This document shows positions 1 to 58,893 of a stretch of DNA of 58,893 bases, one piece after another. The notes under the pieces are model-generated. The model saw only the letters and a program-made list of their open reading frames with translations. It was not told the DNA's origin and did not search any database. The position numbers were made by a program, and so were the translations under genes. The DNA comes from a virus: positions 1-58,893 of the IMG/VR virus record IMGVR_UViG_3300042691_031426, one strand, 5' to 3'. Each line of letters begins with the position of its first letter. Within the stretch, counting starts at the first letter, position 1.

Positions 1-40
1 GAGACGGCTCGGCGTCCCGGTTGGTGTTGTCAGTGTTCAT
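1..40 (-). CDS. Small hypothetical protein, N-terminal part (gene crosses the circle junction)
   Basis: The first 13 codons of a small gene start with ATG at base 40, behind AGGAG at 50-54 with a 9-base spacer. The reading frame runs off base 1 and, if the window is circular, continues in frame at base 58893 to a TAA at 58832, giving 33 residues. The acidic N-terminus is followed by a helical HIDDLRKIAF stretch. The product has no family I recognise. Its main value is that frame, ribosome site and stop all agree with the two ends being joined. Confidence 0.6.
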   Translation of the reverse strand, partial: MNTDNTNRDAEPS

Positions 41-72
41 GTCTCGCCGCTCCTGATCCTTGTCGTTCTGTG

Positions 73-288
73 TCATCTCAGCCGCTCCAGCAGGCCGCGA
101 AGCGTGGCGACAGTCTCGGCTGACTCTGGCGTAAGTGCCGCGTAGCGGTCGGCGGCGTCGCTGATTGCCTCCCGCTCCGCGTCGGTGAGGCGCAGGCGGG
201 CGATCTCGTCAGCCGCCCGCTCGCACAGGCGGTCTACGATCTTCGACGAATATGCCCTGTCTCGCAGCTCATGGACAATGTCAGCCAT
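73..288 (-). CDS. Small helical hypothetical protein, 71 aa
   Basis: This is a 71-residue, mostly helical protein starting MADIVHELRD and containing AADEIARLR. The style resembles the many small phage proteins that begin DIVERLR, including the product at 58348-58665, so the two may be distant relatives. It overlaps the upstream gene by 8 bases, which suggests translational coupling. I cannot assign a function. Confidence 0.7.
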   Translation of the reverse strand: MADIVHELRDRAYSSKIVDRLCERAADEIARLRLTDAEREAISDAADRYAALTPESAETVATLRGLLERLR

Positions 289-493
289 GGCAGAGTTCCA
301 GCATGTCCACAGGGATCAGCGCCCTGATCTCACGCAGCAGATGCTCTGCCTCGTCGCCTGGGTCGCCATGCTTTAGGACGCTGCGGCATCGGTTGTCGAT
401 GGCCTCCAAAGCGGCCACTGCCCTGCTGCCGGCGAGCGCCGCATGGAACTCGTAGTCATCGTCTGGCAGGTTGTAGTTCAGACTCGCTCTCAT
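281..493 (-). CDS. Conserved small phage protein (NLPxDxYEF type), 70 aa
   Basis: The N-terminus pairs a short beta strand with NLPDDDYEFHAAL, followed by a helix with Ala-Ile-Asp and a charged C-terminal helix. This pattern (basic start, NLP, acidic EF, then a helix with a conserved Asp) is one I recognise from a widespread family of small phage proteins of unknown function. I chose the ATG at 493 because it overlaps the TGA of the membrane-peptide gene upstream (ATGA) and has GGGAG just before it. A longer in-frame extension upstream is arginine- and cysteine-rich and looks non-coding. Confidence 0.75.
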   Translation of the reverse strand: MRASLNYNLPDDDYEFHAALAGSRAVAALEAIDNRCRSVLKHGDPGDEAEHLLREIRALIPVDMLELCHG

Positions 494-579
494 CGCTCCC
501 TCACAACGTAGACGCAAAACAGAATCCCAAGGATCATGATCCAGAACAGTTCGACGGGCATGTTGTCGATGGCGTTCAT
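490..579 (-). CDS. Single-span membrane peptide, 29 aa
   Basis: This 29-residue ORF starts MNAIDNMPVE and then has one hydrophobic stretch (FWIMILGILFCVYVV) ending in charged residues. Its ATG overlaps the TGA of the gene upstream and its TGA overlaps the ATG of the gene downstream, both as ATGA, so the three genes are tightly coupled. The topology (short polar N-terminus, one span, basic tail) would fit a small membrane effector. No family is recognised. Confidence 0.6.
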   Translation of the reverse strand: MNAIDNMPVELFWIMILGILFCVYVVRER

Positions 580-845
580 GGCCAGCTTGGGTACAGCAGC
601 ACGCCGCACCGCGTCTCCTGGTCCAGCACTTCAACCGCGGCCGTACGCGGGAATGTCGCGCCGACGAGATTGCACACCTCGTCATACGGCATCGCCGCCA
701 GGACCTCGGCGTGAGCATCCGCCCAGGTCTGGATCGCCGCGTGATCGCAGGCGAAGCCTGGATCCTCCTCGCCGCAGTTCATCCAGATCCGCATGTCGAA
801 CCGTGGGTTGCGGATCATCACCATGTTCTCCCTAACGCTGGCCAT
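576..845 (-). CDS. Hypothetical protein, 89 aa
   Basis: The start at 845 is set by AGGAGG in the leader, 7 bases upstream. The protein begins MASVRENMVMIRNPRFDMRI, has an acidic CGEEDPGF stretch, a helix with WADAHAEVLAAMP, and ends with a beta-rich GVLLYPSWP. Two cysteines are widely spaced, so no zinc site is evident. It is coupled by ATGA to the membrane peptide downstream. The function is unknown. Confidence 0.7.
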   Translation of the reverse strand: MASVRENMVMIRNPRFDMRIWMNCGEEDPGFACDHAAIQTWADAHAEVLAAMPYDEVCNLVGATFPRTAAVEVLDQETRCGVLLYPSWP

Positions 846-1008
846 GATGGACCTCCTTGGTGTCCTTGGAGTAACTGCACTCACCGGGGATCTCTCCCCA
901 GGAATCAACCAGGCTCTTTCGGAGCCTTGCGACCTCGGCCTCTAGGCCGCGGATCACACTTGTCAGCGACCTTGCTCTCTGCTCCGAACGCTCCAGTTGC
1001 TCCGTCAA
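832..1008 (-). CDS. Small coiled-coil protein, start uncertain
   Basis: The frame encodes a clear amphipathic helix (LTEQLERSEQ, then VIRGLEAEVARLRKSL) with heptad-like leucines, then a polar tail. I place the start at a TTG at 1008; an ATG at 1119 would give a longer but proline- and serine-rich N-terminus. It overlaps the C-terminal part of the nuclease-like gene by about 100 bases in another frame and the next gene by 14 bases. The product is probably a small oligomeric accessory protein, but nothing identifies it. Confidence 0.45.
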   Translation of the reverse strand: MTEQLERSEQRARSLTSVIRGLEAEVARLRKSLVDSWGEIPGECSYSKDTKEVHHGQR

Positions 1009-1501
1009 CCCACTGCAGGTTTGCTGCAGGGAAGAGCAGTCCGTGCAGTTGCTCTGCGGGTCGAAGGAATTTGGACGGGGCGACGAGGGTGGGCATGGCG
1101 AACCCTCGCATGGAGTCATAGACGACACGCTCCTGCCAAGATCCGTCGCGGTCGATACTGCAGAGCCATACCCAGCAGCCGGTAATCTGCGACACATACA
1201 CCCAGGCAAACGGGGCTTCTGCTTTTCGCAAGCCGGTGACGTCATCGACGAAGACGGTGTCATAGGGGAAGTCACTTGGGCTGGTGAACTCCAGGTTGCG
1301 GAGCTTGATTTCGATTGCCACCGCCGCCACCGCGTCTGGCGTTGGGCAGAAGTCCTTTTTGGGGTTGTGACCCTCTAGGACTAGCTTCACGCCGTGTGCG
1401 ACCGCGCGCCCATGGTCTGTCCTCAGAGACTCCACCCACGCCCGCTCGGCCTTGTGGGCCTTCGCCAGGACGTTCAGAAACTTCTCCTTGCCCCAAGCCA
1501 T
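905..1501 (-). CDS. Putative PD-(D/E)XK nuclease-like protein
   Basis: The start at 1501 has AGGAGG 7 bases upstream. After an N-terminal helical part of about 60 residues there is a strand with EIKLR (a possible E-x-K site), then FTSPSDFPYDTVFVDDV, and a strand-rich region with WVYVSQITG. That order fits small phage nucleases with the PD-(D/E)XK fold, but the family was not tested. The last 30 or so residues are arginine- and proline-rich and overlap the coiled-coil gene, so they may be only a stop-free extension. It lies downstream of the helicase and recombination genes, which suits DNA processing. Confidence 0.5.
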   Translation of the reverse strand: MAWGKEKFLNVLAKAHKAERAWVESLRTDHGRAVAHGVKLVLEGHNPKKDFCPTPDAVAAVAIEIKLRNLEFTSPSDFPYDTVFVDDVTGLRKAEAPFAWVYVSQITGCWVWLCSIDRDGSWQERVVYDSMRGFAMPTLVAPSKFLRPAEQLHGLLFPAANLQWVDGATGAFGAESKVADKCDPRPRGRGRKAPKEPG

Positions 1502-1922
1502 CGTTGATCCTCCTGATCCGTGCAGCTCTCCGTGCAATCTCGTCCGGGCGGATGTCATCGCGGTCGATGTCCTCCCAGAACTCCGTGCTCAGCGGCTCCG
1601 ACCGCCTAATGGACGACGCCCTCTCTTCGCAATCAGCAACCTGGTCAACCGTGACCCGGAATGCAGATGCGATGTCAGCGTGGGTACGATCCGGATAGCC
1701 AAGACTCAGGACGATCAGCCTGTCCCGGCTCGGCAGGCGGTGCCGGCGGAGCAGGGCGATCATCCGTTTGGCGACGTCCGGGCTCAGCTCCAGCGACTCC
1801 CATACCCTCCGTGTACTTTCGCGGTTGATGAACACACGCCTCCAAACCTCCGGCGCCACGGCGAGCGGAACGCCCGTAGAACCAATCCTTAACTCTTGTC
1901 CACCATGATCGCCTGGGCTCAT
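1272..1922 (-). CDS. HTH (sigma region 4-like) DNA-binding protein
   Basis: The start at 1922 lies behind a strong AGGAGG. Near the middle, the run SRDRLIVLSLGYPDRTHADI followed by ASAFRVTVDQVADCEERA has the spacing of a sigma-70 region 4 or LuxR-type helix-turn-helix. The first 70 residues (APEVWRRVFINRES, LELSPDVAKRMIALLRR) look like a normal folded protein. After the RRIND segment the frame runs on for about 76 residues over the next gene and becomes glycine- and arginine-rich, so the real functional end is probably near 1500. It could act as a transcription regulator. A different frame at 1675-2091 also has a plausible short stretch (see rejected items). Confidence 0.55.
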   Translation of the reverse strand: MSPGDHGGQELRIGSTGVPLAVAPEVWRRVFINRESTRRVWESLELSPDVAKRMIALLRRHRLPSRDRLIVLSLGYPDRTHADIASAFRVTVDQVADCEERASSIRRSEPLSTEFWEDIDRDDIRPDEIARRAARIRRINDGLGQGEVSERPGEGPQGRAGVGGVSEDRPWARGRTRREASPRGSQPQKGLLPNARRGGGGGNRNQAPQPGVHQPK

Positions 1923-1981
1923 AATGCTCCTCCTGAGCAGCAAACGGGAAAGCCTCCTCAATCCGAAAGACGCTCGCGATT

Positions 1982-3523
1982 TCATCCAGGGTGTCCTGCA
2001 GCAGAACGTCTACGTGCCTTCTCTCGCTGGAAGAAGGACCTCTGCCAGCCTTTGAGGCCCCGCTGTCGCAGGGCCCAGTCGATGTATCCATCGTCTAGCT
2101 CTCCCATGGTCCGGCCCGCCATCCGCCCACGCAGCGGGCAGCGGTACTCGCTGATGCATTTCTTGCGACCGATCTCAACGTCCTGGCCATGCAGCCGACC
2201 AGTGGCCTGCCCCTTCATGGCTCGCAGGCCTTCTTCGATGAGCTTGGCCTTGCGGACGTCTTCCGCTGCCTGGGCCAGCAGGTCCTCCGGAGACTCGGCG
2301 TCCTCGTTCTCGGCCGCGGCCTGACGGGCACGGGCGACAACCTCACCGTCCTCGTCGTCCTTGGCAAACATGTCCACCGCGGTGACGATGGATTGGTTCT
2401 CCACGCTGCCGGTGATGTCCACAACCTTGAACCACGGCTTTGTGCCGCCGGCGATGGAGAGCATCCTGGCAGCCACGCCTTCGATGCCTGGCGCCGTCAG
2501 CTCCTCTCGGCCGTCTACATCTCCCGGCGCAGGGCGGGTGGCCCGGCCGATGACCTGCTTGAACAAGACCCGGCTCTTGGTTGGCCGGAACATGAAGATC
2601 GTCCGCGTGACCGGGGCGTCGAACCCCATGGTCGCAATCTGGCAGTTGCACAGCAGGTCGATCTCTCCGGCTCGGTAGCGATTGATGATCATCGCCCGCT
2701 CTTCGTCTGGCTGGATCGCCGTGTTGCCTACGATGAAGGCAGCACGCATCCCATACGCAGACTCGGCAAGCTCTGCCAACGCCTTGGCCGAACGCACGCC
2801 CGGAAGGAAAGCCAGGGCGGAGCCAACCCGCTCCTTCTGGACAATGAGGCACATCTGGTGAAGCTGCCGGCTGGCGCCGAGCACCAGGTCCAGGTCGCCG
2901 GCAGCGTAGTCACCACCCGTCACCCGCACCGCGGACATGTCAAGGCTCTCCACCCTGACGGTCTTGGCCTTTGGAGCGAGGCACCACGCGTCCTCAATGC
3001 CACGCTTCAGGTCGTACTCAAATGCAACCGTCTCGTAGAAGTCCATGAGCCGCTTCCCGTCCATGCGGAACGGCGTTGCGGTAAAGCCGATGACGATGCC
3101 GCCGTGCTCCTGGAACTCACGGAGCATTTCCAGCACCGCTGGCGAGAACTGCGTGTGAGCCTCGTCAACGATGATCAGCCGGTGCCCCAGGAATCGCTTG
3201 TATCGCTTGGTCTTGCCGGCCAGCAGCGATTTGACGCATGCCACGGTCACGCGGTGGCCAAACCAACTCGCCCATTGGTCTGCCATCTCCACGCCGGCAC
3301 GCTCGCCTGTCACGCGGTCAGCGGTGTCTGCACACTGCCAGACCAACTCACGCAGCGGTGCGATCACCAGCACCTTGCTATTGCTGCACATGCGGGCCAG
3401 CAGGGAGAACACCACGGTCTTCCCGGCACCCGTGAACAGCACCGCCAGGATGGCCTTAAAGCCCTGGGCGATGGCTGCAAGAATCCGCTCGCAGCACTCC
3501 TCCTGATAGTCTCTCGCCTTCAT
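1982..3523 (-). CDS. SF2 (DEAH-type) DNA helicase
   Basis: An ATP-dependent helicase or translocase of superfamily 2. Motif I is TGAGKT (about residue 31), motif II DEAH (about 120), motif III TATP (about 148) and motif VI QVIGRATRP (about 323-331). The order and spacing fit UvsW- and RecG-like phage helicases with two RecA-like domains. The C-terminal 100 residues are charged and include a possible zinc pair (CISEYRC). I chose the second ATG (3523), because AGGAGG directly abuts the first. Its neighbours, SSB, ERF and exonuclease, place it in a recombination-dependent replication or repair module. It could remodel forks or annealed intermediates. Confidence 0.9.
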   Translation of the reverse strand: MKARDYQEECCERILAAIAQGFKAILAVLFTGAGKTVVFSLLARMCSNSKVLVIAPLRELVWQCADTADRVTGERAGVEMADQWASWFGHRVTVACVKSLLAGKTKRYKRFLGHRLIIVDEAHTQFSPAVLEMLREFQEHGGIVIGFTATPFRMDGKRLMDFYETVAFEYDLKRGIEDAWCLAPKAKTVRVESLDMSAVRVTGGDYAAGDLDLVLGASRQLHQMCLIVQKERVGSALAFLPGVRSAKALAELAESAYGMRAAFIVGNTAIQPDEERAMIINRYRAGEIDLLCNCQIATMGFDAPVTRTIFMFRPTKSRVLFKQVIGRATRPAPGDVDGREELTAPGIEGVAARMLSIAGGTKPWFKVVDITGSVENQSIVTAVDMFAKDDEDGEVVARARQAAAENEDAESPEDLLAQAAEDVRKAKLIEEGLRAMKGQATGRLHGQDVEIGRKKCISEYRCPLRGRMAGRTMGELDDGYIDWALRQRGLKGWQRSFFQREKARRRSAAGHPG

Positions 3524-3552
3524 CGTCATCCTCCTTGTGTGGCGGCGACGCC

Positions 3553-3569
3553 GGGGGCATCCCGCCCCC
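3553..3569 (-). other. GC hairpin between SSB and helicase genes
   Basis: GGGGGC and GCCCCC flank a 5-base loop in the 95-base gap between the SSB stop and the helicase start. No T-run follows on either strand, so it is unlikely to be a terminator. It may affect mRNA stability or translation of the helicase. Confidence 0.35.
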
Positions 3570-3618
3570 AGCGCCGCATGTCCTCGCCAGCCGGCCTCAT
3601 GCCAGCCTCATCCCTGAG

Positions 3619-3948
3619 TCAGAACGCCTCGGCTTCCTGACGCTCCCGGGCTCCTCCCAGCAGCGTGACCTCACGGACCTGCAGGCCCGTGTGGGTGCGC
3701 TTCTGACCGTCCTTCTCGTAGTTGCGGCTCTTGAGCGAGCCAGTGACACAGACAGTCTTGCCGCGGACCAGGTACTCCGACACCTGGCCGGGTCGCCAGT
3801 AGTCGCAGTCCAGGAACAGGACCTCACCGTCCTTGCGGCCATTCACGGCGATGGCGAACGAGGCGACCTCGTTCTCACCGACCATCTTGACCTCGGCATC
3901 CCGCGTGAGATTGCCGACAAACGTGCAGACATTCACTCCACTTGCCAT
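3619..3948 (-). CDS. ssb: Single-stranded DNA-binding protein
   Basis: A short OB-fold SSB of about 109 residues. The N-terminal NVCTFVGNLTRDAEVK is the typical first strand and loop of bacterial and phage SSBs; VASFAIAVNGR and DYWRPGQVSEYLVRGKTVCVTG follow in the expected order, with YWRP taking the place of the usual FWG/AE region. The acidic C-terminal tail of cellular SSBs is very short here (ERQEAEAF) and ends in Phe, which could still serve as a partner-docking tip. The start at 3948 was chosen for its 7-base distance from AGGAGG; an ATG two codons upstream is too close. The gene sits directly after the ERF gene. Confidence 0.92.
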   Translation of the reverse strand: MASGVNVCTFVGNLTRDAEVKMVGENEVASFAIAVNGRKDGEVLFLDCDYWRPGQVSEYLVRGKTVCVTGSLKSRNYEKDGQKRTHTGLQVREVTLLGGARERQEAEAF

Positions 3949-3950
3949 CG

Positions 3951-4595
3951 TCATGCCTCCTGGAAACGGGTGGAAACCAACGCACTCATCCGATCAAACA
4001 CGGCTGGATCACAAACACGCTCGCTCACGCGGAGCTTGATGCGGTCCAGCGTCTTCTGGGCATCGGCCTTGCTCTTGGCCTTTTCGATCTCGCCCTTCGC
4101 CAGAGCTTCGATCTGCAGGCTCTTGTCAGTCCGCTGCGCTTTCACCGGCGCCTCGGCCTTGACCTTCTGGCCGTCGTCGTCGTCCTCTGCCCAGGCCCCA
4201 ACGAGGCCCAGGAGCAGATACTTCTTGGCGTAGGTGAAGGCAGACCCAAGGGACTGCATGTCCTCACGTACCGCACCAGCCTTGTCCACGCCCAGGTAGA
4301 TGGGGCAAAGGCTGGTAATGAACTGGCCCGTCGCATGACGCAGGGTCCCAACGGCCACCCACTCCCCGTTGATGCGTGTCAGCACCACGTTTGGGATGGC
4401 AAGGCCGTTGGAGTTCAGGGCCTCACGCAGGGCCTCGCAGATGTCGGAGTACCGCATGTAGCGATACTTGCCGAACGTGTTGTTGCCGCCCTTTTCGACG
4501 GCAGGGAACTTCGCCTGGGCTGCAATCAGCCCCTTCACCAGATCAGTCGTATCCGGGCTGCTCGTCAGGCCCGGCAGTCCATGGTCAATCATCAT
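3951..4595 (-). CDS. erf: ERF-family single-strand annealing protein
   Basis: The N-terminal 130 residues carry the ERF signature: AQAKFPAVEKGGNNTFG, a tyrosine-rich YRYMRYSDICEAL helix, NSNGLAIPN, then a strand pair, and GSAFTYAKKYLLLGLVG ending in the acidic EDDDDG turn. ERF proteins anneal complementary single strands in phage recombination. The C-terminal part is a lysine- and alanine-rich linker and a helical tail. AGGAGG lies 6 bases before the ATG, and the exonuclease gene overlaps it by 4 bases (ATGA), as expected for a nuclease-annealase pair. Confidence 0.9.
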   Translation of the reverse strand: MMIDHGLPGLTSSPDTTDLVKGLIAAQAKFPAVEKGGNNTFGKYRYMRYSDICEALREALNSNGLAIPNVVLTRINGEWVAVGTLRHATGQFITSLCPIYLGVDKAGAVREDMQSLGSAFTYAKKYLLLGLVGAWAEDDDDGQKVKAEAPVKAQRTDKSLQIEALAKGEIEKAKSKADAQKTLDRIKLRVSERVCDPAVFDRMSALVSTRFQEA

Positions 4596-5467
4596 CGCAG
4601 TCCTCCTCTGAAAAATGCTGGAAACTCCAGCTCCATCTCCTCGTCGTCCTCAGGTGCCCTGTACTCGCCCAGCTGTCGTCGCAGCCGGATCTGGTCCAGG
4701 GTCACCTTGATCTCGTCGCGTGCCGCCTCCACCAGCTCCTCAGGCAGCGTGATGACACGCACCCGGAATGGCCGGCTCGTCTGGGCGAAGACAAACTTCA
4801 GCTGGTGGTAATCCCAGCCGCACGCCATGGCCGCGTCCACGTACCAAGCGGCTTGCCACAGGTAGCCGTATGAGTCGCAGGACCTCCAGAGGTCCCGCCA
4901 GTCGCTGCTGGTGGTCTTGTAGTCCCAGAGAAACTCCGGGGTCACGCCATCCGCCAGGGCCTTTCGCATGTGGCCATGCGGGTCCGTGTAGCGGAACGTC
5001 GCCTGCATATCCTTGGTGTTCTCAAGGATCTCCCTAGCCGCCTTGTTGCGAAGCGTGTTCTGGACAATCCGCTGCAGCTTGAACCACTCGTCATCGCTGA
5101 GAACAGCCTTGCCTCCCTGCTGCTCCTTCCACTCGGTGTAGGCCTTCCCTCTGCGGGCTCCGTTGGACAGGACGTCATCAGGAGGGACGACATAGCGATC
5201 TTCCAGGCGAACGCCAGCAACCGCCATTGGGATTGCCCGGTCAACGAGCGATCCAAAGTCGGTCCCTGCGTTTCCGCTGAACAGTCGTTCACCATTGTCA
5301 AGCGCCTCCTGGGCTAGGCCGCCGCCCTTGAACACGGAGTGGGCGTATGACCGCGTGATGTACCCGTCGTCCAGCCGGTAGGCCCGGTCGATGGCGTCTT
5401 GGTCCAGCAGCTTGCCGGTTGTGGAATCCAGGCAGCCTGGGGTGTACGATCCAGTTATGACGGTCAT
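4592..5467 (-). CDS. PD-(D/E)XK exonuclease (RecE/lambda-exo type)
   Basis: This 291-residue protein has a helical N-terminus (DAIDRAYRLDDGYITRSYAHS), a middle part rich in helices (DDEWFKLQRIVQNTLRNKAA), then a strand with ATFRYTD and the active-site strand FLWDYKTTSS, the D-x-K core of the PD-(D/E)XK fold, followed by YLWQAAWYVDAAMACG. Those features match phage exonucleases of the PDDEXK_1 / RecE C-terminal type. It would resect double-stranded ends so that the adjacent ERF protein can anneal the strands. It is coupled to both neighbours by 4-base overlaps. Confidence 0.85.
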   Translation of the reverse strand: MTVITGSYTPGCLDSTTGKLLDQDAIDRAYRLDDGYITRSYAHSVFKGGGLAQEALDNGERLFSGNAGTDFGSLVDRAIPMAVAGVRLEDRYVVPPDDVLSNGARRGKAYTEWKEQQGGKAVLSDDEWFKLQRIVQNTLRNKAAREILENTKDMQATFRYTDPHGHMRKALADGVTPEFLWDYKTTSSDWRDLWRSCDSYGYLWQAAWYVDAAMACGWDYHQLKFVFAQTSRPFRVRVITLPEELVEAARDEIKVTLDQIRLRRQLGEYRAPEDDEEMELEFPAFFRGGLR

Positions 5468-5658
5468 CGGACGATCTCCCTGAGGCAGACGACGGCCTGG
5501 CGAGGGAAGCCGATGACAAGCAGCGTCAAGGCGACGCCGCAGAGAAAGAGGGCAGAGGCGGCCAGAATGCCAAGCCTCAGGGCAACGCTAGTCAACTGAG
5601 CTAGTTGCCCGGAGTACTTGACAGGGCCGCAAATTACGCAACTGTCAGGTGCCATCAT
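5464..5658 (-). CDS. Small membrane protein, 64 aa
   Basis: A short N-terminal part with a CVIC pair is followed by one hydrophobic segment (LGILAASALFLCGVALTLLVIG) and a basic tail. GGAGAG precedes the ATG, and the TGA overlaps the exonuclease start. Its ATG shares bases with the ATG of the recombinase gene on the other strand, so the two genes diverge from the same point. The function is unknown; a holin-like or membrane-anchoring role is possible. Confidence 0.6.
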   Translation of the reverse strand: MMAPDSCVICGPVKYSGQLAQLTSVALRLGILAASALFLCGVALTLLVIGFPRQAVVCLREIVR

Positions 5659-6475
5659 GCTACTCTCCGATTTCGCGAAACGCTACGCCACCCGTGTTGG
5701 CGCTTCTTCCGGCTATTTGGAGCAGCTTTTGGTGTTCACCAAGCGGCTGCCCTGGCACGTGGAGGAAATCACCGTGGAGCAGGTGGACGAGTACCTCACT
5801 CAAGCGTTGAGGGGTCTTGCCCCCCAAACAGTCGCTAATCACCGCAGGCTCCTCACAACCCTCATGCGTGATGCGACCCGCAATGGAGTGAACACTTGTA
5901 TAGCACGGCCGTTCCGGCGCGTCAAGGTGCCCAGGCCGGTTCCACGGGCGCTCTCCCACGCGGAGATCAGGGCGGCTGTCGAAGCTGCTCGCCAGACCAA
6001 GGGTCATTTCCGTGACCTCCGAAAAGCCGACTTCCTTGTCGCGTGGTTCTTGACGGCCTACTGCACAGGCCTGCGTGCCGGCGACCTGCTCGCAGCACGT
6101 TGGGATCAAGTTCGCGGCCGAAGAATGTACGTGCGTCAATCCAAGACGTCAATGCCCCACGTGGCGCTTTTTACCGACGAGGCGTTTGATGCGTGCAAGG
6201 CTCTTCCGCACCGCCCCCGCATCTTCGGTGACTTCGCCGCGCTCAATACGATCCAGCAGTGGGTGAAGGCGTGCATGCTGGCGGCAGGCTTGGAAGCCAG
6301 CACTAAGTTCTTGCGTCGCTCGGCGGCGACCTACGCCAAGGTGCAGGGCAAATCGCCCAAGGCCGTGCTGGGGCATCTGACGGAAGGCCTCGCGGAACGC
6401 AACTACGTCGATCAGCTCCTGTATGAAGAGGAGGCCGGCATCAACGGCCAGCCGTTGCCGGCGGTGCTCGGCTAG
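5657..6475 (+). CDS. int: Tyrosine recombinase / integrase
   Basis: A 272-residue tyrosine recombinase with an N-terminal SAM-like domain (about residues 1-85) and a catalytic domain. Candidate active-site residues are R140 (CTGLRAGDLL), K163, R220, H240 (LGHLTEG) and the nucleophile Y250 (ERNYVDQ). The position that is usually His in the HxxR motif is Lys (KFLRR), a variation that does occur in active family members. I chose the ATG at 5657, preceded by AGGTG; an ATG at 5618 lies inside the facing gene. It stands alone on the plus strand between two minus-strand blocks, with almost no flanking non-coding DNA where an attachment site could lie. It probably performs integration or dimer resolution. 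Confidence 0.9.
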   Translation: MLLSDFAKRYATRVGASSGYLEQLLVFTKRLPWHVEEITVEQVDEYLTQALRGLAPQTVANHRRLLTTLMRDATRNGVNTCIARPFRRVKVPRPVPRALSHAEIRAAVEAARQTKGHFRDLRKADFLVAWFLTAYCTGLRAGDLLAARWDQVRGRRMYVRQSKTSMPHVALFTDEAFDACKALPHRPRIFGDFAALNTIQQWVKACMLAAGLEASTKFLRRSAATYAKVQGKSPKAVLGHLTEGLAERNYVDQLLYEEEAGINGQPLPAVLG

Positions 6476-6750
6476 GTGTCGTTGCGATACCCAGGTCGAT
6501 CAGATGCTCGCGGGAAGTTGGCTGTGCCGGGAGCACGCCGCAGCCGCTGGTCGTCGCGGAATGCTGGCAGTTGAGCGTTGCTGGCACGCCGCGGCCCACC
6601 ATCGCCCTTGCGCCATACGCCGACGTCCTTGCCGCGGCGGTACTCAGCGACCGACACGCCGAGGCGAGCCGCCTCCTCTTCCTCAGAGTAGGCCGCCGCC
6701 TCCTCAAATACGTTCCGCAGCCGGCGGATGTTGTCCTCTCGCTCAGGCAT
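6472..6750 (-). CDS. Hypothetical protein with EDNIRRLR N-terminus, 92 aa
   Basis: The N-terminus EREDNIRRLR is almost the same as that of the DUF6321-like protein at 37898-38164, but the rest differs: an acidic helix (FEEAAAYSEEEEAARLG), then SVAEYRRGKD and a basic, proline-containing tail. It sits just downstream of the largest virion gene, overlapping it by 8 bases, and converges with the integrase with a 4-base overlap. The shared N-terminus may be a docking or targeting tag. Confidence 0.65.
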   Translation of the reverse strand: MPEREDNIRRLRNVFEEAAAYSEEEEAARLGVSVAEYRRGKDVGVWRKGDGGPRRASNAQLPAFRDDQRLRRAPGTANFPRASDRPGYRNDT

Positions 6751-9700
6751 TGGTCACCCCCAGGATCGCCATCGGATCCTCTGCGGCCTTCTTCCTCTCG
6801 CGGGCCTTCTTGGCAGCCTCGCTCTGCAGGATGCGATACAAGAGGTACTGCCGCTTCTCCTGTGGGGAGAGCTTCGCCAGCTCCTCCGGCTTGATGAACA
6901 GGTTCTCGTAGGTGCTCATGCCCTTGGCCTGGTCCAGCAGCTGGTTCAGCGTCGTCCTCGCTGCGAGCCTGGCGGTGCGCTCCTGGTCAACGTCCTGCAC
7001 CTTCATGCCGGTCAGTGCGTTGAACAGGAACTTGGCCGCACGCTCCTGAGGGCCGATTCGCTGGTCCATAAGCTGGCGAGCCGCGCCGACGACGCGCGAT
7101 CCACCGGGGGCGTTAAAGACGATCTGGTCCAGGAGCCGGCCGCCAGGGAGGTCGTACTGCTCCGCCAGCGAGTACAGGTCAGACAGCTGTCGGCCGCTGT
7201 AGAACTGGCGGTTGGTGGCAAGCTCCAGCGGGGCCTTCAGGAGTGGGTTTGTCTGGCCAAGGATGTTCTGGCCGGTTTTGGTAAGCGTGTCTATCAGCCT
7301 GCCCGTCAGCGTGTTGCCCGTTCCTGGCGTGAACAGGTTCAGCAGGCCCTCATGCGGCAGGTCAATGTTTGTTAGGACTCGCGAGATGCCTGGGGTGTCA
7401 ACGCCAAGCAGCGGGAACGACGGGTCGATTGGGATCGCCGCCGACTGCCGCAGGTACTCAGGCGTAAAGCGATTCTCCGATGGCTCGGTCAGTCGGTTGA
7501 TCGTCCTGATGCTCTGCCCCATCAGGCCTGATGGATTGGTGAGCAGCTCCTGGGCGACGAGCGGCGTGATGCCCTTGGTGTATGAGTAGAAGGGCACCAG
7601 CCGCTTCAGAATGTCTCGCTCAAACGCGGTAAACGCCTCAGGCCGATAGTTGATCTGCGTCAGGTCAGCGACTGCCTTGGCTGCAGCGGGGGCGTCCCCC
7701 TTGCGGACGCGCGTCAGGTAGGTGCCGATGCGATTGAATGCGTCACTGCCCTCCGCGGCCCGGTCGCCAAGTTCTAGAAGCCAGTTGGCGTTGCCCTCGG
7801 AGGTGCGCAGCGATCCGAGATTCCAGGGAACTGGACTCCTGCGGATACGCCCGCCCATGCCCTGAAAGATTGGGCCCGCGCCGCCAGGAAATGTCTCGCG
7901 GTATGTCAGGTTGCTTGCTTGGCGACCAAGGTCGTCAGAGACGCCGCCTGAAGTTAGACCCTCAGCGCCTGAGTCAGACAGAAACTTGCGGACCCTGGCT
8001 TCCGCGAGTTGCTCCGCGCTTGGGCGCATGCCCGTTGGAAACAGCTCGTCGGCGCCATAGCCCGGCGCGGATGAAAGCCTGCGGGCCAGAGGGGCGTAGT
8101 TCCCTCCCTTGGCCTGCACTGCAGCGTACGCGTCCAGCGGGTTAAATGCGCCCTGCGTGAGGCCGGCAAATCCGCCAGAGTACATGTCGCGGTTGTAGCG
8201 GGCTGGCCATAACAACGCGAGCGACTTAAACCGCTGCGTGTAGTCGTCAATGACCTTGAGCAGTCCGGTCGCCTCTGCCGGTGCCCTGGCAGTCACCAGC
8301 CGCGTGTTCATCCGATCAACGAGATCGCGAGGGAACGAGTAGTTCGTCAGCAGCTCTTCAGGGTCAACCCCCATGCGGCTGGCAAGTGCCTGCACTCCGG
8401 ACGGGATGGCGTTCTCGTCAGCGCGTGAGACGAACCCAAGAGTCCCCAGTGCGTCGGCTGGCGAGTAGGCGTTTCCGCCAGGCACCATGTCGATGTGCCG
8501 ATTGATGGCGTTGCCGGCAAGCTCGTCCAGCAGCGTATCTGCGACAGCCTCTCTCCGCGAGGTGTTGCGGATCGCCGTGTACAGGTCGTTGAGCGAGTTG
8601 CCGTACCGAGGCAGTTGCTCAGTGGAGTACTGCAGAGGCGCCCGGCGAATGCTGTCGGCTAGGTCAATGTATGCCTCTTGGCGCCGCATCTCCGCGGCCA
8701 GCAACTTGTCGCCTTCATACCTCACGCCCTTGCGGGAAAGCATGTAGTCGTATGCGTCTTCGCCGCGAGCGATGGGGGCAAAGTCAGAGGCGTTGGTGGA
8801 CAGCCAGTCCTTCAGCACCCGTTCGGCCTGGTCGTTCGCCGTGACATTGCGGAGCTGTTTAGCCAGGTCCGGATCCTGGTACATCTTGTTCAGGACCCAG
8901 CGAGGGAAGGCGAGCGTGTAGTCCCTGCGGCCGGCCGTCGATGCGCCGCCAAGAGAGGCAACGGCCGTGTCCTTGAGCGGGATCGGCTTTGTTCCTTCAA
9001 ACCCACGGGCGTATCGCGGGCGGGCAGGCTCAACGCGCTGGCGAAAGAAGTAGTCGATGTCGTTAGGCGGCGTCAGTCGCTCCAGCGGAATGCCGAGACG
9101 CTCGGCGTTGGCTATCGACTCTCGCGTAAAGTCATCGGCAAGCTGCCGGACCCTGCGAGCGCCTGGCACGTTGTCGAACATCTGCAGGAGTTCGTCTGGG
9201 ATCTGGTCCAGCTGATTCTCCATCAGATTGCCGAATGCGTCGGCAACTTCTGCAGACCTGCCAAGCCCGGGCTGGATGGCTTCAAGGTCGCGCTGGAACG
9301 CGACGTCAGCAGCAGCGATGCGAGAATTCGCGGCCCGCTCCGCAAGCTGCTCGGCACGCGTCACCTTGCGGCCAAACATCTGGCCGGGCTCGTCTGTGAA
9401 CTGCTTTACCCGCCCGTCGAACATTGCCTGGGCCGTACGCAAGACGGGTCCGATGACCGGCGTGGCTCGCAGGTTGGTGCCAAGCCAGTCGCTGCCGCGG
9501 GCGAGGTAGTCGCCAACTGTGGACCCGTACATGTCGAACGCGTCATCCACCAGGCCTGGGAACCGGAGTGCGTTGCTGCGGGTCAGCGGGCTTTCCCAGA
9601 GTTCATCCGTCCCGCCTGCCTGGTTGAAGGCACGGCGGGCGGCATCCAGGGCCTCCCTGCGGGCCGTGTCTTCAGCGGACACCCGCAATGCAGTGTCGTC

Positions 9701-10315
9701 CAGGGCTCGGCCGGCCTGCCCGGCAGCCTCCTCGGCCATGTCGTCTGCAAGCGTGCGTGGCGTGCTGCCGCGGAGAAACGTCGCCACTCCCGTGTTGGGT
9801 ACAGCCCCAGTCTCGGCGGCGCGGGCGGCGCGCAGCACCAGGTCGTCGCCGGCCGTGCCCATGAGCCCAGCCCTGGTTGCGGCCTTGGCTGCGGCCGTGC
9901 GAGCGCCTGTTCCCAGAACGGCGGTCAGGCCAAGCGACGCGTATGTCAGTGGGTCCAGCAGAATCTCTGCACCCAAGCCTCCGCTGAAGTTCGCCCAGTT
10001 GTCATCCTCACCTGCGAGGCCGTACTGCCTCAGAAGCTCGCGGCCCGTGACGCGATCCTCGCTTGTATCCCACAGGGCCGACACGGCCTTGCCAAGCCCG
10101 CCTGACAAGCCGCCGCGGACGACAGCCCCAGGGGTGTCAAGCAGCCACCCAATCGCAGAAAGGCCTGACGAGCCCTGGTTGGCCAGCTCGCGGAGGAGAG
10201 AGGTCTTCTCTTCCTCCGGCATCAGGTCCGCGAGGGTGCGGCGCTTACGTAGTGGCGCTATGCCAAACGGGTCAATGTCGTCATCGTAGATGTCGAACAG
10301 AGGGGACTGCGACAT
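6743..10315 (-). CDS. Large virion-associated (ejection-type) protein, 1190 aa
   Basis: This is the largest protein of the genome. Its N-terminal 180 residues contain LLDTPGAVVRGGLSGG, NWANFSGGLGAEILLDPLTY and several alanine-rich helices, an arrangement I know from very large phage internal or polyvalent-type proteins. The middle has long helices and arginine-rich stretches. Near residue 920 ERDILKRLVPFYSYTKGITP resembles the FVPFYxFTRxNxP element of the same group. There is no tape-measure repeat. At the end of the virion block it most likely is an injected inner-core protein. The product of 36018-36794 looks like a truncated copy of its N-terminal part. Confidence 0.75.
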   Translation of the reverse strand: MSQSPLFDIYDDDIDPFGIAPLRKRRTLADLMPEEEKTSLLRELANQGSSGLSAIGWLLDTPGAVVRGGLSGGLGKAVSALWDTSEDRVTGRELLRQYGLAGEDDNWANFSGGLGAEILLDPLTYASLGLTAVLGTGARTAAAKAATRAGLMGTAGDDLVLRAARAAETGAVPNTGVATFLRGSTPRTLADDMAEEAAGQAGRALDDTALRVSAEDTARREALDAARRAFNQAGGTDELWESPLTRSNALRFPGLVDDAFDMYGSTVGDYLARGSDWLGTNLRATPVIGPVLRTAQAMFDGRVKQFTDEPGQMFGRKVTRAEQLAERAANSRIAAADVAFQRDLEAIQPGLGRSAEVADAFGNLMENQLDQIPDELLQMFDNVPGARRVRQLADDFTRESIANAERLGIPLERLTPPNDIDYFFRQRVEPARPRYARGFEGTKPIPLKDTAVASLGGASTAGRRDYTLAFPRWVLNKMYQDPDLAKQLRNVTANDQAERVLKDWLSTNASDFAPIARGEDAYDYMLSRKGVRYEGDKLLAAEMRRQEAYIDLADSIRRAPLQYSTEQLPRYGNSLNDLYTAIRNTSRREAVADTLLDELAGNAINRHIDMVPGGNAYSPADALGTLGFVSRADENAIPSGVQALASRMGVDPEELLTNYSFPRDLVDRMNTRLVTARAPAEATGLLKVIDDYTQRFKSLALLWPARYNRDMYSGGFAGLTQGAFNPLDAYAAVQAKGGNYAPLARRLSSAPGYGADELFPTGMRPSAEQLAEARVRKFLSDSGAEGLTSGGVSDDLGRQASNLTYRETFPGGAGPIFQGMGGRIRRSPVPWNLGSLRTSEGNANWLLELGDRAAEGSDAFNRIGTYLTRVRKGDAPAAAKAVADLTQINYRPEAFTAFERDILKRLVPFYSYTKGITPLVAQELLTNPSGLMGQSIRTINRLTEPSENRFTPEYLRQSAAIPIDPSFPLLGVDTPGISRVLTNIDLPHEGLLNLFTPGTGNTLTGRLIDTLTKTGQNILGQTNPLLKAPLELATNRQFYSGRQLSDLYSLAEQYDLPGGRLLDQIVFNAPGGSRVVGAARQLMDQRIGPQERAAKFLFNALTGMKVQDVDQERTARLAARTTLNQLLDQAKGMSTYENLFIKPEELAKLSPQEKRQYLLYRILQSEAAKKARERKKAAEDPMAILGVTNA

Positions 10316-10320
10316 GACGC

Positions 10321-12405
10321 CTATCCCACAAACCCGCCGTCTCCGCCATCTCCGCCTGGCGCAGTGGCGCCTGAGGGGGGCATGACGAGAGGCCTGTAGC
10401 CGTCTCCGAACATAGGATCAATAATTGACGGAACTTCAGTTACAGGGTCATATCCATTATCAATGAGTGCCTGCCTGGCGCGCGATCTTGCGATTTCAGG
10501 AGAGGCGGCGTTCCTCGCGGCCGTTGCGGCCAGTTTCCTTCCGTCGCGCACGCGAACGTCGGCTTGCAGCTGCTGCTGAATGCGCAACGCCTCAACACCT
10601 GCTGCGCCTTCGTTAAATCCCTGCCCGGTCGCCACCCGCAGGCCAAGCGCAGACAGCTCTTCATTGCGCCTGGCCTGCACATCAAGCGGCGTGGCTCCGC
10701 CGATGTCACCTCCGGTAAGCCTGTTTGCCAGAACCTGGTTTTGCCAGTCCTGCGGCATCATGCTCAGTGCGTTTGTATAGGCGATGGTTCCGCCAGGCCC
10801 GCCTGTCGGCTGGCCGCCAGCAAGCATGGCATTCCGGCGAACGCGTTGCACGCGCTCCAGCTTGTCGCTTTGCGAGCGAGTGGCTGCCATGTCCCGCAGC
10901 GGCTGGAAGGATGCCTGCGACCCCATGGCAATGTCGTTGGACGGATCGTCGTCCGCTTTGCTTGCTGCAACGCGGGCTTCAACAGCCGCCCTGGCCTCTT
11001 CGACTGGGATGCCGGCCTGCTCGGCAAGAGCCTTTAGCCGCTGGTTGATGGCGAACGGCGTACCGCCCTGTGCGCCACCCCAGTCTGCCGGGCGGGTGCG
11101 GTTCGCACGGGCTGCTCCGTCCGCAGTGTACTTGTATACGCGGCGAGGGCGGCCCGTGACGTCATCGACCGTAACCTCGTCGTAGCCTCGCTCCACAAGG
11201 TCCGGCCTCTTGCCTGGCACGCCAGGTCGGCCTTCGACATTGCCCTCAGGCTGGGCGTTCTCCATGTACCTAACGCCGGTTGGCGTCTGCACCGGGATGA
11301 AACCCCTAGCCATCATGTCGCGGTCGCGCTGGGAGTACTCGTACGCTCCCTCAGTAGCAACGCCTCCCTCTCTGGGGAGAGAGCGGGCGTTGTAGGCCGC
11401 AGCCTCGGCGTCACTCATTTCCCGCGACACTCGCGTGGGCACACCGCTGGCATCGTTGACGCCGGGAACGGTGGAGTTGGGGTACATCCTCTCGCTGCCC
11501 TGTCCGCCACGCAGGCGAGAGTCAAGCTCGGCGCTGGTGCTCGTCGTCCCTTCTCGCACGCCGCGGGACACTTCCACCTGAGCCTTGGCCCACGCGTCCT
11601 CAGGCTTCATCCGCATCTCCTGCACGTAGTACGTGGCAAGCGAACGGACCTTGTCAGGATTCAGCCCCTCAGAAACGGGGCGGCCTGCCCACGGATCATT
11701 GACGCGAGGCCGCGGAGCGGATGCAGAAGCGCCTCCGCGGCCGGGGCCCCGCATCAGTGCGAGCTGGGCACGCTGCCAGGCCTCCTCCGGCGGGATGCCG
11801 GGCATGGTGGCGGCAACTTCAGCGACGCGGGCCGGATCAAGCCCAGGCTCCACAGGAGGCATGCCTTGCGACGAGGCCGGCGATCCGAACGGAACCTCTC
11901 TGTCTGCCGGAAGCGGCAGGCTGGCACCAGATGTGCGGCTTTCAGGACGAGCGGCAGGGCGAGGTGCTTGCGACTGTGCGGCGGCACGCTCTCGCCGCCT
12001 CCAGGCGTCCTCTTCTTCCATCTGCGCCCGTTGGCGTGCATTGCCAGGGTCATAGCCTTGCTGGCGGAAGTACCCTTCCATGGCTACCTGCCGCTGTTCG
12101 CTGCGTGAGTACTGCGGCACCTCACGCTCGGCCATCTCAACGGCCATCTCTGGGGTATACGCCCCAGGGTTCTCCATCATGATCTGGTCGGCACGCTCTT
12201 CGACCGAAGCCCTGCGGTCCCACACAGGATATGTGTGGAAGCCGTGCGGATTCTGGCCTGGCGTCGTCCACTCGTCAGGGCGCACAACGGAGCCTGGGAT
12301 GTCCCTCAGGATGTCGTCTCGTCCGAACAGCTCCCGGGCCATGCGAAGGCGGTCGCGCTCCACCTGGGCGCCCCACGTTGCCTCGTCCATCCATCCGGCC
12401 GGCAT
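10321..12405 (-). CDS. Virion-associated hypothetical protein, 694 aa
   Basis: A long, hydrophilic, largely disordered protein rich in Arg, Pro, Gly and Ala with short helical islands, for example ADQIMMENPGAYTPEMAVEM. A short motif is repeated: PGIPPEEAWQRAQLALMRG (about 210), MKPEDAWAKAQVEVSRG (about 270) and GIPVEEARAAVEARV (about 480). There are no enzymatic motifs. It lies 5 bases upstream of the 1190-residue gene and 2 bases downstream of another virion-type gene, so it is probably an internal or injected protein. Confidence 0.65.
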   Translation of the reverse strand: MPAGWMDEATWGAQVERDRLRMARELFGRDDILRDIPGSVVRPDEWTTPGQNPHGFHTYPVWDRRASVEERADQIMMENPGAYTPEMAVEMAEREVPQYSRSEQRQVAMEGYFRQQGYDPGNARQRAQMEEEDAWRRRERAAAQSQAPRPAARPESRTSGASLPLPADREVPFGSPASSQGMPPVEPGLDPARVAEVAATMPGIPPEEAWQRAQLALMRGPGRGGASASAPRPRVNDPWAGRPVSEGLNPDKVRSLATYYVQEMRMKPEDAWAKAQVEVSRGVREGTTSTSAELDSRLRGGQGSERMYPNSTVPGVNDASGVPTRVSREMSDAEAAAYNARSLPREGGVATEGAYEYSQRDRDMMARGFIPVQTPTGVRYMENAQPEGNVEGRPGVPGKRPDLVERGYDEVTVDDVTGRPRRVYKYTADGAARANRTRPADWGGAQGGTPFAINQRLKALAEQAGIPVEEARAAVEARVAASKADDDPSNDIAMGSQASFQPLRDMAATRSQSDKLERVQRVRRNAMLAGGQPTGGPGGTIAYTNALSMMPQDWQNQVLANRLTGGDIGGATPLDVQARRNEELSALGLRVATGQGFNEGAAGVEALRIQQQLQADVRVRDGRKLAATAARNAASPEIARSRARQALIDNGYDPVTEVPSIIDPMFGDGYRPLVMPPSGATAPGGDGGDGGFVG

Positions 12406-12407
12406 GG

Positions 12408-13283
12408 CTATCTCCCGTAACGCTGACCAAGGATCCGACGGATCGCATCTCGCTGGTTCTCGCTGTCCAGCATGATCTCTGGGTCTTCAGTAAAAATGTC
12501 CGTTGCGCTGGGGGCGGCGTCCCGTATGTCTAAAGCCATTGCCGCAGCGATGCCGGAAACGTCATCCACCACTGGGGCGAAGTTTATCTCCCCGGTCATC
12601 TTTCCCAGGGCTTCGCCCATCTCCTGCCGCACGGCGCGTCGCTCGGCTGCACGCTGTTCATAGTCAGCGAACACTTCCTGCTCTTGCCGCATTCGGTCGC
12701 CGTACTGGCGGGCTGCCTCGCCAATCCCAAGCGCAGTCAGGCCGCCGGCCGCTGTCCCCAGTGCTGTGGTGCCCAGAGCCCCTGCGACAGCCTTGGCCTG
12801 GGCCCTCTGTCGCTCTGATGCGGCCACCTTGGCGAGCTTTTCGGCACGGGCATCGTCCGCCGCCTGGAACGCCAGGGCCGCCACCGACTGGGCTCGCTGC
12901 TCTGGGCTCAGCCTTTCAAGCCTTGCGGCCATAAGGGCATTAGACCGGATGGCGTCCAGGGCCTCGGAGGTCGGACCGTCCGCCGCCTGCATGGCCGACT
13001 CGCCAGCGGACGTCATAACACGCTGCTCGGCCCAGGAGCGGGGGCCTCCGATTGCGGCGTACTCCACCGACACCGGATCCAGCGCGGCTCGCGGCACATC
13101 GACCTGAACCTGCGGCGGACCCTCAAGTGCCTCCAGGCGGCGGGCGAGGTCGTCGATCATCTCCTGGGGACGGCCAAAATGAATGGCGTCCTTCAGGGCG
13201 GTGCGCGCAAGATTGATCGCCCGCTGGTCGGTTGCAGCCTCCTGGCCCATGCGGCGCAGGAAAGACGATACTGGGTCAGCCAC
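12408..13283 (-). CDS. Virion-associated hypothetical protein with a hydrophobic segment, 291 aa
   Basis: This protein is mostly alpha-helical, with many alanines and arginines. One hydrophobic, glycine- and alanine-rich segment near residue 165-185 (AVAGALGTTALGTAAGGLTA) could enter a membrane, as in ejection proteins that form a channel across the cell envelope. A charged coiled-coil-like helix follows (YGDRMRQEQEVFADYEQRAA). The gene overlaps the one upstream by 8 bases. The role is inferred only from composition and position. Confidence 0.6.
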   Translation of the reverse strand: MADPVSSFLRRMGQEAATDQRAINLARTALKDAIHFGRPQEMIDDLARRLEALEGPPQVQVDVPRAALDPVSVEYAAIGGPRSWAEQRVMTSAGESAMQAADGPTSEALDAIRSNALMAARLERLSPEQRAQSVAALAFQAADDARAEKLAKVAASERQRAQAKAVAGALGTTALGTAAGGLTALGIGEAARQYGDRMRQEQEVFADYEQRAAERRAVRQEMGEALGKMTGEINFAPVVDDVSGIAAAMALDIRDAAPSATDIFTEDPEIMLDSENQRDAIRRILGQRYGR

Positions 13284-13521
13284 GCTTCTTGTCCTTCTTG
13301 GAGGATTCGTCGTCCATGGCGATCTTGCTCACGGACCCGCGCTTCTCTTCCTGGAGATCGGCGTTGGCGAGAGGGTCGTTCTCGTCCTGGCCCAGCTGAT
13401 CCAGGACCTCCTTCTCTTCCTCGCCGTCTGTGGCGGACATGAGCTGCTGAATGATGCGTGCCATGGCGGACTTGGTGAGGTCGCCTGGGATTGCAACGCT
13501 AAACTTGGTTTGCTTGGCCAT
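13276..13521 (-). CDS. Small acidic/basic hypothetical protein, 81 aa
   Basis: The start at 13521 gives MAKQTKFSVAIPGDLTKSAM, followed by an acidic helical stretch (GEEEKEVLDQLGQDEND) and a lysine-rich end (SSKKDKKRG). Sequence before this ATG in the same frame is arginine- and proline-rich and is discarded. The charge pattern, acidic then basic, would suit a small virion cofactor. It sits between two other small genes of the ejection cluster. Confidence 0.65.
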   Translation of the reverse strand: MAKQTKFSVAIPGDLTKSAMARIIQQLMSATDGEEEKEVLDQLGQDENDPLANADLQEEKRGSVSKIAMDDESSKKDKKRG

Positions 13522-13523
13522 GA

Positions 13524-13943
13524 TTACCTCAAGAGTCCTCCAAGAAGATTCTCCACTAGCCCAAGGGCTGCACCTTGCCTCTGCATGGCGTCGGACTGAC
13601 GGCCATACGCACTCTGCTGCTGCAGCCCAGCGAGGGCCTGTGCATACTGTTCGTTTGCCTGCTGTCCCTGCAGCTGAAGCCCTGCGGTGTAGGACCCCTG
13701 TTGCAGGTTCTGCGAATACGCATCCGCGACGGCGTTTGCCATCTCGCTTGCGCCTTGTATGCCGGCCTGGTTCATCTGAGCGCCGCCAACGGATAGGCCT
13801 GGGCGGATCAGGTTGCCTCGCTTGAGGGCACCACGCGGGTCGCCAAGAGCAAGGGCCTGCGCTTGCTGGTTGTTGAACGCAGCCTCCATCTGCTGCGGGC
13901 TGATGCCAACTGGCGGTTGCGTGTGCAGGTTTACGTTGTTCAC
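13524..13943 (-). CDS. Gln/Ala-rich virion-associated protein, 139 aa
   Basis: The protein is rich in Gln, Ala and Gly and mostly helical: SPQQMEAAFNNQQAQALALG, then NQAGIQGASEMANAVADAY, then LQGQQANEQYAQALAGLQQQ. The composition matches the two proteins encoded just upstream, so all three may pack in the same internal structure. It overlaps the upstream gene by 4 bases. Confidence 0.6.
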   Translation of the reverse strand: MNNVNLHTQPPVGISPQQMEAAFNNQQAQALALGDPRGALKRGNLIRPGLSVGGAQMNQAGIQGASEMANAVADAYSQNLQQGSYTAGLQLQGQQANEQYAQALAGLQQQSAYGRQSDAMQRQGAALGLVENLLGGLLR

Positions 13944-14275
13944 GTGAACAGACCCTGTAGGAGCGGACTGACCGTGCCAAGCCGCGAGCTGGCTAGTTGA
14001 CGACGCTGCGACTCTGCCTGCGCCATCTGCTGAAGGCCAGACAGCGCCAGCTGCTGCTGAGCCTGCATCTTCTGGAGTTCAAAGTCGCCGGCCGCCTTGC
14101 TCGCCGCAACGTCGAACGACGCCGCGTTGGCGTCCCCGGCTGCGTTGAGAATGTCCTGCTGGTGCTGCCCATAGGAGGCGTACGGAGACTGCATCCGCAG
14201 GCCGGAAAGCGCATCAGATCGCTGCTGCTGCGTATATGGGGCCGGCGGATTGAAGCCAGAGTTGTAAGTAAGCAT
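13940..14275 (-). CDS. Gln/Ala-rich virion-associated protein, 111 aa
   Basis: The N-terminus is polar and aromatic (MLTYNSGFNPPAPYTQQQ); the rest is one long Ala/Gln-rich helix (ASKAAGDFELQKMQAQQQLA). Its TGA overlaps the start of the downstream gene by 4 bases, and its first base is shared with the stop of the upstream gene. It probably belongs with its neighbours to an internal virion assembly. No family is recognised. Confidence 0.6.
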   Translation of the reverse strand: MLTYNSGFNPPAPYTQQQRSDALSGLRMQSPYASYGQHQQDILNAAGDANAASFDVAASKAAGDFELQKMQAQQQLALSGLQQMAQAESQRRQLASSRLGTVSPLLQGLFT

Positions 14276-16143
14276 TAGTAGGGCCTCACCGCCGTGGCCA
14301 TCCGCCGTGGCCGCCTATCGTCCCCAAGGATTCGCGTGCCGGAAATGGACCGCCGTGGCTGCCTCATGCGATCCGCCGCATAATCTTCTTCCAGCATCCG
14401 CGCGGAAGGCCCGCGGCCGAGCATGCCCCTCACAACCGGATCGGCGTCCTGGCGGAGTCCGTCAAGAATCAGGCCAATCTGAGATGACGCACCGGCGAAC
14501 CCACTGTTAATGCCATCAACTGCCGCGCCAAATCCATCGCGAAGCTGTCCCATGGACGAACCAAAGCCGCTGCCGAGCTGCGACGTAACCTGGTCAAGCC
14601 CGCGACCCATGTCATTCCCAAAACCCGCCAGCTGGACCTGCGTTGCCGCGTTGCTTCGGCCCATCCTGCCTGCGGCATCTCGGTAGCCGTGTCGCATATC
14701 ACCCGTCATGCCGCCAAGCTGGGCCTGCGTGATGTTGTATGCGTTACCCATTTGCGACGCCGTATCGCCAAGGCCAGCACCCATCCCTCCTGCAAGTGAG
14801 CCGAGTTGCGACTGGGCGCCCCCATATCCGCTGGCAAGCATGGCAAGCAACTGCGACTGGTCTGACGGAGCGCGGTTCTGGGCAGAGTAAAACTGGTCCA
14901 TGCCACGCCCGGCAGAGCCGTACGCGTCACCAGCCAGGCCGCGCAAGCCCAAGAGCGACTGCTGGAGCATTGCCGCCGGCTGGCTACGCGACGAGTCATG
15001 CTGCGAGTTGGCGGAATTCATGCCAGCCGTGAAGTTTGACGTTAACGCTTGAGAGATGTCTGGCGACATGGCGTTGCGCTGCAGGGCATCAAGCCCGCCG
15101 AACGTCTGCCCCGCAAACATCTCCGGGCGACCGCCGCTGGCCCGCGTGGCCTGGACATTAAGCCCGCCACCGCCCGCAGCGCCGCCGTAACTGCCGCTCG
15201 CAATCGGACCGCCAGGCCCAGTGGCCGAAAAGCCCCCGTCTCCGGAGGAGCCGTACTCGTCTCTAAGCGACACGTTGGAATCGGAGAACAGGCTGGCGTT
15301 TGCCAGCCCCTGGCCGGCAGACGAGTAAGCAGCTCCAAGCTGGCCCAGCGCAGAATTGCGGCCGACACCGTAGCTAGAGAGGGCCTGCTGATTTGCCATT
15401 GCCATGTCTGCCATGGCCTTGTTGTAGGCAGACTGATTGGCACTCCACGCCCCCAATGCAGCGTTTGCGTTAGACCCGTAGGCCCCAAGAGCCGCAGAGC
15501 CGATGTTGCCAAGAGCACCCTGCCGAGCAGCCTCTGCCATGGCGTTGGCGCCGGCGATGTTGGACCGCTCATTCGCCGCGGCAGTCGCTGCGTTTCCAAG
15601 GGCGTTGGCATAGGAGCCGTACGCGTTGGCCGCACTACCGCCAAGCGAGCCCATGCCCTGCGTGTACCCGGTGTAGGCGTTCCCAAGCCCGCTGGTATAG
15701 GCCCCCTGAGATCCGGCCATGGTATTGGCAAGCGAGCCAAGGCCCTGCATGTACCCGCCGTAGGCGTTGCCAAGGTTGGCGCCGTACGCAGCGTTGTTGG
15801 TGGCCGCACTAGCCCCAAGGCCCCCAAGCCCTTGAGCGTAGTTGCCGTAGGAGCTGCCCAGGCCCTGAGAGTATCCGCCGTACGTTTGGCCGATGCCGCC
15901 AGCAAGTCCGGCATACGCGCTTGCAAGAGACGGCGCCGCAGAGGAGTAGGCGTTCTCAATGGCGCCCGCAAACGAAGCGGGCTGCGAGAACAGCGTGGAC
16001 AGGATCTCTGCCTGCGCGGCAGGGCGGCCCTGATTGGATGCGGCGTTCGCCATGGCGGTCGCCGTGGCCTGCTGGCCGCGTAGGGCGTTATCAGAATCCC
16101 TGTTCTTGGCGTCAACAAGTTGCTGCAGAAGGTTGTTGATCAT
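14275..16143 (-). CDS. Gly/Ala/Tyr repeat protein, probable internal virion protein, 622 aa
   Basis: Residues about 80-200 hold irregular repeats of the form G-N-A-Y-x-G-Y-x-Q-G-x-G-S-L, for example YGGYSQGLGSSYGNYAQGLG and GNAYGGYMQGLGSLA. A second repeat-like zone near residue 400-540 has Gln- and Gly-rich units with regular spacing (SQLGSLAGGMGAGLGDTASQ). The C-terminus is basic. The low-complexity pattern suggests a long flexible or helical-bundle structure. The position among ejection-type genes suggests an internal or tail-tip component. Confidence 0.6.
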   Translation of the reverse strand: MINNLLQQLVDAKNRDSDNALRGQQATATAMANAASNQGRPAAQAEILSTLFSQPASFAGAIENAYSSAAPSLASAYAGLAGGIGQTYGGYSQGLGSSYGNYAQGLGGLGASAATNNAAYGANLGNAYGGYMQGLGSLANTMAGSQGAYTSGLGNAYTGYTQGMGSLGGSAANAYGSYANALGNAATAAANERSNIAGANAMAEAARQGALGNIGSAALGAYGSNANAALGAWSANQSAYNKAMADMAMANQQALSSYGVGRNSALGQLGAAYSSAGQGLANASLFSDSNVSLRDEYGSSGDGGFSATGPGGPIASGSYGGAAGGGGLNVQATRASGGRPEMFAGQTFGGLDALQRNAMSPDISQALTSNFTAGMNSANSQHDSSRSQPAAMLQQSLLGLRGLAGDAYGSAGRGMDQFYSAQNRAPSDQSQLLAMLASGYGGAQSQLGSLAGGMGAGLGDTASQMGNAYNITQAQLGGMTGDMRHGYRDAAGRMGRSNAATQVQLAGFGNDMGRGLDQVTSQLGSGFGSSMGQLRDGFGAAVDGINSGFAGASSQIGLILDGLRQDADPVVRGMLGRGPSARMLEEDYAADRMRQPRRSISGTRILGDDRRPRRMATAVRPY

Positions 16144-16185
16144 GCATGGCTCCTACCTATAAGTGTCCCTGGTCGGCGGTTGGCG

Positions 16186-17133
16186 TCATATCCACCGAAC
16201 GTCAACGATGGTGCTGTTTCCGCTGCGTTCCAGCTGGCATTGGTCGTTGAGTCTGTATTCCGGAATTTCCACAAACCCAGCAATCGGCGCCCGCGGGTCA
16301 GGCGGCGGGAATCGCGGGTCTTGCCCAGGCCTGCCGTCCCGGCCATTGCGGCCATCTCTCCCAGGAGGGCCTGGGATTGGCGGCGGCCAGAAAACGCCAA
16401 CACCTCCAGGAGGAACTTCAGGGCTTACGCCTGCTGGCCCTGCAGGCCCAACACCGCCAGGCGACCCGGCCGGGCCTGGGGCCCCGTCGCGCCCGTCGCC
16501 TCCGTTTAGGCCGCCCAACCCAGCTTCGCCGCTAGAACCAGAAAGCCCTGCGGCACCAGGCGCACCGGCGGGGCCTGCTGAACCGACTGAGCCAGCCGTT
16601 CCGGGCGCGGGGAAGTTGTTAATAGTGGTTGCATTGACATTGTTAGCGGTGACCGTGTTGTGCTGCGAGTTGTCAATGTAGGTGTTTCCGCCTATATGGA
16701 ACGTCGGCCCACCGAACGTGTTAAAGGTGCCGAACTCCTGCGATAACGGAAAGTTAAATTGGTCGCCAAGGTAGGTGTGCTGATGCCAATCGCCAAGGTT
16801 CATGCCAGGTATCTCAACAACCCCCGCGTCCCTTCCTGGAGGGCCCTGAATCTCGCGGATCTCACTTGGGCCCGGAAGGATTGGGCGGACGGGGCCCGGG
16901 TCCCACGGCGGTGCGCCAGGCGCACCGGGGATGTATCCTCCGCCAAAGCCGGCGCCGTACACGCCGTTGCGCTGAGGCTTGGCCATGCCGGGCTCAATTG
17001 TGACTGGCCCGCGGTGGACGATTGGCTGCGCGCAGTTGCCAAACGTCTGCATCAATGACTGCAGCATCTGCGGCGTCATCTGGCTGCCTGCCGAGCGCGC
17101 TAGGGCCGGCATGTTTTGCGTGTTGAATCCCAT
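16186..17133 (-). CDS. Collagen-like virion protein, 315 aa
   Basis: After an N-terminal part with Gly/Pro-rich GGGYIPGAPGAPPWDPGPV and a histidine-containing segment (GDWHQHTYLGDQFN), residues about 175-240 are a run of Gly-X-Y triplets (GPAGAPGAAGLSG, DGRDGAPGPAG, GPAGPAG), and a second run follows near 265 (PGPPGRDGRNGRDGRPG). Collagen-like segments of this kind trimerise in phage fibres and spikes. The final 40 residues look globular. It lies directly downstream of the repeat-rich hub gene. Confidence 0.75.
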   Translation of the reverse strand: MGFNTQNMPALARSAGSQMTPQMLQSLMQTFGNCAQPIVHRGPVTIEPGMAKPQRNGVYGAGFGGGYIPGAPGAPPWDPGPVRPILPGPSEIREIQGPPGRDAGVVEIPGMNLGDWHQHTYLGDQFNFPLSQEFGTFNTFGGPTFHIGGNTYIDNSQHNTVTANNVNATTINNFPAPGTAGSVGSAGPAGAPGAAGLSGSSGEAGLGGLNGGDGRDGAPGPAGSPGGVGPAGPAGVSPEVPPGGVGVFWPPPIPGPPGRDGRNGRDGRPGQDPRFPPPDPRAPIAGFVEIPEYRLNDQCQLERSGNSTIVDVRWI

Positions 17134-20100
17134 TAGCCAACACCGTCAATGGATATGCCCCGCACCACCACCGGCTCGCTCGCCGTGCCTGACAGCATTG
17201 CAGCCATGTGCCTGTCGCCTCCGGACGACTGCGGGTCAGGCTGTCGTCCTGAGTAGCTTGCCCTAGCCACTCCGCTGGCCTGCCCAAGAGAAGATCGCGT
17301 GAGCTTCATGTTAAGCGTCGCCCCGCCGCCTGAAGACGCCACAAACCCGCCGCCGCGGTCGCTGGCGATGGCGTTCGGCCGGGGCGTGGGCGAGTTGTTG
17401 TACGACAGATCCAGCGACAGCGAGGAGTCGTTGGTTGTCGGCTTGTAAAGCACCGTAATGCTGCGACTTCCGCCATCGGACGAAAGCGGCAATTCCGGGG
17501 ACCGATAGGAGTACGGGATGCTGGCACCGCTGTCCGACGAACCGGACTGCTTGAGAATGGTGCCCGCAGAGGTCCCGTATAGCGGGGTATTGCGTCCGGA
17601 GAGTTCAGCGCAACATCCAGCCGTAACGGCCGTCGTAAACGTCTCCTCCCACCATGCTTTGGTAGCTACGCAGTAGCACAACGCCCTTCGCGTTCCGGTG
17701 TCGCCGGCCTGGCGGTAGAAAAATCGCACCACACGTGCGCCAGCGTCTACCTGCACGTGGAACGTATCGGCGGCGCTGAAGTCGATGACGCCGTCCCGCC
17801 AGTAGTTGTCGATTGGCACGGAGACTGGCTCTTCGCTCTGGCCGTCGTAGGCGTACATGCCGTATGAGTCAACCATGAACGCGGAGCCGCCGAGCACGCC
17901 CCAGCACCGACTGTTCAAAATACCGCGGTACGCTCCAAGTACGACGGCGGCGTCCACTGCCGGCTGCGCGACGTAGCTCAGGCGGTACAAGTGCGACGTC
18001 TGCACCAACAGGAGCGACGGTCCAAGTGGGACCAGTGCGGCCAGTTTGTCCGGCTCCCCCGTGTTCTCTTGGATGATCATCTCGTTCTCTGGCGGAACCG
18101 ATTCCGGCTCGTCGATCTCAGAAAACAGCAGTGCGTTGGGCCGCACGCCAGTGCTGTCCACGCCGTACCATGCGCGGTCCTGGAACATGCAGGCCACTTG
18201 AAACTCGCCGGGAGGAACCGCAAACCGCCTGGCGTTGAGCTGCCCGGACGGCAGCGTGACTGGCATCAGGCCGTAGCCATCACGGGACGGGCTGGACAGC
18301 AGGCCGTCCGACAGGGCGTCCACGTACGGCGTGAGCCCGGCGATTGGCAGCGTCGCCACGCGGAACAAGATCACAGACTGGTCCGCCGTCGTCCGCCACA
18401 GCTCCACTCGCGTGGCCCGTGAGTCGGCATGGGTGGTGTCAATGGTCCACGTAATCGAACCGCCTCCAGACGCGACGGTAACCTCCGAGAGGTCAGAGAT
18501 TGACGAAGGCACCGGCCCTCCGCGGTCCGGCGGCGTATCGTCCAGGTAGCGAAAGCAGCAGCGGTACTTTCCGCGGATCATGGGCCGCATGGTCGCAGAG
18601 GCTCTCGCAGTGGTGTCCATGATGGTCGCTGTAGGCGGCGTTGAGTACGCCCCTCCCGCGAGCACGGTGACGCCAGTGACTCTCCCGGTGGAGTCCACGC
18701 TGCATGTGAGCGCTGCGCCGCCGCCCGTGGCGTCCTGTTTGGCAGGAAGGACGCTAATGATGGGTGGAGTCATGTAGCCGACTCCGCTATTGGCTACCGT
18801 GACGCCGGACACAGAAAAGAACTGGTCCACATCAAACAGGCGAACGGCGTCGGCACCACGGAGCGACAAGGTTACGCCATCCTGCGTGCATCCAGTACCG
18901 GCAGAAGTGACGACGACGCCCTCAAGGTTTGTTGTGGCGGACACCACAATGCGAGCATACTGCGAGGTGAGCCCGTTTGTGTTGTGCCACTGGAGGACAG
19001 ATCCTGTGGAAGCGCCGCTAAAGGTATAAGCGGTTGCAGACGCTGAGTGAGCCGGCGAGCCTCCACTGAAGGTTACGGAAGGGCTTGCTGTATACCCACT
19101 GCCGGCATGCGTGATCAGCACCGCGCCAACGCGAGTGTCCGTGCTGGCCGTGCCAGACGCGCCCGTTCCACCTCCGCCGGAGAACGACACGGAAGGCGCG
19201 CCTGTGTACCCGCTGCCACCGGAAACCATGTACACGGTCCCAACCGCCGTGCCTGCGAGGTCGCACGTGGCTGCAGCTCCAGTGCCGCCGCCGCCGGAGA
19301 ACGACACTGTAGGGGCAGTGCTGTACCCAGTGCCTCCGCTTACACTGACGCCGGCCACAACATTGTACAAAACTGCTTCCGCCTGCGCTCCAGTGCCGCC
19401 GCCTCCGGAGATAGATACGGTGGGGGTTGCGGCATAGCCCTGACCTCCAGTGGCGACCCGCGCGGATGCAATCTGGCCGGCACCGTTGCTGATGACGCGC
19501 ACCCTGGCGATTCCGCCAGCAACATTAACCGTGAATGCCGCCGATGTGCCGATGCCAGAGGAGAACGATACGGAAGGGGTTGATTGGTACCCATCGCCAG
19601 GGTCCGAAATGCGGACGGTGGCAACTCTCCCGTTAACAATCTCCGCAGCCGCAGCCGCGGAGACGGTGGGCGACCCCCCCGTGAACACAACGCTTGGCGG
19701 ATTGTTGTAGCCAGCGCCGCCGTTGATGAGCTGGATGCCGCCTACATGGAAGAGCGATGAGCTGCTCTGCGTCAGCACTGGGCCGACGCACGGAGGATGG
19801 ATGCCAATGGGCTGCGCGGTCGTACCGCCATTCCACCGTAGGCCCCGCCCCATGCCGTCCACGCCGTATGAATCCCCGTTCCGGCCGCGGAAGAACGTCA
19901 GGTACTTCTGCCCGCTCTGGACATAGGCAGTTGCTGCAGCTCCAGTGCCGCCGCCGCCGGAGAACGCCATCGTAGGAGCGGAGGTGAACCCAGACCCCTG
20001 AGACTTGATTTGCAAGCCCGCGACCTTGGTGCCTGCCATCACGGCAACGACAGTGGCGCCAGTACCGCCTCCACCTGAGACGGTTATTGAAGGCGGCGAA

Positions 20101-20174
20101 GAATAGCCAGATCCTCCGCTGGCGACGCTAACCTTTACAAGCCCGCCGGACGACCTGCTGTAGATAACACTCAC
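17133..20174 (-). CDS. Repeat-rich tail hub or stabilisation protein, 1013 aa
   Basis: The start is taken as GTG at 20174, overlapping the upstream stop as GTGA; sequence before it is antisense-like. About ten repeats of roughly 40-50 residues fill the first half, each with a core like GGSGYxxxPxVSFSGGGGTGA. The second half (from RGKYRCCFRYLDD) has strand-rich segments such as ATRVELWRTTAD, GFRVATL-type strands and SHLYRLSYV, as expected of a beta-propeller hub in podovirus tail complexes. The GGGGTGA repeat is a known element of environmental phage structural proteins. The neighbouring 20171-20437 product looks like the N-terminal domain usually fused to it. Confidence 0.7.
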   Translation of the reverse strand: MSVIYSRSSGGLVKVSVASGGSGYSSPPSITVSGGGGTGATVVAVMAGTKVAGLQIKSQGSGFTSAPTMAFSGGGGTGAAATAYVQSGQKYLTFFRGRNGDSYGVDGMGRGLRWNGGTTAQPIGIHPPCVGPVLTQSSSSLFHVGGIQLINGGAGYNNPPSVVFTGGSPTVSAAAAAEIVNGRVATVRISDPGDGYQSTPSVSFSSGIGTSAAFTVNVAGGIARVRVISNGAGQIASARVATGGQGYAATPTVSISGGGGTGAQAEAVLYNVVAGVSVSGGTGYSTAPTVSFSGGGGTGAAATCDLAGTAVGTVYMVSGGSGYTGAPSVSFSGGGGTGASGTASTDTRVGAVLITHAGSGYTASPSVTFSGGSPAHSASATAYTFSGASTGSVLQWHNTNGLTSQYARIVVSATTNLEGVVVTSAGTGCTQDGVTLSLRGADAVRLFDVDQFFSVSGVTVANSGVGYMTPPIISVLPAKQDATGGGAALTCSVDSTGRVTGVTVLAGGAYSTPPTATIMDTTARASATMRPMIRGKYRCCFRYLDDTPPDRGGPVPSSISDLSEVTVASGGGSITWTIDTTHADSRATRVELWRTTADQSVILFRVATLPIAGLTPYVDALSDGLLSSPSRDGYGLMPVTLPSGQLNARRFAVPPGEFQVACMFQDRAWYGVDSTGVRPNALLFSEIDEPESVPPENEMIIQENTGEPDKLAALVPLGPSLLLVQTSHLYRLSYVAQPAVDAAVVLGAYRGILNSRCWGVLGGSAFMVDSYGMYAYDGQSEEPVSVPIDNYWRDGVIDFSAADTFHVQVDAGARVVRFFYRQAGDTGTRRALCYCVATKAWWEETFTTAVTAGCCAELSGRNTPLYGTSAGTILKQSGSSDSGASIPYSYRSPELPLSSDGGSRSITVLYKPTTNDSSLSLDLSYNNSPTPRPNAIASDRGGGFVASSGGGATLNMKLTRSSLGQASGVARASYSGRQPDPQSSGGDRHMAAMLSGTASEPVVVRGISIDGVG
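18590..20165 (-). repeat. About ten coding GGGGTGA-type repeats
   Basis: Within the hub gene, tandem units of about 40-50 codons share a GSGY - xxPxV - FSGGGGTGA core. The best-conserved units are at the start and in the middle; units 3, 4, 8 and 9 are degenerate (for example TGGSPTV in place of GGGGTG). One 60-residue insertion follows the second unit. The repeats are protein modules, not short DNA repeats. Confidence 0.75.
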
Positions 20175-20437
20175 TGAGGCCCCCTTGCCACCCTTACGGT
20201 GCCGTCGGCAGATTGATACAGGACGCTCTCGCTGGCCCCAGGGACTCTCATCATCCTCACCACGCCCGCAGTGCCACCTGTGTGAGAAGCAAACGAGACG
20301 GCGGCCGTGCCCGGACGAAGGGCAATCTGGCCTGGTGCAATCACCTGCAGGTTGACCTGGGTAACCGCAGCGCCCGGCGGTATGGCGTACGGGCTGGCGT
20401 TGGTGACGAGCCCGGCCCACTTTTCAATGACGATCAT
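20171..20437 (-). CDS. Small virion protein, N-terminal-domain-like, 88 aa
   Basis: The start at 20437 overlaps the upstream stop (ATGA). The protein begins MIVIEKWAGLVTNASPYAIP and continues with PGAAVTQVNLQVIAPGQ. This VTNASPY/ALPPGAA pattern is known to me as the N-terminus of podovirus hub-type proteins that continue into propeller or GGGGTGA repeats. Here it ends with a stop that overlaps the GTG of the repeat gene, so one protein seems to be split in two coupled genes. Confidence 0.65.
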   Translation of the reverse strand: MIVIEKWAGLVTNASPYAIPPGAAVTQVNLQVIAPGQIALRPGTAAVSFASHTGGTAGVVRMMRVPGASESVLYQSADGTVRVARGPQ

Positions 20438-21567
20438 CCTGCGTCCGCCTGGAGCGGCGACCTCCATCCGCCGTCATGCCAGACGGCCCGTGAGCGACCG
20501 GAGATCGGCGCCAACTGATCGTTTTCCATGGCCAGCCGAAGGTCCCGCTGGTACATCTGGGCCGCCCGGTCTTCCCCGCTGCCGCGGATCCGGGCCAGGT
20601 AGAAGTCGCAGGCGCTGTCCATGACGCCCCACATGTGCTGGGGAAGGTCAATTGGGTCTGTGACGATGCCGGCAACTCCGGTGAACGAAGACGGGTCCGG
20701 CGACACGGACACGGACGAGGATGACGCGCATGCTGTGATGACAGCCTCTTGGGCGTACGGCGACATTGACTCCACTGGCCCGGGCATGTCGGCTGTCTCG
20801 GAGATTCGCAGGACGCTGCCAACCATCGACGCCGAGAAGGAGCCGACGATCCCCGACGCATACACAGTGTTGGCTGACGAGCGCGAAAGTGACGAAAACC
20901 GCGAGGACGATTCATGTCCGCTGTACTTGATCGGCCTTGCGGTCCGGCGGTACGTGAAGTCGATGGTTTCAGCCTTGGACGGGTAGCCGATGAGCTTGAT
21001 GGCCCACCCTGTGGAATCCGGGTCCTTGATGATGGTCCAGTGGTAGGGCTCGCCAGTGGAGTTGTTGACCCGCTCAACCTTCATGGCTTCGTCAGGTGAC
21101 AGGTACATGCCGGACCACCAGTTGTACTCATCGCTGGGCTCGTCAATGTTGCGAAAGTCGCTCGGCAACGCGTAGACGGTGCGATACAGCGTGTAGGGCT
21201 GGGCAGTGACGTTGGCCTTCAGCTTCAGGGACGAGTCCAGCACAATCACGCTGTTGCTGGTCCTGGAGGCAACGCGGCAAATCTCTTCCCCCACCTTCAG
21301 GTACGCGCCGGTGGCCGCCCAGGCCGGCCAGGTGCCGCCCGTCAACGTGACCGTTGTCCCTGACGAGGTGACCGTGCCAGTGCCGTACGGCGCCTGAGTG
21401 ATCAGCCGGCCGTGAACGGAGTAGTACGCCCAGTCCCTGATGGTCGTCAGTTCGTTGTACGCCCGGTGAATGGCGGACCTGATGTCCCGCTGCTCCGCGT
21501 CCTGCGGGCCGCCGTACGACGAGACAATCAGTGATTCGACGAGGTCGAAGTATGTGAGGTACGCCAC
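20434..21567 (-). CDS. Head-tail connector / neck protein
   Basis: The N-terminal 60 residues are helical (YFDLVESLIVSSYGGPQDAE, IHRAYNELTTIRDWAYY), a common feature of adaptor proteins that bind under the portal. A beta domain follows (VTLTGGTWPAWAATG, VGEEICRVASRTSNSVIVLD), and then YALPSDFRNIDEP, the type of sequence seen in phage neck proteins. The C-terminal helix FYLARIRGSGEDRAAQMYQR is also typical. It probably closes the portal and carries the hub complex; its neighbours are the hub and fibre genes. Confidence 0.7.
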   Translation of the reverse strand: MAYLTYFDLVESLIVSSYGGPQDAEQRDIRSAIHRAYNELTTIRDWAYYSVHGRLITQAPYGTGTVTSSGTTVTLTGGTWPAWAATGAYLKVGEEICRVASRTSNSVIVLDSSLKLKANVTAQPYTLYRTVYALPSDFRNIDEPSDEYNWWSGMYLSPDEAMKVERVNNSTGEPYHWTIIKDPDSTGWAIKLIGYPSKAETIDFTYRRTARPIKYSGHESSSRFSSLSRSSANTVYASGIVGSFSASMVGSVLRISETADMPGPVESMSPYAQEAVITACASSSSVSVSPDPSSFTGVAGIVTDPIDLPQHMWGVMDSACDFYLARIRGSGEDRAAQMYQRDLRLAMENDQLAPISGRSRAVWHDGGWRSPLQADAG

Positions 21568-21875
21568 TATTCAGTCCCCTGCGATACCACATCCGCCAAG
21601 GCCACCACCTCAATCTCCCCAAACCTCTCGCTATCCAGCCGCGAGAACCCGCCCCAAACGATCCCGCCCTCCACGCATTCCGTGAGAATGTCGCCGCAGA
21701 GCATCCACCGCCCGTCGTTTGTTGCAACGGGCGAGGGAACGTGACGCGGGTCGCCGTACTCCTCCTGCACTGCGAGCAGCCGGTTGCGTAGTTCGGCGTC
21801 GAACACCAGAGCCACCGCCCGCAGCGTGGCGAGGTCTGGCGTGACGCCGGATGCGAGGAGGTCGGAGAGGGTCAT
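21567..21875 (-). CDS. Hypothetical protein, 102 aa
   Basis: The N-terminal half is helical (MTLSDLLASGVTPDLATLRA, FDAELRNRLLAVQEEYGDPR); the C-terminal half has strands with WMLCGDILTECVEGG. It overlaps both neighbours, by 4 bases and by 1 base. Its place between a fibre and a neck gene suggests a virion or assembly role, but nothing specific is seen. Confidence 0.6.
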   Translation of the reverse strand: MTLSDLLASGVTPDLATLRAVALVFDAELRNRLLAVQEEYGDPRHVPSPVATNDGRWMLCGDILTECVEGGIVWGGFSRLDSERFGEIEVVALADVVSQGTE

Positions 21876-24145
21876 ACGTTCCTCCCCATCGCGGTCTGGA
21901 ACGCCTGCATGGCGGTGCTGTAGGCGGCGGCTTGCGCTGCGGTCATGGACAGGCCGATGGAATATCCGCCGGAAGTGCCGCCGTATCTATCTACATTCGC
22001 CGGAATGCTGGCACGGTTGATGCCGAAAATGTGCATCTCCGAAGTTGTCGGCGTTGCTGCCGTGAGTGTTCCGGTCCCGTCGGACGCTCCGTTCTTGTAG
22101 ATGACTCCTCCGGTGGACGTGCCATGCACACCAAGCCAAAACGCTCCCGTAGAAACAGACCCTGCGGATGAGATCGCAGACGTTGAGCCGCCAAACGAGA
22201 ATCGCACATCGCTGGCGGAAACCTGATGACCAATCGCAAACTGTTGGGAAATGGATGCGGCAGACTCAGACCCCATGAAGATGTCGTAGTCGGCATTGAC
22301 AAATGTTCTTGCGTAGAACGCCTGATGCCTGTCTCCCGCGGGGACGGTGTTTGTTGGAAATCCCGTGTTCAAATATTTCGACCTGTTGGCGTTCGCCAAC
22401 CCACCGCTCGCCCCCGTCTCCGCGTAGTCGCCGCTAACGAACGGCCCCACGTTGGTGTCGGTGGTGTTGCCGTACTGAGTGCCACCGAGCGACGGGCCGC
22501 GATAGAGCGGGACGAGGCAGGCGTTGAGTCCGGTTCCCGCGAAGATACCCATGCGGTAGAAGCGGTCACGGATACCCGCAGAGTCGATGGCATTGCAGAA
22601 CTGATTCACCGCGCTCGCCGTGCTGGCACTCACCGTGCCGCCGTTTTGATAGACGCGGTTGATCCAATCCTGTGCGTCTGCGTTAGAGGCGGCTGGGGCG
22701 AGGGTGATTGCATACTTGGATGCGAGGTGCCGCTCAAGCCTGCTGCGCTCGTCGGAAGTCAGATTGCGGCCGCCGTACACCATAAACTCTGCGATTCGGC
22801 CGTTGAGTTGGGCGTATGTCTCTGCTGCTGCCAACCGCCCCAGCGTCGTCGCGCGTGAGGAGTCGGAGATGGCGGCTTCGCTGGCGACCGACGTTGTCCC
22901 ATACGTTACGCCATTGTGCCTGACGCTAATCGCATCGTTGGAGAAATCCACGCACCACAGGGAAACTGCGCCCACTCCAACATTCGACGCCAGTATCACT
23001 CCTTTTGTGCCTGCCTCGTTGCGTCGAAACTTCGACGTTGCCTCAACTAGGTGCGAGTGAAAGCCGTTAGTTGGGCCAGTTTGGAAAAACGTGTCGGCCG
23101 TTTCGTCATGGCGACCAACATAAACGTAAGTGCTGGTGGCCTTCGCGGCGTACGACTGAGTCGCGATTGCGTTTCCCGCAAACGCCAGCGCGTTCTTCGC
23201 TCCGAGAGTTCCGAGCGTGGGCCGCAATGCCCCCGTCGCCTGCGTTGCGTTCCTCCCATTCCCACTCTTGTCCAGCCACGCCCCCACAGGGTCGTTGGTT
23301 GCGGTGGCGGGTGCGTGGACGCCGCTGATGCCCCACTTCGCGGCGAGGTAGGCTTCGACGCGGGCCAACTCTGCCCTCGTCAGTGCGCGATTGAAGTAGA
23401 CGATCTCCGCGACCGGCCCGTTCCAGAAAGAGTTTGCTCCGATATTGCTGCCGACATGGAGCGTAGGCGATCCAGACCCTGTGGTTGCTGGGATTGTTCC
23501 GGTCACTGTGCCGGATACACCGGCACCTGACGAATAAAACGACAAGGCTGACGCACTGTAAGTGTCTGCGTACAGGCCCGCCGACAAGATACTGGTGCTG
23601 CCATTTGGGTTATACGATACGAAGTTGCCGCCGTTTGAAACGTAGGCGCGGGCAGACCCATTCATGAACAGGAAGGAGTCGCTACCGCCGTCGTAGACGC
23701 GGGCCAACGCACCAACCGTGTTGGTGGTGTGAGCGCACACGGCAATCCGCGTCATCCCGGAAAGACCGTTGGTCGCGGTGAACGCCGACGACGACGCCAT
23801 GTTGGTCGAAGTCCCGTTGAACACCAACGCCTGCCTACTGTTGAAGCCCGTGCTGGACAGGGTCGGCCGCGCGGAGCCAGACGCCGTGAGGACTGCGCCC
23901 GTCGCGCTCTTGTCCGTCCACTGGCTTACAAGCCCGCCGCTGGCCGTGATGGTCGCGTTGTCCGCACCATCCAGCCACAGCACGCACCCACTAATCTCCG
24001 TAGGCGACGAAGCCGCCGTCACCGCACCAGCGTCGGTGGTGTAGAGCGATGACGCATCACTCGCGTCCAGCCAGATCGCGAGGCCGCTGATCGAACGCGG
24101 GTTGAACGACGAGGACGGCCGGAGCGTGCGTGGGGAGAGGGGCAT
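21872..24145 (-). CDS. LamG/jelly-roll receptor-binding fibre, 757 aa
   Basis: Two related lectin-like units begin GLAIWLDASDASSLYT (about 20) and GCVLWLDGADNATITASGGL (about 53), with typical continuations VSQWTDKSA, RPTLSSTGFNSRQALVFNG and IVYFNRALTRAELARVEAYL AAKWGI-type ends. A second full unit follows near 280 (VGAWLDKSGNGRNATQ, ending MVYGGRNLTSDERSRLERHL). The last 200 residues form another sandwich-like domain. Concanavalin-like lectin domains of this type are common in phage fibres and bind surface sugars or proteins. It is probably the main receptor-binding protein. Confidence 0.75.
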   Translation of the reverse strand: MPLSPRTLRPSSSFNPRSISGLAIWLDASDASSLYTTDAGAVTAASSPTEISGCVLWLDGADNATITASGGLVSQWTDKSATGAVLTASGSARPTLSSTGFNSRQALVFNGTSTNMASSSAFTATNGLSGMTRIAVCAHTTNTVGALARVYDGGSDSFLFMNGSARAYVSNGGNFVSYNPNGSTSILSAGLYADTYSASALSFYSSGAGVSGTVTGTIPATTGSGSPTLHVGSNIGANSFWNGPVAEIVYFNRALTRAELARVEAYLAAKWGISGVHAPATATNDPVGAWLDKSGNGRNATQATGALRPTLGTLGAKNALAFAGNAIATQSYAAKATSTYVYVGRHDETADTFFQTGPTNGFHSHLVEATSKFRRNEAGTKGVILASNVGVGAVSLWCVDFSNDAISVRHNGVTYGTTSVASEAAISDSSRATTLGRLAAAETYAQLNGRIAEFMVYGGRNLTSDERSRLERHLASKYAITLAPAASNADAQDWINRVYQNGGTVSASTASAVNQFCNAIDSAGIRDRFYRMGIFAGTGLNACLVPLYRGPSLGGTQYGNTTDTNVGPFVSGDYAETGASGGLANANRSKYLNTGFPTNTVPAGDRHQAFYARTFVNADYDIFMGSESAASISQQFAIGHQVSASDVRFSFGGSTSAISSAGSVSTGAFWLGVHGTSTGGVIYKNGASDGTGTLTAATPTTSEMHIFGINRASIPANVDRYGGTSGGYSIGLSMTAAQAAAYSTAMQAFQTAMGRNV

Positions 24146-24147
24146 GA

Positions 24148-24408
24148 TTAGGTTGGGGTGATTGCAGTGAGGATGCCATTGACGAAGACAAATTCCTCAG
24201 CGTTGATGGTCGCAGTCCCCGTGAAGCCGGTGGGCGTGAAGTACGGTGTGCTTGACCAGATTCGGCCAGCGCCGTACTTCATCTTGCCCGTATCCGACTC
24301 AATGCCCAGCTCGCCGTTAAGTAGCTCATAGTCCGCGTCAGCCCACTCCGCGGCCGTGTGGCTGCGGATCAGTGGGCGGAGGCTGCGGAGAGGATCAAGT
24401 GCGCTCAT
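24148..24408 (-). CDS. Mtd-N-like / fibre N-terminal domain protein, 86 aa
   Basis: The start at 24408 gives MSALDPLRSLRPLIRSHTAA. It contains AAEWADADYELLNGELGIES and DTGKMKYGAGRIWSSTPYF, the pattern of the short beta domain found at the N-terminus of major tropism determinants and many tail fibres (GTAAEWTxxNPxLxxGExGxExDTGKxKxGDG). Here it stands alone as a short protein. It lies just upstream of the LamG fibre gene and may help attach or nucleate that fibre. Confidence 0.7.
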   Translation of the reverse strand: MSALDPLRSLRPLIRSHTAAEWADADYELLNGELGIESDTGKMKYGAGRIWSSTPYFTPTGFTGTATINAEEFVFVNGILTAITPT

Positions 24409-24413
24409 GCTGG

Positions 24414-24740
24414 CTACCCCTTCAGGACAACTGTCATCGCGCAGGTGGTGCCGCCGGACACAACGGGAACGACAAACGGAAGGGCGAAGCACGCGTCCGG
24501 GATTGGATGCACGCCTACCGTCAGCGAGGTTGTTACCGCAGAGCCATCCGAGTACACCTGCCGTGGCGTATCGTCTGCGTTTGCTGATCCGTGCCAGCTG
24601 ATCTGCGTGCAGCTGTTGGTTGCGGCGATCACCACGCACCCGCCAGCGAAGGTGCCAAACGCAATGCGGCCCGCCGTGCTGGCGGCGCTGCTGCTGGCCG
24701 TGATGGACACCGCGTCTCGGAATCGCGTGATCTCGTTCAT
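24414..24740 (-). CDS. Virion-associated hypothetical protein, 108 aa
   Basis: This is a beta-rich protein with many Ala, Thr and Val residues (GRIAFGTFAGGCVVIAATNS, CTQISWHGSANAD, TCAMTVVLKG). It overlaps the upstream gene by 4 bases. Its place between a small portal-side gene and a fibre N-terminal domain gene suggests a tail or decoration role. No family is recognised. Confidence 0.6.
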   Translation of the reverse strand: MNEITRFRDAVSITASSSAASTAGRIAFGTFAGGCVVIAATNSCTQISWHGSANADDTPRQVYSDGSAVTTSLTVGVHPIPDACFALPFVVPVVSGGTTCAMTVVLKG

Positions 24741-25261
24741 TTCTTCCTCTTTAAGGCGTGCTTGGAGATAGCCATTTCTCGGAGTTCTGCCGTGCTCTTG
24801 CCAGGGTGGAGTTTCCGGTAGTAGGCGACGTCCTTCTTCAGGATCTGCTCGCTCAGTGCCGGGGCCTCCTTGGGGACCTGCGTGCCCTTGTGGCTGACAA
24901 TCCCCTCAACAGTCAGGTTTCGCTTCCTTGCCACGCGGAGGACGTCAGCAGTGGAATCAACCCACGCCTCAGGATCTCGGTGGGCACGCTGGTCCGCGAG
25001 GCCTCCGACATAGGTCTTCCCATGAGGATTAATGCCCGCCGCCCGGGCTTCGCGGAGCATTCGTTCCGCCTGCCGCTTGGGCATGTCGTCCAGCCACTGG
25101 TCGTTTAGGCGGCCCTCCATGAACGCACGGTCCGTCCCGCGGGTGCCAGGGGGCGTCTGAGTGGCGACCATGAGGGCCCATCGCTCGCCGTAAGGCAGGG
25201 CTCTTGCGTAGGTGTCCACGGCTTCAGGGCCAAGGTCACTGACTTCCTGGGGGACCGGCAT
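24737..25261 (-). CDS. Conserved phage protein next to portal, 174 aa
   Basis: A hydrophilic protein with helices GPEAVDTYARALPYGERWAL and WLDDMPKRQAERMLREARAA, then GINPHGKTYVGGLADQR and a lysine-rich C-terminus (STAELREMAISKHALKRKK). It overlaps the end of the portal gene by 26 bases. Short proteins of this style occur beside portal genes in environmental podoviruses, but I do not know a function. Confidence 0.6.
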   Translation of the reverse strand: MPVPQEVSDLGPEAVDTYARALPYGERWALMVATQTPPGTRGTDRAFMEGRLNDQWLDDMPKRQAERMLREARAAGINPHGKTYVGGLADQRAHRDPEAWVDSTADVLRVARKRNLTVEGIVSHKGTQVPKEAPALSEQILKKDVAYYRKLHPGKSTAELREMAISKHALKRKK

Positions 25262-27227
25262 TTGGCGGCGCTCCTGGCGGCTGGGGTGGCGGAGGAGGTG
25301 GGGGCGGGATCATGTACTTGCTGACGTCGATGTCCATCGCCCTTCCCCAGTCCTCAAGCAGGGCGTTCATCAAGCCAGGCTGGCCGGCCTGTAGCATGCC
25401 TTGGGCAATAGGCGCCAGGATCTGGAGGGCCTGGTTGATCTGCTCCACCTTTGTGCCCTTGTTGGGCTTGCGGGCGGAGCCGGCCTCAACGCGGAAGTCG
25501 AACTCCCGGAGGACCTCGTCTGGGTTCATGGCCTGCACGTGCATCTGCCACGCTTGCGCGGCCATGGGCCCAAGCAGCGGGGCAACGTCCTCTGGGTTCA
25601 CCAGCCAGCGGGCCATGAAGGCCTCCTTCCTGGCGAGCGAAGACAGGGCGTCCTCTAGGGTATTGGCCATGTCGTCCGGACGAACGCTGATCTGCTCGGC
25701 CTTCACGGCGGCCTCTGCAGCACTCCTAAACTGGTTCCTGGACATGCCATAAACCAGCTCGGTCAGGCCGACGCGGCGGTCGAAAAGCTCAGTGACAGCG
25801 GCGATGATGTTCCACATGTCAGACGTTACGCCTGGCAGGTTGAACACGCTGATGATGTCGTTGACGTTTCTGCCAATCGCCTCGCTGATCTCAACGATCT
25901 TGAAGCCGGACTCGTCGGACTCCAGGATCTTGGCCTTCAGGTCGTTGTCAGCCGCCTTGGCCACGCCGATCATGGTGCTCGCGGAGGTAGCGATCTTGGT
26001 CGCCATGAAGCTCATCGCGTAGTTGATGAACCGCAGCTCACCAATGCCAGGCTTGATCAGCGAGATGGGGTAGGAATACCCGGGCTTTCCGTGCCACTGC
26101 AGGACGGTGCAGGGCCAGCCTTCCGGCTCTGCCCAAAAGGGGATCGGCCACTGGGCCGCCTGGAACAGGGACGGCGGAATTCCAGACTCGTCCACCTCTT
26201 CCTGGAGAACCTCAGGGGGAATGTTCAGCGGTCGCTCAACCCCCTCGCACACCACCAGGTAGCAATACGGGCCCAACGCATCGAACTTGCCCTTCAGGTC
26301 CTTGTCGGCGTCCTTCAGGCGGTCGCCAAACCCAACCTTGCTGTAGACCTCCCAGTAGGTGACGAGATCCATCGACTTGCCGTTGCGCTGGCGAGTCTTG
26401 TAGCCCTGCTCGTTGGCCTTGCTGCGAGAGTCGTAGCTTTCGGTCGATCCCTTCAGCTCGTCCACCGGGATTCCAAACTTGCCGCTGACAAACTCCTTGG
26501 AGTGCGTGCGGCGGCGAGCGATCCACTGGATGTCGGCCTGGTCGTCGGCGTCAGGGTCCCATACGACGTTGTCGAACGTCTCAAAGAACGATCCCGCAAT
26601 CCGGATGTTCGACCCGGGGGGCTGGAAAAGCTCCGTGAACCAGCACCCAGCGCCCTTGATCAGGGCCTCGTCCACCACCTTGCGGGAGTGGGTTTTCAGG
26701 TCCAGTTCGTTCGGCGTGTAGTTCAGATACTCTTCCAGCAGCTTGGAAACCAGCTGACGCTTCTCGGAGAGGAACTGCGTCTGCTGCACCATCTGCTGGT
26801 AGAACTGCATGCCAGGGTCCGGCATCATCACCGGCTGGCCGTCCGGGCCTATGACCGGCTGGCCATCCGGCCCCATCTGCGGGGCAGGGGGCTGCGGGTA
26901 GATTCCCAGCATCTGCGGCGAGATGACCGGGTACTGCCTTGGGGTGACGTTCCGGGTGGGGTTCCGGTGATGGATCACTGAGCCAAAGAGGCGGACGGCC
27001 TCCCAAACACGGTTGATAGTCATCCGGAACGCCGGGGGCGCAATGCCCTTGACGAACCCACGCTCGCCGCGGGTGTACTCGTTGCGGAACATCCAGGCGT
27101 TGTCGCCGTCGTAGAAGCTCATCGCTTCATCGGCGTCGTCCTGGAAGGGCTTCTTGTGCCGCAGCGCTAGATCGATTTTGTCTAGCCAGCCCCGCACAAT
27201 GGGCCGGAGTGGGTTTTGGTCTGACAT
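25236..27227 (-). CDS. Portal protein, 663 aa
   Basis: The dodecameric ring at the capsid vertex through which DNA enters and leaves. The length fits podovirus portals. The N-terminal part (IDLALRHKKPFQDDADEAMS, FRMTINRVWEAVRLFGSVIH) and the central DNVVWDPDADDQADIQWIAR with SKEFVSGKFG are typical of this class, as are the long helices after residue 420 (LRFINYAMSFMATKIATSA). The C-terminus has a run of prolines and is disordered. A proline/glutamine-rich insertion with GPDGQPV repeats lies near 120-140. It lies close to terminase, as expected. Confidence 0.88.
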   Translation of the reverse strand: MSDQNPLRPIVRGWLDKIDLALRHKKPFQDDADEAMSFYDGDNAWMFRNEYTRGERGFVKGIAPPAFRMTINRVWEAVRLFGSVIHHRNPTRNVTPRQYPVISPQMLGIYPQPPAPQMGPDGQPVIGPDGQPVMMPDPGMQFYQQMVQQTQFLSEKRQLVSKLLEEYLNYTPNELDLKTHSRKVVDEALIKGAGCWFTELFQPPGSNIRIAGSFFETFDNVVWDPDADDQADIQWIARRRTHSKEFVSGKFGIPVDELKGSTESYDSRSKANEQGYKTRQRNGKSMDLVTYWEVYSKVGFGDRLKDADKDLKGKFDALGPYCYLVVCEGVERPLNIPPEVLQEEVDESGIPPSLFQAAQWPIPFWAEPEGWPCTVLQWHGKPGYSYPISLIKPGIGELRFINYAMSFMATKIATSASTMIGVAKAADNDLKAKILESDESGFKIVEISEAIGRNVNDIISVFNLPGVTSDMWNIIAAVTELFDRRVGLTELVYGMSRNQFRSAAEAAVKAEQISVRPDDMANTLEDALSSLARKEAFMARWLVNPEDVAPLLGPMAAQAWQMHVQAMNPDEVLREFDFRVEAGSARKPNKGTKVEQINQALQILAPIAQGMLQAGQPGLMNALLEDWGRAMDIDVSKYMIPPPPPPPPQPPGAPPNAGPPGSQ

Positions 27228-27238
27228 GCGGGCTCCTG

Positions 27239-27544
27239 CTACTTCTTATTGCCCCCCAGGGACTTCTCCAGGGCCGAAAGCCGTTCGGAGAGCTGGGCAA
27301 TGCGAGGATCCCGCGGCAGGTGCTCCCAGGTGCCGTAGGCCTTCAGGTTGGTGTTTTCCAGGGCCGGATCGTCCTTGTGGTGGACGCTGGGCCGCTCCAC
27401 GCCGCCGTATCCGGGGGACAGGGACCAGCACTCAATCGTCTCCCGGCCCACCTTGGTGACGAACGCCATGATCGGCTCGGCGTTCTCATGCACCCGGTAA
27501 ATCACCGTCTGGCCAAGCTCCACCGCCGGCATCTGATAGCTCAT
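27239..27544 (-). CDS. Small hypothetical protein between terminase and portal, 101 aa
   Basis: The start at 27544 gives MSYQMPAVELGQTVIYRVHE; sequence upstream in the same frame overlaps terminase and is discarded. A short SH3- or OB-like beta barrel seems likely (VIYRVHENAEPIMAFVTKVG, TIECWSLSP), followed by a C-terminal leucine-containing helix (IAQLSERLSALEKSLGG) that could form a coiled coil. A packaging or connector helper is possible. Confidence 0.65.
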   Translation of the reverse strand: MSYQMPAVELGQTVIYRVHENAEPIMAFVTKVGRETIECWSLSPGYGGVERPSVHHKDDPALENTNLKAYGTWEHLPRDPRIAQLSERLSALEKSLGGNKK

Positions 27545-27546
27545 CG

Positions 27547-29235
27547 TTATCCCTTTCTTGTAGGACCCAAAACCACGTAACCCTTGCCGTCGTCCCCCTG
27601 TCGCTTCTTCTTCTCGGCAAGCCACTTCACGTACCACGGCTCCGGGCCAGGGTTCGTAGGGGGTGTGTGATAGTGCGGCTCATAGGCACAGAGGTATTCC
27701 AGGCACTGCACCGCGTGAACGTCGCCGCGGGTATTCGGCATGTCAGTGACGAACGGCCCGCTGTTGCTCTGAATGACCTTCTTCTTGTATCGCTTGAGTT
27801 CCCGGAACAGCTCCGGGGTGGCGCTCTCCAGGAACTTCAGCCTGGTGGTGCCGTCTCCCTGTATGTGCAGCATCTGCCTGACCAGGGCCGTTCTGGCGAC
27901 GATGTCGTCTGACCCGGGGACAAACTGGTGCCCGCTCATCTGCGCCCTGACACCGCGGTGCCGCAGCTGCTCGGAGTACAGGTCGCACGGCAGCCGGCCA
28001 GACCCCAGGTCGCGGAGCGTGCCGCCGTGCATGTCCATGATGAACGCGTAGAAGTGCTGGTCCTGGACCTTGTTGGCGAACTGCTCTCCCCAGATCAGGG
28101 CATTGCAGTTGCGGATGTACAGCTCGTCGTAGATCAGCAGGAACTTCTCGTCTGGAGGCACGGCCCCAAACACACACGCCATGACCGTGTGGCCAGGGTC
28201 GATTGCCACGTACCGGGTCCATGTCGGCGGGATGCCGGCCGGGAGGTCCTCACGCCGCATGACATGCACCGCCGGATTGAACGACGGGTACATGAGGATG
28301 GAGTCCTGGGTGAACTCGCCCTCCGCGCGCATGCGAAGCTCGTCTACCCCAAGAGAAGACCACCGGGCGATGTTCTTCTCTTTCTCCGACTGATCTATGT
28401 GCGCGTTGTCCAGGAACCGGAAGACGAACTTCTTGATGATGGGCTTCTCAGTGCCAAGCTCCGCCTCGCGGTCAGCACGCTCACACAGCCCAAGCAGCGC
28501 GTCGTTCTTGGAGTGCGGCATGGCACTCCACACCAGCCTGCCCTTGCGGTCTGCGAGGCGGGCCTGCATCTCGCCTACCCATGCCGGATTGGAAATATCC
28601 TCGTCCAGGTGGACCAAATCTGCCTGAAAGCCCTGCGGCGGCTCGCCCTCAGAGGAGAAGAAGTTGATGACCCATCCATTGGTCAGCGTGACCTTCTGGC
28701 AGTAGCCGGCGTTCTTCAGCACCCATGATGTGTCAGCGACATACCTGGGTGGGATCAGTGGCGGGGCCGGCTTCGTCTCGGCAATCCTGTCCGCATCCTG
28801 CTTGGGGCGAAACGCTCGCCACTCGTTCGTCTCCAGGTCGCGGATGATCTTGAACGCCCCGGCCTTGAACAGCATCGGATAGCAGACCAGGCCGATGTGT
28901 GGCCAGTTTCTGCCGACGACGATCAGGATGCCGTCCTTCTCTGGGTACTTGCCGTATGGGTCCTGGCCCGTCGCCGCCCGGGCGTCCTCCACAAACGTGC
29001 TGAGGCTCTTGCCTGAACGATTGCCGCCAAGGACGATCCGCTCAGAGCACCGCTCAGCGTGCATGGCATCCTGATGAGCCATGGGCTCATACAGGCGCAA
29101 CGCCTCAATGCGACGGCTTTTAAGCTCTGCCTGTACCTCTTTAAGGACTCCCAGCGAGTGCTGGGTCAGCGCTGACCGAAGATCCACCTGCTCAGGCTCA
29201 GGCGGGTTCGGTATCTCTCGCGGGTGCTTCTTCAT
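27547..29235 (-). CDS. terL: Terminase large subunit
   Basis: The ATP-driven DNA-packaging motor and nuclease. The ATPase domain has Walker A GGNRSGKS (residues 70-77), Walker B LVHLDED (207-213) and a coupling-motif region near WSAMP (236-240). The RNase H-like nuclease has the acidic residue D346 in YVAIDPGH, an acidic pair near 370 (IYDELYI) and D401 in IMDMHGG, with further acidic residues near DVHAVQCLEYL. The length, 562 residues, is normal. The gene follows a zinc-ribbon protein gene (38-base overlap), which may encode the small subunit. Confidence 0.93.
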   Translation of the reverse strand: MKKHPREIPNPPEPEQVDLRSALTQHSLGVLKEVQAELKSRRIEALRLYEPMAHQDAMHAERCSERIVLGGNRSGKSLSTFVEDARAATGQDPYGKYPEKDGILIVVGRNWPHIGLVCYPMLFKAGAFKIIRDLETNEWRAFRPKQDADRIAETKPAPPLIPPRYVADTSWVLKNAGYCQKVTLTNGWVINFFSSEGEPPQGFQADLVHLDEDISNPAWVGEMQARLADRKGRLVWSAMPHSKNDALLGLCERADREAELGTEKPIIKKFVFRFLDNAHIDQSEKEKNIARWSSLGVDELRMRAEGEFTQDSILMYPSFNPAVHVMRREDLPAGIPPTWTRYVAIDPGHTVMACVFGAVPPDEKFLLIYDELYIRNCNALIWGEQFANKVQDQHFYAFIMDMHGGTLRDLGSGRLPCDLYSEQLRHRGVRAQMSGHQFVPGSDDIVARTALVRQMLHIQGDGTTRLKFLESATPELFRELKRYKKKVIQSNSGPFVTDMPNTRGDVHAVQCLEYLCAYEPHYHTPPTNPGPEPWYVKWLAEKKKRQGDDGKGYVVLGPTRKG

Positions 29236-29734
29236 GCACTCCAGGCAGGGCTTGGACTGTAATGGTCCGCAGGGTTGCGGCCGTTTCGATCAAACGCTGG
29301 CGAAGCTCATCCTCAAGCTCATCCTCGCTCCACATGGCCAGCGGCTTCTTGGCGCCACCAAGCGCGGTGTTGTTCGTCACCAGGCGGACGATGGTGTCAA
29401 GTTGCTTGGTGCGAAAACTTCCGCCTGGCGGGCTGTCGTAGTACTGCTTCATGAACAGGTTGGCGAACCCCCTGGTTCCACCCATGTACTCCAGCATCGT
29501 CTCCAGAAGCTCGGCGCTGTGCGGGATATTCCCGCCGCCCGTCTTCGCGACGGTGCAGAACAGATCGACGGCGTCGCGTTCGATCTTGTCCAGGCGGTCA
29601 TCCTTGGCCTTCTTTCGACGCTTCCTCTCATAGGACGCCCGGCAGGTCTTGCACTTGGGGTGACGCTGCCCGTTCGACGCCAGGTGGAAGTCGTCGTCTG
29701 GCAGCTGCTTCTTGCACTTGGTGCAGGCTCTCAT
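29198..29734 (-). CDS. Zinc-ribbon protein, candidate small terminase subunit
   Basis: The N-terminus carries two CxxC pairs (CTKCKK and CKTC) about 23 residues apart, a typical zinc ribbon, followed by a very basic helix (SYERKRRKKAKDDRLDKIER). The middle and C-terminal parts are helical with an acidic stretch (WSEDELEDELRQRLIE). Position directly upstream of, and overlapping, terL is where small terminase genes are usually found, and DNA binding by the zinc ribbon and basic helix would fit. Sequence alone does not prove this role. Confidence 0.6.
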   Translation of the reverse strand: MRACTKCKKQLPDDDFHLASNGQRHPKCKTCRASYERKRRKKAKDDRLDKIERDAVDLFCTVAKTGGGNIPHSAELLETMLEYMGGTRGFANLFMKQYYDSPPGGSFRTKQLDTIVRLVTNNTALGGAKKPLAMWSEDELEDELRQRLIETAATLRTITVQALPGVHEEAPARDTEPA

Positions 29735-31152
29735 GTCTTCGCCAGGGCCGCGGTGATCTTCCAGACATTGCCTTCCACCGCCACAAACGTCCCCGTCTCG
29801 TTGACGGCCTTGGCCACTCCAGGGAACACGTTGTAGTCATGCCCGGCAATGATGTGCGTGGCGAGCGGCTGCCACAGGCTGATGTCCTTCTTGACAGCTT
29901 CGTACGTGTGCTCGGCGTCGATGTAGACGATGTCAAACTTCATGCCGACCTCGGTGTAGTGCTTCGCCGCCTCTTCCGAGCTGCCGCCGTAGAACTTGAT
30001 CATCCCGGCGTCGCGGTAGGCCCCCGTGTTCTCCAGGAACGTCCGGTATGCCCTTGCCTCGCTGACTCCGGCCGTGCCTTGGTCATGCTCGTTGCCCTTC
30101 CAGTGGTCCACGCAATACACGGTGGCTCCAGCGTCCGCCATTATGATTGCAGACCTGCCGGCCCAGGAGCCGACCTCTGCCACCACCGGGTACCGATGAT
30201 GGCGGGCATGGAAGTCCTTGATCATGTTGACGAGCGCGTCGGCATCCTGCTGGGGAAGGGCCATTCCAAGATCGTCAAATGGCTTCTTCACCTTGTCCAG
30301 CCACGTGGGCGCCTCAAGGTTGCAGAGCTTCACGCCGGACTCATAGCCGCCCTCCCAGCAGCTCTTGAGCTTCGCAGACACGCCTGCGGCGTCGATGACC
30401 TGGGGCTTGCCGACGCACTTGGGCTTCCAGTGGCCTGCCCACGCATCCCAGTTGCAATACACCGGGTTGTAACCCAGCTTCTGCGTGCCGACGAGAGACA
30501 GGTCCCGCGTCATGGTGACGTCCTCGGTGGACGCCTTCTCGGCACAGAAGTGGTCCTTCCATTCGTAATAGAACCAGGGCTTGTCGTCGGATGACTTTGG
30601 CGCCGTCAGGTCAAACGCCCGCATGTCGTACATGATCAAGCCTGTAGGCAACGCAGCACATTCTTGGATGCCGGCCATCTTCACGGCGGTATGGCGGTCG
30701 TACATCTCAAGCTGGAAGTCCGGGCCTGGATTCAGGCTCTGCATGTTCGTCCAGCGAAACACGTACACGCACTCAACGGGAGGAGGTCCGCAGTAGGGGG
30801 CGCCAATCACGCATGGGCCCTTGGAGTAGTGGCTGACGAAGAAGTCGAAGCTCGTCTTGAAAAACGGCTTGGCGTCCGGGGCGTCGGCATGAATGTCCGG
30901 GTGCATGTCGGAGTCGATCATCACCAGGCAGTCAACGCCAAACTCGCGGGCCATCACAACGGCCCTGTTGCGGGTCATGGTGATGGGCGTGTCCGCCAGA
31001 TTCCAGACGCGGATGTTGTCTACGCGAGGGTCCTTGGAGAGTTCCGCGACGAGAGGAACCATCCACTCTCGGATGTTGGGCACCTCAGAGGATATGCCGC
31101 CGTTGCCGCCATAGGAGAACGTGACAAAACCGACGTTGAACTTCTGTTGCAT
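29731..31152 (-). CDS. Glycosyltransferase-methyltransferase fusion protein, 473 aa
   Basis: The N-terminal half is a GT-A-type glycosyltransferase: NVGFVTFSYGGNGG, a helix with RNRAVVMAREFG, and the metal site MIDSDMHP (DxD at 80-82), then a sugar-binding-like region with WFYYEWKDHFCAEK. The C-terminal half is a class I SAM-dependent methyltransferase: VAEVGSWAGRSA (324-335, glycine-rich loop), VYCVDHW (345-351, acidic ribose site), FDIVYIDAEHTYEAV (406-420) and GHDY (437-440). It lies between a disordered virion protein gene and the terminase genes. It could modify virion or cell-surface sugars or proteins. Confidence 0.82.
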   Translation of the reverse strand: MQQKFNVGFVTFSYGGNGGISSEVPNIREWMVPLVAELSKDPRVDNIRVWNLADTPITMTRNRAVVMAREFGVDCLVMIDSDMHPDIHADAPDAKPFFKTSFDFFVSHYSKGPCVIGAPYCGPPPVECVYVFRWTNMQSLNPGPDFQLEMYDRHTAVKMAGIQECAALPTGLIMYDMRAFDLTAPKSSDDKPWFYYEWKDHFCAEKASTEDVTMTRDLSLVGTQKLGYNPVYCNWDAWAGHWKPKCVGKPQVIDAAGVSAKLKSCWEGGYESGVKLCNLEAPTWLDKVKKPFDDLGMALPQQDADALVNMIKDFHARHHRYPVVAEVGSWAGRSAIIMADAGATVYCVDHWKGNEHDQGTAGVSEARAYRTFLENTGAYRDAGMIKFYGGSSEEAAKHYTEVGMKFDIVYIDAEHTYEAVKKDISLWQPLATHIIAGHDYNVFPGVAKAVNETGTFVAVEGNVWKITAALAKT

Positions 31153-31209
31153 GGAACACCTTGGGGGGATGGGGTGTCAATGTACCAATGTACATCTTGG
31201 CGGTCAAAG

Positions 31210-33033
31210 TCACCGTCGAATGCGACGGGGGGGTTCGCGTTGCGGTCGCGAGGCCATGGCGTCCTGGTGACGCTGCTGGCGGACCATCTCGTTGAACTGG
31301 GACCTTTCTTGAAAGGTGGCGTTCTGAGGATAGCGCAGGCCCGTCTGCTCCTGTTGCCGGACCAGCTCGCTGTACTCACTGGGTGTCATGCCGCTAGGGT
31401 AGCCGCCTCCCTGACCAAGCTGACCGGCCCCCTGCGAGTAAGCTCCACCGCGACCAGAGGGCTGATACTGCGACGGCATTCCATACGCGAACCCACCGCC
31501 CTGCGGACCCTGGGCCCGGCTCCCCAGTGTTGGCCGAGGTGCCGTCGCGTTCCCTGGCCCCGCGCTGGCCTCGCCTGTGGAGGTTGGCAGCAGGAACTGG
31601 GCGCCCCGGCTCGGAGCCTGCGCCGGCGAGAGTCGCTCGCGGACCATGGCTCCGGCCAGTGCGCGAGACGCCTCGCGGTCCGACTCGGTCACATGTTTCT
31701 TTTTGACTTCTATCCTTGCCTTGCCCCTAAGTATTTCCTCGTCGCTGCGAGTGTCCTGAGCGCCTCCGGACTCAAAAGCAACCCGCTTGGGGTCATCTTG
31801 CGGGAGAAAGCGGCCGGCTTCGTTCCACCAGTCAACTTGAGACTGGATTGGCATTCCGCGCAGCCAGTCTTTGGCCTCGTCAGTCTCCTTTAGCTGCCCC
31901 TGATATACCCAGCTCGGTAACGGCTCTTGCTTCACGTGGGCGAAGTGGTCGCGCTGCTTCTGCTGGACATCATTCCAGTCGGCCACCCACTTATCCACCT
32001 CCGCCTCCATCGCAATGACCTCGTCCTTGCTCTTTCCTGGGTAGTACTTTGCTGCCTCCTCGTACCGCGCATCAGGATCCGGCGGGGGCGCTGGGCCCCT
32101 GTCGCGAGGCTGGCTGGATCGCGGCCCTTGCGCCGCTGGCCCCGCGGCTGGACCTCGCGGCATGAAACGCGGGTCGCCTGGTATGCCGTACGGCATCAGA
32201 CCCCCAGAAGGCCTCGCCTGGGCTTCGCCGCTGGGCCGAGAAGCCCCATTGCTGCTGTAGTCAACCGTGCCGGCCACCTGAGGGATTGGCTGCTCTTGGA
32301 ACGCAGGCTGCTGCTGGGCAGGCGGCTTCAGAAGGCCCCTGATCGATGCCGTTGTCTCCGGCTGTGGCGCGACTTGAGCGGGCTGCTGCGCAAACGGGTT
32401 CTGCCAGCCGTTCGCCACCATGTTGTTTGCCTGGGCAAGCAGGGCGTTGAAGTCCAGCGGAGGCTGCTGCGGCGGAGGGGTTGCGTGGATACCAGAGTTG
32501 GCGAACACCGGAGCCCTTGCCTCGTTGATCCTCTGGATAAGTGCATCCCGCTGGGCGAACGCCTGCGACGGGTCGCTGAACGCCTGGCCGCCGACGCCAA
32601 CGGCCGACTGCGTGAACGGCGGCCGGCCGGCCGCGAAGCCCTCATCGAAGTACGGCGTGCCGCCCGCGTACTGCATGCCGTCAGGCGGACGGCCGAAGTT
32701 ACCCGGAAGAATCTCGTTGGCGTTGTAGTTGTAGCCTTGCTTCTGCTGAGGAGCCTGGAACGGCGTGCCCTGAGAAAGCGGCGGCACGGGCCTTGCGCGG
32801 CCTGGGGAGTATGCAGACATGTCGATGCCGCCGCTGGGCGACCCCTGGCCCTGCTGTGTGTTTGGCCCGCCAGCCTGCACGGGCCCCATGCTGGAGTTGC
32901 CAAACACCTGTTGCTGCGGCTGATTTTGGCGCTGAGACTGCGGGCGTGGCATGCCATAGGTCTGCGCGCCAAACGGCGATCCCCATGGCAAGGTTGTGAC
33001 GGTCCGCGACCCGTTTGGGAAAATCAACGACAT
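31210..33033 (-). CDS. Disordered Gln/Pro/Gly-rich virion-associated protein, about 607 aa
   Basis: Most of this protein is low-complexity and disordered, rich in Gln, Pro and Gly. One folded-looking island lies around residue 345-420 (YEEAAKYYPGKSKDEVIAME, KWVADWNDVQQKQRDHF, LRGMPIQSQVDWWNEAGRFL). The start at ATG 33033 overlaps the TGA of the small gene upstream; a GTG one codon earlier is also possible. It sits between capsid-type genes and the glycosyltransferase fusion. It is likely a flexible virion or assembly protein. Confidence 0.6.
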   Translation of the reverse strand: MSLIFPNGSRTVTTLPWGSPFGAQTYGMPRPQSQRQNQPQQQVFGNSSMGPVQAGGPNTQQGQGSPSGGIDMSAYSPGRARPVPPLSQGTPFQAPQQKQGYNYNANEILPGNFGRPPDGMQYAGGTPYFDEGFAAGRPPFTQSAVGVGGQAFSDPSQAFAQRDALIQRINEARAPVFANSGIHATPPPQQPPLDFNALLAQANNMVANGWQNPFAQQPAQVAPQPETTASIRGLLKPPAQQQPAFQEQPIPQVAGTVDYSSNGASRPSGEAQARPSGGLMPYGIPGDPRFMPRGPAAGPAAQGPRSSQPRDRGPAPPPDPDARYEEAAKYYPGKSKDEVIAMEAEVDKWVADWNDVQQKQRDHFAHVKQEPLPSWVYQGQLKETDEAKDWLRGMPIQSQVDWWNEAGRFLPQDDPKRVAFESGGAQDTRSDEEILRGKARIEVKKKHVTESDREASRALAGAMVRERLSPAQAPSRGAQFLLPTSTGEASAGPGNATAPRPTLGSRAQGPQGGGFAYGMPSQYQPSGRGGAYSQGAGQLGQGGGYPSGMTPSEYSELVRQQEQTGLRYPQNATFQERSQFNEMVRQQRHQDAMASRPQREPPRRIRR

Positions 33034-33179
33034 CACTCATTCTCCTGCGTCAGCGCATCCAACCCCATACCAGTGCCCTGCAGCATGCGGAGCGTCTCAA
33101 CGTCCATTGACGGGACGTCCTGGCGAGCGTCAGCAATCAGCTGGCGTATGAAGTCCAGGTTGGGGATCGCGGCGTCCAT
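33033..33179 (-). CDS. Small hypothetical protein, 48 aa
   Basis: This short ORF starts MDAAIPNLDFIRQLIADARQ and continues with an acidic, helical ending (DVETLRMLQGTG). Its TGA overlaps the next start in the TGATG arrangement, which suggests coupling. It begins just after the terminator-like hairpin at 33202-33233. The composition is normal for a coding sequence. No family is recognised. Confidence 0.55.
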   Translation of the reverse strand: MDAAIPNLDFIRQLIADARQDVPSMDVETLRMLQGTGMGLDALTQENE

Positions 33180-33201
33180 TCCATGTTCCAGAAACAGGAA
33201 A

Positions 33202-33233
33202 AGCCTCTGACCCAGTTGCCCAGGTCAGAGGCT
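33202..33233 (-). terminator. Hairpin after the capsid-side genes, likely terminator or attenuator
   Basis: AGCCTCTGACC and GGTCAGAGGCT form a perfect 11-bp stem around a 10-base loop. On the minus strand the stem is followed by TTTCCTGTTT, a weak T-rich tract. It lies in the gap between the 33261-33815 and 33033-33179 genes, so it could lower transcription beyond the capsid genes. The short T-tract makes read-through likely. Confidence 0.75.
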
Positions 33234-33260
33234 CCCCCCTTAGCCCCAGAAGGGCAAGTA

Positions 33261-33815
33261 TCAGCTGCGGACGAGGTTGACGACGGCGAGGACGTTCTGG
33301 GCGGTCGTCCCGGCAGAGATTGCACGGCCGATGTAGCCGTTCTGCAGGAACGTCGCGGCAGCCGTCTGGGCCTGGCCGGCGGTGGTGCTGTGAGTGCTCG
33401 CGGCAGCCGTGAGGGCAACCAGAGCAGCGTCGGCAGCGGCCTGAAGGCCGGGGCCCAGCTTCACCTCAGTCGGACCCTGGACGGTCAGCCAGAACACATC
33501 GTTGTTGGCCACGCCAGTCGCCGGGAGCCACTCGTCCACCACGCCGGCCGAAGCGCCGTCCGTGGCAGCCGTGTAGCCGTCCACCTCCGAGAAGGAGCCA
33601 GACTTCCACGTGACAACCCGCTTTGGCAGCAGGGCCACGCCGGAGCGGTTGCGAACTGCGATGCACACCTTGCGGCGGTTCGACCGCACCTTGCCCGTCA
33701 CCGGATCGACGTCAGGAAACTCCTTGAGCGCGCCGACCCAGCCAGTGCCGTCGCTGGTGGATTCGACGCCCAGGGTCTGGCCGAGCGGGAACGGAGGATC
33801 ATTCAGCAGAGACAT
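33261..33815 (-). CDS. Head decoration-like protein, 184 aa
   Basis: The N-terminus (SLLNDPPFPLGQTLGVEST) and strand-rich core (GKVRSNRRKVCIAVRNRSGV, LLPKRVVTWKSG) resemble small capsid-decorating proteins that follow the capsid gene in podoviruses. The second half is alanine- and threonine-rich (AADAALVALTAAASTHSTTA) and ends in a hydrophobic strand (LAVVNLV). AAGGAG precedes the ATG. The function is inferred from position; no motif proves it. Confidence 0.6.
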   Translation of the reverse strand: MSLLNDPPFPLGQTLGVESTSDGTGWVGALKEFPDVDPVTGKVRSNRRKVCIAVRNRSGVALLPKRVVTWKSGSFSEVDGYTAATDGASAGVVDEWLPATGVANNDVFWLTVQGPTEVKLGPGLQAAADAALVALTAAASTHSTTAGQAQTAAATFLQNGYIGRAISAGTTAQNVLAVVNLVRS

Positions 33816-33833
33816 TCTTCACTCCTTCAGGGA

Positions 33834-34940
33834 TCAGGCGTAGTTCTTCCACTTGATGAACGACCTGGGCGACTTGAACTTGAGGTTGCCGAGCGTGCTC
33901 ACCACGTAACGGTAGCTGTTGGAAATTTCGTCGTAGAAAGGTCCTTCACTGTTGAACATCTGTCCTTCCATGTTCAGCAGTTCGACGTTCCCAATCGCAA
34001 GGCCGTAGGCCGTGTTGGCCGGCACGCCGTACTCCGTGCCGATCTCCACGCCGTCGAACTCCACCGTGGTGAAGCCCAGCGACTTGAGGCCGTTCTCCTT
34101 GCTGACGACGAAGCGCTGCTTGTCCTCATAGGCATTGAGGAAGTCGGTGTACAACTTCCTGTCCATGACGATGAGGTCGATAGCGTCTTCCTTGGTGTCG
34201 TTTCGCTTGGCCGTGTGGAGGCCCTCGCGGAGCGCCTTGATGCAGTTCGACGCCCAGGTGGTCGAACCGAACCAGTTGCTGGTGTAATTCACCAGGATGG
34301 GCGAGTAGAAGTCATACTCGCTGTCGGCCTTACCGTAGGGCCAGATGCCCTCCAGCTGCGAACCGCCGTAGTTGCCCAGCTGCGTGCTGAGGCCGGCGTA
34401 CGTGTCGCTGGGGAAGGCGAACGGATCGTCCGCGTTGGCGGAACGCTGCGAGCCGTCCACCTTGCTCACGGTGCCGTTGTTGCCCATGAACGACTCAAGG
34501 CCGTGATAACGCAGCTCGTTCCCGGCGGCCGAACCGTCGATCCAGACCTCCTGCGCGAGGTACTGTTCGATGCTTGTCAGGAGACGCGACGACATCTTGC
34601 CGGCGACGTTGATGAGAGCGCTAGTGCCGCGGTTCTCCAGAAGCTCCTTGCGGTACAAAACGTCCGTCGCCTGGTACCCGCGGTACTCAAGGGACGCGTT
34701 CTTCCACTGGTTGACACGGCTGAAGGAACGCGGAGTCTCTCCGTTGTTTCCGGACGGCTTGTGCAGGCGGTACGACACCTCCCACTCAACGCCGCGCCCT
34801 GCCATGTTCATGCGGACATTGCCGCGCTGTTCGATGGCGGCGAGGACCATGTAACGCCGCAGCGATGCAACCTCCTCCTCTCGGAGGTAGTTGACAATCG
34901 TAGTTGCAATAGAACGCGCGAAATCAGTCGTACTGGGCAT
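33834..34940 (-). CDS. Major capsid protein, 368 aa
   Basis: A capsid protein by length and context: directly downstream of the scaffold gene and upstream of a decoration-like gene. The N-terminal helix (TTDFARSIATTIVNYLREEE), the middle with EYDFYSPILVNYTSNWFG, the conserved KEDAIDLIVMDRKLYTDFLN and the C-terminal KFKSPRSFIKWKNYA fit HK97-fold capsid proteins of environmental podoviruses. No clear protease-cleavage site or separate protease was seen. The match rests on context and overall pattern. Confidence 0.85.
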   Translation of the reverse strand: MPSTTDFARSIATTIVNYLREEEVASLRRYMVLAAIEQRGNVRMNMAGRGVEWEVSYRLHKPSGNNGETPRSFSRVNQWKNASLEYRGYQATDVLYRKELLENRGTSALINVAGKMSSRLLTSIEQYLAQEVWIDGSAAGNELRYHGLESFMGNNGTVSKVDGSQRSANADDPFAFPSDTYAGLSTQLGNYGGSQLEGIWPYGKADSEYDFYSPILVNYTSNWFGSTTWASNCIKALREGLHTAKRNDTKEDAIDLIVMDRKLYTDFLNAYEDKQRFVVSKENGLKSLGFTTVEFDGVEIGTEYGVPANTAYGLAIGNVELLNMEGQMFNSEGPFYDEISNSYRYVVSTLGNLKFKSPRSFIKWKNYA

Positions 34941-34942
34941 GT

Positions 34943-35944
34943 TTAGATCACTCCGTCCTTAACGAGTTGGCCCCGTAGTTGTTCCTCAAACGAACGCTTG
35001 GGCTTGGGAGCGCGTGGCTCCGTTGCCCCACCGCTCCTGCTGGGCGCGCGGGTGGCACGCTCCCTCAGGAACTGCATGTTCGACTGCTCAACAGGCGACG
35101 GGGCAGGGGCCGGCGGCTCCATCGGAGGAGCCATCCGCGGCGGCTGCGCCATCATCTGCTGATACCGCATGTTCAGCAGGTCGCGCTCCAGCATGCTGGT
35201 GGCGAATACCCACCTGGCCTGCGGATCAGCGATACCTGACCGAGCTGCTTGATCGATGTAGTGCTGGACGGCCATCCCCTCGTTGGAGACGGAGCCATCC
35301 TGGTTGTAAAGCCAGTCGGAGTTCTGCTGCTCCAGGGACTGGACATAGTTTTGTGCGGTGTAGCTGCCCAGCTGCTGCTGGACGATTTCCTGGGCCTTCT
35401 GGCTGACCAGGTCCTCAACGAACGGCTTCAGCGTGCCTTCAGGATCGGTAACGAACTTCTTGGCGAACTGCGCCGTGTAGGCCTGGTACGCCTTGATGGC
35501 CGACTGGGCATCAAAGGGAGCGTCCTGCGAGACAATCTCGCGGCCAGTCTCCGGATCCCGGACGATAAACTGCTTCCACTCGTCCTTGACCTGCGGCGGG
35601 TCCCACCACTTGGGCTTTTGCGGCTGAGCGGGAGCCTGGGCCTGCTGCTGTGCAGCCTGCCACTGGCGAAACTGGTCTGCGTTGCGTGCGTACTCCGACG
35701 CGTACTGTTGGTACTGTCGAAGCTGCTGCTGGGCCTGGCCGAACCCTTGGTAGGTTTGGTACAGGTTCCGGGCGATGGCGATGTCATCTTGCCCATGGAA
35801 CTCAGGCAGAGCTTTGAACGCGTCGTACACGCTGCCCTGCGGCTGCGGCGACGCTTGCGATTCAGGCGAGTTGTCAACGATCTGCGGGGTCGAAGTTGTC
35901 TCCGGCGAGCTATCGACCGGAGACTGCTGGACTTCGTCGCTCAT
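34943..35944 (-). CDS. Scaffold protein, 333 aa
   Basis: An acidic, glutamine- and proline-rich protein. It has a disordered N-terminus (SSPETTSTPQIVDNSPE), a helical core (DAFKALPEFHGQDDIAIARN, LYQTYQGFGQAQQQLRQYQQ, QKAQEIVQQQLGSY) and a basic, helical C-terminus (KPKRSFEEQLRGQLVKDG) that could bind the inside of the capsid shell. It overlaps nothing and lies 2 bases upstream of the capsid gene, the usual place for a scaffold. Confidence 0.8.
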   Translation of the reverse strand: MSDEVQQSPVDSSPETTSTPQIVDNSPESQASPQPQGSVYDAFKALPEFHGQDDIAIARNLYQTYQGFGQAQQQLRQYQQYASEYARNADQFRQWQAAQQQAQAPAQPQKPKWWDPPQVKDEWKQFIVRDPETGREIVSQDAPFDAQSAIKAYQAYTAQFAKKFVTDPEGTLKPFVEDLVSQKAQEIVQQQLGSYTAQNYVQSLEQQNSDWLYNQDGSVSNEGMAVQHYIDQAARSGIADPQARWVFATSMLERDLLNMRYQQMMAQPPRMAPPMEPPAPAPSPVEQSNMQFLRERATRAPSRSGGATEPRAPKPKRSFEEQLRGQLVKDGVI

Positions 35945-35992
35945 CTCTTACCTCTTGCGTGGCAAAGGGGGTGCCTGAGGAAAGAGTGTCCG

Positions 35993-36013
35993 CCGTTCGC
36001 GAACTGCGAACGG
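35993..36013 (-). other. Hairpin upstream of the scaffold-capsid genes
   Basis: CCGTTCGC and GCGAACGG form a perfect 8-bp stem around a 5-base loop in the 73-base gap between the 36018-36794 stop and the scaffold start. On the minus strand no T-run follows; on the plus strand it is followed by ATTTTTA. It may be a processing or translation element before the highly expressed capsid genes. Confidence 0.45.
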
Positions 36014-36017
36014 ATTT

Positions 36018-36794
36018 TTACTGCAAGCGAAGATGGGGCGAGACTCGCACCGCAGGCGAGGCCCTTAGCCTGCGTATGACGTCGCCGCTGGAGTCGATCA
36101 GGTAGGCAGGCTTGCCGCCGCCATACCGCATGGACGAAAGAGCTTTCGCCCCGCGACCGACTGGCAGCGTGGTGTATGTGAGCGGATCCGTGAGAACGTC
36201 AGCGCCAAAGACGTTCCACGGGTCCAGGCCGAGCACTTCCGCGTCTGCGCGCCAGTCGCGAGGCCCGCCTGGGCGCCCCTCTCCCATCGGCGGATACGCA
36301 ACACCAGCCATGCCTGACATTAGCGACGATAGCGCTCGCTGCGGAGCATCAGGGCTGTATCGCTCAACTGTCGCCGGGCCGCTGGCGTCGATAGCCGGGT
36401 CGAACGGGCGCCACTCTCCCTCGTCCAGCACCTCGCGGGAGTTGTAGTCCTTGGCGGCCAGGACAACCGCATCCCTTGCACGCCCGGGAGCGCCAAACAC
36501 GTAGGACAACGCGTGCAGAGGGACCGAGGCCGCCCGCCCAGCGTCCCTCCCGTACCGCGACCCACCGACTGTCGGAGTGGGAGACAGCAGCCCGTTGTCG
36601 CTGGCTGCGCGATACATGACCTCGCGCTCGTCAGCAACTGGCCACGGTGCCGCCTGTGAGTCGCGGATGGCCCTGATGCGATGACGGTCTGCGGTTACGC
36701 CCTGGCGCAACGCATCCCACGCCTCTTGCCTGGCTGCACGTAGCTGAGCAACGTACTCGTCCGGCAGCGGCTCCGGCTCAAAGTACCCCGCCAT
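36018..36794 (-). CDS. Truncated relative of the 1190-residue internal protein, 258 aa
   Basis: Residues about 90-230 resemble the N-terminal part of the 1190-residue protein: VFGAPGRARDAVVLAAKDYN matches the TPGAVVRGGL region in type, and GADVLTDPLTYTTLP matches GAEILLDPLTYAS, including the exact DPLTY. The long central and C-terminal regions are missing; the ORF ends soon after with a short basic tail. It could be a separate small copy that helps assemble the internal core, or a decayed duplicate. It is coupled to the next gene upstream by a 1-base overlap. Confidence 0.6.
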   Translation of the reverse strand: MAGYFEPEPLPDEYVAQLRAARQEAWDALRQGVTADRHRIRAIRDSQAAPWPVADEREVMYRAASDNGLLSPTPTVGGSRYGRDAGRAASVPLHALSYVFGAPGRARDAVVLAAKDYNSREVLDEGEWRPFDPAIDASGPATVERYSPDAPQRALSSLMSGMAGVAYPPMGEGRPGGPRDWRADAEVLGLDPWNVFGADVLTDPLTYTTLPVGRGAKALSSMRYGGGKPAYLIDSSGDVIRRLRASPAVRVSPHLRLQ

Positions 36795-37123
36795 CAGCCC
36801 ATCAGCGCGCGGATCGCTGCCCCGTAGATGTCGGCCTCAGACCGCATGCGCATCAGGTCCTTCTCATGCTGCATTCGCCGCATCTCTCTGGCCTGGGAGA
36901 CGCGGGATTGCATCTCGTTGGCGTAAGCACTCATGACGTTGTTGGCGAGGTGCTGGGCGCGCCCTGCCTGGGCCTGCTGAATGTTATTGGCCAGGTCAGC
37001 GATGCCACCTACGCCGTATGACTGCCTGGGGGCGTTCTGGCGGAGTTGCGTGTAGTAGTTTTGCGCCAGCCTGCGGCGATAATCCTCTCGGCTTTCCGCT
37101 ACCGGCCCTTGCTCTTCAGCCAT
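36794..37123 (-). CDS. Small helical hypothetical protein, 109 aa
   Basis: The protein is nearly all helix (ESREDYRRRLAQNYYTQLRQ, LANNIQQAQAGRAQHLANNV, QAREMRRMQHEKDLMRMRSE), rich in Arg and Gln. It has no enzymatic motif. Its position beside the truncated internal-protein copy suggests a virion role. Confidence 0.6.
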   Translation of the reverse strand: MAEEQGPVAESREDYRRRLAQNYYTQLRQNAPRQSYGVGGIADLANNIQQAQAGRAQHLANNVMSAYANEMQSRVSQAREMRRMQHEKDLMRMRSEADIYGAAIRALMG

Positions 37124-37137
37124 AATGAGTCTCCTTG

Positions 37138-37560
37138 CTACTTATTGCCCTTCTTCCTGGCACGGCGAATCGCCAGGCGGATCAGTGTCTTTCCTGCCAG
37201 TGAGATGTACGGCAGGCCACGCTTGCCGGCCTCATCGGCCAGCCAGCCGTCGATTTCGTCTATATGGCTATCGCACCAGTCGCAGCCCCGCTCGTCCATA
37301 GTCTTGGCTCGCGAGTTGCATGAGCAGCCGGTGGTGGCGACGATGCCTATTGTCTTCAGCATGGCCTTCAGCTCTGTGCCAGGACCACGCGTAAACGAGA
37401 CGTCATACTTGTCGCGTAACGCTTCGTACGCTTCCACTGGCAAGACAACAGTCCCGTCGCCGGGCAGAGTGCCACGCGAGAGGACGTCATCGACGTACCC
37501 TGGCGGGCGATGGGCGGAAAACTCCCGCAGTAACGCAAGCCTGACGGTTACGGAGGGCAT
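37138..37560 (-). CDS. Zinc-binding conserved phage protein, 140 aa
   Basis: The second half has a clear four-cysteine pattern: CSCNSRAKTMDERGCDWCDS, then a helix (HIDEIDGWLADEAGKRGLPY) and a basic C-terminus (LIRLAIRRARKKGNK). This C-x-C ... C-x-x-C element with RAKxMDxxG is a recurring small zinc domain in environmental phages and some planctomycete genomes. The N-terminal part is beta-rich (SVTVRLALLREF, GTVVLPVEAYEALRDKY). It may act as a virion or DNA-linked accessory; the exact role is unknown. Confidence 0.7.
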   Translation of the reverse strand: MPSVTVRLALLREFSAHRPPGYVDDVLSRGTLPGDGTVVLPVEAYEALRDKYDVSFTRGPGTELKAMLKTIGIVATTGCSCNSRAKTMDERGCDWCDSHIDEIDGWLADEAGKRGLPYISLAGKTLIRLAIRRARKKGNK

Positions 37561-37898
37561 ACTTCACACAGGTCAAACTGGTTGCTCTGGTCGTCCCGCT
37601 GGCAGTCGTCATACAGAAGCATTTCGCACGTGGCAAAGCTCGTTGCGGCCTTGTAGCAGGCGCCGGCGTCGTTTAGCGTGTCCTTGCAGACGCCATCGCA
37701 GCACCTGGCCGCTTGGCCAGGCGGTGGAACGCAGTCGCCGTCCGTGACGCACTCCTCGCAAGGTCCGGCCTGGCACGCGCCGTTGCAGCAGTACTGGCCC
37801 TCTTGGCAGCATGTCCCGGATGCGCCACCGCAGCAGCACTTCCCCTGTCCTCCTTCTCCACAATCAGTGTTACCGCAGCAGCACTTACAGCACGCCAT
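37548..37898 (-). CDS. Cysteine-rich protein, 116 aa with 25 Cys
   Basis: With the start at ATG 37898 there are 25 cysteines in 116 residues, beginning MACCKCCCGNTDCGEGGQG and continuing with many paired CC and C-x-x-C steps (CCQEGQYCCNGAC, CCDGVCKDT). Repeats of the form CC - xxG - xC suggest a small knotted or metal-binding protein. No signal peptide or membrane span is seen. It overlaps both neighbours, by 13 bases and by 1. Such proteins are rare in phages; a role in metal storage, capsid cross-linking or mimicry of a host cysteine-rich wall protein is only speculation. Confidence 0.65.
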   Translation of the reverse strand: MACCKCCCGNTDCGEGGQGKCCCGGASGTCCQEGQYCCNGACQAGPCEECVTDGDCVPPPGQAARCCDGVCKDTLNDAGACYKAATSFATCEMLLYDDCQRDDQSNQFDLCEVCPP

Positions 37899-38164
37899 TA
37901 GCAGTTCCATGCCCGCCGGGCCTTGCGGAGCCGGCTGTTAGGGTCTTTGGCGGCCTCTGGCCACATCTTCATCTGGCCAGCACTCCGGGCGCAGAAAGAG
38001 TCCCTGCGAGGACCGCCTTCCGGTTGTGGGGGCTTGAGGTTTCCGCCAGTCTCGCGGTTGTAAGACGCACGCCCCTTGGCGTTCAGCCCGCCGTCAGGGT
38101 CCTGGCCTTCCTCCCTGGTCCATGCAGGTGAGCGGAGCCGGCGGATGTTGTCTTCAGAGGCCAT
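37898..38164 (-). CDS. DUF6321-like phage protein, 88 aa
   Basis: It contains GRASYNRETGGNLKPPQPEG, then PRRDSFCARSAGQMKMWPEA and a C-terminus with DPNSRLRKARRAWNC. This G(R)xSYxRETGGNLKPP ... SFCARxxGM ... RLRxALRxWNC pattern is the one known from the DUF6321 family of phage proteins, whose function is unknown. The N-terminus EDNIRRLR is shared with the 6472-6750 product. The ATG overlaps the stop of the 16-residue ORF upstream. Confidence 0.75.
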   Translation of the reverse strand: MASEDNIRRLRSPAWTREEGQDPDGGLNAKGRASYNRETGGNLKPPQPEGGPRRDSFCARSAGQMKMWPEAAKDPNSRLRKARRAWNC

Positions 38165-38215
38165 TCAGTCCTCCATCCAGTCATCAGAGAAGAGGAAGTC
38201 GTAGGGATTGTCCAC
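38165..38215 (-). CDS. Very short ORF, 16 aa
   Basis: A GTG at 38215 follows AGGAGGAG by a few bases and opens a 16-codon ORF (MDNPYDFLFSDDWMED) whose TGA is one base from the next ATG. The strong ribosome site and tight fit to both neighbours argue that it is translated. The acidic, aromatic product could be a short leader or a real micro-protein. Confidence 0.5.
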   Translation of the reverse strand: MDNPYDFLFSDDWMED

Positions 38216-39253
38216 CTACTCCTCCTGCGGCATGGCAAGCGGGATGGAAAGCAGGCCACCGTTGCGGATGAAGTTCCGCAGAGTCCACTCAGGCGTCTCG
38301 CCGGTCCTCACTCCCTGGAGCGCGGCAGCGGCTTCCATGGCGTGCGGGAATGTTGGGTCGCCAGACTCCACGCCGGTTACGTCAGCACCGCCCATCCAGC
38401 GCGCCGACTGAAGCTCAGCAGGAGACAGGCCGGCCTGGTCCGCCATCCGGCCCATCATCCGCTCCGCAACTACGTAGTCGTTGGGAGTGAGCTGACCCTT
38501 GGCATACGCCTTCTCCCGTGCGTTCCAGACTTGCGGCACGCCGAGACGCTCGCCCTCATGGCGATCACCCGTCCACGGCTGAAGGTTGCCGCGGAGATTC
38601 TCACGGAACGACAGGATCTTGTGCGATGCACCTGGCTGGGCCGCACGGTACAGCTGATCGCCACCCAGGAATCGACTGGCCCACATGACGTCGTTGTGCC
38701 TGGCCACCGACCCATACCCCGGAGGCGGAGGATTGTCGGCCAGCCAGTCCGCTGCGGCGGCCTTGGAGTCGATATCCGATGGCAGCAGCCCCTCAAGGGC
38801 CTTCTGGCGGTACCAACTGGCCTTGCGGATGTTGGACCGCACAGGCGCCGCAGACGAAGTACCGGCAACCATCGCCGTGTACAGGTCGAACTGGCGGTTG
38901 CCCTCGTCCTCGCCTAGCTCATAGATGAACTGCTGGCGAAGCGGCTCGTTGTGGTACCAGGTGTGCGTGCCCTGCTCCATGCCGCGCTCAACGTCCCGCA
39001 GGATCGTCTTGCGGCGATTGCCAAACCCAGCCTGAATGTCGGTCATCGGCAGGTTGGTCTGGTATCTGGCAATAGGCACCTGGTCCACGCCGGCAACGGG
39101 AGCAACTTCACGCATCTCCATGAGGTTCAGTGACGGCGGGCGAACGTCCCGCAGCTGGCGGATGCGTGCCAGGATCTCGTCCGCGGTCCTGGCGGAGGGG
39201 GCGCGGACAACCCAGTTGGCTGCGGTGTCAAGGATCTGAGACGGGTTGGCCAT
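38216..39253 (-). CDS. Conserved virion-type protein (DUF7178-like), 345 aa
   Basis: It contains a helical region with GTHTWYHNEPLRQQFIYELG and DEGNRQFDLYTAMVAGTSSA, then VRSNIRKASWYRQKALEG. This arrangement (HNEPLR ... FxxELGEDEG ... AxTS) is known from conserved proteins of phages of aquatic bacteria. The C-terminal half is mixed (NDYVVAERMMGRMADQAGLS). It begins the virion block at the high-number end, without an obvious ribosome site at ATG 39253; a TTG at 39262 is an alternative start. Confidence 0.65.
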   Translation of the reverse strand: MANPSQILDTAANWVVRAPSARTADEILARIRQLRDVRPPSLNLMEMREVAPVAGVDQVPIARYQTNLPMTDIQAGFGNRRKTILRDVERGMEQGTHTWYHNEPLRQQFIYELGEDEGNRQFDLYTAMVAGTSSAAPVRSNIRKASWYRQKALEGLLPSDIDSKAAAADWLADNPPPPGYGSVARHNDVMWASRFLGGDQLYRAAQPGASHKILSFRENLRGNLQPWTGDRHEGERLGVPQVWNAREKAYAKGQLTPNDYVVAERMMGRMADQAGLSPAELQSARWMGGADVTGVESGDPTFPHAMEAAAALQGVRTGETPEWTLRNFIRNGGLLSIPLAMPQEE

Positions 39254-39366
39254 ACAGACCAATGCCCCGCTGTAACGAAACCTATGCCGTGGATCGGCGT
39301 GGGCAGAGGTTCTGTAACAACCACGTGGAACCCGGAGATAGGGAAACTCCAGGTGGGGCAGGGGTG

Positions 39367-39891
39367 TCAGGCAGATTTCTGCCCCATCCGGCGCACGCCG
39401 TCAGCCGCAGCCAGCAGGGCCGGCAGGAACTCCGCCTCCGGCCAGGCGTTCTTGGCGTAGTTGACCAGCAGGATCACCAGGCGGCAGTTGGACGGCACGT
39501 ACGGGCCGGCACTGTCAACCCGGTCAATCGACGGCATGTATGGCGAGCGACGCTCCAGGACGAACGGAAGGCCGGTCAGCTCGCATCGGCCGGAAAGCAG
39601 CCGCTCCTCAACCCACTCTTGGGTGATCTCGCATTGCCGGCCATGTTTGCGGCAGCGCTGACGCACGCTCCCCGCTATGCCGGACGCTATAGCACGGCAC
39701 CGCTTGGAGTGCGTGTCTGCCTTCTGATGGCCCCAGTAACCCCCTCCGCCCTTGCGTCGGTAGGTCTTCATGTATTGGCGGGTGTACTCGCGGAAGTACT
39801 CTCGGTTCTTCTCTCGGTACGCCTTGGCATACGCCCTGCGCCTCTCGCTGCTGCGCCGCCTGGCAAGCTGGTCCTCGTACGCCATCGCCAT
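39367..39891 (-). CDS. HNH-like endonuclease, 174 aa
   Basis: The first 60 residues are very basic with repeated tyrosines (YREKNREYFREYTRQYMKTY), a probable DNA-binding helix. The C-terminal part has ITQEWVEERLLSGRCELTGL, then SIDRVDSAGPYVPSNCRLVI and a following N (LLVNYAK), which matches the phage HNH-like class in which LTGxPF ... SIDRID ... YxxxNCRxV replaces the classical HH. It is flanked by non-coding DNA on both sides, as for a selfish or intron-like nuclease. It could equally act in genome maturation. Confidence 0.75.
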   Translation of the reverse strand: MAMAYEDQLARRRSSERRRAYAKAYREKNREYFREYTRQYMKTYRRKGGGGYWGHQKADTHSKRCRAIASGIAGSVRQRCRKHGRQCEITQEWVEERLLSGRCELTGLPFVLERRSPYMPSIDRVDSAGPYVPSNCRLVILLVNYAKNAWPEAEFLPALLAAADGVRRMGQKSA

Positions 39892-40665
39892 GCAGGAGAG
39901 TGCCCGCAGCGTGGATGGCTGTGGTCGGAAATCGCGGTCTTACCGCAGGCGCATGTGGAGTGGACTGGAGCGACCACGGTGGAGGAAACCACGTAAAACC
40001 CGCGTTTTTTGAAAGGTCCAGGGGCAAAACTGACAAAGAACCATGGTTCGTTTGGGGGTGGGCCGGGGGTGGCCTTCGACCCCTCGGCCATCGTCGCAAC
40101 CCGTGACCGGGCAACGGGTTACGCGTTCGGCCGGGTTTGACGGGCCGAACGGGCGGCCGGTCTGCGGCTGGCCATGGCATGGCGGAGGGCCGGACGGGTG
40201 GCGGTGCATCGTCCCCCGCCATCTAGTGTCCGCCCGTCGCCTGCCTGCCGTCCGATTCCGCCCGGCGTCATGTCTTCGACCAGGTGCCCGGTGTCGCCGG
40301 GCGTGTACGGTTCCCCCGGGGCGGTGGCCTGCCGTCTAGACCCCGCGGGTAGCGTCCCGGCCTGCTTCTACCCGCCGGGGCTGCCGGTCAGGCGTCCGGG
40401 TGCGCTTGGTCTGCCGCTGGTGGCGGCGTGTAAGGTGCTGCGCCCGGGCCTAGACCATGGCGCCAGTGCCGGTTTCCCGGGCGCCTTTCGGCGGTGCCGT
40501 GTCGGTCCGGGTGATCAGTCCGGATCGCTCACGGCAGGGACTGGGCACGCCCCGGTTTCCGGGCGCAGCGTGTACGGTGGGCCGCTGGGCGTTCCCTGCG
40601 GCATCGTCACCCGGGCGGCGGGCGGGTCGCCGGTCTGGCGCTCGCTCGCCCGCTGCCCGGTCTGC
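39892..40665. other. GC-rich structured region without a recognised gene (about 770 bases)
   Basis: No convincing gene is present; the open frames on the plus strand here are proline-, arginine- and glycine-rich with no ribosome sites. Several inverted repeats are seen: AACCCGT/ACGGGTT around base 40100, GTTCGGCC/GGCCGAAC around 40125-40150, and GCCCGG/CCGGGC around 40285-40305. The first 150 bases have an AT-richer patch (39985-40055) with a promoter-like element. The rest is very rich in CCGG and CCCGGG. It could be a large structured RNA, a packaging or replication site, or a decayed region. Confidence 0.5.
40008..40049 (-). promoter_or_regulatory. Candidate promoter with adjoining palindrome for the HNH gene
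   Basis: On the minus strand TTGTCA (40031-40036) is followed after 17 bases by TTCAAA (40008-40013). The -35 is close to consensus, the -10 only about half. A perfect 12-bp palindrome, GAACCATGGTTC (40038-40049), lies just upstream of the -35 and could be an operator. The HNH gene start is about 120 bases downstream. Confidence 0.4.
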
Positions 40666-41283
40666 TCATCGGCTGGCGTAGTACTCGGCCAGTTGGGCGC
40701 GGTAGTGCGTCAGGTCTTCACCCTCCCGCCATACCGGGCCGCTGCGGGCCGCTAGGGTGGCGTCCATGTTCGGATCGGTCGCGAGGCGTGCGAAGCGGCA
40801 CCCGGTGACGGGCGTGGGCGTGGCCGGTCCGCTCCCGTATACGCTGGGGGTGTGTCCCGGTTCGCTCAGTGCCCCCGGTCCGATACCGTGTGCGGCATGG
40901 ATGCGGTCCACCGGGATGCCCAGCCTTTCGGCATCATCGGCCATGATGGCGGGGCTTGGGGTGATGCTGCGTCCCTGTGCCACGTTTACTACGTGGGCGT
41001 CCGCGTCCGCCTGTACCCCCTTCGTCTGCCTGTAGTTTGCCCGGTTTGCGTCCGGGTCTAACACAATCCATCCCTGCCGCTGGGCGAATCGTACCATGAT
41101 CCACGCCGCGTGAGCGGGGCCTTCGACCGGCGCCCGGTACGGCTTGGTTCTCTTGATGATGTTCAGCATGGCGGTCTGTGCCATGTCGTCAGCACGGGCG
41201 TGGTCTATTCCTGCCCGGATGGCCTGCGATGCGACGATGCCACGGGCACGGGACCAATCGGCGGTGGGGGCGTCTGCGAACAT
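40666..41283 (-). CDS. Sigma region 2-like hypothetical protein, 205 aa
   Basis: The ATG at 41283 has AGGAG 8 bases upstream. The N-terminal 70 residues (ARADDMAQTAMLNIIKRTKP, then PAHAAWIMVRFAQRQGW) follow the general pattern of sigma-70 region 2, with DDxAQxAxLNII and a downstream W-rich helix. The rest has no clear region 4; it includes PVDRIHAAHGIGPGALSEPG and a C-terminal helix (THYRAQLAEYYASR). It has its own promoter-like sequence and a leader hairpin. It may be a regulator; the sigma likeness is tentative. Confidence 0.55.
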   Translation of the reverse strand: MFADAPTADWSRARGIVASQAIRAGIDHARADDMAQTAMLNIIKRTKPYRAPVEGPAHAAWIMVRFAQRQGWIVLDPDANRANYRQTKGVQADADAHVVNVAQGRSITPSPAIMADDAERLGIPVDRIHAAHGIGPGALSEPGHTPSVYGSGPATPTPVTGCRFARLATDPNMDATLAARSGPVWREGEDLTHYRAQLAEYYASR

Positions 41284-41304
41284 GGTATCGGCTCCTAGTG
41301 TGAT

Positions 41305-41363
41305 GCTGCGGTGACTGCCGCAGCGGGTGTAAGGATTCTATCGGCTGGCGGGGGACGGTTCAA
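41305..41363 (-). promoter_or_regulatory. Promoter and leader hairpin of the 40666-41283 gene
   Basis: On the minus strand TTGAAC (41358-41363) and TAGAAT (41335-41340) are separated by 17 bases, matching sigma-70 consensus at 4/6 and 5/6 positions. Downstream in the leader, GCTGCGG and CCGCAGC (41305-41311 and 41318-41324) form a 7-bp hairpin with a 6-base loop. This is the best promoter candidate in the control region. Confidence 0.55.
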
Positions 41364-41395
41364 GTACTATCTTTTACACTTCACGGCATGGCGTG

Positions 41396-41611
41396 TTACA
41401 CTTTCCGCCAGTGCCACGTATGCACAATGCGGCCGGCATCGTCTCGCATTGTCACGGCCATAGTCGCGGGCCTGCCGGCCTGCGTGATTCCCTGCCAGAC
41501 GTACCGGGCGTATGCCATGGCGGCGGGTAGGTGCGGCTGTCGGCTGGTGCGGTAGCCTGCGATGCGGCGGTGGGCGGTCCGCTGTTCGATCTGACATTCG
41601 ATGTGGAGCAT
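41396..41611 (-). CDS. Small basic hypothetical protein, 71 aa
   Basis: The start at 41611 gives MLHIECQIEQRTAHRRIAGY, followed by MAYARYVWQGITQAGRPATM and a strand ending HTWHWRKV. AGGAAC lies before the ATG. A GTG start near the upstream stop would add about 25 residues. The protein is basic and could bind nucleic acid, but no motif is recognised. Confidence 0.55.
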   Translation of the reverse strand: MLHIECQIEQRTAHRRIAGYRTSRQPHLPAAMAYARYVWQGITQAGRPATMAVTMRDDAGRIVHTWHWRKV

Positions 41612-41685
41612 GGCATGTTCCTGAGTGGTGACGGGGTGGGCATCGTAGCCCCCCCGGGCGTGGGCCCCGGGAGGGTTCACGGCGA

Positions 41686-41952
41686 TCACTCCTTGACTGC
41701 GAGCCGTTCGCGATTGGCCACCATGTATGCCGTGATGGCCTGCACGTTGGACGGGTCTAGCAGGCGCTCCCACTGCGAGCGGTAGAGCGTGACCGGGAAC
41801 CTGCCCAGACCGTAGACCGACAGGGCACCCTTCTCGGAGACTTTGTAACTGATCCTCTGACCGGCGGCGGCGGCGGCCTTCAGGCTGGCCAGTTCGGCCC
41901 GGAGCGCTTCCAGTTCGGCGGCGGCGTCGTTGGCGTTGGCGGGGCGGGGCAT
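41686..41952 (-). CDS. Conserved phage protein with KGAxSVYGLGRFPVTLY motif, 88 aa
   Basis: An Ala/Leu-rich coiled-coil helix (AAELEALRAELASLKAAAAA) is followed by KVSEKGALSVYGLGRFPVTL and WERLLDPSNVQAITAYMVAN. The second part is a compact strand-rich motif I recognise from a family of small phage proteins of unknown function. The start at 41952 is preceded by AGGAG and shares a 16-base leader with the gene at 41283. It lies at the edge of the divergent intergenic region. Confidence 0.7.
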   Translation of the reverse strand: MPRPANANDAAAELEALRAELASLKAAAAAGQRISYKVSEKGALSVYGLGRFPVTLYRSQWERLLDPSNVQAITAYMVANRERLAVKE

Positions 41953-42019
41953 GGTATCGGCTCCTGAGTGTGTGACGTTCGGCGGTTGCGAAGTTGCCAC
42001 CGTCGGTCGCCACCATCAC

Positions 42020-42067
42020 CTACAGCGGCGATTCTTTCTTTTTCGTTAGGTTCCGTCGCCGCTGTAG
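42020..42067. promoter_or_regulatory. 12-bp inverted repeat in the divergent region
   Basis: CTACAGCGGCGA and TCGCCGCTGTAG form a perfect 12-bp inverted repeat around a 24-base pyrimidine-rich spacer (42032-42055). A separate short inverted repeat, GCGTCA-ACG-TGACGC, is at 42092-42106. They lie between the minus-strand gene starting at 41952 and the plus-strand gene starting at 42269. They look like operators or an origin-type element; a bidirectional terminator is less likely. Confidence 0.5.
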
Positions 42068-42208
42068 ATGGATGCGGCGACCGGCGGCGGCGCGTCAACG
42101 TGACGCAAACCCTTGCCCCGCCTGTAGTTGCGGCTGGCATTCTGCCGGTCTTCCCACGGATTCCCCCCTTCACGGGGGTTCCACGTAGGCCCCCCTTGGG
42201 GGTGCCTC

Positions 42209-42252
42209 GTCGGTGCGGACAGCGGTTGGGTTTACCAGTCGGTGCGGACAGC
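42209..42252 (+). repeat. 15-bp direct repeats before the plus-strand block
   Basis: The 15-mer GTCGGTGCGGACAGC occurs at 42209-42223 and 42238-42252, 29 bases apart. An imperfect GC hairpin (AGGCCCCCC/GGGGTGCCT) lies just before. The second copy abuts the AAGGAG ribosome site of the next gene, so the repeat is in its leader. An operator or translation-control role is possible. Confidence 0.5.
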
Positions 42253-42268
42253 ACAAGGAGTTACACCC

Positions 42269-43153
42269 ATGGCTTACAAGGTTGCTACGATCCTCCAGTC
42301 TGGCGACGGCAATGCCAAGGTTTCTCACCATGGCACAGAGTACAAGGTATTTACCATCTCTTTGGCGTCGTCTGACTCATCTGGACACAACGCATGTCCT
42401 AGGGCATTGCGTAGGTCTGTCATGCAATCCATGCTTGACAAGGGCATGGATATTCATGAGATCGGCCAGTGGGCTAACAAGCGTGGACTGTCTGTCTGCT
42501 CTGGGCCATGTGTCACATGGGAGGCGGGGCATGGCAGGACTGACCATGTCAGGGATGCACGCATCAACCTGACCAACTGGCTGTTTGAGAACCCGCGGTC
42601 ATTCAGGGCCGCACTGCTACGGCAGATGCATGGCCTGACCAAGTATCACACCGGGCAGCAGATTGCCTGCCGGCCTGACCTGGACTCTGACGTCAAGTGG
42701 GAGAAGCTCGTCCCGGAGATGTTCGACTACCCGTGGCAGTTCTGGGACTACACCAAGTTGTCAGAGCGGCTGGGCAATGTCCCTGCCAACTACCACCTGA
42801 CCTACTCCTACAACGACGGCACTACGGCCAAGGACTGGGAGCGTGTCTACCGCACCAAGTCCAGCATCGCTGTTGTATTCGACTCCCTGTGGAATCCATG
42901 GGGAAACAAGTTTGGCTATCTGCCGTCCCATTGGCGTGATCCCAACGGGAAGGTTTGGCGTGTTGTTGACGGGGATCGGCAGGAACTTCGGTTCCTTGAC
43001 CCCACTGACGTCTGCGTTGGGCTTAGGCTCAAGGGAGACGAAGACAAGCGAGAGGATGCCTGCGAGGCTGAGTTTGCCGTGCCGGCGGACCGGGACGGTG
43101 TTGGCGACATTCACCCGGCGGATGCGCCGGAGAACTACTACCTTCTGGCTTAG
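42269..43153 (+). CDS. DUF7227-like conserved phage protein, 294 aa
   Basis: The start at 42269 follows AAGGAG. It has a conserved cysteine region (SVCSGPCVTW), then RTDHVRDARINLTNWLFENP, CRPDLDSDVKWEKLVPEMFD, FWDYTKLSERLG, NYHLTYSYNDGT, and a C-terminal PNGKVWRVVDGDRQELRFLD. This series (C ... ARxNxTxxF ... DxxW ... FxDYTK ... YHLTxS ... VxDGDxxDLRFLD) is known from a phage family of unknown function, also noted in enterobacterial phages. It is the first gene of the plus-strand block and the first after the direct repeats. Confidence 0.7.
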   Translation: MAYKVATILQSGDGNAKVSHHGTEYKVFTISLASSDSSGHNACPRALRRSVMQSMLDKGMDIHEIGQWANKRGLSVCSGPCVTWEAGHGRTDHVRDARINLTNWLFENPRSFRAALLRQMHGLTKYHTGQQIACRPDLDSDVKWEKLVPEMFDYPWQFWDYTKLSERLGNVPANYHLTYSYNDGTTAKDWERVYRTKSSIAVVFDSLWNPWGNKFGYLPSHWRDPNGKVWRVVDGDRQELRFLDPTDVCVGLRLKGDEDKREDACEAEFAVPADRDGVGDIHPADAPENYYLLA

Positions 43154-43160
43154 GAGCAGC

Positions 43161-43634
43161 ATGACCGCAGTCAAAAACTTCGCTGACCTGATCGCAGATA
43201 ATCGCATCACCATCGACTCTGAGTACGTCATCCCCGGCCCGGGGATATCGGAACTCAAGTGGAAGATCAACGTGCTTGTCGATGGCGACAAGGTTCATTC
43301 CAGCGAGTACACGGCCGGCATCGCCCACGCCCCCAGTTACCCGGCAATGGTGGCGTATGACGAGTGCCAGACGGGCCTGTGTCTGAAGCATGGCAAGGGG
43401 TACCGGCAGCCGCTCAAGCCTGACATTGCGGACGTAATCAGTTCGCTATGCCTGGACGCATCTGCCATCGACTATGCCTGCTTTGAGGACTGGGCCCGGG
43501 AGTTTGGCCTAGATACCGACAGCCGGGCAGCGGAGAAGTCCTACCGAGAGTGCATCGACACAGCGTTACGCCTCCGGGCAGCGCTGGGCAGCAAAGCGTT
43601 TGAGGAACTGCAAGACCATGCGAGGAGCCTGTAA
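43161..43634 (+). CDS. Conserved phage protein, 157 aa
   Basis: Start ATG at 43161 follows TAGGAG. The N-terminal part is beta-rich (GISELKWKINVLVDGDKVHS), and the second half contains ISSLCLDASAIDYACFEDWA, then FGLDTDSRAAEKSYRECIDT and LRAALGSKAFEELQDHA. The FEDWAREFGxDTDSRKAExxYR pattern is common in a small phage family of unknown function. It overlaps the next gene by 1 base. Confidence 0.7.
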   Translation: MTAVKNFADLIADNRITIDSEYVIPGPGISELKWKINVLVDGDKVHSSEYTAGIAHAPSYPAMVAYDECQTGLCLKHGKGYRQPLKPDIADVISSLCLDASAIDYACFEDWAREFGLDTDSRAAEKSYRECIDTALRLRAALGSKAFEELQDHARSL

Positions 43635-44029
43635 TGACTGACTTCACACATTTCCTGCAAGAGTACCACCGTCAGCAGCAAGAGCGACTGGACGCTACGA
43701 AGAACACCCTAAAGTCCACCATCCTCCCTGCCTTGGCTGCGTCTGGCGTTCGCACTGTTCTCGCTGAGTATTCCGGGTACGGAGACAGCGGCGCCATCGA
43801 CGGCATCTCCTACCTTGGGCAGGACGGCAAGCCTGTGAAACTCACTGGCGATGCGGCATGCATCATGGGGCTGGAGGACGCGCTATACGAGTTCCTGCCG
43901 GCAGGCTTTGAGATTAACGAAGGCGGGCAGGGGACTCTGACCCTCAACGTCTCGGATTGCACGGCTGTGCTGCAGCACGGCCAGAACGTGACCGAAGTCA
44001 ACGAGTCCACTGAGGAGTTCGATCTCTAA
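43634..44029 (+). CDS. DUF6878-family protein, 131 aa
   Basis: After a helical N-terminus (HRQQQERLDATKNTLKSTIL) there is VRTVLAEYSGYGDSGAIDGI, then LEDALYEFLPAGFEINEGGQ and TLTLNVSDCTAVLQHGQ. The EYSGxGDSGxI ... EExxY ... GGxGxFxxDV series is that of DUF6878, a domain seen in phages and plasmids with no known activity. It is coupled to the DUF6915 gene by a 1-base overlap. Confidence 0.8.
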   Translation: MTDFTHFLQEYHRQQQERLDATKNTLKSTILPALAASGVRTVLAEYSGYGDSGAIDGISYLGQDGKPVKLTGDAACIMGLEDALYEFLPAGFEINEGGQGTLTLNVSDCTAVLQHGQNVTEVNESTEEFDL

Positions 44030-44382
44030 TGGCCCACGCATATCACCACGCCGTGTCGTCGGCCAAAAAGTATGGCGGTGTTCCGGAGGACTATCTGGAA
44101 CTCCACCAGTGGATGGATGGCAGCAAGGAACACATGGCAGATTTCCGCCACCGTGCCCTTCGCCATCACAGTGAGGGGATCTACATGATGGAGCGACTGT
44201 TTGGCGTGACGATGATTAACTCTGCGGGCAGGGCGGTGCCAGTGAGGTTCATCGGTGAGCAGCACGTGATCGAAGACCTGGGCCGCATCCCAACGGTGGC
44301 TGATTGGCTGGGCCAGATTCAGCCGGCTCCGTGGATGCTTGCCCGTGACCGCGTTGCTACCGAGAAAGAGGTGGCCGCATGA
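44029..44382 (+). CDS. DUF6915-family protein, 117 aa
   Basis: The sequence starts HAYHHAVSSAKKYGGVPEDY and continues LHQWMDGSKEHMADFRHRAL, then RHHSEGIYMMERLFGVTMIN, RFIGEQHVIEDLGRIPTVAD and WLGQIQPAPWM. This is a near-complete match to the known DUF6915 pattern, a histidine-rich phage domain of unknown function whose histidines could bind metal. DUF6878 and DUF6915 genes side by side are a recurring pair in environmental phages. Confidence 0.85.
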   Translation: MAHAYHHAVSSAKKYGGVPEDYLELHQWMDGSKEHMADFRHRALRHHSEGIYMMERLFGVTMINSAGRAVPVRFIGEQHVIEDLGRIPTVADWLGQIQPAPWMLARDRVATEKEVAA

Positions 44383-44433
44383 CCAGCAGTCCACTCATCC
44401 GACACTTTACCAACATCAACCCCTGAGGAACCC

Positions 44434-45075
44434 ATGAAACTCCCTACTGCCATCACCAAACTCGTCAACTGGACCGACCGTGACGCCAGCCGCTACGCCC
44501 TTGGCGGTGTTCGCATCGGACGCTCGTCCGGGCAGTGCTTTGCCGAGGCCACAGACGGCAGGCGGCTTGCCCTTGTGGAGTGGACCGAGAAGGGTGGAGA
44601 GTTTGACGCCATCCTGAGCGGCCGGGAACTGGGCAAGGCTGCCCGTGCTTCCAAGCGGCAGAAGCCTGAGGTCACAGAGAAGGTCGAACGCACGCCGATG
44701 GTGATCGACCCATTCGGCCACAAGAGTCAGGCACCGACGGCCACAGTAGCCGTCAACGGGCAGCCTGTCCCAGTGGTGGAGGGTCGCTGGCCCAAGACTG
44801 AGGAACTGTTCGACCCGTCCCGCAAGGGAACGCAGACTGCGAAGTTCTCCTCCGCCGGCCTGCGAAACCTGGCCCGCCGGACGCCCGTCAAGGTGGGTGA
44901 GACGACGGTCCTGCTGGATGTCAACTACCTCAACGACCTGGCCGACGCCATGGACGCCTGCAACTGCGGCACCGTGACGATGCACGCCAGCGACGAGGGT
45001 TCGCAGGTGCTGTGCGAGGGCGACAGCGAGGCGGTCCGGCTGGCTGCGATCCTCATGCCGATGGCAGCCGACTGA
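44434..45075 (+). CDS. DNA sliding clamp-like protein, 213 aa
   Basis: It contains a beta-clamp-like strand-helix pattern: YALGGVRIGRSSGQCFAEAT, TDGRRLALVEW, then a later VVEGRWPKTEELFDPS and a C-terminal pair of helices and strands with TTVLLDVNYLNDLADAMDAC. The ATDGRRLAL element is typical of DnaN-like clamps, and the length fits two clamp domains rather than three. With no DNA polymerase in the genome, it may recruit a host enzyme. The assignment is tentative and needs structure comparison. Confidence 0.55.
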   Translation: MKLPTAITKLVNWTDRDASRYALGGVRIGRSSGQCFAEATDGRRLALVEWTEKGGEFDAILSGRELGKAARASKRQKPEVTEKVERTPMVIDPFGHKSQAPTATVAVNGQPVPVVEGRWPKTEELFDPSRKGTQTAKFSSAGLRNLARRTPVKVGETTVLLDVNYLNDLADAMDACNCGTVTMHASDEGSQVLCEGDSEAVRLAAILMPMAAD

Positions 45076-45077
45076 CC

Positions 45078-45092
45078 GCGTGGTAAACTGAG
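45078..45092 (+). promoter_or_regulatory. Candidate extended -10 promoter (GCGTGGTAAA motif)
   Basis: The 10-mer GCGTGGTAAA at 45078-45087 also occurs at 50891-50900, in each case just after a stop codon and preceded by ACTGAYCG. It resembles an extended -10 element (TG-n-TAAACT). At this site it lies just before a terminator, so a short attenuated transcript is possible. Confidence 0.4.
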
Positions 45093-45124
45093 TGTGGGTA
45101 GCGGTTTCGGCCGCTCCTAGTGGG

Positions 45125-45168
45125 CCCCCGCCGGGGAAAAAGACTTAAGTACCCGGCGGGGGTTTTTT
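45125..45168 (+). terminator. Rho-independent terminator
   Basis: CCCCCGCCGGG (45125-45135) and CCCGGCGGGGG (45152-45162) form a perfect 11-bp stem with a 16-base loop, followed by TTTTTT (45163-45168). It lies after the clamp-like gene on the plus strand and is the clearest terminator in the window. Transcription of the following small genes would need a new promoter or antitermination. Confidence 0.9.
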
Positions 45169-45202
45169 CGTATCCTGTTCGACACCTGTACGGAGGTACA
45201 CC

Positions 45203-45361
45203 ATGGACGTTGTGGTTGTCTTCAAGTTCCCAAACATCACGGACCCTGACAGCGACGAAGCGACCTCTGCCGTTGAGTCTCTGTCCATCGATCTCAAGAA
45301 CGCCGGCATCGACTGCGACACGTGGTTCATTGACGAGGTCATTGGAGAGCCCAGCAAGTGA
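45203..45361 (+). CDS. Small hypothetical protein, 52 aa
   Basis: This short gene starts MDVVVVFKFPNITDPDSDEA and continues with LSIDLKNAGIDCDTWFIDEV. It is preceded by CGGAGGT. Its TGA overlaps the next GTG start as GTGA. A ferredoxin-like strand-helix-strand fold is plausible. No function is known. Confidence 0.65.
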   Translation: MDVVVVFKFPNITDPDSDEATSAVESLSIDLKNAGIDCDTWFIDEVIGEPSK

Positions 45362-45579
45362 AGACCATCGTCCACGTTAACCAGCACGTGATCCGCTCCA
45401 ACCAGAAGACCGGCGAGCGGGAGCCGGTGCTGACTGTGAAGACCTACAAGGACAACCGCTATGCACACTCCGTGCGGATAGACGGGCCCTGTGTTGTGCG
45501 ATATGAGCCGGATGCCCCGCTCTCCTGCGGTGCCCGGGTGTGGATCGAAACCGATAGCAAGGTGGAGGTGGATAAATGA
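45358..45579 (+). CDS. Small beta-rich hypothetical protein, 73 aa
   Basis: It begins with a GTG at 45358 overlapping the previous stop. The sequence is beta-rich (KTIVHVNQHVIRSNQKTGER, VLTVKTYKDNRYAHSVRIDG, RVWIETDSKVEVDK), with one GAR turn. It overlaps the next gene by 4 bases. The pattern is common in phages and suggests a small OB- or SH3-like barrel. Confidence 0.7.
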   Translation: MKTIVHVNQHVIRSNQKTGEREPVLTVKTYKDNRYAHSVRIDGPCVVRYEPDAPLSCGARVWIETDSKVEVDK

Positions 45580-45815
45580 GCGGCTACTACCACATACGTC
45601 TGGACGTTGTCATGCGTGACTGTCGCAACGCGACTGACGCCGTGACGCAACTGATCCGGCTGATGCCTAACAAGCCGGACGAGACGACGGCATTTATGGA
45701 GTCATGGGCAGTGGAGTCTGTGTCCGACACCGAGGGGACAATGTTCGACCGCTGCTGTGGTCTTGCTGAGGAAGAACTTGAGGCCATGCTTAGCGCCGCA
45801 GAAAGGGATGCCTAG
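45576..45815 (+). CDS. Small hypothetical protein, 79 aa
   Basis: A strand (YYHIRLDVVMRDC) leads to two helices (ATDAVTQLIRLMPNKPDETT, GLAEEELEAMLSAAERD). It overlaps its neighbours by 4 bases and by 1 base and looks like a translationally coupled member of the small-gene array. No family is recognised. Confidence 0.65.
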   Translation: MSGYYHIRLDVVMRDCRNATDAVTQLIRLMPNKPDETTAFMESWAVESVSDTEGTMFDRCCGLAEEELEAMLSAAERDA

Positions 45816-46054
45816 TGCCACGCTCAATCGCTTACCAACTAAGCATCGACTGGGCCATGCTGGCAGAGCAGAAGGAATACCTGCTGCAACTCATCGACGC
45901 TGACTGCCGCGCCCCTGCCGGGCTGACCGGGTATGGGCCGTACTGCCGCAGCGATCACCCGTTGGACGGGCTAGTGCAACTGGTAGATGCCATCCAAGAC
46001 GCCGGAGAGGCTGCCGGCGAGAAGGTCTACAGCACAGAGGAGAACGACGAATGA
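45815..46054 (+). CDS. Small hypothetical protein, 79 aa, GTG start
   Basis: The GTG at 45815 directly overlaps the previous stop. Helices dominate (IDWAMLAEQKEYLLQLIDAD, LDGLVQLVDAIQDAGEAAGE), with a short Gly/Tyr/Pro/Cys loop between them. It overlaps the next gene by 4 bases. The function is unknown. Confidence 0.65.
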   Translation: MPRSIAYQLSIDWAMLAEQKEYLLQLIDADCRAPAGLTGYGPYCRSDHPLDGLVQLVDAIQDAGEAAGEKVYSTEENDE

Positions 46055-46374
46055 GTCACACTGCTGGTCCATGGTTTGTGAGCGGCAAGGCTGGGGATGC
46101 GTTCGACATCTCCACCGCGCCGCCTGACGAGAACGGTGAGTGCGAGCATGTCATCGCCACGGTGTGGGCCAACCGCCCCTCTCTCCCTGACGCCGCCGAC
46201 GACGCTCGCCTGATCGCTCTGGCACCGGACCTGATGCACGCCGTGCTGCTGTTCGACTACGCCTGCCATCACGGGGATGGCGAGTGCCTTGAGGCCGCCG
46301 TGGCCAAGGCCAGCGAACTGATCACCGCCTCCGGGCAGAAGGCCGCCGAGGAAGAGCAGGAGGAAGACGAGTGA
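46051..46374 (+). CDS. Phage protein of the HTxGPWxVSG type, 107 aa
   Basis: It starts MSHTAGPWFVSGKAGDAFDI, then ENGECEHVIATVWANRPSLP, and ADDARLIALAPDLMHAVLLF, ending in an acidic tail. Proteins beginning MSHTPGPWxVxG with a later DARLIAAAPELL are widespread in phages and prophages, without a known function. It overlaps the next GTG start by 4 bases. Confidence 0.75.
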   Translation: MSHTAGPWFVSGKAGDAFDISTAPPDENGECEHVIATVWANRPSLPDAADDARLIALAPDLMHAVLLFDYACHHGDGECLEAAVAKASELITASGQKAAEEEQEEDE

Positions 46375-46712
46375 ACCGGACCTACGTTGACAACCTGAAC
46401 CCACACTCCCCTGTCCGCACGTGGGAGATCAGCCCGTGCCTGCGGGAGATCGATCCGCGTGGCGAGCAGGACCAGGTCGAAGCGTTCGATTCCTACGAGG
46501 AGGCTGCGCTGGAGGCTAGCGAGAACTATGACATCTATGCGGGCCCGGTTTTCTGGGGCGTGTACATGAACATGCGGCATGCAGTCATCGCGCTCGGCGG
46601 CGTCAATCCGACGATCCACGTTCAGGACTTCCCGTCGTTTGACGATGCCCTGTCGTTCGTCACCTGCATCAATGGAGTTCCTGAGATCACCTACCGGGAG
46701 GAGGAGGAATGA
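46371..46712 (+). CDS. Hypothetical protein, 113 aa, GTG start
   Basis: An alpha/beta protein: RTWEISPCLREIDPRGEQDQ, AFDSYEEAALEASENYDIYA, VFWGVYMNMRHAVIALGGVN and PSFDDALSFVTCINGVPEIT. It overlaps both neighbours by 4 bases. No family was recognised; the fold looks normal and compact. Confidence 0.65.
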   Translation: MNRTYVDNLNPHSPVRTWEISPCLREIDPRGEQDQVEAFDSYEEAALEASENYDIYAGPVFWGVYMNMRHAVIALGGVNPTIHVQDFPSFDDALSFVTCINGVPEITYREEEE

Positions 46713-46888
46713 CGCCATCAGAAGCATGGTCCCTTGTGGGCGAAGCAAACGACTTGCTCGCCAAGGTGCGAGAGGCGTTTCCGTGCGAGCGGTGCGATGG
46801 AGAGGGCGAAGACTACCCAGGCCACATCTACCACCCGTGCTACGAATGCAATGGGACCGGGCACCAAATCCCTGAGGAGGGCGAGTGA
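46709..46888 (+). CDS. DnaJ-type zinc-finger micro-protein, 59 aa
   Basis: A short helix (EAWSLVGEANDLLAKVREAF) is followed by CERCDGEGE and CYECNGTG, that is, two CxxCxGxG-type knuckles as in the DnaJ cysteine-rich region. GAGGAGGA precedes the ATG, and the TGA overlaps the next GTG. The product is probably a small zinc-bound protein, perhaps one that binds a partner protein or nucleic acid. Confidence 0.65.
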   Translation: MTPSEAWSLVGEANDLLAKVREAFPCERCDGEGEDYPGHIYHPCYECNGTGHQIPEEGE

Positions 46889-47169
46889 CCAACGAGCAGT
46901 TCATCTTCGCCAACTTCAAGGGGCATGACTGGACTGATCTCGGCGTCAACGGCATTGCCCCGTACCGCGTCTGGCGGATTGCTGGCAGCCGTCGGCGGCG
47001 TGTGATGGGGTGGAGCGACTGGAAGTTCTCTGGACCCACGCCGGAGAGGATTCCGCAGGTGATCTTCATGGTCACCAAGGAAACCATGGACCCCATCCAG
47101 AAGTTCCTAAAACTGCGTGATGCAAAAGAGTTTGCGTACCTATTGGCCACCGGGCAGGAGTATCAATGA
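46885..47169 (+). CDS. Hypothetical protein, 94 aa, GTG start
   Basis: It begins TNEQFIFANFKGHDWTDLGV and is rich in aromatic residues and basic patches (VWRIAGSRRRRVMGWSDWKF), ending in a helix (IQKFLKLRDAKEFAYLLATG). It may bind nucleic acid. It overlaps its neighbours by 4 bases on each side. Confidence 0.6.
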   Translation: MTNEQFIFANFKGHDWTDLGVNGIAPYRVWRIAGSRRRRVMGWSDWKFSGPTPERIPQVIFMVTKETMDPIQKFLKLRDAKEFAYLLATGQEYQ

Positions 47170-47375
47170 CCAACCAAGAACGTGCCGACTCAGCGGCCCG
47201 CGCATGCAAAGTGTTCGCCAAAGACTGCGGACTGGACTACGACGAGGAGTTTGACTCCGTAGTAATCGACCTTGTGGCCAACATCATGCACCTATGTGAC
47301 CGTTATGCGATGGATCCCATTCGCCCAATCGAAATCGCCAAGGGCCACTTTGTTGCCGAACAGGAGGACACATGA
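47166..47375 (+). CDS. Small helical hypothetical protein, 69 aa
   Basis: The protein is mostly helical (QERADSAARACKVFAKDCGL, DSVVIDLVANIMHLCDRYAM) with acidic patches. It overlaps both neighbours by 4 bases. No family is recognised. Confidence 0.6.
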   Translation: MTNQERADSAARACKVFAKDCGLDYDEEFDSVVIDLVANIMHLCDRYAMDPIRPIEIAKGHFVAEQEDT

Positions 47376-47728
47376 GTCTTGATTGGTCTACCGCGAAGTG
47401 CGACCCGCCTCTCCCGCGTGATGAGCAAGACCGTAACGACAGGACTGCCTTGATATGGGGCAGCATGTCCGTCGGGCTTGGCAGCATCACCAAGTCCAAC
47501 GTGGAGGAGTGGGTATGGCGGATGTGGCATCAGAACAAAACCATGGAGGACATCTACCTTGGCGAGTCCACAACGCCAGACGATCTCCGTAAATGGGTGA
47601 CACGCTGGATTGGGCTGACAACCAACGCGCCCAATCAGACGCGTGCCCAATGGCTCAAGCGAGTAAGCGAGGCAATGGCCCGTGAAACAGACCGAGAAGT
47701 CCGACAGAAGACAGCTCAGTCCGTGTGA
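47372..47728 (+). CDS. Hypothetical protein, 118 aa
   Basis: It begins SLDWSTAKCDPPLPRDEQDR and contains IWGSMSVGLGSITKSNVEEW and WRMWHQNKTMEDIYLGESTT, with a Trp-rich middle and a basic helical end. The last 47 bases overlap the following gene in another frame. The pattern of two tryptophan-containing helices resembles small phage accessory proteins. The function is unknown. Confidence 0.65.
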   Translation: MSLDWSTAKCDPPLPRDEQDRNDRTALIWGSMSVGLGSITKSNVEEWVWRMWHQNKTMEDIYLGESTTPDDLRKWVTRWIGLTTNAPNQTRAQWLKRVSEAMARETDREVRQKTAQSV

Positions 47729-47903
47729 GTGGGGCCGGCATGAGTGGGTGGATCGTCCATCCACTCGCCGGCCGGGGTGGGTGGATACACGCTGCCGCAC
47801 GTGCGGCAAGCCGCTGGGCCTGCGCCCCGGCGACAAGGACACATTACCAAGGGCCGGGCAGCGCGGGCCCGGCGGAACGTGGAGGGGAAATGCCGACGAT
47901 TGA
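47682..47903 (+). CDS. Zinc-knuckle phage protein (CExGRHEW type), 73 aa
   Basis: Within an overlap with the previous gene, a GTG at 47682 opens a frame with CEWGRHEWVDRPSTRRPGWV and RCRTCGKPLGLRP, a two-part Cys/His zinc knuckle like those seen in several environmental phage proteins. The C-terminal tail is glycine- and arginine-rich. It overlaps the next gene by 14 bases. It could be a small nucleic-acid-binding protein. Confidence 0.6.
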   Translation: MKQTEKSDRRQLSPCEWGRHEWVDRPSTRRPGWVDTRCRTCGKPLGLRPGDKDTLPRAGQRGPGGTWRGNADD

Positions 47904-48084
47904 ATGGACTGCCGACCAGGCTGAAGGCGTTCGGCAAATGATCTTGGACCGCATGGATTACCTGCGAGAGCGAGAGGAAATGTGGCGCCAAAGGGGCACG
48001 CCCACGGTGGGAGGATCGTTGGCAATGATGCAAGACCTGCGTGACATCCTTACAAAACTTGAGGCTGCCTATGCCAGCGATTGA
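47890..48084 (+). CDS. Small helical hypothetical protein, 64 aa
   Basis: The start at 47890 follows GGAGGGG and gives PTIEWTADQAEGVRQMILDR, then EREEMWRQRGTPTVGGSLAM and DLRDILTKLEAAYASD. It overlaps the next gene by 14 bases. The style (a short strand, then two helices) matches the following product, so the two may be paralogues. Confidence 0.6.
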   Translation: MPTIEWTADQAEGVRQMILDRMDYLREREEMWRQRGTPTVGGSLAMMQDLRDILTKLEAAYASD

Positions 48085-48274
48085 ACTCACCAAAGAACAC
48101 GCCGAAGTGCTTAGCGAGTGGATCTCATCAGAGATCGCCCGCACGGAGAACGTGCTGTGGATTGAGTCACGCATCGGCCGGATCGATGACGACCACCTCC
48201 AAGAGCAACAGCGGCTGGCGCTGTTCAGGGACATACTTAACTCCCTGCATGAGGTGACTGATGCCATATCCTGA
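48071..48274 (+). CDS. Small helical hypothetical protein, 67 aa
   Basis: It begins MPAIELTKEHAEVLSEWISS and continues with RTENVLWIESRIGRIDDDHL and a helix (QQRLALFRDILNSLHEVTDA). The first residues (PxIExTxEQAE) resemble those of the previous product, which suggests duplication. The start is within the previous gene. Confidence 0.6.
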   Translation: MPAIELTKEHAEVLSEWISSEIARTENVLWIESRIGRIDDDHLQEQQRLALFRDILNSLHEVTDAIS

Positions 48275-48500
48275 TAGCGAATACCCCAGCATTCTGCGTG
48301 GGCGTGACAAGCGGCAGTCGCAGAGATTGCTGGCTGCGGCACCCAAACTTCTGGCCGCCGTGAAGGAAGCTTATGGTTACGCTCAAGACACTAAGGAGCG
48401 GTTTATAGATCACTGGGATGGAGAAGACCAAGCTTCGTACGAATCGTTGTGCGATGCATGCGAGGCCGGCATCGCCAAAGCAGAAGGGAGGGATGGATGA
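48261..48500 (+). CDS. Small hypothetical protein with an LLAAAPKLLAAVK motif, 79 aa
   Basis: It contains QSQRLLAAAPKLLAAVKEAY, a pattern known from many short phage proteins, then an acidic C-terminal helix (SLCDACEAGIAKAEGRDG) with a CDAC step. It overlaps the next gene by 4 bases. The function is unknown. Confidence 0.65.
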   Translation: MPYPDSEYPSILRGRDKRQSQRLLAAAPKLLAAVKEAYGYAQDTKERFIDHWDGEDQASYESLCDACEAGIAKAEGRDG

Positions 48501-48802
48501 AGTACGAGCAAGGCAAGAAGTACCGCGTCATCAAAGAAGGGGCTCACCTTAGTGGCATGCGCCCCGTGGCGCCGTACGTGCAGCAAGGTTGGGCACTTAC
48601 TTTGCCCGTTGGCATGGTCATAACATGCGAAGGCATGTCCATGACACGCGGCGATGGTGTGCTGGCATTGAAGTGGAGCGATGAGCAGGGGCAGCACCTG
48701 GCCTCCGACTGTTTGTTCAGCCCAGTGAAGGGCGACATCATTTGGGGCGGCAACTTGCCAGCTGATGGTTTCCTGGAAGAAGTTGCAGAAGGGAGGAACT
48801 GA
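48497..48802 (+). CDS. Beta-rich hypothetical protein, 101 aa
   Basis: The start at 48497 gives MKYEQGKKYRVIKEGAHLSG, then GWALTLPVGMVITCEGMSMT and SDCLFSPVKGDIIWGGNLPA, mostly strands, ending in a helix. A small barrel is likely. It shares 4 bases with the preceding gene and 1 with the next. No family is recognised. Confidence 0.65.
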   Translation: MKYEQGKKYRVIKEGAHLSGMRPVAPYVQQGWALTLPVGMVITCEGMSMTRGDGVLALKWSDEQGQHLASDCLFSPVKGDIIWGGNLPADGFLEEVAEGRN

Positions 48803-49125
48803 TGGCAGCGATCCAAGGCAAGTGGTATGCGGCATCCAACGGGCATGACGCCTACCCTGCTGACCCAGAAACTGTGCGGTTTGTCTATGCAACCCAGCCA
48901 GATGGCGAACGCTACATCGTCGCTAAAGTATGGGCGGACGGAGATGACTTTGAGTCCAACGCCAGGCTAGTCGCCGCTGCGCCGCAGTTGCTGGCAGCGT
49001 GCAAACGTATGATGGGCCTGATTCAAGACATCGACCGGGCACTGGGCAGAAACCCTGGCCTGATCTTTGATGCCATGGCGGCTATTCAACAGGCAGAAGG
49101 AGTAAAGCGATGGCCCAGAAAGTAG
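48802..49125 (+). CDS. Small hypothetical protein, 107 aa
   Basis: Its ending SNARLVAAAPQLLAACKRMM resembles the DARLIALAPDLMHAVL part of 46051-46374 and the LLAAAPKLL part of 48261-48500, so these may be related phage proteins. The N-terminal half is beta-rich (GKWYAASNGHDAYPADPETV, GERYIVAKVWADG). It overlaps the next gene by 16 bases. Confidence 0.65.
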   Translation: MAAIQGKWYAASNGHDAYPADPETVRFVYATQPDGERYIVAKVWADGDDFESNARLVAAAPQLLAACKRMMGLIQDIDRALGRNPGLIFDAMAAIQQAEGVKRWPRK

Positions 49126-49391
49126 AACTCCGCTACATCGAAGACCCGGGCCACGGGTGGGCTGAGGTCCCAGCATCACTGGCTAAGGCTCTTGGAATTG
49201 GCACCGACTTCGCGTACCGCGACGACACGCTGTACCTGGAGGAGGATGCCGAGATGCAGATCCTGGAGGCCGCCCTGACAAGCCATGGCTATGACTGGTC
49301 ATACGTTGGCCACTACGTGGACGACTTCGATGCGTGGCTGGATGGAACTGAGTGGCCAAACATTCCCAAGGAAGGGAGGTCCGATGCATGA
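49110..49391 (+). CDS. Small hypothetical protein, 93 aa
   Basis: A strand (VELRYIEDPGHGWAEVPASL) is followed by a helix, then YLEEDAEMQILEAALTSHGY and DWSYVGHYVDDFDAWLDG. The acidic surface is striking, and such acidic small proteins are sometimes DNA mimics, though nothing here proves that. The stop overlaps the next small ORF. Confidence 0.65.
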   Translation: MAQKVELRYIEDPGHGWAEVPASLAKALGIGTDFAYRDDTLYLEEDAEMQILEAALTSHGYDWSYVGHYVDDFDAWLDGTEWPNIPKEGRSDA

Positions 49392-49464
49392 CGCTGAGCT
49401 GGTAGTGCTGATCGTCCGGCTGATTCTGGTGCTGGCAGGCAAGCTGATGCTGGCCATCAACTGA
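49384..49464 (+). CDS. Membrane peptide, 26 aa
   Basis: A 26-codon ORF with one hydrophobic stretch (LVVLIVRLILVLAGKLMLAI) and a short acidic N-terminus. AGGGAGG is 7 bases before the ATG, and the start overlaps the previous stop. It would span the membrane once. It may be a small effector; the evidence is only the ribosome site and composition. Confidence 0.5.
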   Translation: MHDAELVVLIVRLILVLAGKLMLAIN

Positions 49465-49558
49465 GGTTTTGCCCGTGCCTGAGTGACGTTTTGGCGACTT
49501 TGGTCGCTTGGTTTTATTGATCGCCGTAGCCTCGCCGGTACGGCACTGACTTGGTTTG

Positions 49559-49596
49559 CCCAGTCGGCAGCGTGCTGACTGGGTTTTCTTTTTTCT
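49559..49596 (+). terminator. Rho-independent terminator
   Basis: CCCAGTC (49559-49565) and GACTGGG (49577-49583) form a stem that is followed by TTTTCTTTTTTC. It closes the small-gene array before the DUF932 gene and lies about 25 bases before that gene's ATG. A weaker hairpin, GCGAC-TTTG-GTCGC, lies about 60 bases upstream. Confidence 0.85.
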
Positions 49597-49607
49597 AGGA
49601 GGCTCTC

Positions 49608-50336
49608 ATGACTGGCCTGATTGTCCACGCTGGCGGCAAGGTTGTTGACCGCAACGACATCGACGCTGTCCCCGTTCCGGGCAGCACTCACACCTGGACC
49701 CCTGTCGCCCACGGTGACGTCGTCCGCATGGTCGAACGCTCCCTCACCAGCAGCGGCATGGAGATCACCGACTCGTCCTTCGCCCTCGCTGCCGGCGGGG
49801 CCCGGATGTTCGGCGTGATCACGCTGGGTGGCGGCACGGACTATGCGACCGTCGTCGGAGTGCGGAACTCCCATGACAAGTCCTTCCCCGTGTCGTTCTG
49901 CCTGGGCTCGCGGGTGTTCGTCTGTGACAACCTGGCCTTCTCCGCCGAGGTTGTCGTCAAGACCAAGCACTCCCGCCTGGTGCTGGACCGCCTGCCTCGC
50001 CTCGTCAACGAGGGGGTTGCCAAGCTGATTGACCAGCGTGGCAACCAGCACAAGCGGATCGAAGCCTACAAGACCATTGAGGTCAAGGGGCTTCCGCACC
50101 TGCATGACCTGACGCTGCGGGCGTACCGTGCCGGTGCCATCCCGGCCCGTGCGATTGCAGATGTTCTCAACGAGTACGACAGCCCCCGTCACCCTGAGTT
50201 CCAGGAGCCCACCCTGTGGTCCTTCTTCAACTCTGTGACGGAGGTTCTCAAGGAGTACGGCGATCTGCCCCGCCGTACGCAGCGGCTGCACGGCGTGGCC
50301 GATGCGGAGTGCGGCAGTGTTCTTCTCGCGGTCTGA
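49608..50336 (+). CDS. DUF932-family protein, 242 aa
   Basis: It contains RMVERSLTSSGMEITDSSFA, GVRNSHDKSFPVSFCLGSRV and VCDNLAFSAEVVVKTKHSR, the core of DUF932, a family found on phages and plasmids and thought to be linked to DNA metabolism or defence, but without a firm function. The C-terminal part holds a helix (AYRAGAIPARAIADVLNEY) and HPEFQEPTLWSFFNSVTEVL. AGGAGG precedes the ATG. Confidence 0.85.
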   Translation: MTGLIVHAGGKVVDRNDIDAVPVPGSTHTWTPVAHGDVVRMVERSLTSSGMEITDSSFALAAGGARMFGVITLGGGTDYATVVGVRNSHDKSFPVSFCLGSRVFVCDNLAFSAEVVVKTKHSRLVLDRLPRLVNEGVAKLIDQRGNQHKRIEAYKTIEVKGLPHLHDLTLRAYRAGAIPARAIADVLNEYDSPRHPEFQEPTLWSFFNSVTEVLKEYGDLPRRTQRLHGVADAECGSVLLAV

Positions 50337-50368
50337 GTTTTTCCATCCCCCAAAGCAAGGAGGTTCCC

Positions 50369-50698
50369 ATGGCTAGGCGTTATGACAAGACGGCGTTCAT
50401 TGCGGCGTACCACCAGGCGTACGTAGAGGGCAAGACTGCGGAGCAACTGGCGACGGACTTGAACGTCCCCGCTGGCACAGTTCATAGCCGTGCCCACTAC
50501 CTGCGCGACAACGGCCTTCGCATGCCACGCTTGCGCCGCAAGTTGGCGGCGAAGCCGGTACAGGTGCGAGAGCCTACGCTGGGCGATGAGCTGGAGTTCG
50601 ACACGGCGTTCCTGCACAAGCCCGTCAAGGTGCTGGTGCATCAGCCCGTCACGTTCACCATCACTGTCACCACGGAGGGAGTCGATGCTGCCGTCTAG
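50369..50698 (+). CDS. HTH DNA-binding protein, 109 aa
   Basis: AAGGAGG precedes the ATG at 50369. The N-terminal 60 residues carry a helix-turn-helix: HQAYVEGKTAEQLATDLNVP followed by AGTVHSRAHYLRDNG, with a basic tail (RRKLAAKP). The C-terminal third is beta-rich. It probably regulates transcription or binds a phage site. It overlaps the next gene by 14 bases. Confidence 0.7.
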   Translation: MARRYDKTAFIAAYHQAYVEGKTAEQLATDLNVPAGTVHSRAHYLRDNGLRMPRLRRKLAAKPVQVREPTLGDELEFDTAFLHKPVKVLVHQPVTFTITVTTEGVDAAV

Positions 50699-50885
50699 GA
50701 TTGTCCTTGACCTGAGCCCAGGGGAGTTTGCCTATCTGCTCCGGGTAGTGGAGCGTGACATTGTCGATGCCCAGGAAATCCTGTTGCTGGAGGAATGCGA
50801 CTCCACTCAGGACGAGCTTGGACATGCAACGCGGATGCAGCGGCTGTTGAAGAAGGTGGAGCAGACGCAGGTCTACTACCACTGA
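50685..50885 (+). CDS. Small helical hypothetical protein, 66 aa
   Basis: The start at 50685 overlaps the previous gene. The protein is two helices (SPGEFAYLLRVVERDIVDAQ, TRMQRLLKKVEQTQVYYH), with an acidic turn between them. No family is recognised. Confidence 0.6.
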   Translation: MLPSRIVLDLSPGEFAYLLRVVERDIVDAQEILLLEECDSTQDELGHATRMQRLLKKVEQTQVYYH

Positions 50886-50890
50886 TCGGT

Positions 50891-50906
50891 GCGTGGTAAA
50901 ATCGAT
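50891..50906 (+). promoter_or_regulatory. Candidate extended -10 promoter (GCGTGGTAAA motif, second copy)
   Basis: GCGTGGTAAA is followed by ATC, so the element reads TG-G-TAAAAT, close to an extended -10. It follows ACTGATCGGT, similar to the copy at 45078. It would drive the 50922-52444 genes, including the serine recombinase. No good -35 is seen. Confidence 0.45.
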
Positions 50907-50921
50907 TCCTCTGGAGGGCCT

Positions 50922-51260
50922 ATGGATTTCTCATCGATCTCACATGACGACTGCATGCACAAGGTTTCCATGGAAGTTGCCGACGAGTTGCGGGAGTCAC
51001 TCCGCAACTTGTATCTCGGCATGTACCAACGGTGCGAAACCCTGGACGGCGCCATGCCAAACGTGGTGCTGACAGGGCTTTCGCTCCTGTGGTTGGAGTC
51101 CGTACACGCCGTGTTTGGCACGGCCGATTACGAGACTGCCATCACCCTTCTCAAGAGCATTCGCCCCTCTGAGAAGGAGGTTTCCATGGAGATGAAGCGA
51201 GCCGCCGGGGACTTCCTCCGTCGGTCGCGTTGGCTGCCTAAGAAGCGGAGGACCAAATGA
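50922..51260 (+). CDS. Hypothetical protein, 112 aa
   Basis: Preceded by CTGGAGGG, it begins MDFSSISHDDCMHKVSMEVA. Long helices follow (ADELRESLRNLYLGMYQRCE, LLWLESVHAVFGTADYETAI), with a basic end (RRSRWLPKKRRTK) that may bind DNA or RNA. It overlaps the next gene by 4 bases. No family is recognised. Confidence 0.65.
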   Translation: MDFSSISHDDCMHKVSMEVADELRESLRNLYLGMYQRCETLDGAMPNVVLTGLSLLWLESVHAVFGTADYETAITLLKSIRPSEKEVSMEMKRAAGDFLRRSRWLPKKRRTK

Positions 51261-51616
51261 GGTACCAGGAATACATCATCGGCCGTGAACTGGGGCCTCG
51301 TCGCTATGACTTGCGTCAGTTTAGCGTGCCGGTCCACCAGGTTGACGGCAAGTGGGTCCCGGCCGGCGAGCCGTTTGAGGAGACGCACCTGACGGACCAC
51401 CTGGCAATGATGATCTCCGTCGATGAGTTCCAGATCCACACTGACAACACGTGCGGCAAACTTGACGACATGCCGTGCCCGGCCGGGTGGAAGGTTATGA
51501 CCCGCGAGTGGCTGCCAGACGACTACACGCCACCCACCCAGGAGGAAGTTGACAAGCGCACAAAAGACGCCATGGACAAGCTCCGTGAGATGGGGGTATG
51601 GCGTGATCCATCCTGA
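51257..51616 (+). CDS. Hypothetical protein, 119 aa
   Basis: The N-terminal part is strand-rich (RYQEYIIGRELGPRRYDLRQ), then VPVHQVDGKWVPAGEPFEET, a middle with two cysteines (NTCGKLDDMPC) and a C-terminal helix (DAMDKLREMGVWRD). The last 14 bases overlap the following micro-ORF. No family is recognised. Confidence 0.65.
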   Translation: MRYQEYIIGRELGPRRYDLRQFSVPVHQVDGKWVPAGEPFEETHLTDHLAMMISVDEFQIHTDNTCGKLDDMPCPAGWKVMTREWLPDDYTPPTQEEVDKRTKDAMDKLREMGVWRDPS

Positions 51617-51677
51617 GGTTGTGTTCGCCATGATCGTTGGGGTTCTGATCTTCTTTGGCACAACACCGAGGCACTGA
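51603..51677 (+). CDS. Membrane peptide, 24 aa, GTG start
   Basis: A GTG at 51603 within the end of the previous gene opens 24 codons with one hydrophobic segment (VVFAMIVGVLIFFG). Its TGA overlaps the ATG of the recombinase gene as TGATG. The same small-span layout is seen at 49384 and 490. The start is not certain. Confidence 0.45.
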   Translation: MIHPEVVFAMIVGVLIFFGTTPRH

Positions 51678-52444
51678 TGAGCAAGGTCTGGGGTTATGTA
51701 CGGGTCAGCACTGACGACCAGGAGAACTCTGCCCAGAACCAGGTGGAGATGATCAAGGAGCGGGCGGCCAAGGAGGGCCTGCCCCTCGCCCACATCTACG
51801 TGGACGAGGACGTCACCGGGAAGATCCCGCTCCGCAACCGCCCGCAGGGCCGGCTGCTGTGGGACGCTATGGAGCCCGGCGACCTGCTGTTCTTCTTCCG
51901 CGTGGACCGCACGTTCCGGTCAGTGCGTGACGCTACCGACACGGTCCATACCTGGCTGGACAAGGGCATCAGCCCCGTGATCTTGGACCTGGGGATCGAC
52001 CTGCGGACGCCTGCCGGCCGCCTGTTTTTCCACCAGCTCGCCTCTTTCGCTGAGTTTGAGAGGGAGATGATTGGCCAGCGGGTACGTGAGGTCCAGTCTT
52101 ATTTAAGGAAGCACGGGCTGCCACGCGGGAACCGCCCTTACGGCTGGCAGCGTGACCGTCCTGGCAAGGGGGCGAAGTTCGTCCCGCTTGAGTCCGAGCG
52201 TCAACTGGCTGAGCGGATCGTTCGGATGCACGCGGACGGGACGCCTTACTCCCGGATTGCTTGGGCACTGATGCGGGAGAGGGTGACGAAGCCTGGGAAG
52301 AAGTGGACCGACGCCGGGAAGGGCGTGTGGTATTCGACGTCCGAGATCCACGGGCTGGCCACTGCTCATGCTCAGGGATTCCCAATCGTCCCGCGACGTC
52401 ACGTGCGAGTCGGCGGGACGCAAGACTTGCCGAGCGAATGTTGA
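51677..52444 (+). CDS. Serine recombinase (resolvase/invertase family), 255 aa
   Basis: The N-terminal catalytic domain has GYVRVST with the nucleophilic serine near residue 12, FFFRVDRTFRS with a conserved Arg, and LGIDLRTPAGRLFFHQLASF AEFERE-type sequence with the E-helix (VREVQSYLRKHGLPRG). A short C-terminal DNA-binding part follows (PYGWQRDRPGKGAKFVP, RIVRMHADGTPYSRIAWALM). The length is between that of small resolvases and large serine integrases. The last 475 bases run over the antisense sigma-like gene. It might invert or excise DNA, or resolve dimers. Confidence 0.88.
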   Translation: MSKVWGYVRVSTDDQENSAQNQVEMIKERAAKEGLPLAHIYVDEDVTGKIPLRNRPQGRLLWDAMEPGDLLFFFRVDRTFRSVRDATDTVHTWLDKGISPVILDLGIDLRTPAGRLFFHQLASFAEFEREMIGQRVREVQSYLRKHGLPRGNRPYGWQRDRPGKGAKFVPLESERQLAERIVRMHADGTPYSRIAWALMRERVTKPGKKWTDAGKGVWYSTSEIHGLATAHAQGFPIVPRRHVRVGGTQDLPSEC

Positions 52445-52883
52445 GCGAGAACTGCTCGCTCATGTCAACGATCCTGGCCTTGTCGATGAACCGGGCCTCC
52501 GCCATTTCCCGGTCTCTCTCCGGCATACCTGAGATTGCCTCGCCAAGGTAGTCCAGTTCGTCTGTAACGCCCGTTGCGGCCTCAGCCGCCTCCATCCCCA
52601 CCCTCTCGCCGGGAGCCCGCGTAAGCCTCCGTATGGCCTTGAGCATGGCATTCAGGATGGCACGGGCAAAGTACCGCTTGGGGTAGGGTAGGAGGGCCGG
52701 GTTGTAGGTGCGGGCAGCCCGGCACATTGCCAGGTATCCCTCGCCCTCAAGGTCCGGTATGAGCGCACCCCGCTGCCATGCCGGGCGGCTCTGGACGAAG
52801 TAGCGGGCCGCCGTTGCGACCAGGTCATAGTACTCAGTGACGAGCTGCTGCTGCCGCTTGGAGAGCTTGGATCGCTTGCTCAT
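51969..52883 (-). CDS. Sigma-70-like factor, with a doubtful antisense C-terminal extension
   Basis: Residues about 10-70 (QQQLVTEYYDLVATAARYFV, DLEGEGYLAMCRAARTYNPA, KRYFARAILNAMLKAIRRL) fit sigma region 2, and residues about 135-175 (FIDKARIVDMSEQFSLNIRS, ASLASRRLARDVAGRLGIPE) fit region 4. After about residue 180 the frame runs on for roughly 125 residues of arginine-, serine- and proline-rich sequence that is the antisense of the serine recombinase gene. The functional end is probably near 52340. It is likely a phage sigma factor that redirects host RNA polymerase, but this rests on pattern only. Confidence 0.6.
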   Translation of the reverse strand: MSKRSKLSKRQQQLVTEYYDLVATAARYFVQSRPAWQRGALIPDLEGEGYLAMCRAARTYNPALLPYPKRYFARAILNAMLKAIRRLTRAPGERVGMEAAEAATGVTDELDYLGEAISGMPERDREMAEARFIDKARIVDMSEQFSLNIRSASLASRRLARDVAGRLGIPEHEQWPARGSRTSNTTRPSRRRSTSSQASSPSPASVPKQSGSKASRPRASERSAQPVDARTQAGRTSPPCQDGHAASRKGGSRVAARASLNKTGPHVPAGQSSPSQTQRKRRAGGKTGGRQASAGRSPGPRSRG

Positions 52884-53034
52884 GGTGTTCCAGTCTGGCC
52901 TGAGTCTTACTCACAAACTCAGGCATTCCCTCCATGGCGGCAGCAATGAGCGCCACCTTGGCGTGGATCGACATGGCCCACGGGACCACGGCGATCAGGA
53001 CAGTCAATGCGATAACCATCTCGTCAGTACTCAT
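52834..53034 (-). CDS. Membrane protein with coiled-coil tail, 66 aa, holin-like
   Basis: One hydrophobic span near the N-terminus (MVIALTVLIAVVPWAMSI) is followed by an amphipathic, coiled-coil-like tail (SKTQARLEHHEQAIQALQ). Start taken at ATG 53034. The topology resembles small holins or spanin partners. It overlaps the sigma-like gene by 50 bases and lies among the protease genes, which supports a lysis role. Confidence 0.6.
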   Translation of the reverse strand: MSTDEMVIALTVLIAVVPWAMSIHAKVALIAAAMEGMPEFVSKTQARLEHHEQAIQALQAAAAARH

Positions 53035-53215
53035 CACTCACACCCTCCGCTATCAACTCCAACAATCCACCCGCCGCCTCGTCTGGCAGCTTGTCGTTCT
53101 TGCAGTCTGACATGATCCTGCGGACGGCGTCCGGCCACTCAGCAGGAAGAAACTGGTAGACCCACGCCTCGTCCTCAGAGTATGCCGTCAGCCTTATCAG
53201 CGTTTTGGTTTGCAC
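53024..53215 (-). CDS. Small hypothetical protein, 63 aa, GTG start
   Basis: A GTG at 53215 gives MQTKTLIRLTAYSEDEAWVY, then PAEWPDAVRRIMSDCKNDKL and LLELIAEGVSDEY. It overlaps the next zinc-knuckle gene by 19 bases. It is acidic and compact. No family is recognised. Confidence 0.55.
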   Translation of the reverse strand: MQTKTLIRLTAYSEDEAWVYQFLPAEWPDAVRRIMSDCKNDKLPDEAAGGLLELIAEGVSDEY

Positions 53216-53427
53216 TGCCCGTCTGGGCAGGCCTCCACTCGCTCCGTACATGGGCAGTTCGTCCAGTTTTGGTTGTCGCCGGTCCTTACCTTCCCAGTGC
53301 CCTTACATTGAGGGCAGTTCGGCAGCGGGGGCTTGGGGGTTGGCTTGGCTTCTTCCATCTGGGCGATGATCGCAGCCTGCGTGGCGATGATGGCGATGTA
53401 ATCAGGCGTGTTGTCGTCCCAAAACAT
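53197..53427 (-). CDS. DnaJ-type zinc-knuckle protein, 76 aa
   Basis: After a short helical N-terminus (PDYIAIIATQAAIIAQMEEA) there is CPQCKGTGKV and a second pair, NCPCTERVEACPDGQC, as in DnaJ-like zinc regions. The start at 53427 overlaps the stop of the papain-like gene (ATGA). It resembles the 46709-46888 product and may have a similar small zinc-scaffold role. Confidence 0.65.
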   Translation of the reverse strand: MFWDDNTPDYIAIIATQAAIIAQMEEAKPTPKPPLPNCPQCKGTGKVRTGDNQNWTNCPCTERVEACPDGQCKPKR

Positions 53428-54377
53428 CAGATCCTCCCTATGGTGCCCAGGTCTGGGAGCGTGTTGGGAGGGAACCCCTGAACGTCTGAGTACGCCCACA
53501 TGTCCTCGCCCTCCACGCACGCGGCGTACCCGGCGTCGTCGGTGACGATCATGCCTGGGATCTGCGGCGGGTAGTCTGCCGGCCAGTTGGGCACTGGCGT
53601 GTTCCACGCCGCCCAGCTGTTGGCTATGAACCACACGCGGAACGGCCAGAAGGTGTGGGTGTCGTCATAACCAACCGTAGCCATATCATGGGCCCAGCCC
53701 GGCGAGCTACGCGGGTGAATGTTCTTGCTGCCCGGCTTGTTCGACCACGCCGCCATCTGGCCAGAGTGGATGCCGTACCCATTGAACAGGGCGTCCATCG
53801 CATCGTCCATGGTCTTGACCAGGGCGATAGACCCAACCTTGTTGCGATTGCACAGCGACTGTACCGCTGGCGGTACACCGCCGTTCCTGCCCCACCTGGT
53901 TCCGATCTGGCCGTCGTAATTTGTCAGGTCAACGACGCCAGGGAAGTGATCCCGCGCGAGGAAGCCGACGTCACGCTCAAAGCGGCTGGCCCTGGCCGGC
54001 GACATGCCCTCACCGCCGTGGCCCCTCGCTCCGTAGGTTGGCTCAGTCGCGGTCCTCTTGAACCAGGAGAACGGCTCGCCCTTCACCAGCAGCGACACGG
54101 CCCTGGTGCAGTCCCGTGCGTTCCGGCTTCCATGGGAAACACAATCTCCAACGGTTTGTCTTTCCGTGAAGGCACGCGGGTCCAGCTTTAGCACGTACCC
54201 CCAGAGCATGGCACGCTTGCCCTTGCCTGACCCAGGCGAAGAGAAGAACCGCACCGGGTTCGTCGCCAGGAACTCTTCCTTGTCTCGCGGCGAGGCGATG
54301 TACCCTGCGAATCCGCCGGCCTCGTACGCCCTGACAAGCTCTGCCGAGCTGTTGAACAGGTCCTCATCTTGCGGCAT
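53427..54377 (-). CDS. Papain-like cysteine peptidase, 316 aa
   Basis: The start at 54377 follows GGGAGG. The catalytic region has the papain pattern: an oxyanion Gln and the catalytic Cys in RQTVGDCVSHG (Q74, C79), the His in WAHDMATVGYDD (H230), and the Asn in IANSWAAW (N253). Between them are ARDCTRAVSLLV, TYGARGHGGEGMSPARASRF and a Trp-rich region. No signal peptide is obvious. Similar peptidases are annotated as phage structural proteins. With the subtilisin-like gene nearby it may cut wall or host proteins. Confidence 0.75.
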   Translation of the reverse strand: MPQDEDLFNSSAELVRAYEAGGFAGYIASPRDKEEFLATNPVRFFSSPGSGKGKRAMLWGYVLKLDPRAFTERQTVGDCVSHGSRNARDCTRAVSLLVKGEPFSWFKRTATEPTYGARGHGGEGMSPARASRFERDVGFLARDHFPGVVDLTNYDGQIGTRWGRNGGVPPAVQSLCNRNKVGSIALVKTMDDAMDALFNGYGIHSGQMAAWSNKPGSKNIHPRSSPGWAHDMATVGYDDTHTFWPFRVWFIANSWAAWNTPVPNWPADYPPQIPGMIVTDDAGYAACVEGEDMWAYSDVQGFPPNTLPDLGTIGRI

Positions 54378-54864
54378 CGGCAACCTCCCCAAGGGCCGCA
54401 GCGAGTGCCGCCTTCTTGTCCGCCGTCATGGCCACATCGTCCTTGCCGATGGCCTTGATGAGCACCTCTTCGATGGCTGCGTCCAGGCCGGGGTACTTGC
54501 CTGGAAGGTCCGTTCCCTTGAAGGCCAGGTCCAGTGCGTTGGCATTTGCCTGACGCCACCGACCTACCGTTGTGATCACCCCGGTATCCCTGTGAATCAC
54601 ATCGCCCATTGCGGCGTAGTACGCACGGACCCTGGCCCTGTCCTGCTTGCTGGCAGACTGCAGGATGGTGGCAATCTTGCCTCGCTCTACCGGGGCAATG
54701 ACGGTCTTCTGCGGAATGAACGCGACCACCAGGGCGACGGCGGCAACGACTGCCAGCACGTGCTTGAAAAACACGGCGGGGGTCAGCTCTTTGATCATCG
54801 GCCACGCGTACACAAGGGCCACAAGCGCCGCCACGCCCAACGCCGCCATCTGATAGGGGGTCAT
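54364..54864 (-). CDS. Membrane-anchored hypothetical protein, holin/spanin candidate, 166 aa
   Basis: Two hydrophobic spans lie near the N-terminus (MAALGVAALVALVYAW, then VFFKHVLAVVAAVALVVAFI), followed by a long soluble part with helices (GKIATILQSASKQDRARVRA, LDAAIEEVLIKAIGKDD). Two spans and a soluble tail fit a holin or an anchored accessory. It lies between the papain-like gene and the subtilisin-like gene, with 14- and 4-base overlaps. Confidence 0.6.
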   Translation of the reverse strand: MTPYQMAALGVAALVALVYAWPMIKELTPAVFFKHVLAVVAAVALVVAFIPQKTVIAPVERGKIATILQSASKQDRARVRAYYAAMGDVIHRDTGVITTVGRWRQANANALDLAFKGTDLPGKYPGLDAAIEEVLIKAIGKDDVAMTADKKAALAAALGEVADAAR

Positions 54865-55748
54865 ACAAGCACCTTGCTGCTTTCCTCTAGGATGCTGGAT
54901 GGACTGATAAGCCCCCAGCCGTACAGGTGGTCATGGCCAGGGTCGCCGGCATCCACGCTGGTGTTCTTCAGGACCGCCCTGGCCTTCGACCCGTCGCGTG
55001 GAGTCGGCATCTGCGGCCACGCCAACGCCAGGACGCCGGCCACAAACGGCGCAGCCATGCTGGTGCCAGACAGCGTCGCATATCCACCACCAAGCCAGCA
55101 GGATGTGATCTCCTCGCCCGGCGCAGCGACGTCAATCTCACGGCCTCGGCAAGAGAACTCGCATACCCCTCCGTGGCGGCCGACAGCGCCAACGGCAATG
55201 GTCTGGTCAAATGCAGCAGGGTAGCTGACCTTGCCGCCGTCATTGCCAGCGGCGCACACCATGATCACCCCAGCATCGTTTGCCGCCTGAACGGCTTCCG
55301 CGATGTAGGGTGTTCGGATGGGGGCCCCAAGGCTCATCACCAGGATGTTGCATCCCGCCTCAACGGCGTAGGCAATCGCCTTGCCAACGGCCTCCAGCGA
55401 CCCTGAGCCGTTGTTGTTCAGCACCTTGCAGCTGATGATCTCCACCCGCGGGGCGACTCCAGTCATCGGACCGCGGGCGGCAATGATGCCGGCTACGTGT
55501 GTTCCGTGGCCGTTGGTGTCCGACGCCGAGCAGTCCCGGGTGAAGTTGCGGTGCTCCTTCACCACGCCCTGGAGGGCAGGATGACTGTCGTCTACCCCAG
55601 TATCAAGCACGCCCACCCGCACGCCGGCCCCCTGGTGACGACTCCAGAGGGCCGGCAACCCGTACGCGGATATTGACCAGTCCAGGCCAGAGGAGGGCAA
55701 GGCCTGTGCGACTGCTTCCACGCGGTACGGGGGCAGGTGAACAATCAT
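54861..55748 (-). CDS. Subtilisin-like serine protease (S8), 295 aa
   Basis: All three catalytic residues of the S8 family are present: D49 in GVLDTGVDDSHP, H81 in NGHGTHVAG, and S230 in SGTSMAAPFVAG, with the oxyanion Asn at about 169 (AGNDGG). The fold order is normal. There is no long pro-domain; about 40 residues precede the catalytic core and no signal peptide is obvious. The start at 55748 overlaps the stop of the upstream holin-like gene (TGATG). A phage-encoded S8 protease is unusual and, next to membrane proteins, may take part in lysis or in virion or host protein processing. Confidence 0.88.
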   Translation of the reverse strand: MIVHLPPYRVEAVAQALPSSGLDWSISAYGLPALWSRHQGAGVRVGVLDTGVDDSHPALQGVVKEHRNFTRDCSASDTNGHGTHVAGIIAARGPMTGVAPRVEIISCKVLNNNGSGSLEAVGKAIAYAVEAGCNILVMSLGAPIRTPYIAEAVQAANDAGVIMVCAAGNDGGKVSYPAAFDQTIAVGAVGRHGGVCEFSCRGREIDVAAPGEEITSCWLGGGYATLSGTSMAAPFVAGVLALAWPQMPTPRDGSKARAVLKNTSVDAGDPGHDHLYGWGLISPSSILEESSKVLV

Positions 55749-56068
55749 CACTCATCCCTGGACACAAGGACACGGATGAGTGATGTGACGATTGGCGCCA
55801 CCACGTTCAACAGGATCGGCAGGGCGATCCCAAGGCTCTGGATCTTGGCAAGATCCTCCTGGGCCTCGGCCTCCGTGATTTCCTGGGCCTGGGCCTGGAA
55901 TAACGGGAAGGTTTCGATGATTGGCAGCAGGGCCTTGGCCACCTGGTAAACGATCTCCAGCTTCTCCGACAGGCCGGCGTCGCTCCAGCGGGCGACGATG
56001 GTGCTGATCTCTCGGAGGACGCTGACGTTCTGCAGGAGCCACCGTACGACGACAAACTTATCTAGCAT
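55748..56068 (-). CDS. Holin-like membrane protein, 106 aa
   Basis: The start at 56068 lies behind GGAGGAAG. An N-terminal helix (MLDKFVVVRWLLQNVSVLRE) and an amphipathic middle precede a hydrophobic C-terminal span (GIALPILLNVVAPIVTSLIR). A holin would need such a membrane helix. Its TGA overlaps the protease start, so the two are translated together. Confidence 0.6.
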   Translation of the reverse strand: MLDKFVVVRWLLQNVSVLREISTIVARWSDAGLSEKLEIVYQVAKALLPIIETFPLFQAQAQEITEAEAQEDLAKIQSLGIALPILLNVVAPIVTSLIRVLVSRDE

Positions 56069-56357
56069 TCTTCCTCCGTTCGCAGGCGATTGCGACAATG
56101 GCGTGACCCGCAATGTCCATGAGGGTCTTCTGTCTAGTAATTGTCTCCAGAGGCCCCCTTAGCCGACGAGATTTCTCACCGATGCGGGCCGCCTGGTAAA
56201 GCCACGGTTCGATGCCTTCCCGCTCCACGCCAAGGGCGTTCTCCAGGGGGTCTTCGCCGCACCCGTAGTAGTTCCGCTTCCTGGTAAGCAGCAGGTACAG
56301 CTCGTCGCACAGGTCCCGGTACGGGTCACCAATGGACGTCTCGGCTGGCTCCGACAA
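56058..56357 (-). CDS. DUF1599 (nucleotide modification associated) protein
   Basis: The conserved part contains DPYRDLCDELYLLLTRKRNY, GEDPLENALGVEREGIEPWL, then AARIGEKSRRLRGP and LMDIAGHAIVAIACERR. This matches DUF1599, thought to act in nucleotide modification or hydrolysis. The start is unsure: I place it at a TTG (56357), and sequence further up overlaps the next gene in another frame and is proline-rich. It may shape the dNTP pool or DNA modification. It overlaps the holin-like gene by 11 bases. Confidence 0.65.
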   Translation of the reverse strand: MSEPAETSIGDPYRDLCDELYLLLTRKRNYYGCGEDPLENALGVEREGIEPWLYQAARIGEKSRRLRGPLETITRQKTLMDIAGHAIVAIACERRKNAR

Positions 56358-56664
56358 TTCGCCCGTACTCTGCCCAGAAGGAGGCTGTGTGGGGGTCCTC
56401 GTCGTCGGTACACAGGTAGGCGGTTCTAGCGTGTGCCCATTCTTCACAAAGCGTGTCAATGAAGCAGTCGGCGGTACATGTGTTGGCAATGCAGATGACC
56501 CCACGGTTTTCCTCCTCGTTAAACTCAAAGTACCCCAGCATGTCCGGCATCTTCGCCGGGTGTTTCAGGTAGCACCTCAGCGGGAACGGCACCGGGAACT
56601 TGGCCTGGGCCCACCTCCGGAAACGCTTGAGAAGCAGCCTCCGCCAGTCTGAGTGCGAACTCAT
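56326..56664 (-). CDS. Degenerate metallopeptidase-like protein, 112 aa
   Basis: After a basic N-terminus (RRLLLKRFRRWAQAKFPV) there is PDMLGYFEFNEEENRGVICI and FIDTLCEEWAHARTAYLCTD, followed by ASFWAEYGRIVGAS. Phage proteins with a DTLxHEWAHA motif resemble zincin metallopeptidases; here the first His is Glu (EEWAH), so the activity is probably lost or altered. It overlaps the upstream and downstream genes in other frames. Confidence 0.6.
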   Translation of the reverse strand: MSSHSDWRRLLLKRFRRWAQAKFPVPFPLRCYLKHPAKMPDMLGYFEFNEEENRGVICIANTCTADCFIDTLCEEWAHARTAYLCTDDEDPHTASFWAEYGRIVGASRDVHW

Positions 56665-56959
56665 AAACCCGCTCCAGCGGTAGGGTCACAAGCCATGGCG
56701 CCCGGCTCTTGCGGTGCAGAACCACCGGCACCTTGCCTGAGGCATCCTCAATGGCCTGCTTCACCCACGCCCTGACGGCCTCCTTCTCAACGAACTTCAC
56801 TTCCCAGTGGATTCCAGGGATGTCTACCTGGATGTCGGCCGACGACGGCCCCCCTTGGTATTGCACTCCGCGGCGGGAGCGCACTCCGAAAGCGACCGAC
56901 ACCGCTTTTGCGGCCTCACGCTCGCCCCTCTTGCCCTTGTTTCTCTGGGATCGGCTCAT
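56525..56959 (-). CDS. Hjc-like Holliday junction resolvase / PD-(D/E)XK nuclease
   Basis: The start at 56959 overlaps the previous stop (ATGA). It starts SRSQRNKGKRGEREAAKAVS and has GGPSSADIQVDIPGIHWEVK, where E (REREAA), D (SADI) and E-x-K (WEVK) fit the active site of Hjc-type resolvases. Helix VRAWVKQAIEDASGKVPVVL follows. The last 45 or so residues overlap another gene and are probably a stop-free extension. It likely resolves branched DNA before packaging. Confidence 0.7.
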   Translation of the reverse strand: MSRSQRNKGKRGEREAAKAVSVAFGVRSRRGVQYQGGPSSADIQVDIPGIHWEVKFVEKEAVRAWVKQAIEDASGKVPVVLHRKSRAPWLVTLPLERVYEFALRLAEAASQAFPEVGPGQVPGAVPAEVLPETPGEDAGHAGVL

Positions 56960-57219
56960 ACCAGCTTCACAAACAGAGGGCCGTTGGGGCCTACGTAAGC
57001 ACCCAGGGTATTGAAGCTCAGGTACTCGTCGGCCTCCTCGTCTGTCATGCCGTCGTCCATGAGGATCTGACGGCACTTGTCCATGTCATACACAGCAACC
57101 ACCGGGTGGTGATGGTTCTGTGTGTAGCCGATGTATGCCTCGGCCAGGCCGTCAGCCAGAAGGGCTTCCGGGTTTTCATTCGACAACTCATCCATGAGAT
57201 CGTTCCTGATGGCAATCAT
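56956..57219 (-). CDS. Conserved small phage protein, 87 aa
   Basis: It contains LMDELSNENPEALLADGLAE, AYIGYTQNHHHPVVAVYDMD, KCRQILMDDGMTDEEADEYL and FNTLGAYVGPNGPLFV. The DGMTxEEAxEYLxFNTLGAYVGxxxPxFV pattern is a known small phage family without assigned function. It overlaps both neighbours by 4 bases. Confidence 0.75.
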   Translation of the reverse strand: MIAIRNDLMDELSNENPEALLADGLAEAYIGYTQNHHHPVVAVYDMDKCRQILMDDGMTDEEADEYLSFNTLGAYVGPNGPLFVKLV

Positions 57220-57617
57220 GGCTTCCTGCTCCAGCTCAGGTTCGCCTCGCGTTCGTTGATGTAAAACGCGTCAGGCTCTTGTGGCTCGTAACCCAGGTGC
57301 TTCTTCATCCGTAAAGAAGCCAGGTACGCCGGGTCATAGTTATCCGGATCAGACTGCTGCTTGGCCCAAAGAACTGCACTTTTGTTCAGGTCCGGAATAC
57401 TACCAGCGACGCCGCCTGAATGCAAAACGCGGTGGCAGCGGTCGCAGAGCCGGAGGTAATTTCGATAGTCATGCTTTCGTCCTGCGCCGCCCTGAAGGTG
57501 ATGGACCTCCAGCCTCCTGCGGCCATCGCTCTCCGGCCACCAGCACACCGCACAGCATCGGTGCAGCTGCACCCACTCGCCGCACTCGCGTCGCTCCTTG
57601 GCTGTCATCCGTGCCAT
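57216..57617 (-). CDS. HNH endonuclease, 133 aa
   Basis: A classical zinc-containing HNH site: CAVCWWPESDGRRRLEVHHL, then GGAGRKHDYRNYLRLCDRCH and RVLH, with the two CxxC pairs and the H-N-H residues in order. The N-terminus is basic (RMTAKERRECGEWVQLHRC). It may nick DNA during packaging or recombination, or act as a selfish element. It faces a non-coding stretch of 300 bases upstream. Confidence 0.85.
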   Translation of the reverse strand: MARMTAKERRECGEWVQLHRCCAVCWWPESDGRRRLEVHHLQGGAGRKHDYRNYLRLCDRCHRVLHSGGVAGSIPDLNKSAVLWAKQQSDPDNYDPAYLASLRMKKHLGYEPQEPDAFYINEREANLSWSRKP

Positions 57618-57917
57618 TTTCGCTCTCTCCCTACACCCCTTCCCTGCTGAAGAGGCTGGGATGCCCTTCAGGTGAGCCAGGTGGCTACCCGCACCAGCCT
57701 TATCGTTAGGCCTTCAGCTATCGACCAGGACGTAGGGGGTTCGCAGGATCAAGTACCTGCCCGTTGCCTGGGGTTTCGCGCTGGTGCGAGTTGACTTGCG
57801 AGGACTAGCCTCTCCTGCATAGGCAGGCGTTTGTTTAGGCTCGCGCTTTTGGTTAACGGCCGGCGGGTGCTGCGAGAAAATGAACCGCCTCAGACACTCC
57901 TGTATCAGCGGCCAGAG
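57618..57917. other. Non-coding stretch with many hairpins (about 300 bases)
   Basis: No gene is seen. Several short helices can be drawn: CTGAAG/CTTCAG near 57650-57670, GCAGG/CCTGC around 57743-57760, and CCTGC/GCAGG near 57815-57828 enclosed by AGCCT/AGGCT. One stem-loop looks like a tRNA arm but has the wrong loop size. It may be a structured leader RNA, an origin or an attachment site. Confidence 0.4.
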
Positions 57918-58133
57918 TTATGGCAACTGCTTTTCCAGTTCGTTGAGTCTGGCCCGCAAACTACCGCATTGGGCCTTCTGCTCGGCCAGTGCGTCCTCCA
58001 GGTCGCGAACGCGGAACTGAGCTTCGCCCAGGGCACCAGCGGCTATCTTGAGCAGGCTCCGCGGGTCATGGTCCGTGGCGAACGGATCGTTGTAGCACTT
58101 GAGCAGCAGTGTTATTAGCGACTCTGTCGTCAT
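57918..58133 (-). CDS. Small coiled-coil protein, 71 aa
   Basis: It begins MTTESLITLLLKCYNDPFAT and then has a coiled-coil-like helix (GEAQFRVRDLEDALAEQKAQ, SLRARLNELEKQL). The ATG overlaps the previous TGA. No function is known. Confidence 0.65.
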   Translation of the reverse strand: MTTESLITLLLKCYNDPFATDHDPRSLLKIAAGALGEAQFRVRDLEDALAEQKAQCGSLRARLNELEKQLP

Positions 58134-58351
58134 ATGCACCTCTCCACGGGCACCTTAGGGTGCGGAATGTCATACATCTCGTTGCCCATGACGCGCACCT
58201 CGGCGGCGTCAACATGCACCACCTGGCCGTCAGCAAAATGTTGCACCACCCACACGCTGTTAAGGTGCGGGCCGTAGTCAATCACAAGCAGCGCAAAACC
58301 CTCGCCAAGTGGCGTGGCAACCCAGATCGGAGGGTTCAGCTGCAGGATCAC
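58130..58351 (-). CDS. Conserved phage protein (LNPPIWVxTPLG type), 73 aa
   Basis: The sequence ILQLNPPIWVATPLGEGFAL, LVIDYGPHLNSVWVVQHFAD, and VDAAEVRVMGNEMYDIPHP is that of a small, well-conserved phage family of unknown function (LNPPIWVxTPLGxGxAxxLIDYGPxxNxxWVV). GTG start, overlapping the previous stop as GTGA. A small barrel is likely. Confidence 0.8.
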   Translation of the reverse strand: MILQLNPPIWVATPLGEGFALLVIDYGPHLNSVWVVQHFADGQVVHVDAAEVRVMGNEMYDIPHPKVPVERCI

Positions 58352-58665
58352 TTGACGCCCCGCATGGCGTTGATCTCACGGCATGCAGCCGCGGCGGAGT
58401 GGGCATAGCAATCGATCACGGTATGCAGGCGCTCAATCTCCGCGGCAGCGTCCCGCAGCAGATCGGAGCGATCAATCGCTCTGGCCTGCGTTACGCTTTC
58501 ACGCAGCCTCCGTGGCAGCACGCTGCGCCCATTGGACTTCAGCAGGCGAGACTCCTGCCTCAGAGATTCAATGGCCAGCGCCGCTTCGTCCAGCAGGTCG
58601 CTAACCGGGACCGCGCTTGGCGAATGTACCCACCTACGCAGACGCTCAACGATGTCCCCAGTCAT
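58348..58665 (-). CDS. Helical hypothetical protein (DIVERLR type), 105 aa
   Basis: It begins MTGDIVERLRRWVHSPSAVP, then DLLDEAALAIESLRQESRLL, and ends with DAAAEIERLHTVIDCYAHSA. The DIVERLR plus DAAxEIERL pattern is typical of many small phage proteins. It is the first gene of its group and has a weak AGGT ribosome site. The product at 73-288 may be a distant relative. Confidence 0.7.
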   Translation of the reverse strand: MTGDIVERLRRWVHSPSAVPVSDLLDEAALAIESLRQESRLLKSNGRSVLPRRLRESVTQARAIDRSDLLRDAAAEIERLHTVIDCYAHSAAAACREINAMRGVK

Positions 58666-58831
58666 ATGTGAACCTGTCGCCTTTCCGTCGTTTTTGGCAT
58701 ACGTTCTGGGGTCATGTCGCTTGCGGCGACATTCGTACTATGCAGCACTCGCCAGCGTCTGGCGGCCGTGCGAGTCGGATTCTGGCTGGCGGCGGGATGC
58801 TATCAGGAACCGCATATTCACTGGTTCTGCG
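58666..58831. other. Short intergenic region with inverted repeats
   Basis: No gene is seen in 166 bases. GTCGC-TTGCG-GCGAC (around 58714-58728) and GAACC...GGTTC (around 58806-58826) are inverted repeats that could be operator sites for the minus-strand genes downstream. No strong promoter was recognised. Confidence 0.4.
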
Positions 58832-58893
58832 TTACCCAATCCCGAGTGTTTTGAATGCGATCTTCCGCAGGTCGTCAATGTGCCGCTCGGCCG
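58832..58893 (-). CDS. Small hypothetical protein, C-terminal part (continues from base 1 if circular)
   Basis: This is the second part of the junction gene: from base 58893 the frame reads ERHIDDLRKIAFKTLGIG and ends with TAA at 58832. It has no start within this part, and its N-terminal part with ribosome site lies at bases 1-40. The join is exact at the codon level (one base of a codon on one side, two on the other). Confidence 0.6.
   Translation of the reverse strand, partial: AERHIDDLRKIAFKTLGIG

Follow-up and report, generated by a model that had tools for sequence, protein, structure and literature searches.

A conserved cassette of protease and membrane-protein genes as a candidate lysis module of Planctomycetota-linked phages

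In holin-endolysin(-spanin) cassettes, and in the Mu-like lysis genes located upstream of the terminase gene, small membrane proteins are coupled to one soluble or N-terminally anchored hydrolase. The same layout, with a similar position in prophages, is seen in a gene cassette of the 58,893-base virus record IMGVR_UViG_3300042691_031426 (the window, i.e., the whole stretch of DNA that was analyzed; coordinates are window positions unless a related contig is named). However, the hydrolase of this cassette is of the protease type, and it is accompanied by no recognizable peptidoglycan hydrolase, holin, or spanin. Cysteine peptidases that serve as lysins against an unusual wall are exemplified by PeiW and PeiP, the pseudomurein endoisopeptidases of archaeal viruses; they differ from the papain-like peptidase of the cassette in both the peptidase family and the wall.

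The papain-like peptidase shares with the members of the C1A family (xylellain, cathepsins, SERA5, and bleomycin hydrolase) the Gln-Cys-His-Asn order of catalytic residues, and these proteins provide its best PDB fold matches. It differs from them in having a Gln-to-Cys spacing of 5, no match among the Pfam or PHROG families, and no relatives in the 50,697 deposited phages searched. The second protease of the cassette, a subtilisin, has its best PDB matches among the intracellular subtilisins (ISPs), calcium-activated homodimers such as those of Bacillus and Planococcus, with alignments that extend through the inhibitory prosegment; as in ISPs, no signal peptide is seen. ISPs are cytoplasmic and carry the prosegment motif [LVI]-[IFLV]-P-[YFH] (LIPY/F) (PMC6220982), whereas the window subtilisin has LPPY, is phage-borne, and is encoded between membrane protein genes. 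The subtilisins of phrog_3677, found in Bacillus, Moorella, and other phages, contain the same S8 domain (37 to 42% identity in the Bacillus and Moorella phages), but these phages lack the papain cassette, since the search of deposited phage records yielded no relative of papain.

Organization and components of the cassette

The window encodes a P22/SU10-type portal protein and the large terminase subunit TerL, which indicates a tailed, podovirus-like phage. The cassette and its neighbors comprise the following genes:

51969..52883, minus strand: Sigma-70 region 2 protein (Pfam), downstream end of the syntenic block
52834..53034, minus strand: memC, 66 aa, one N-terminal hydrophobic segment and a coil-like tail; in 12/12 relatives
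53024..53251, minus strand: small protein within the cassette, 75 aa, conserved in relatives
53197..53427, minus strand: DnaJ CXXCXGXG zinc-finger-like protein, 76 aa (Pfam PF00684, E 2e-6)
53427..54377, minus strand: papain-like (C1A-type) cysteine peptidase, 316 aa; Q74, C79, H230, N253; xylellain fold match
54364..54864, minus strand: memB, two predicted N-terminal membrane helices and a helical domain (KYPGLD motif); directly upstream of the papain-like gene
54861..55748, minus strand: subtilisin-like protease (S8), 295 aa; D49, H81, S230; without signal peptide; N-terminal HLPPYRV
55748..56068, minus strand: memA, 106 aa, C-terminal hydrophobic segment ILLNVVAPIVTSLIRVLV; in 10/12 long relatives
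56058..56357, minus strand: 99-aa protein immediately upstream of memA, conserved in relatives
56326..56664, minus strand: conserved 112-aa protein; SprT-like match below threshold only
56525..56959, minus strand: RusA-like/PDDEXK nuclease, upstream neighbor (Pfam, PHROGs)
57216..57617, minus strand: HNH endonuclease, upstream neighbor (Pfam, PHROGs)

The cassette reading frames delineated in the initial annotation are open and code-like. The minus strand carries the genes for the two proteases, memA, memB, and memC, the ends of which mostly overlap or abut; the ATG of the papain-like gene overlaps the memB stop codon by 14 nt and lies downstream of the sequence GGGGAGG. About 20 IMG/VR contigs, with protein identities as low as ∼50%, retain the gene order HNH, RusA-like, 56326, 56058, memA, subtilisin, memB, papain, memC, sigma, which is more than expected by chance; the cassette is real and conserved. 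Promoter and terminator matches in the cassette region were at chance level only. At the downstream end of the block, the sigma-70 region 2 gene lies antisense to a serine recombinase gene (51677-52444, plus strand), with an overlap of hundreds of bases, and both genes are present in 12/12 relatives. Elsewhere in the window, two small proteins (6472-6750 and 37898-38164) share the N-terminal motif EDNIRRLR, and a 473-aa core gene close to TerL (29731-31152) combines a C-terminal methyltransferase domain with an N terminus that appears, by eye, glycosyltransferase-like.

The 316-aa papain-like protein (54377-53430) does contain the catalytic residues initially proposed for it (Q74, C79, H230, and N253), and its relatives conserve them. 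In 80 unique ORFs, Q74 and C79 were each found in 79/79 sequences, His230 in 80/80, and Asn253 in 76/80, with Gln in the other four; this conservation implies an active enzyme. An AlphaFold model of moderate quality (pTM 0.75, pLDDT 67) gave xylellain (3ois) as the top Foldseek match (E 2.7e-5, probability 1.00), followed by cathepsins, with TM scores of 0.41 to 0.47, and a profile of very divergent members matched almost exclusively C1A chains in PDB, albeit weakly (E 0.004 to 0.7). The protein is thus a diverged C1A-type peptidase that is not assigned here to a named subfamily and, given these weak C1A matches and the lack of a Pfam or PHROG family, is referred to only as papain-like.

The subtilisin is complete, in agreement with the initial annotation: PF00082 covers the whole domain (E 1.2e-56), and the catalytic D49, H81, and S230 are conserved in the family. 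All complete family members have LPPY, in which the Pro in the second position departs from the strict ISP motif while the key Pro is retained. Judged from its sequence, the enzyme resembles the ISPs, with LPPY as a variant of the inhibitory LIPY motif, and is probably cytoplasmic and self-inhibited. In one related contig (L019), the subtilisin gene contains an in-frame intein-like insertion (around 7500-8720) with motifs resembling those of DOD homing endonucleases, located at the catalytic His site (GHG/THCAG); that subtilisin would stay inactive until splicing. In another (L018, around 1600-2350), a copy of the EDNIRRLR type is inserted between the subtilisin and memB genes.

Two of the membrane proteins had been described initially as having a holin-like layout, and a third (52834-53034) had been noted. 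All three are indeed present; memA has a single hydrophobic segment; memB, with its two predicted N-terminal membrane helices and helical domain of ∼100 aa (pLDDT 91), exceeds a minimal holin; and no holin profile from Pfam or PHROGs matched memA, memB, or memC above the cutoff. In 74 of the 80 unique loci, the papain-like gene follows memB in the same orientation, and in most cases ≤25 nt separate the two; the six exceptions include two loci cut near the papain-like gene. This pairing recurs in phages that are otherwise unrelated and in prophages of Planctomycetota. The predicted fold of memB has no match in PDB, and the idea that it is an inhibitor or prodomain of the peptidase was dropped, as this helical fold resembles nothing there. 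Some proteins with the memB domain carry signal peptides or PKD-like domains (L109 and L117).

Phyletic distribution and probable host

Relatives in group 1 (e.g., L009-L028) are 53 to 91% identical and share the whole HNH-to-sigma block. Group 2 (L109-L152; 38 to 49% identity) consists of different phages, with contigs of up to 230 kb, that keep the memB-papain pair amid other small membrane proteins, with no subtilisin in the stretches read. One group 2 protein (c7) weakly matches Phage_holin_6_1 (E 0.022). The proteins c17 and c32, like memC, display only the layout of a transmembrane segment plus a coil. A membrane protein of the transglycosylase-associated (GlsB/YeaQ) type, PF04226, is kept after the papain-like gene in group 2 loci (e.g., L122, 6724-6975, E 5e-8). 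An exported CxxCxGxG-type protein, akin to the 76-aa protein of the window, is often encoded 3′ of the papain-like gene in other phages. The subtilisin is confined to the phage lineage of the window and one Planctomycetota prophage (G700), whereas papain and memB form a widespread unit.

In genome collections, relatives are encoded on Planctomycetaceae and Pirellulales MAG contigs and on a single Synechococcaceae MAG contig. The papain family was found in 8 of the 343 sampled Planctomycetota genomes versus 1 of 292 from Cyanobacteria, the latter being that same 3.6-kb contig (L069), with a 72% identical copy. A cyanobacterial host, which would rest on this one small contig, was therefore rejected. 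The chromosomal Planctomycetota copies (L165, L166, L168, L170, and others) are found in prophage-like clusters with genes for portal, capsid, TerL, and S49/Clp-like proteases; in these clusters, the papain-like gene either has lysis-like small membrane protein genes on one side and TerL/portal on the other or separates the head genes from the tail genes. In 7 of the 8 chromosomal copies (six clear, L167 weaker), the papain domain is preceded by an N-terminal transmembrane-like stretch. In three of these clusters (L165, L166, and L168), an exported thioredoxin-like protein (WCPYC) is encoded 3′ of the papain-like gene; this protein and the CxxCxGxG protein together hint that thiol chemistry may accompany the cysteine protease.

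Relatives of the window portal protein are present in the Planctomycetota genomes G020 and G700. The G700 prophage also encodes homologous TerL, major capsid, and 1190-aa proteins and an LPPY subtilisin that shares 43% identity with the window enzyme. These data suggest that the lineage of the window infects a planctomycete. Papain and memB were not detected in the G700 prophage. A protein encoded beside its subtilisin (L187, 12013-12513) was considered as a clan CA cysteine peptidase because of its GDCW and HH motifs and was rejected, with no Pfam or PDB match and no homology to the papain-like peptidase by HMM; similarly, HMM comparison gave no support to a PKD-type protein as a memB counterpart. 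The protease genes of this prophage adjoin a gene for a di-haem cytochrome c peroxidase (L187, 13028-14059).

Planctomycete walls have been described as proteinaceous (PMC3422733), and planctomycetes have also been found to possess lysozyme-sensitive peptidoglycan that contains DAP (PMC4432640). The literature searched contained no study of phage exit from these bacteria.

Absence of recognizable murein hydrolases and the case for lysis

The initial annotation found no lysozyme, amidase, glucosaminidase, or transglycosylase in the window and proposed a profile search for hidden murein hydrolases. That search upheld the claim: Pfam analysis of all ∼92 ORFs revealed none of these enzymes and no peptidoglycan peptidase, and PHROG searches with 30 window proteins revealed no peptidoglycan hydrolase. 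The sole PHROG match with "lysozyme" in its name, phrog_1922 ("tail lysozyme") in a 1095-aa tail protein (17133-20420), was 1 of 13 matches and fell on beta/repeat sequence common to baseplate proteins, so it was not accepted as a lysozyme. The 1190-aa core protein (6743-10315) was likewise discarded as a possible hidden lysin, as a profile search against PDB gave nothing credible. The relatives showed the same picture. No peptidoglycan hydrolase family was found in 125 accessory ORFs drawn from 12 long relatives, in the 33 ORFs of the G700 prophage (Pfam), or, for the 60 ORFs of the Planctomycetota loci, among the best 25 of 31 Pfam families, the other six being single weak matches. Searches for Phage_lysozyme, SLT, and CHAP in the relative records (≤230 kb, possibly fragments) and for Amidase_2 in the group 2 records yielded nothing above the cutoff; the M15_4 matches and the one GH108 match in group 2 were partial, below the cutoff, and not accepted. 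This absence covers known families, and a novel peptidoglycan hydrolase may be encoded among the many unknown genes.

The cassette is best interpreted, with a probability only slightly better than even (about 0.5), as a lysis or envelope disruption cassette of Planctomycetota-linked phages, with the papain-like peptidase in the slot of an endolysin. The grounds for placing it in lysis are its core status, the close coupling of its genes, its occurrence on different phage backbones (as is typical of holin-endolysin pairs), its association with exported or membrane proteins, and the failure of the searches to reveal another lysin candidate. One of the two original readings, lysis through proteolysis of the envelope, is partly supported by the lack of recognizable peptidoglycan hydrolases in the window and its relatives, the coupling of a protease to membrane proteins, and the link to Planctomycetota, with their walls long described as proteinaceous. 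The two proteases are not equal partners, in view of their different distributions and the apparently cytoplasmic, self-inhibited nature of the subtilisin. Grouping of the cassette with the RusA/HNH genes, given the late timing expected of lysis, weighs against the lysis assignment, as do the lack of a recognized holin among the membrane proteins, the G700 prophage in which papain and memB were not detected, and the Synechococcaceae copy.

If the cassette does serve lysis, memA, memC, and possibly the first helices of memB would act late in infection to permeabilize or prime the inner membrane. The papain-like peptidase, a soluble protein, could then enter the periplasm, while most of the chromosomal prophage copies would be self-anchored at the N terminus, like an exported SAR-type enzyme. 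Aided by the membrane-anchored memB domain, the peptidase would cut an envelope substrate, which may be a structural protein or else the peptide moiety of peptidoglycan. The subtilisin would be a lineage-specific accessory, cytoplasmic and restrained by its LPPY prosegment, that might be freed upon cell collapse or a change in ion balance and digest cytoplasmic or membrane proteins. The stronger proposal, that lysis by Planctomycetota phages involves no murein hydrolase and depends instead on a papain-like protease that is released via membrane proteins and destroys an envelope protein, a protease-based class of dsDNA phage lysis, is doubtful. It also counts against the preferred interpretation that a phage would gain no obvious advantage from lacking a murein hydrolase, given that lysozyme attacks planctomycete peptidoglycan; the presence of this polymer means that the papain-like peptidase could itself be a peptidoglycan endopeptidase (PMC4432640).

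In that case, the peptidase would be a disguised endolysin that, like the CHAP and NlpC/P60 enzymes of the papain superfamily, cuts stem peptides, the cassette would be a standard holin-endolysin module built around an enzyme of a new family, and the claim that a peptidoglycan hydrolase is absent would be wrong. Its position and coupling fit this explanation as well as they fit the preferred one, planctomycete peptidoglycan exists and contains DAP (PMC4432640), and the viral fold neighbors of the peptidase include proteins annotated as peptidoglycan binding or lysin-like. However, with ∼300 aa, a catalytic order of Cys-His-Asn, and an accompanying Gln, the peptidase resembles C1A protein peptidases rather than CHAP or NlpC, and its PDB fold neighbors point the same way; along with the negative CHAP profile and no peptidoglycan-binding domain seen, these features make this explanation unlikely. 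Phage proteases commonly work in capsid maturation, and in several relatives the cassette genes adjoin head or tail genes, as might be expected if the proteases processed virion proteins for maturation or ejection. Such a role is improbable, given that the window cassette is far from the structural genes, that papain-bearing prophage clusters have separate S49/Clp-like protease genes, and that an exported or anchored memB and mostly membrane-anchored chromosomal papains would be odd for a capsid protease. A role in host takeover or superinfection exclusion, with the subtilisin digesting host cytoplasmic proteins and papain and memB remodeling the host surface during infection or lysogeny, would agree with the cytoplasmic location of ISP-like subtilisins (PMC6220982), the RusA/HNH neighborhood, and the persistence of chromosomal papain copies in Planctomycetota. 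It is nonetheless quite improbable for a cassette that is core in phages with no other lysin candidate and whose papain-like gene is surrounded by long runs of small membrane protein genes.

The lysis interpretation implies that these phages may burst their hosts by an undescribed route, using a conserved protease-for-lysin module that is represented by 80 or so distinct loci and yet by none in deposited phages. If the target is peptidoglycan, the papain-like peptidase would add a new enzyme family to the endolysins. If the target is a protein, phage lysis need not attack peptidoglycan, a conclusion that would be relevant to the long-standing debate about the nature of the planctomycete wall.
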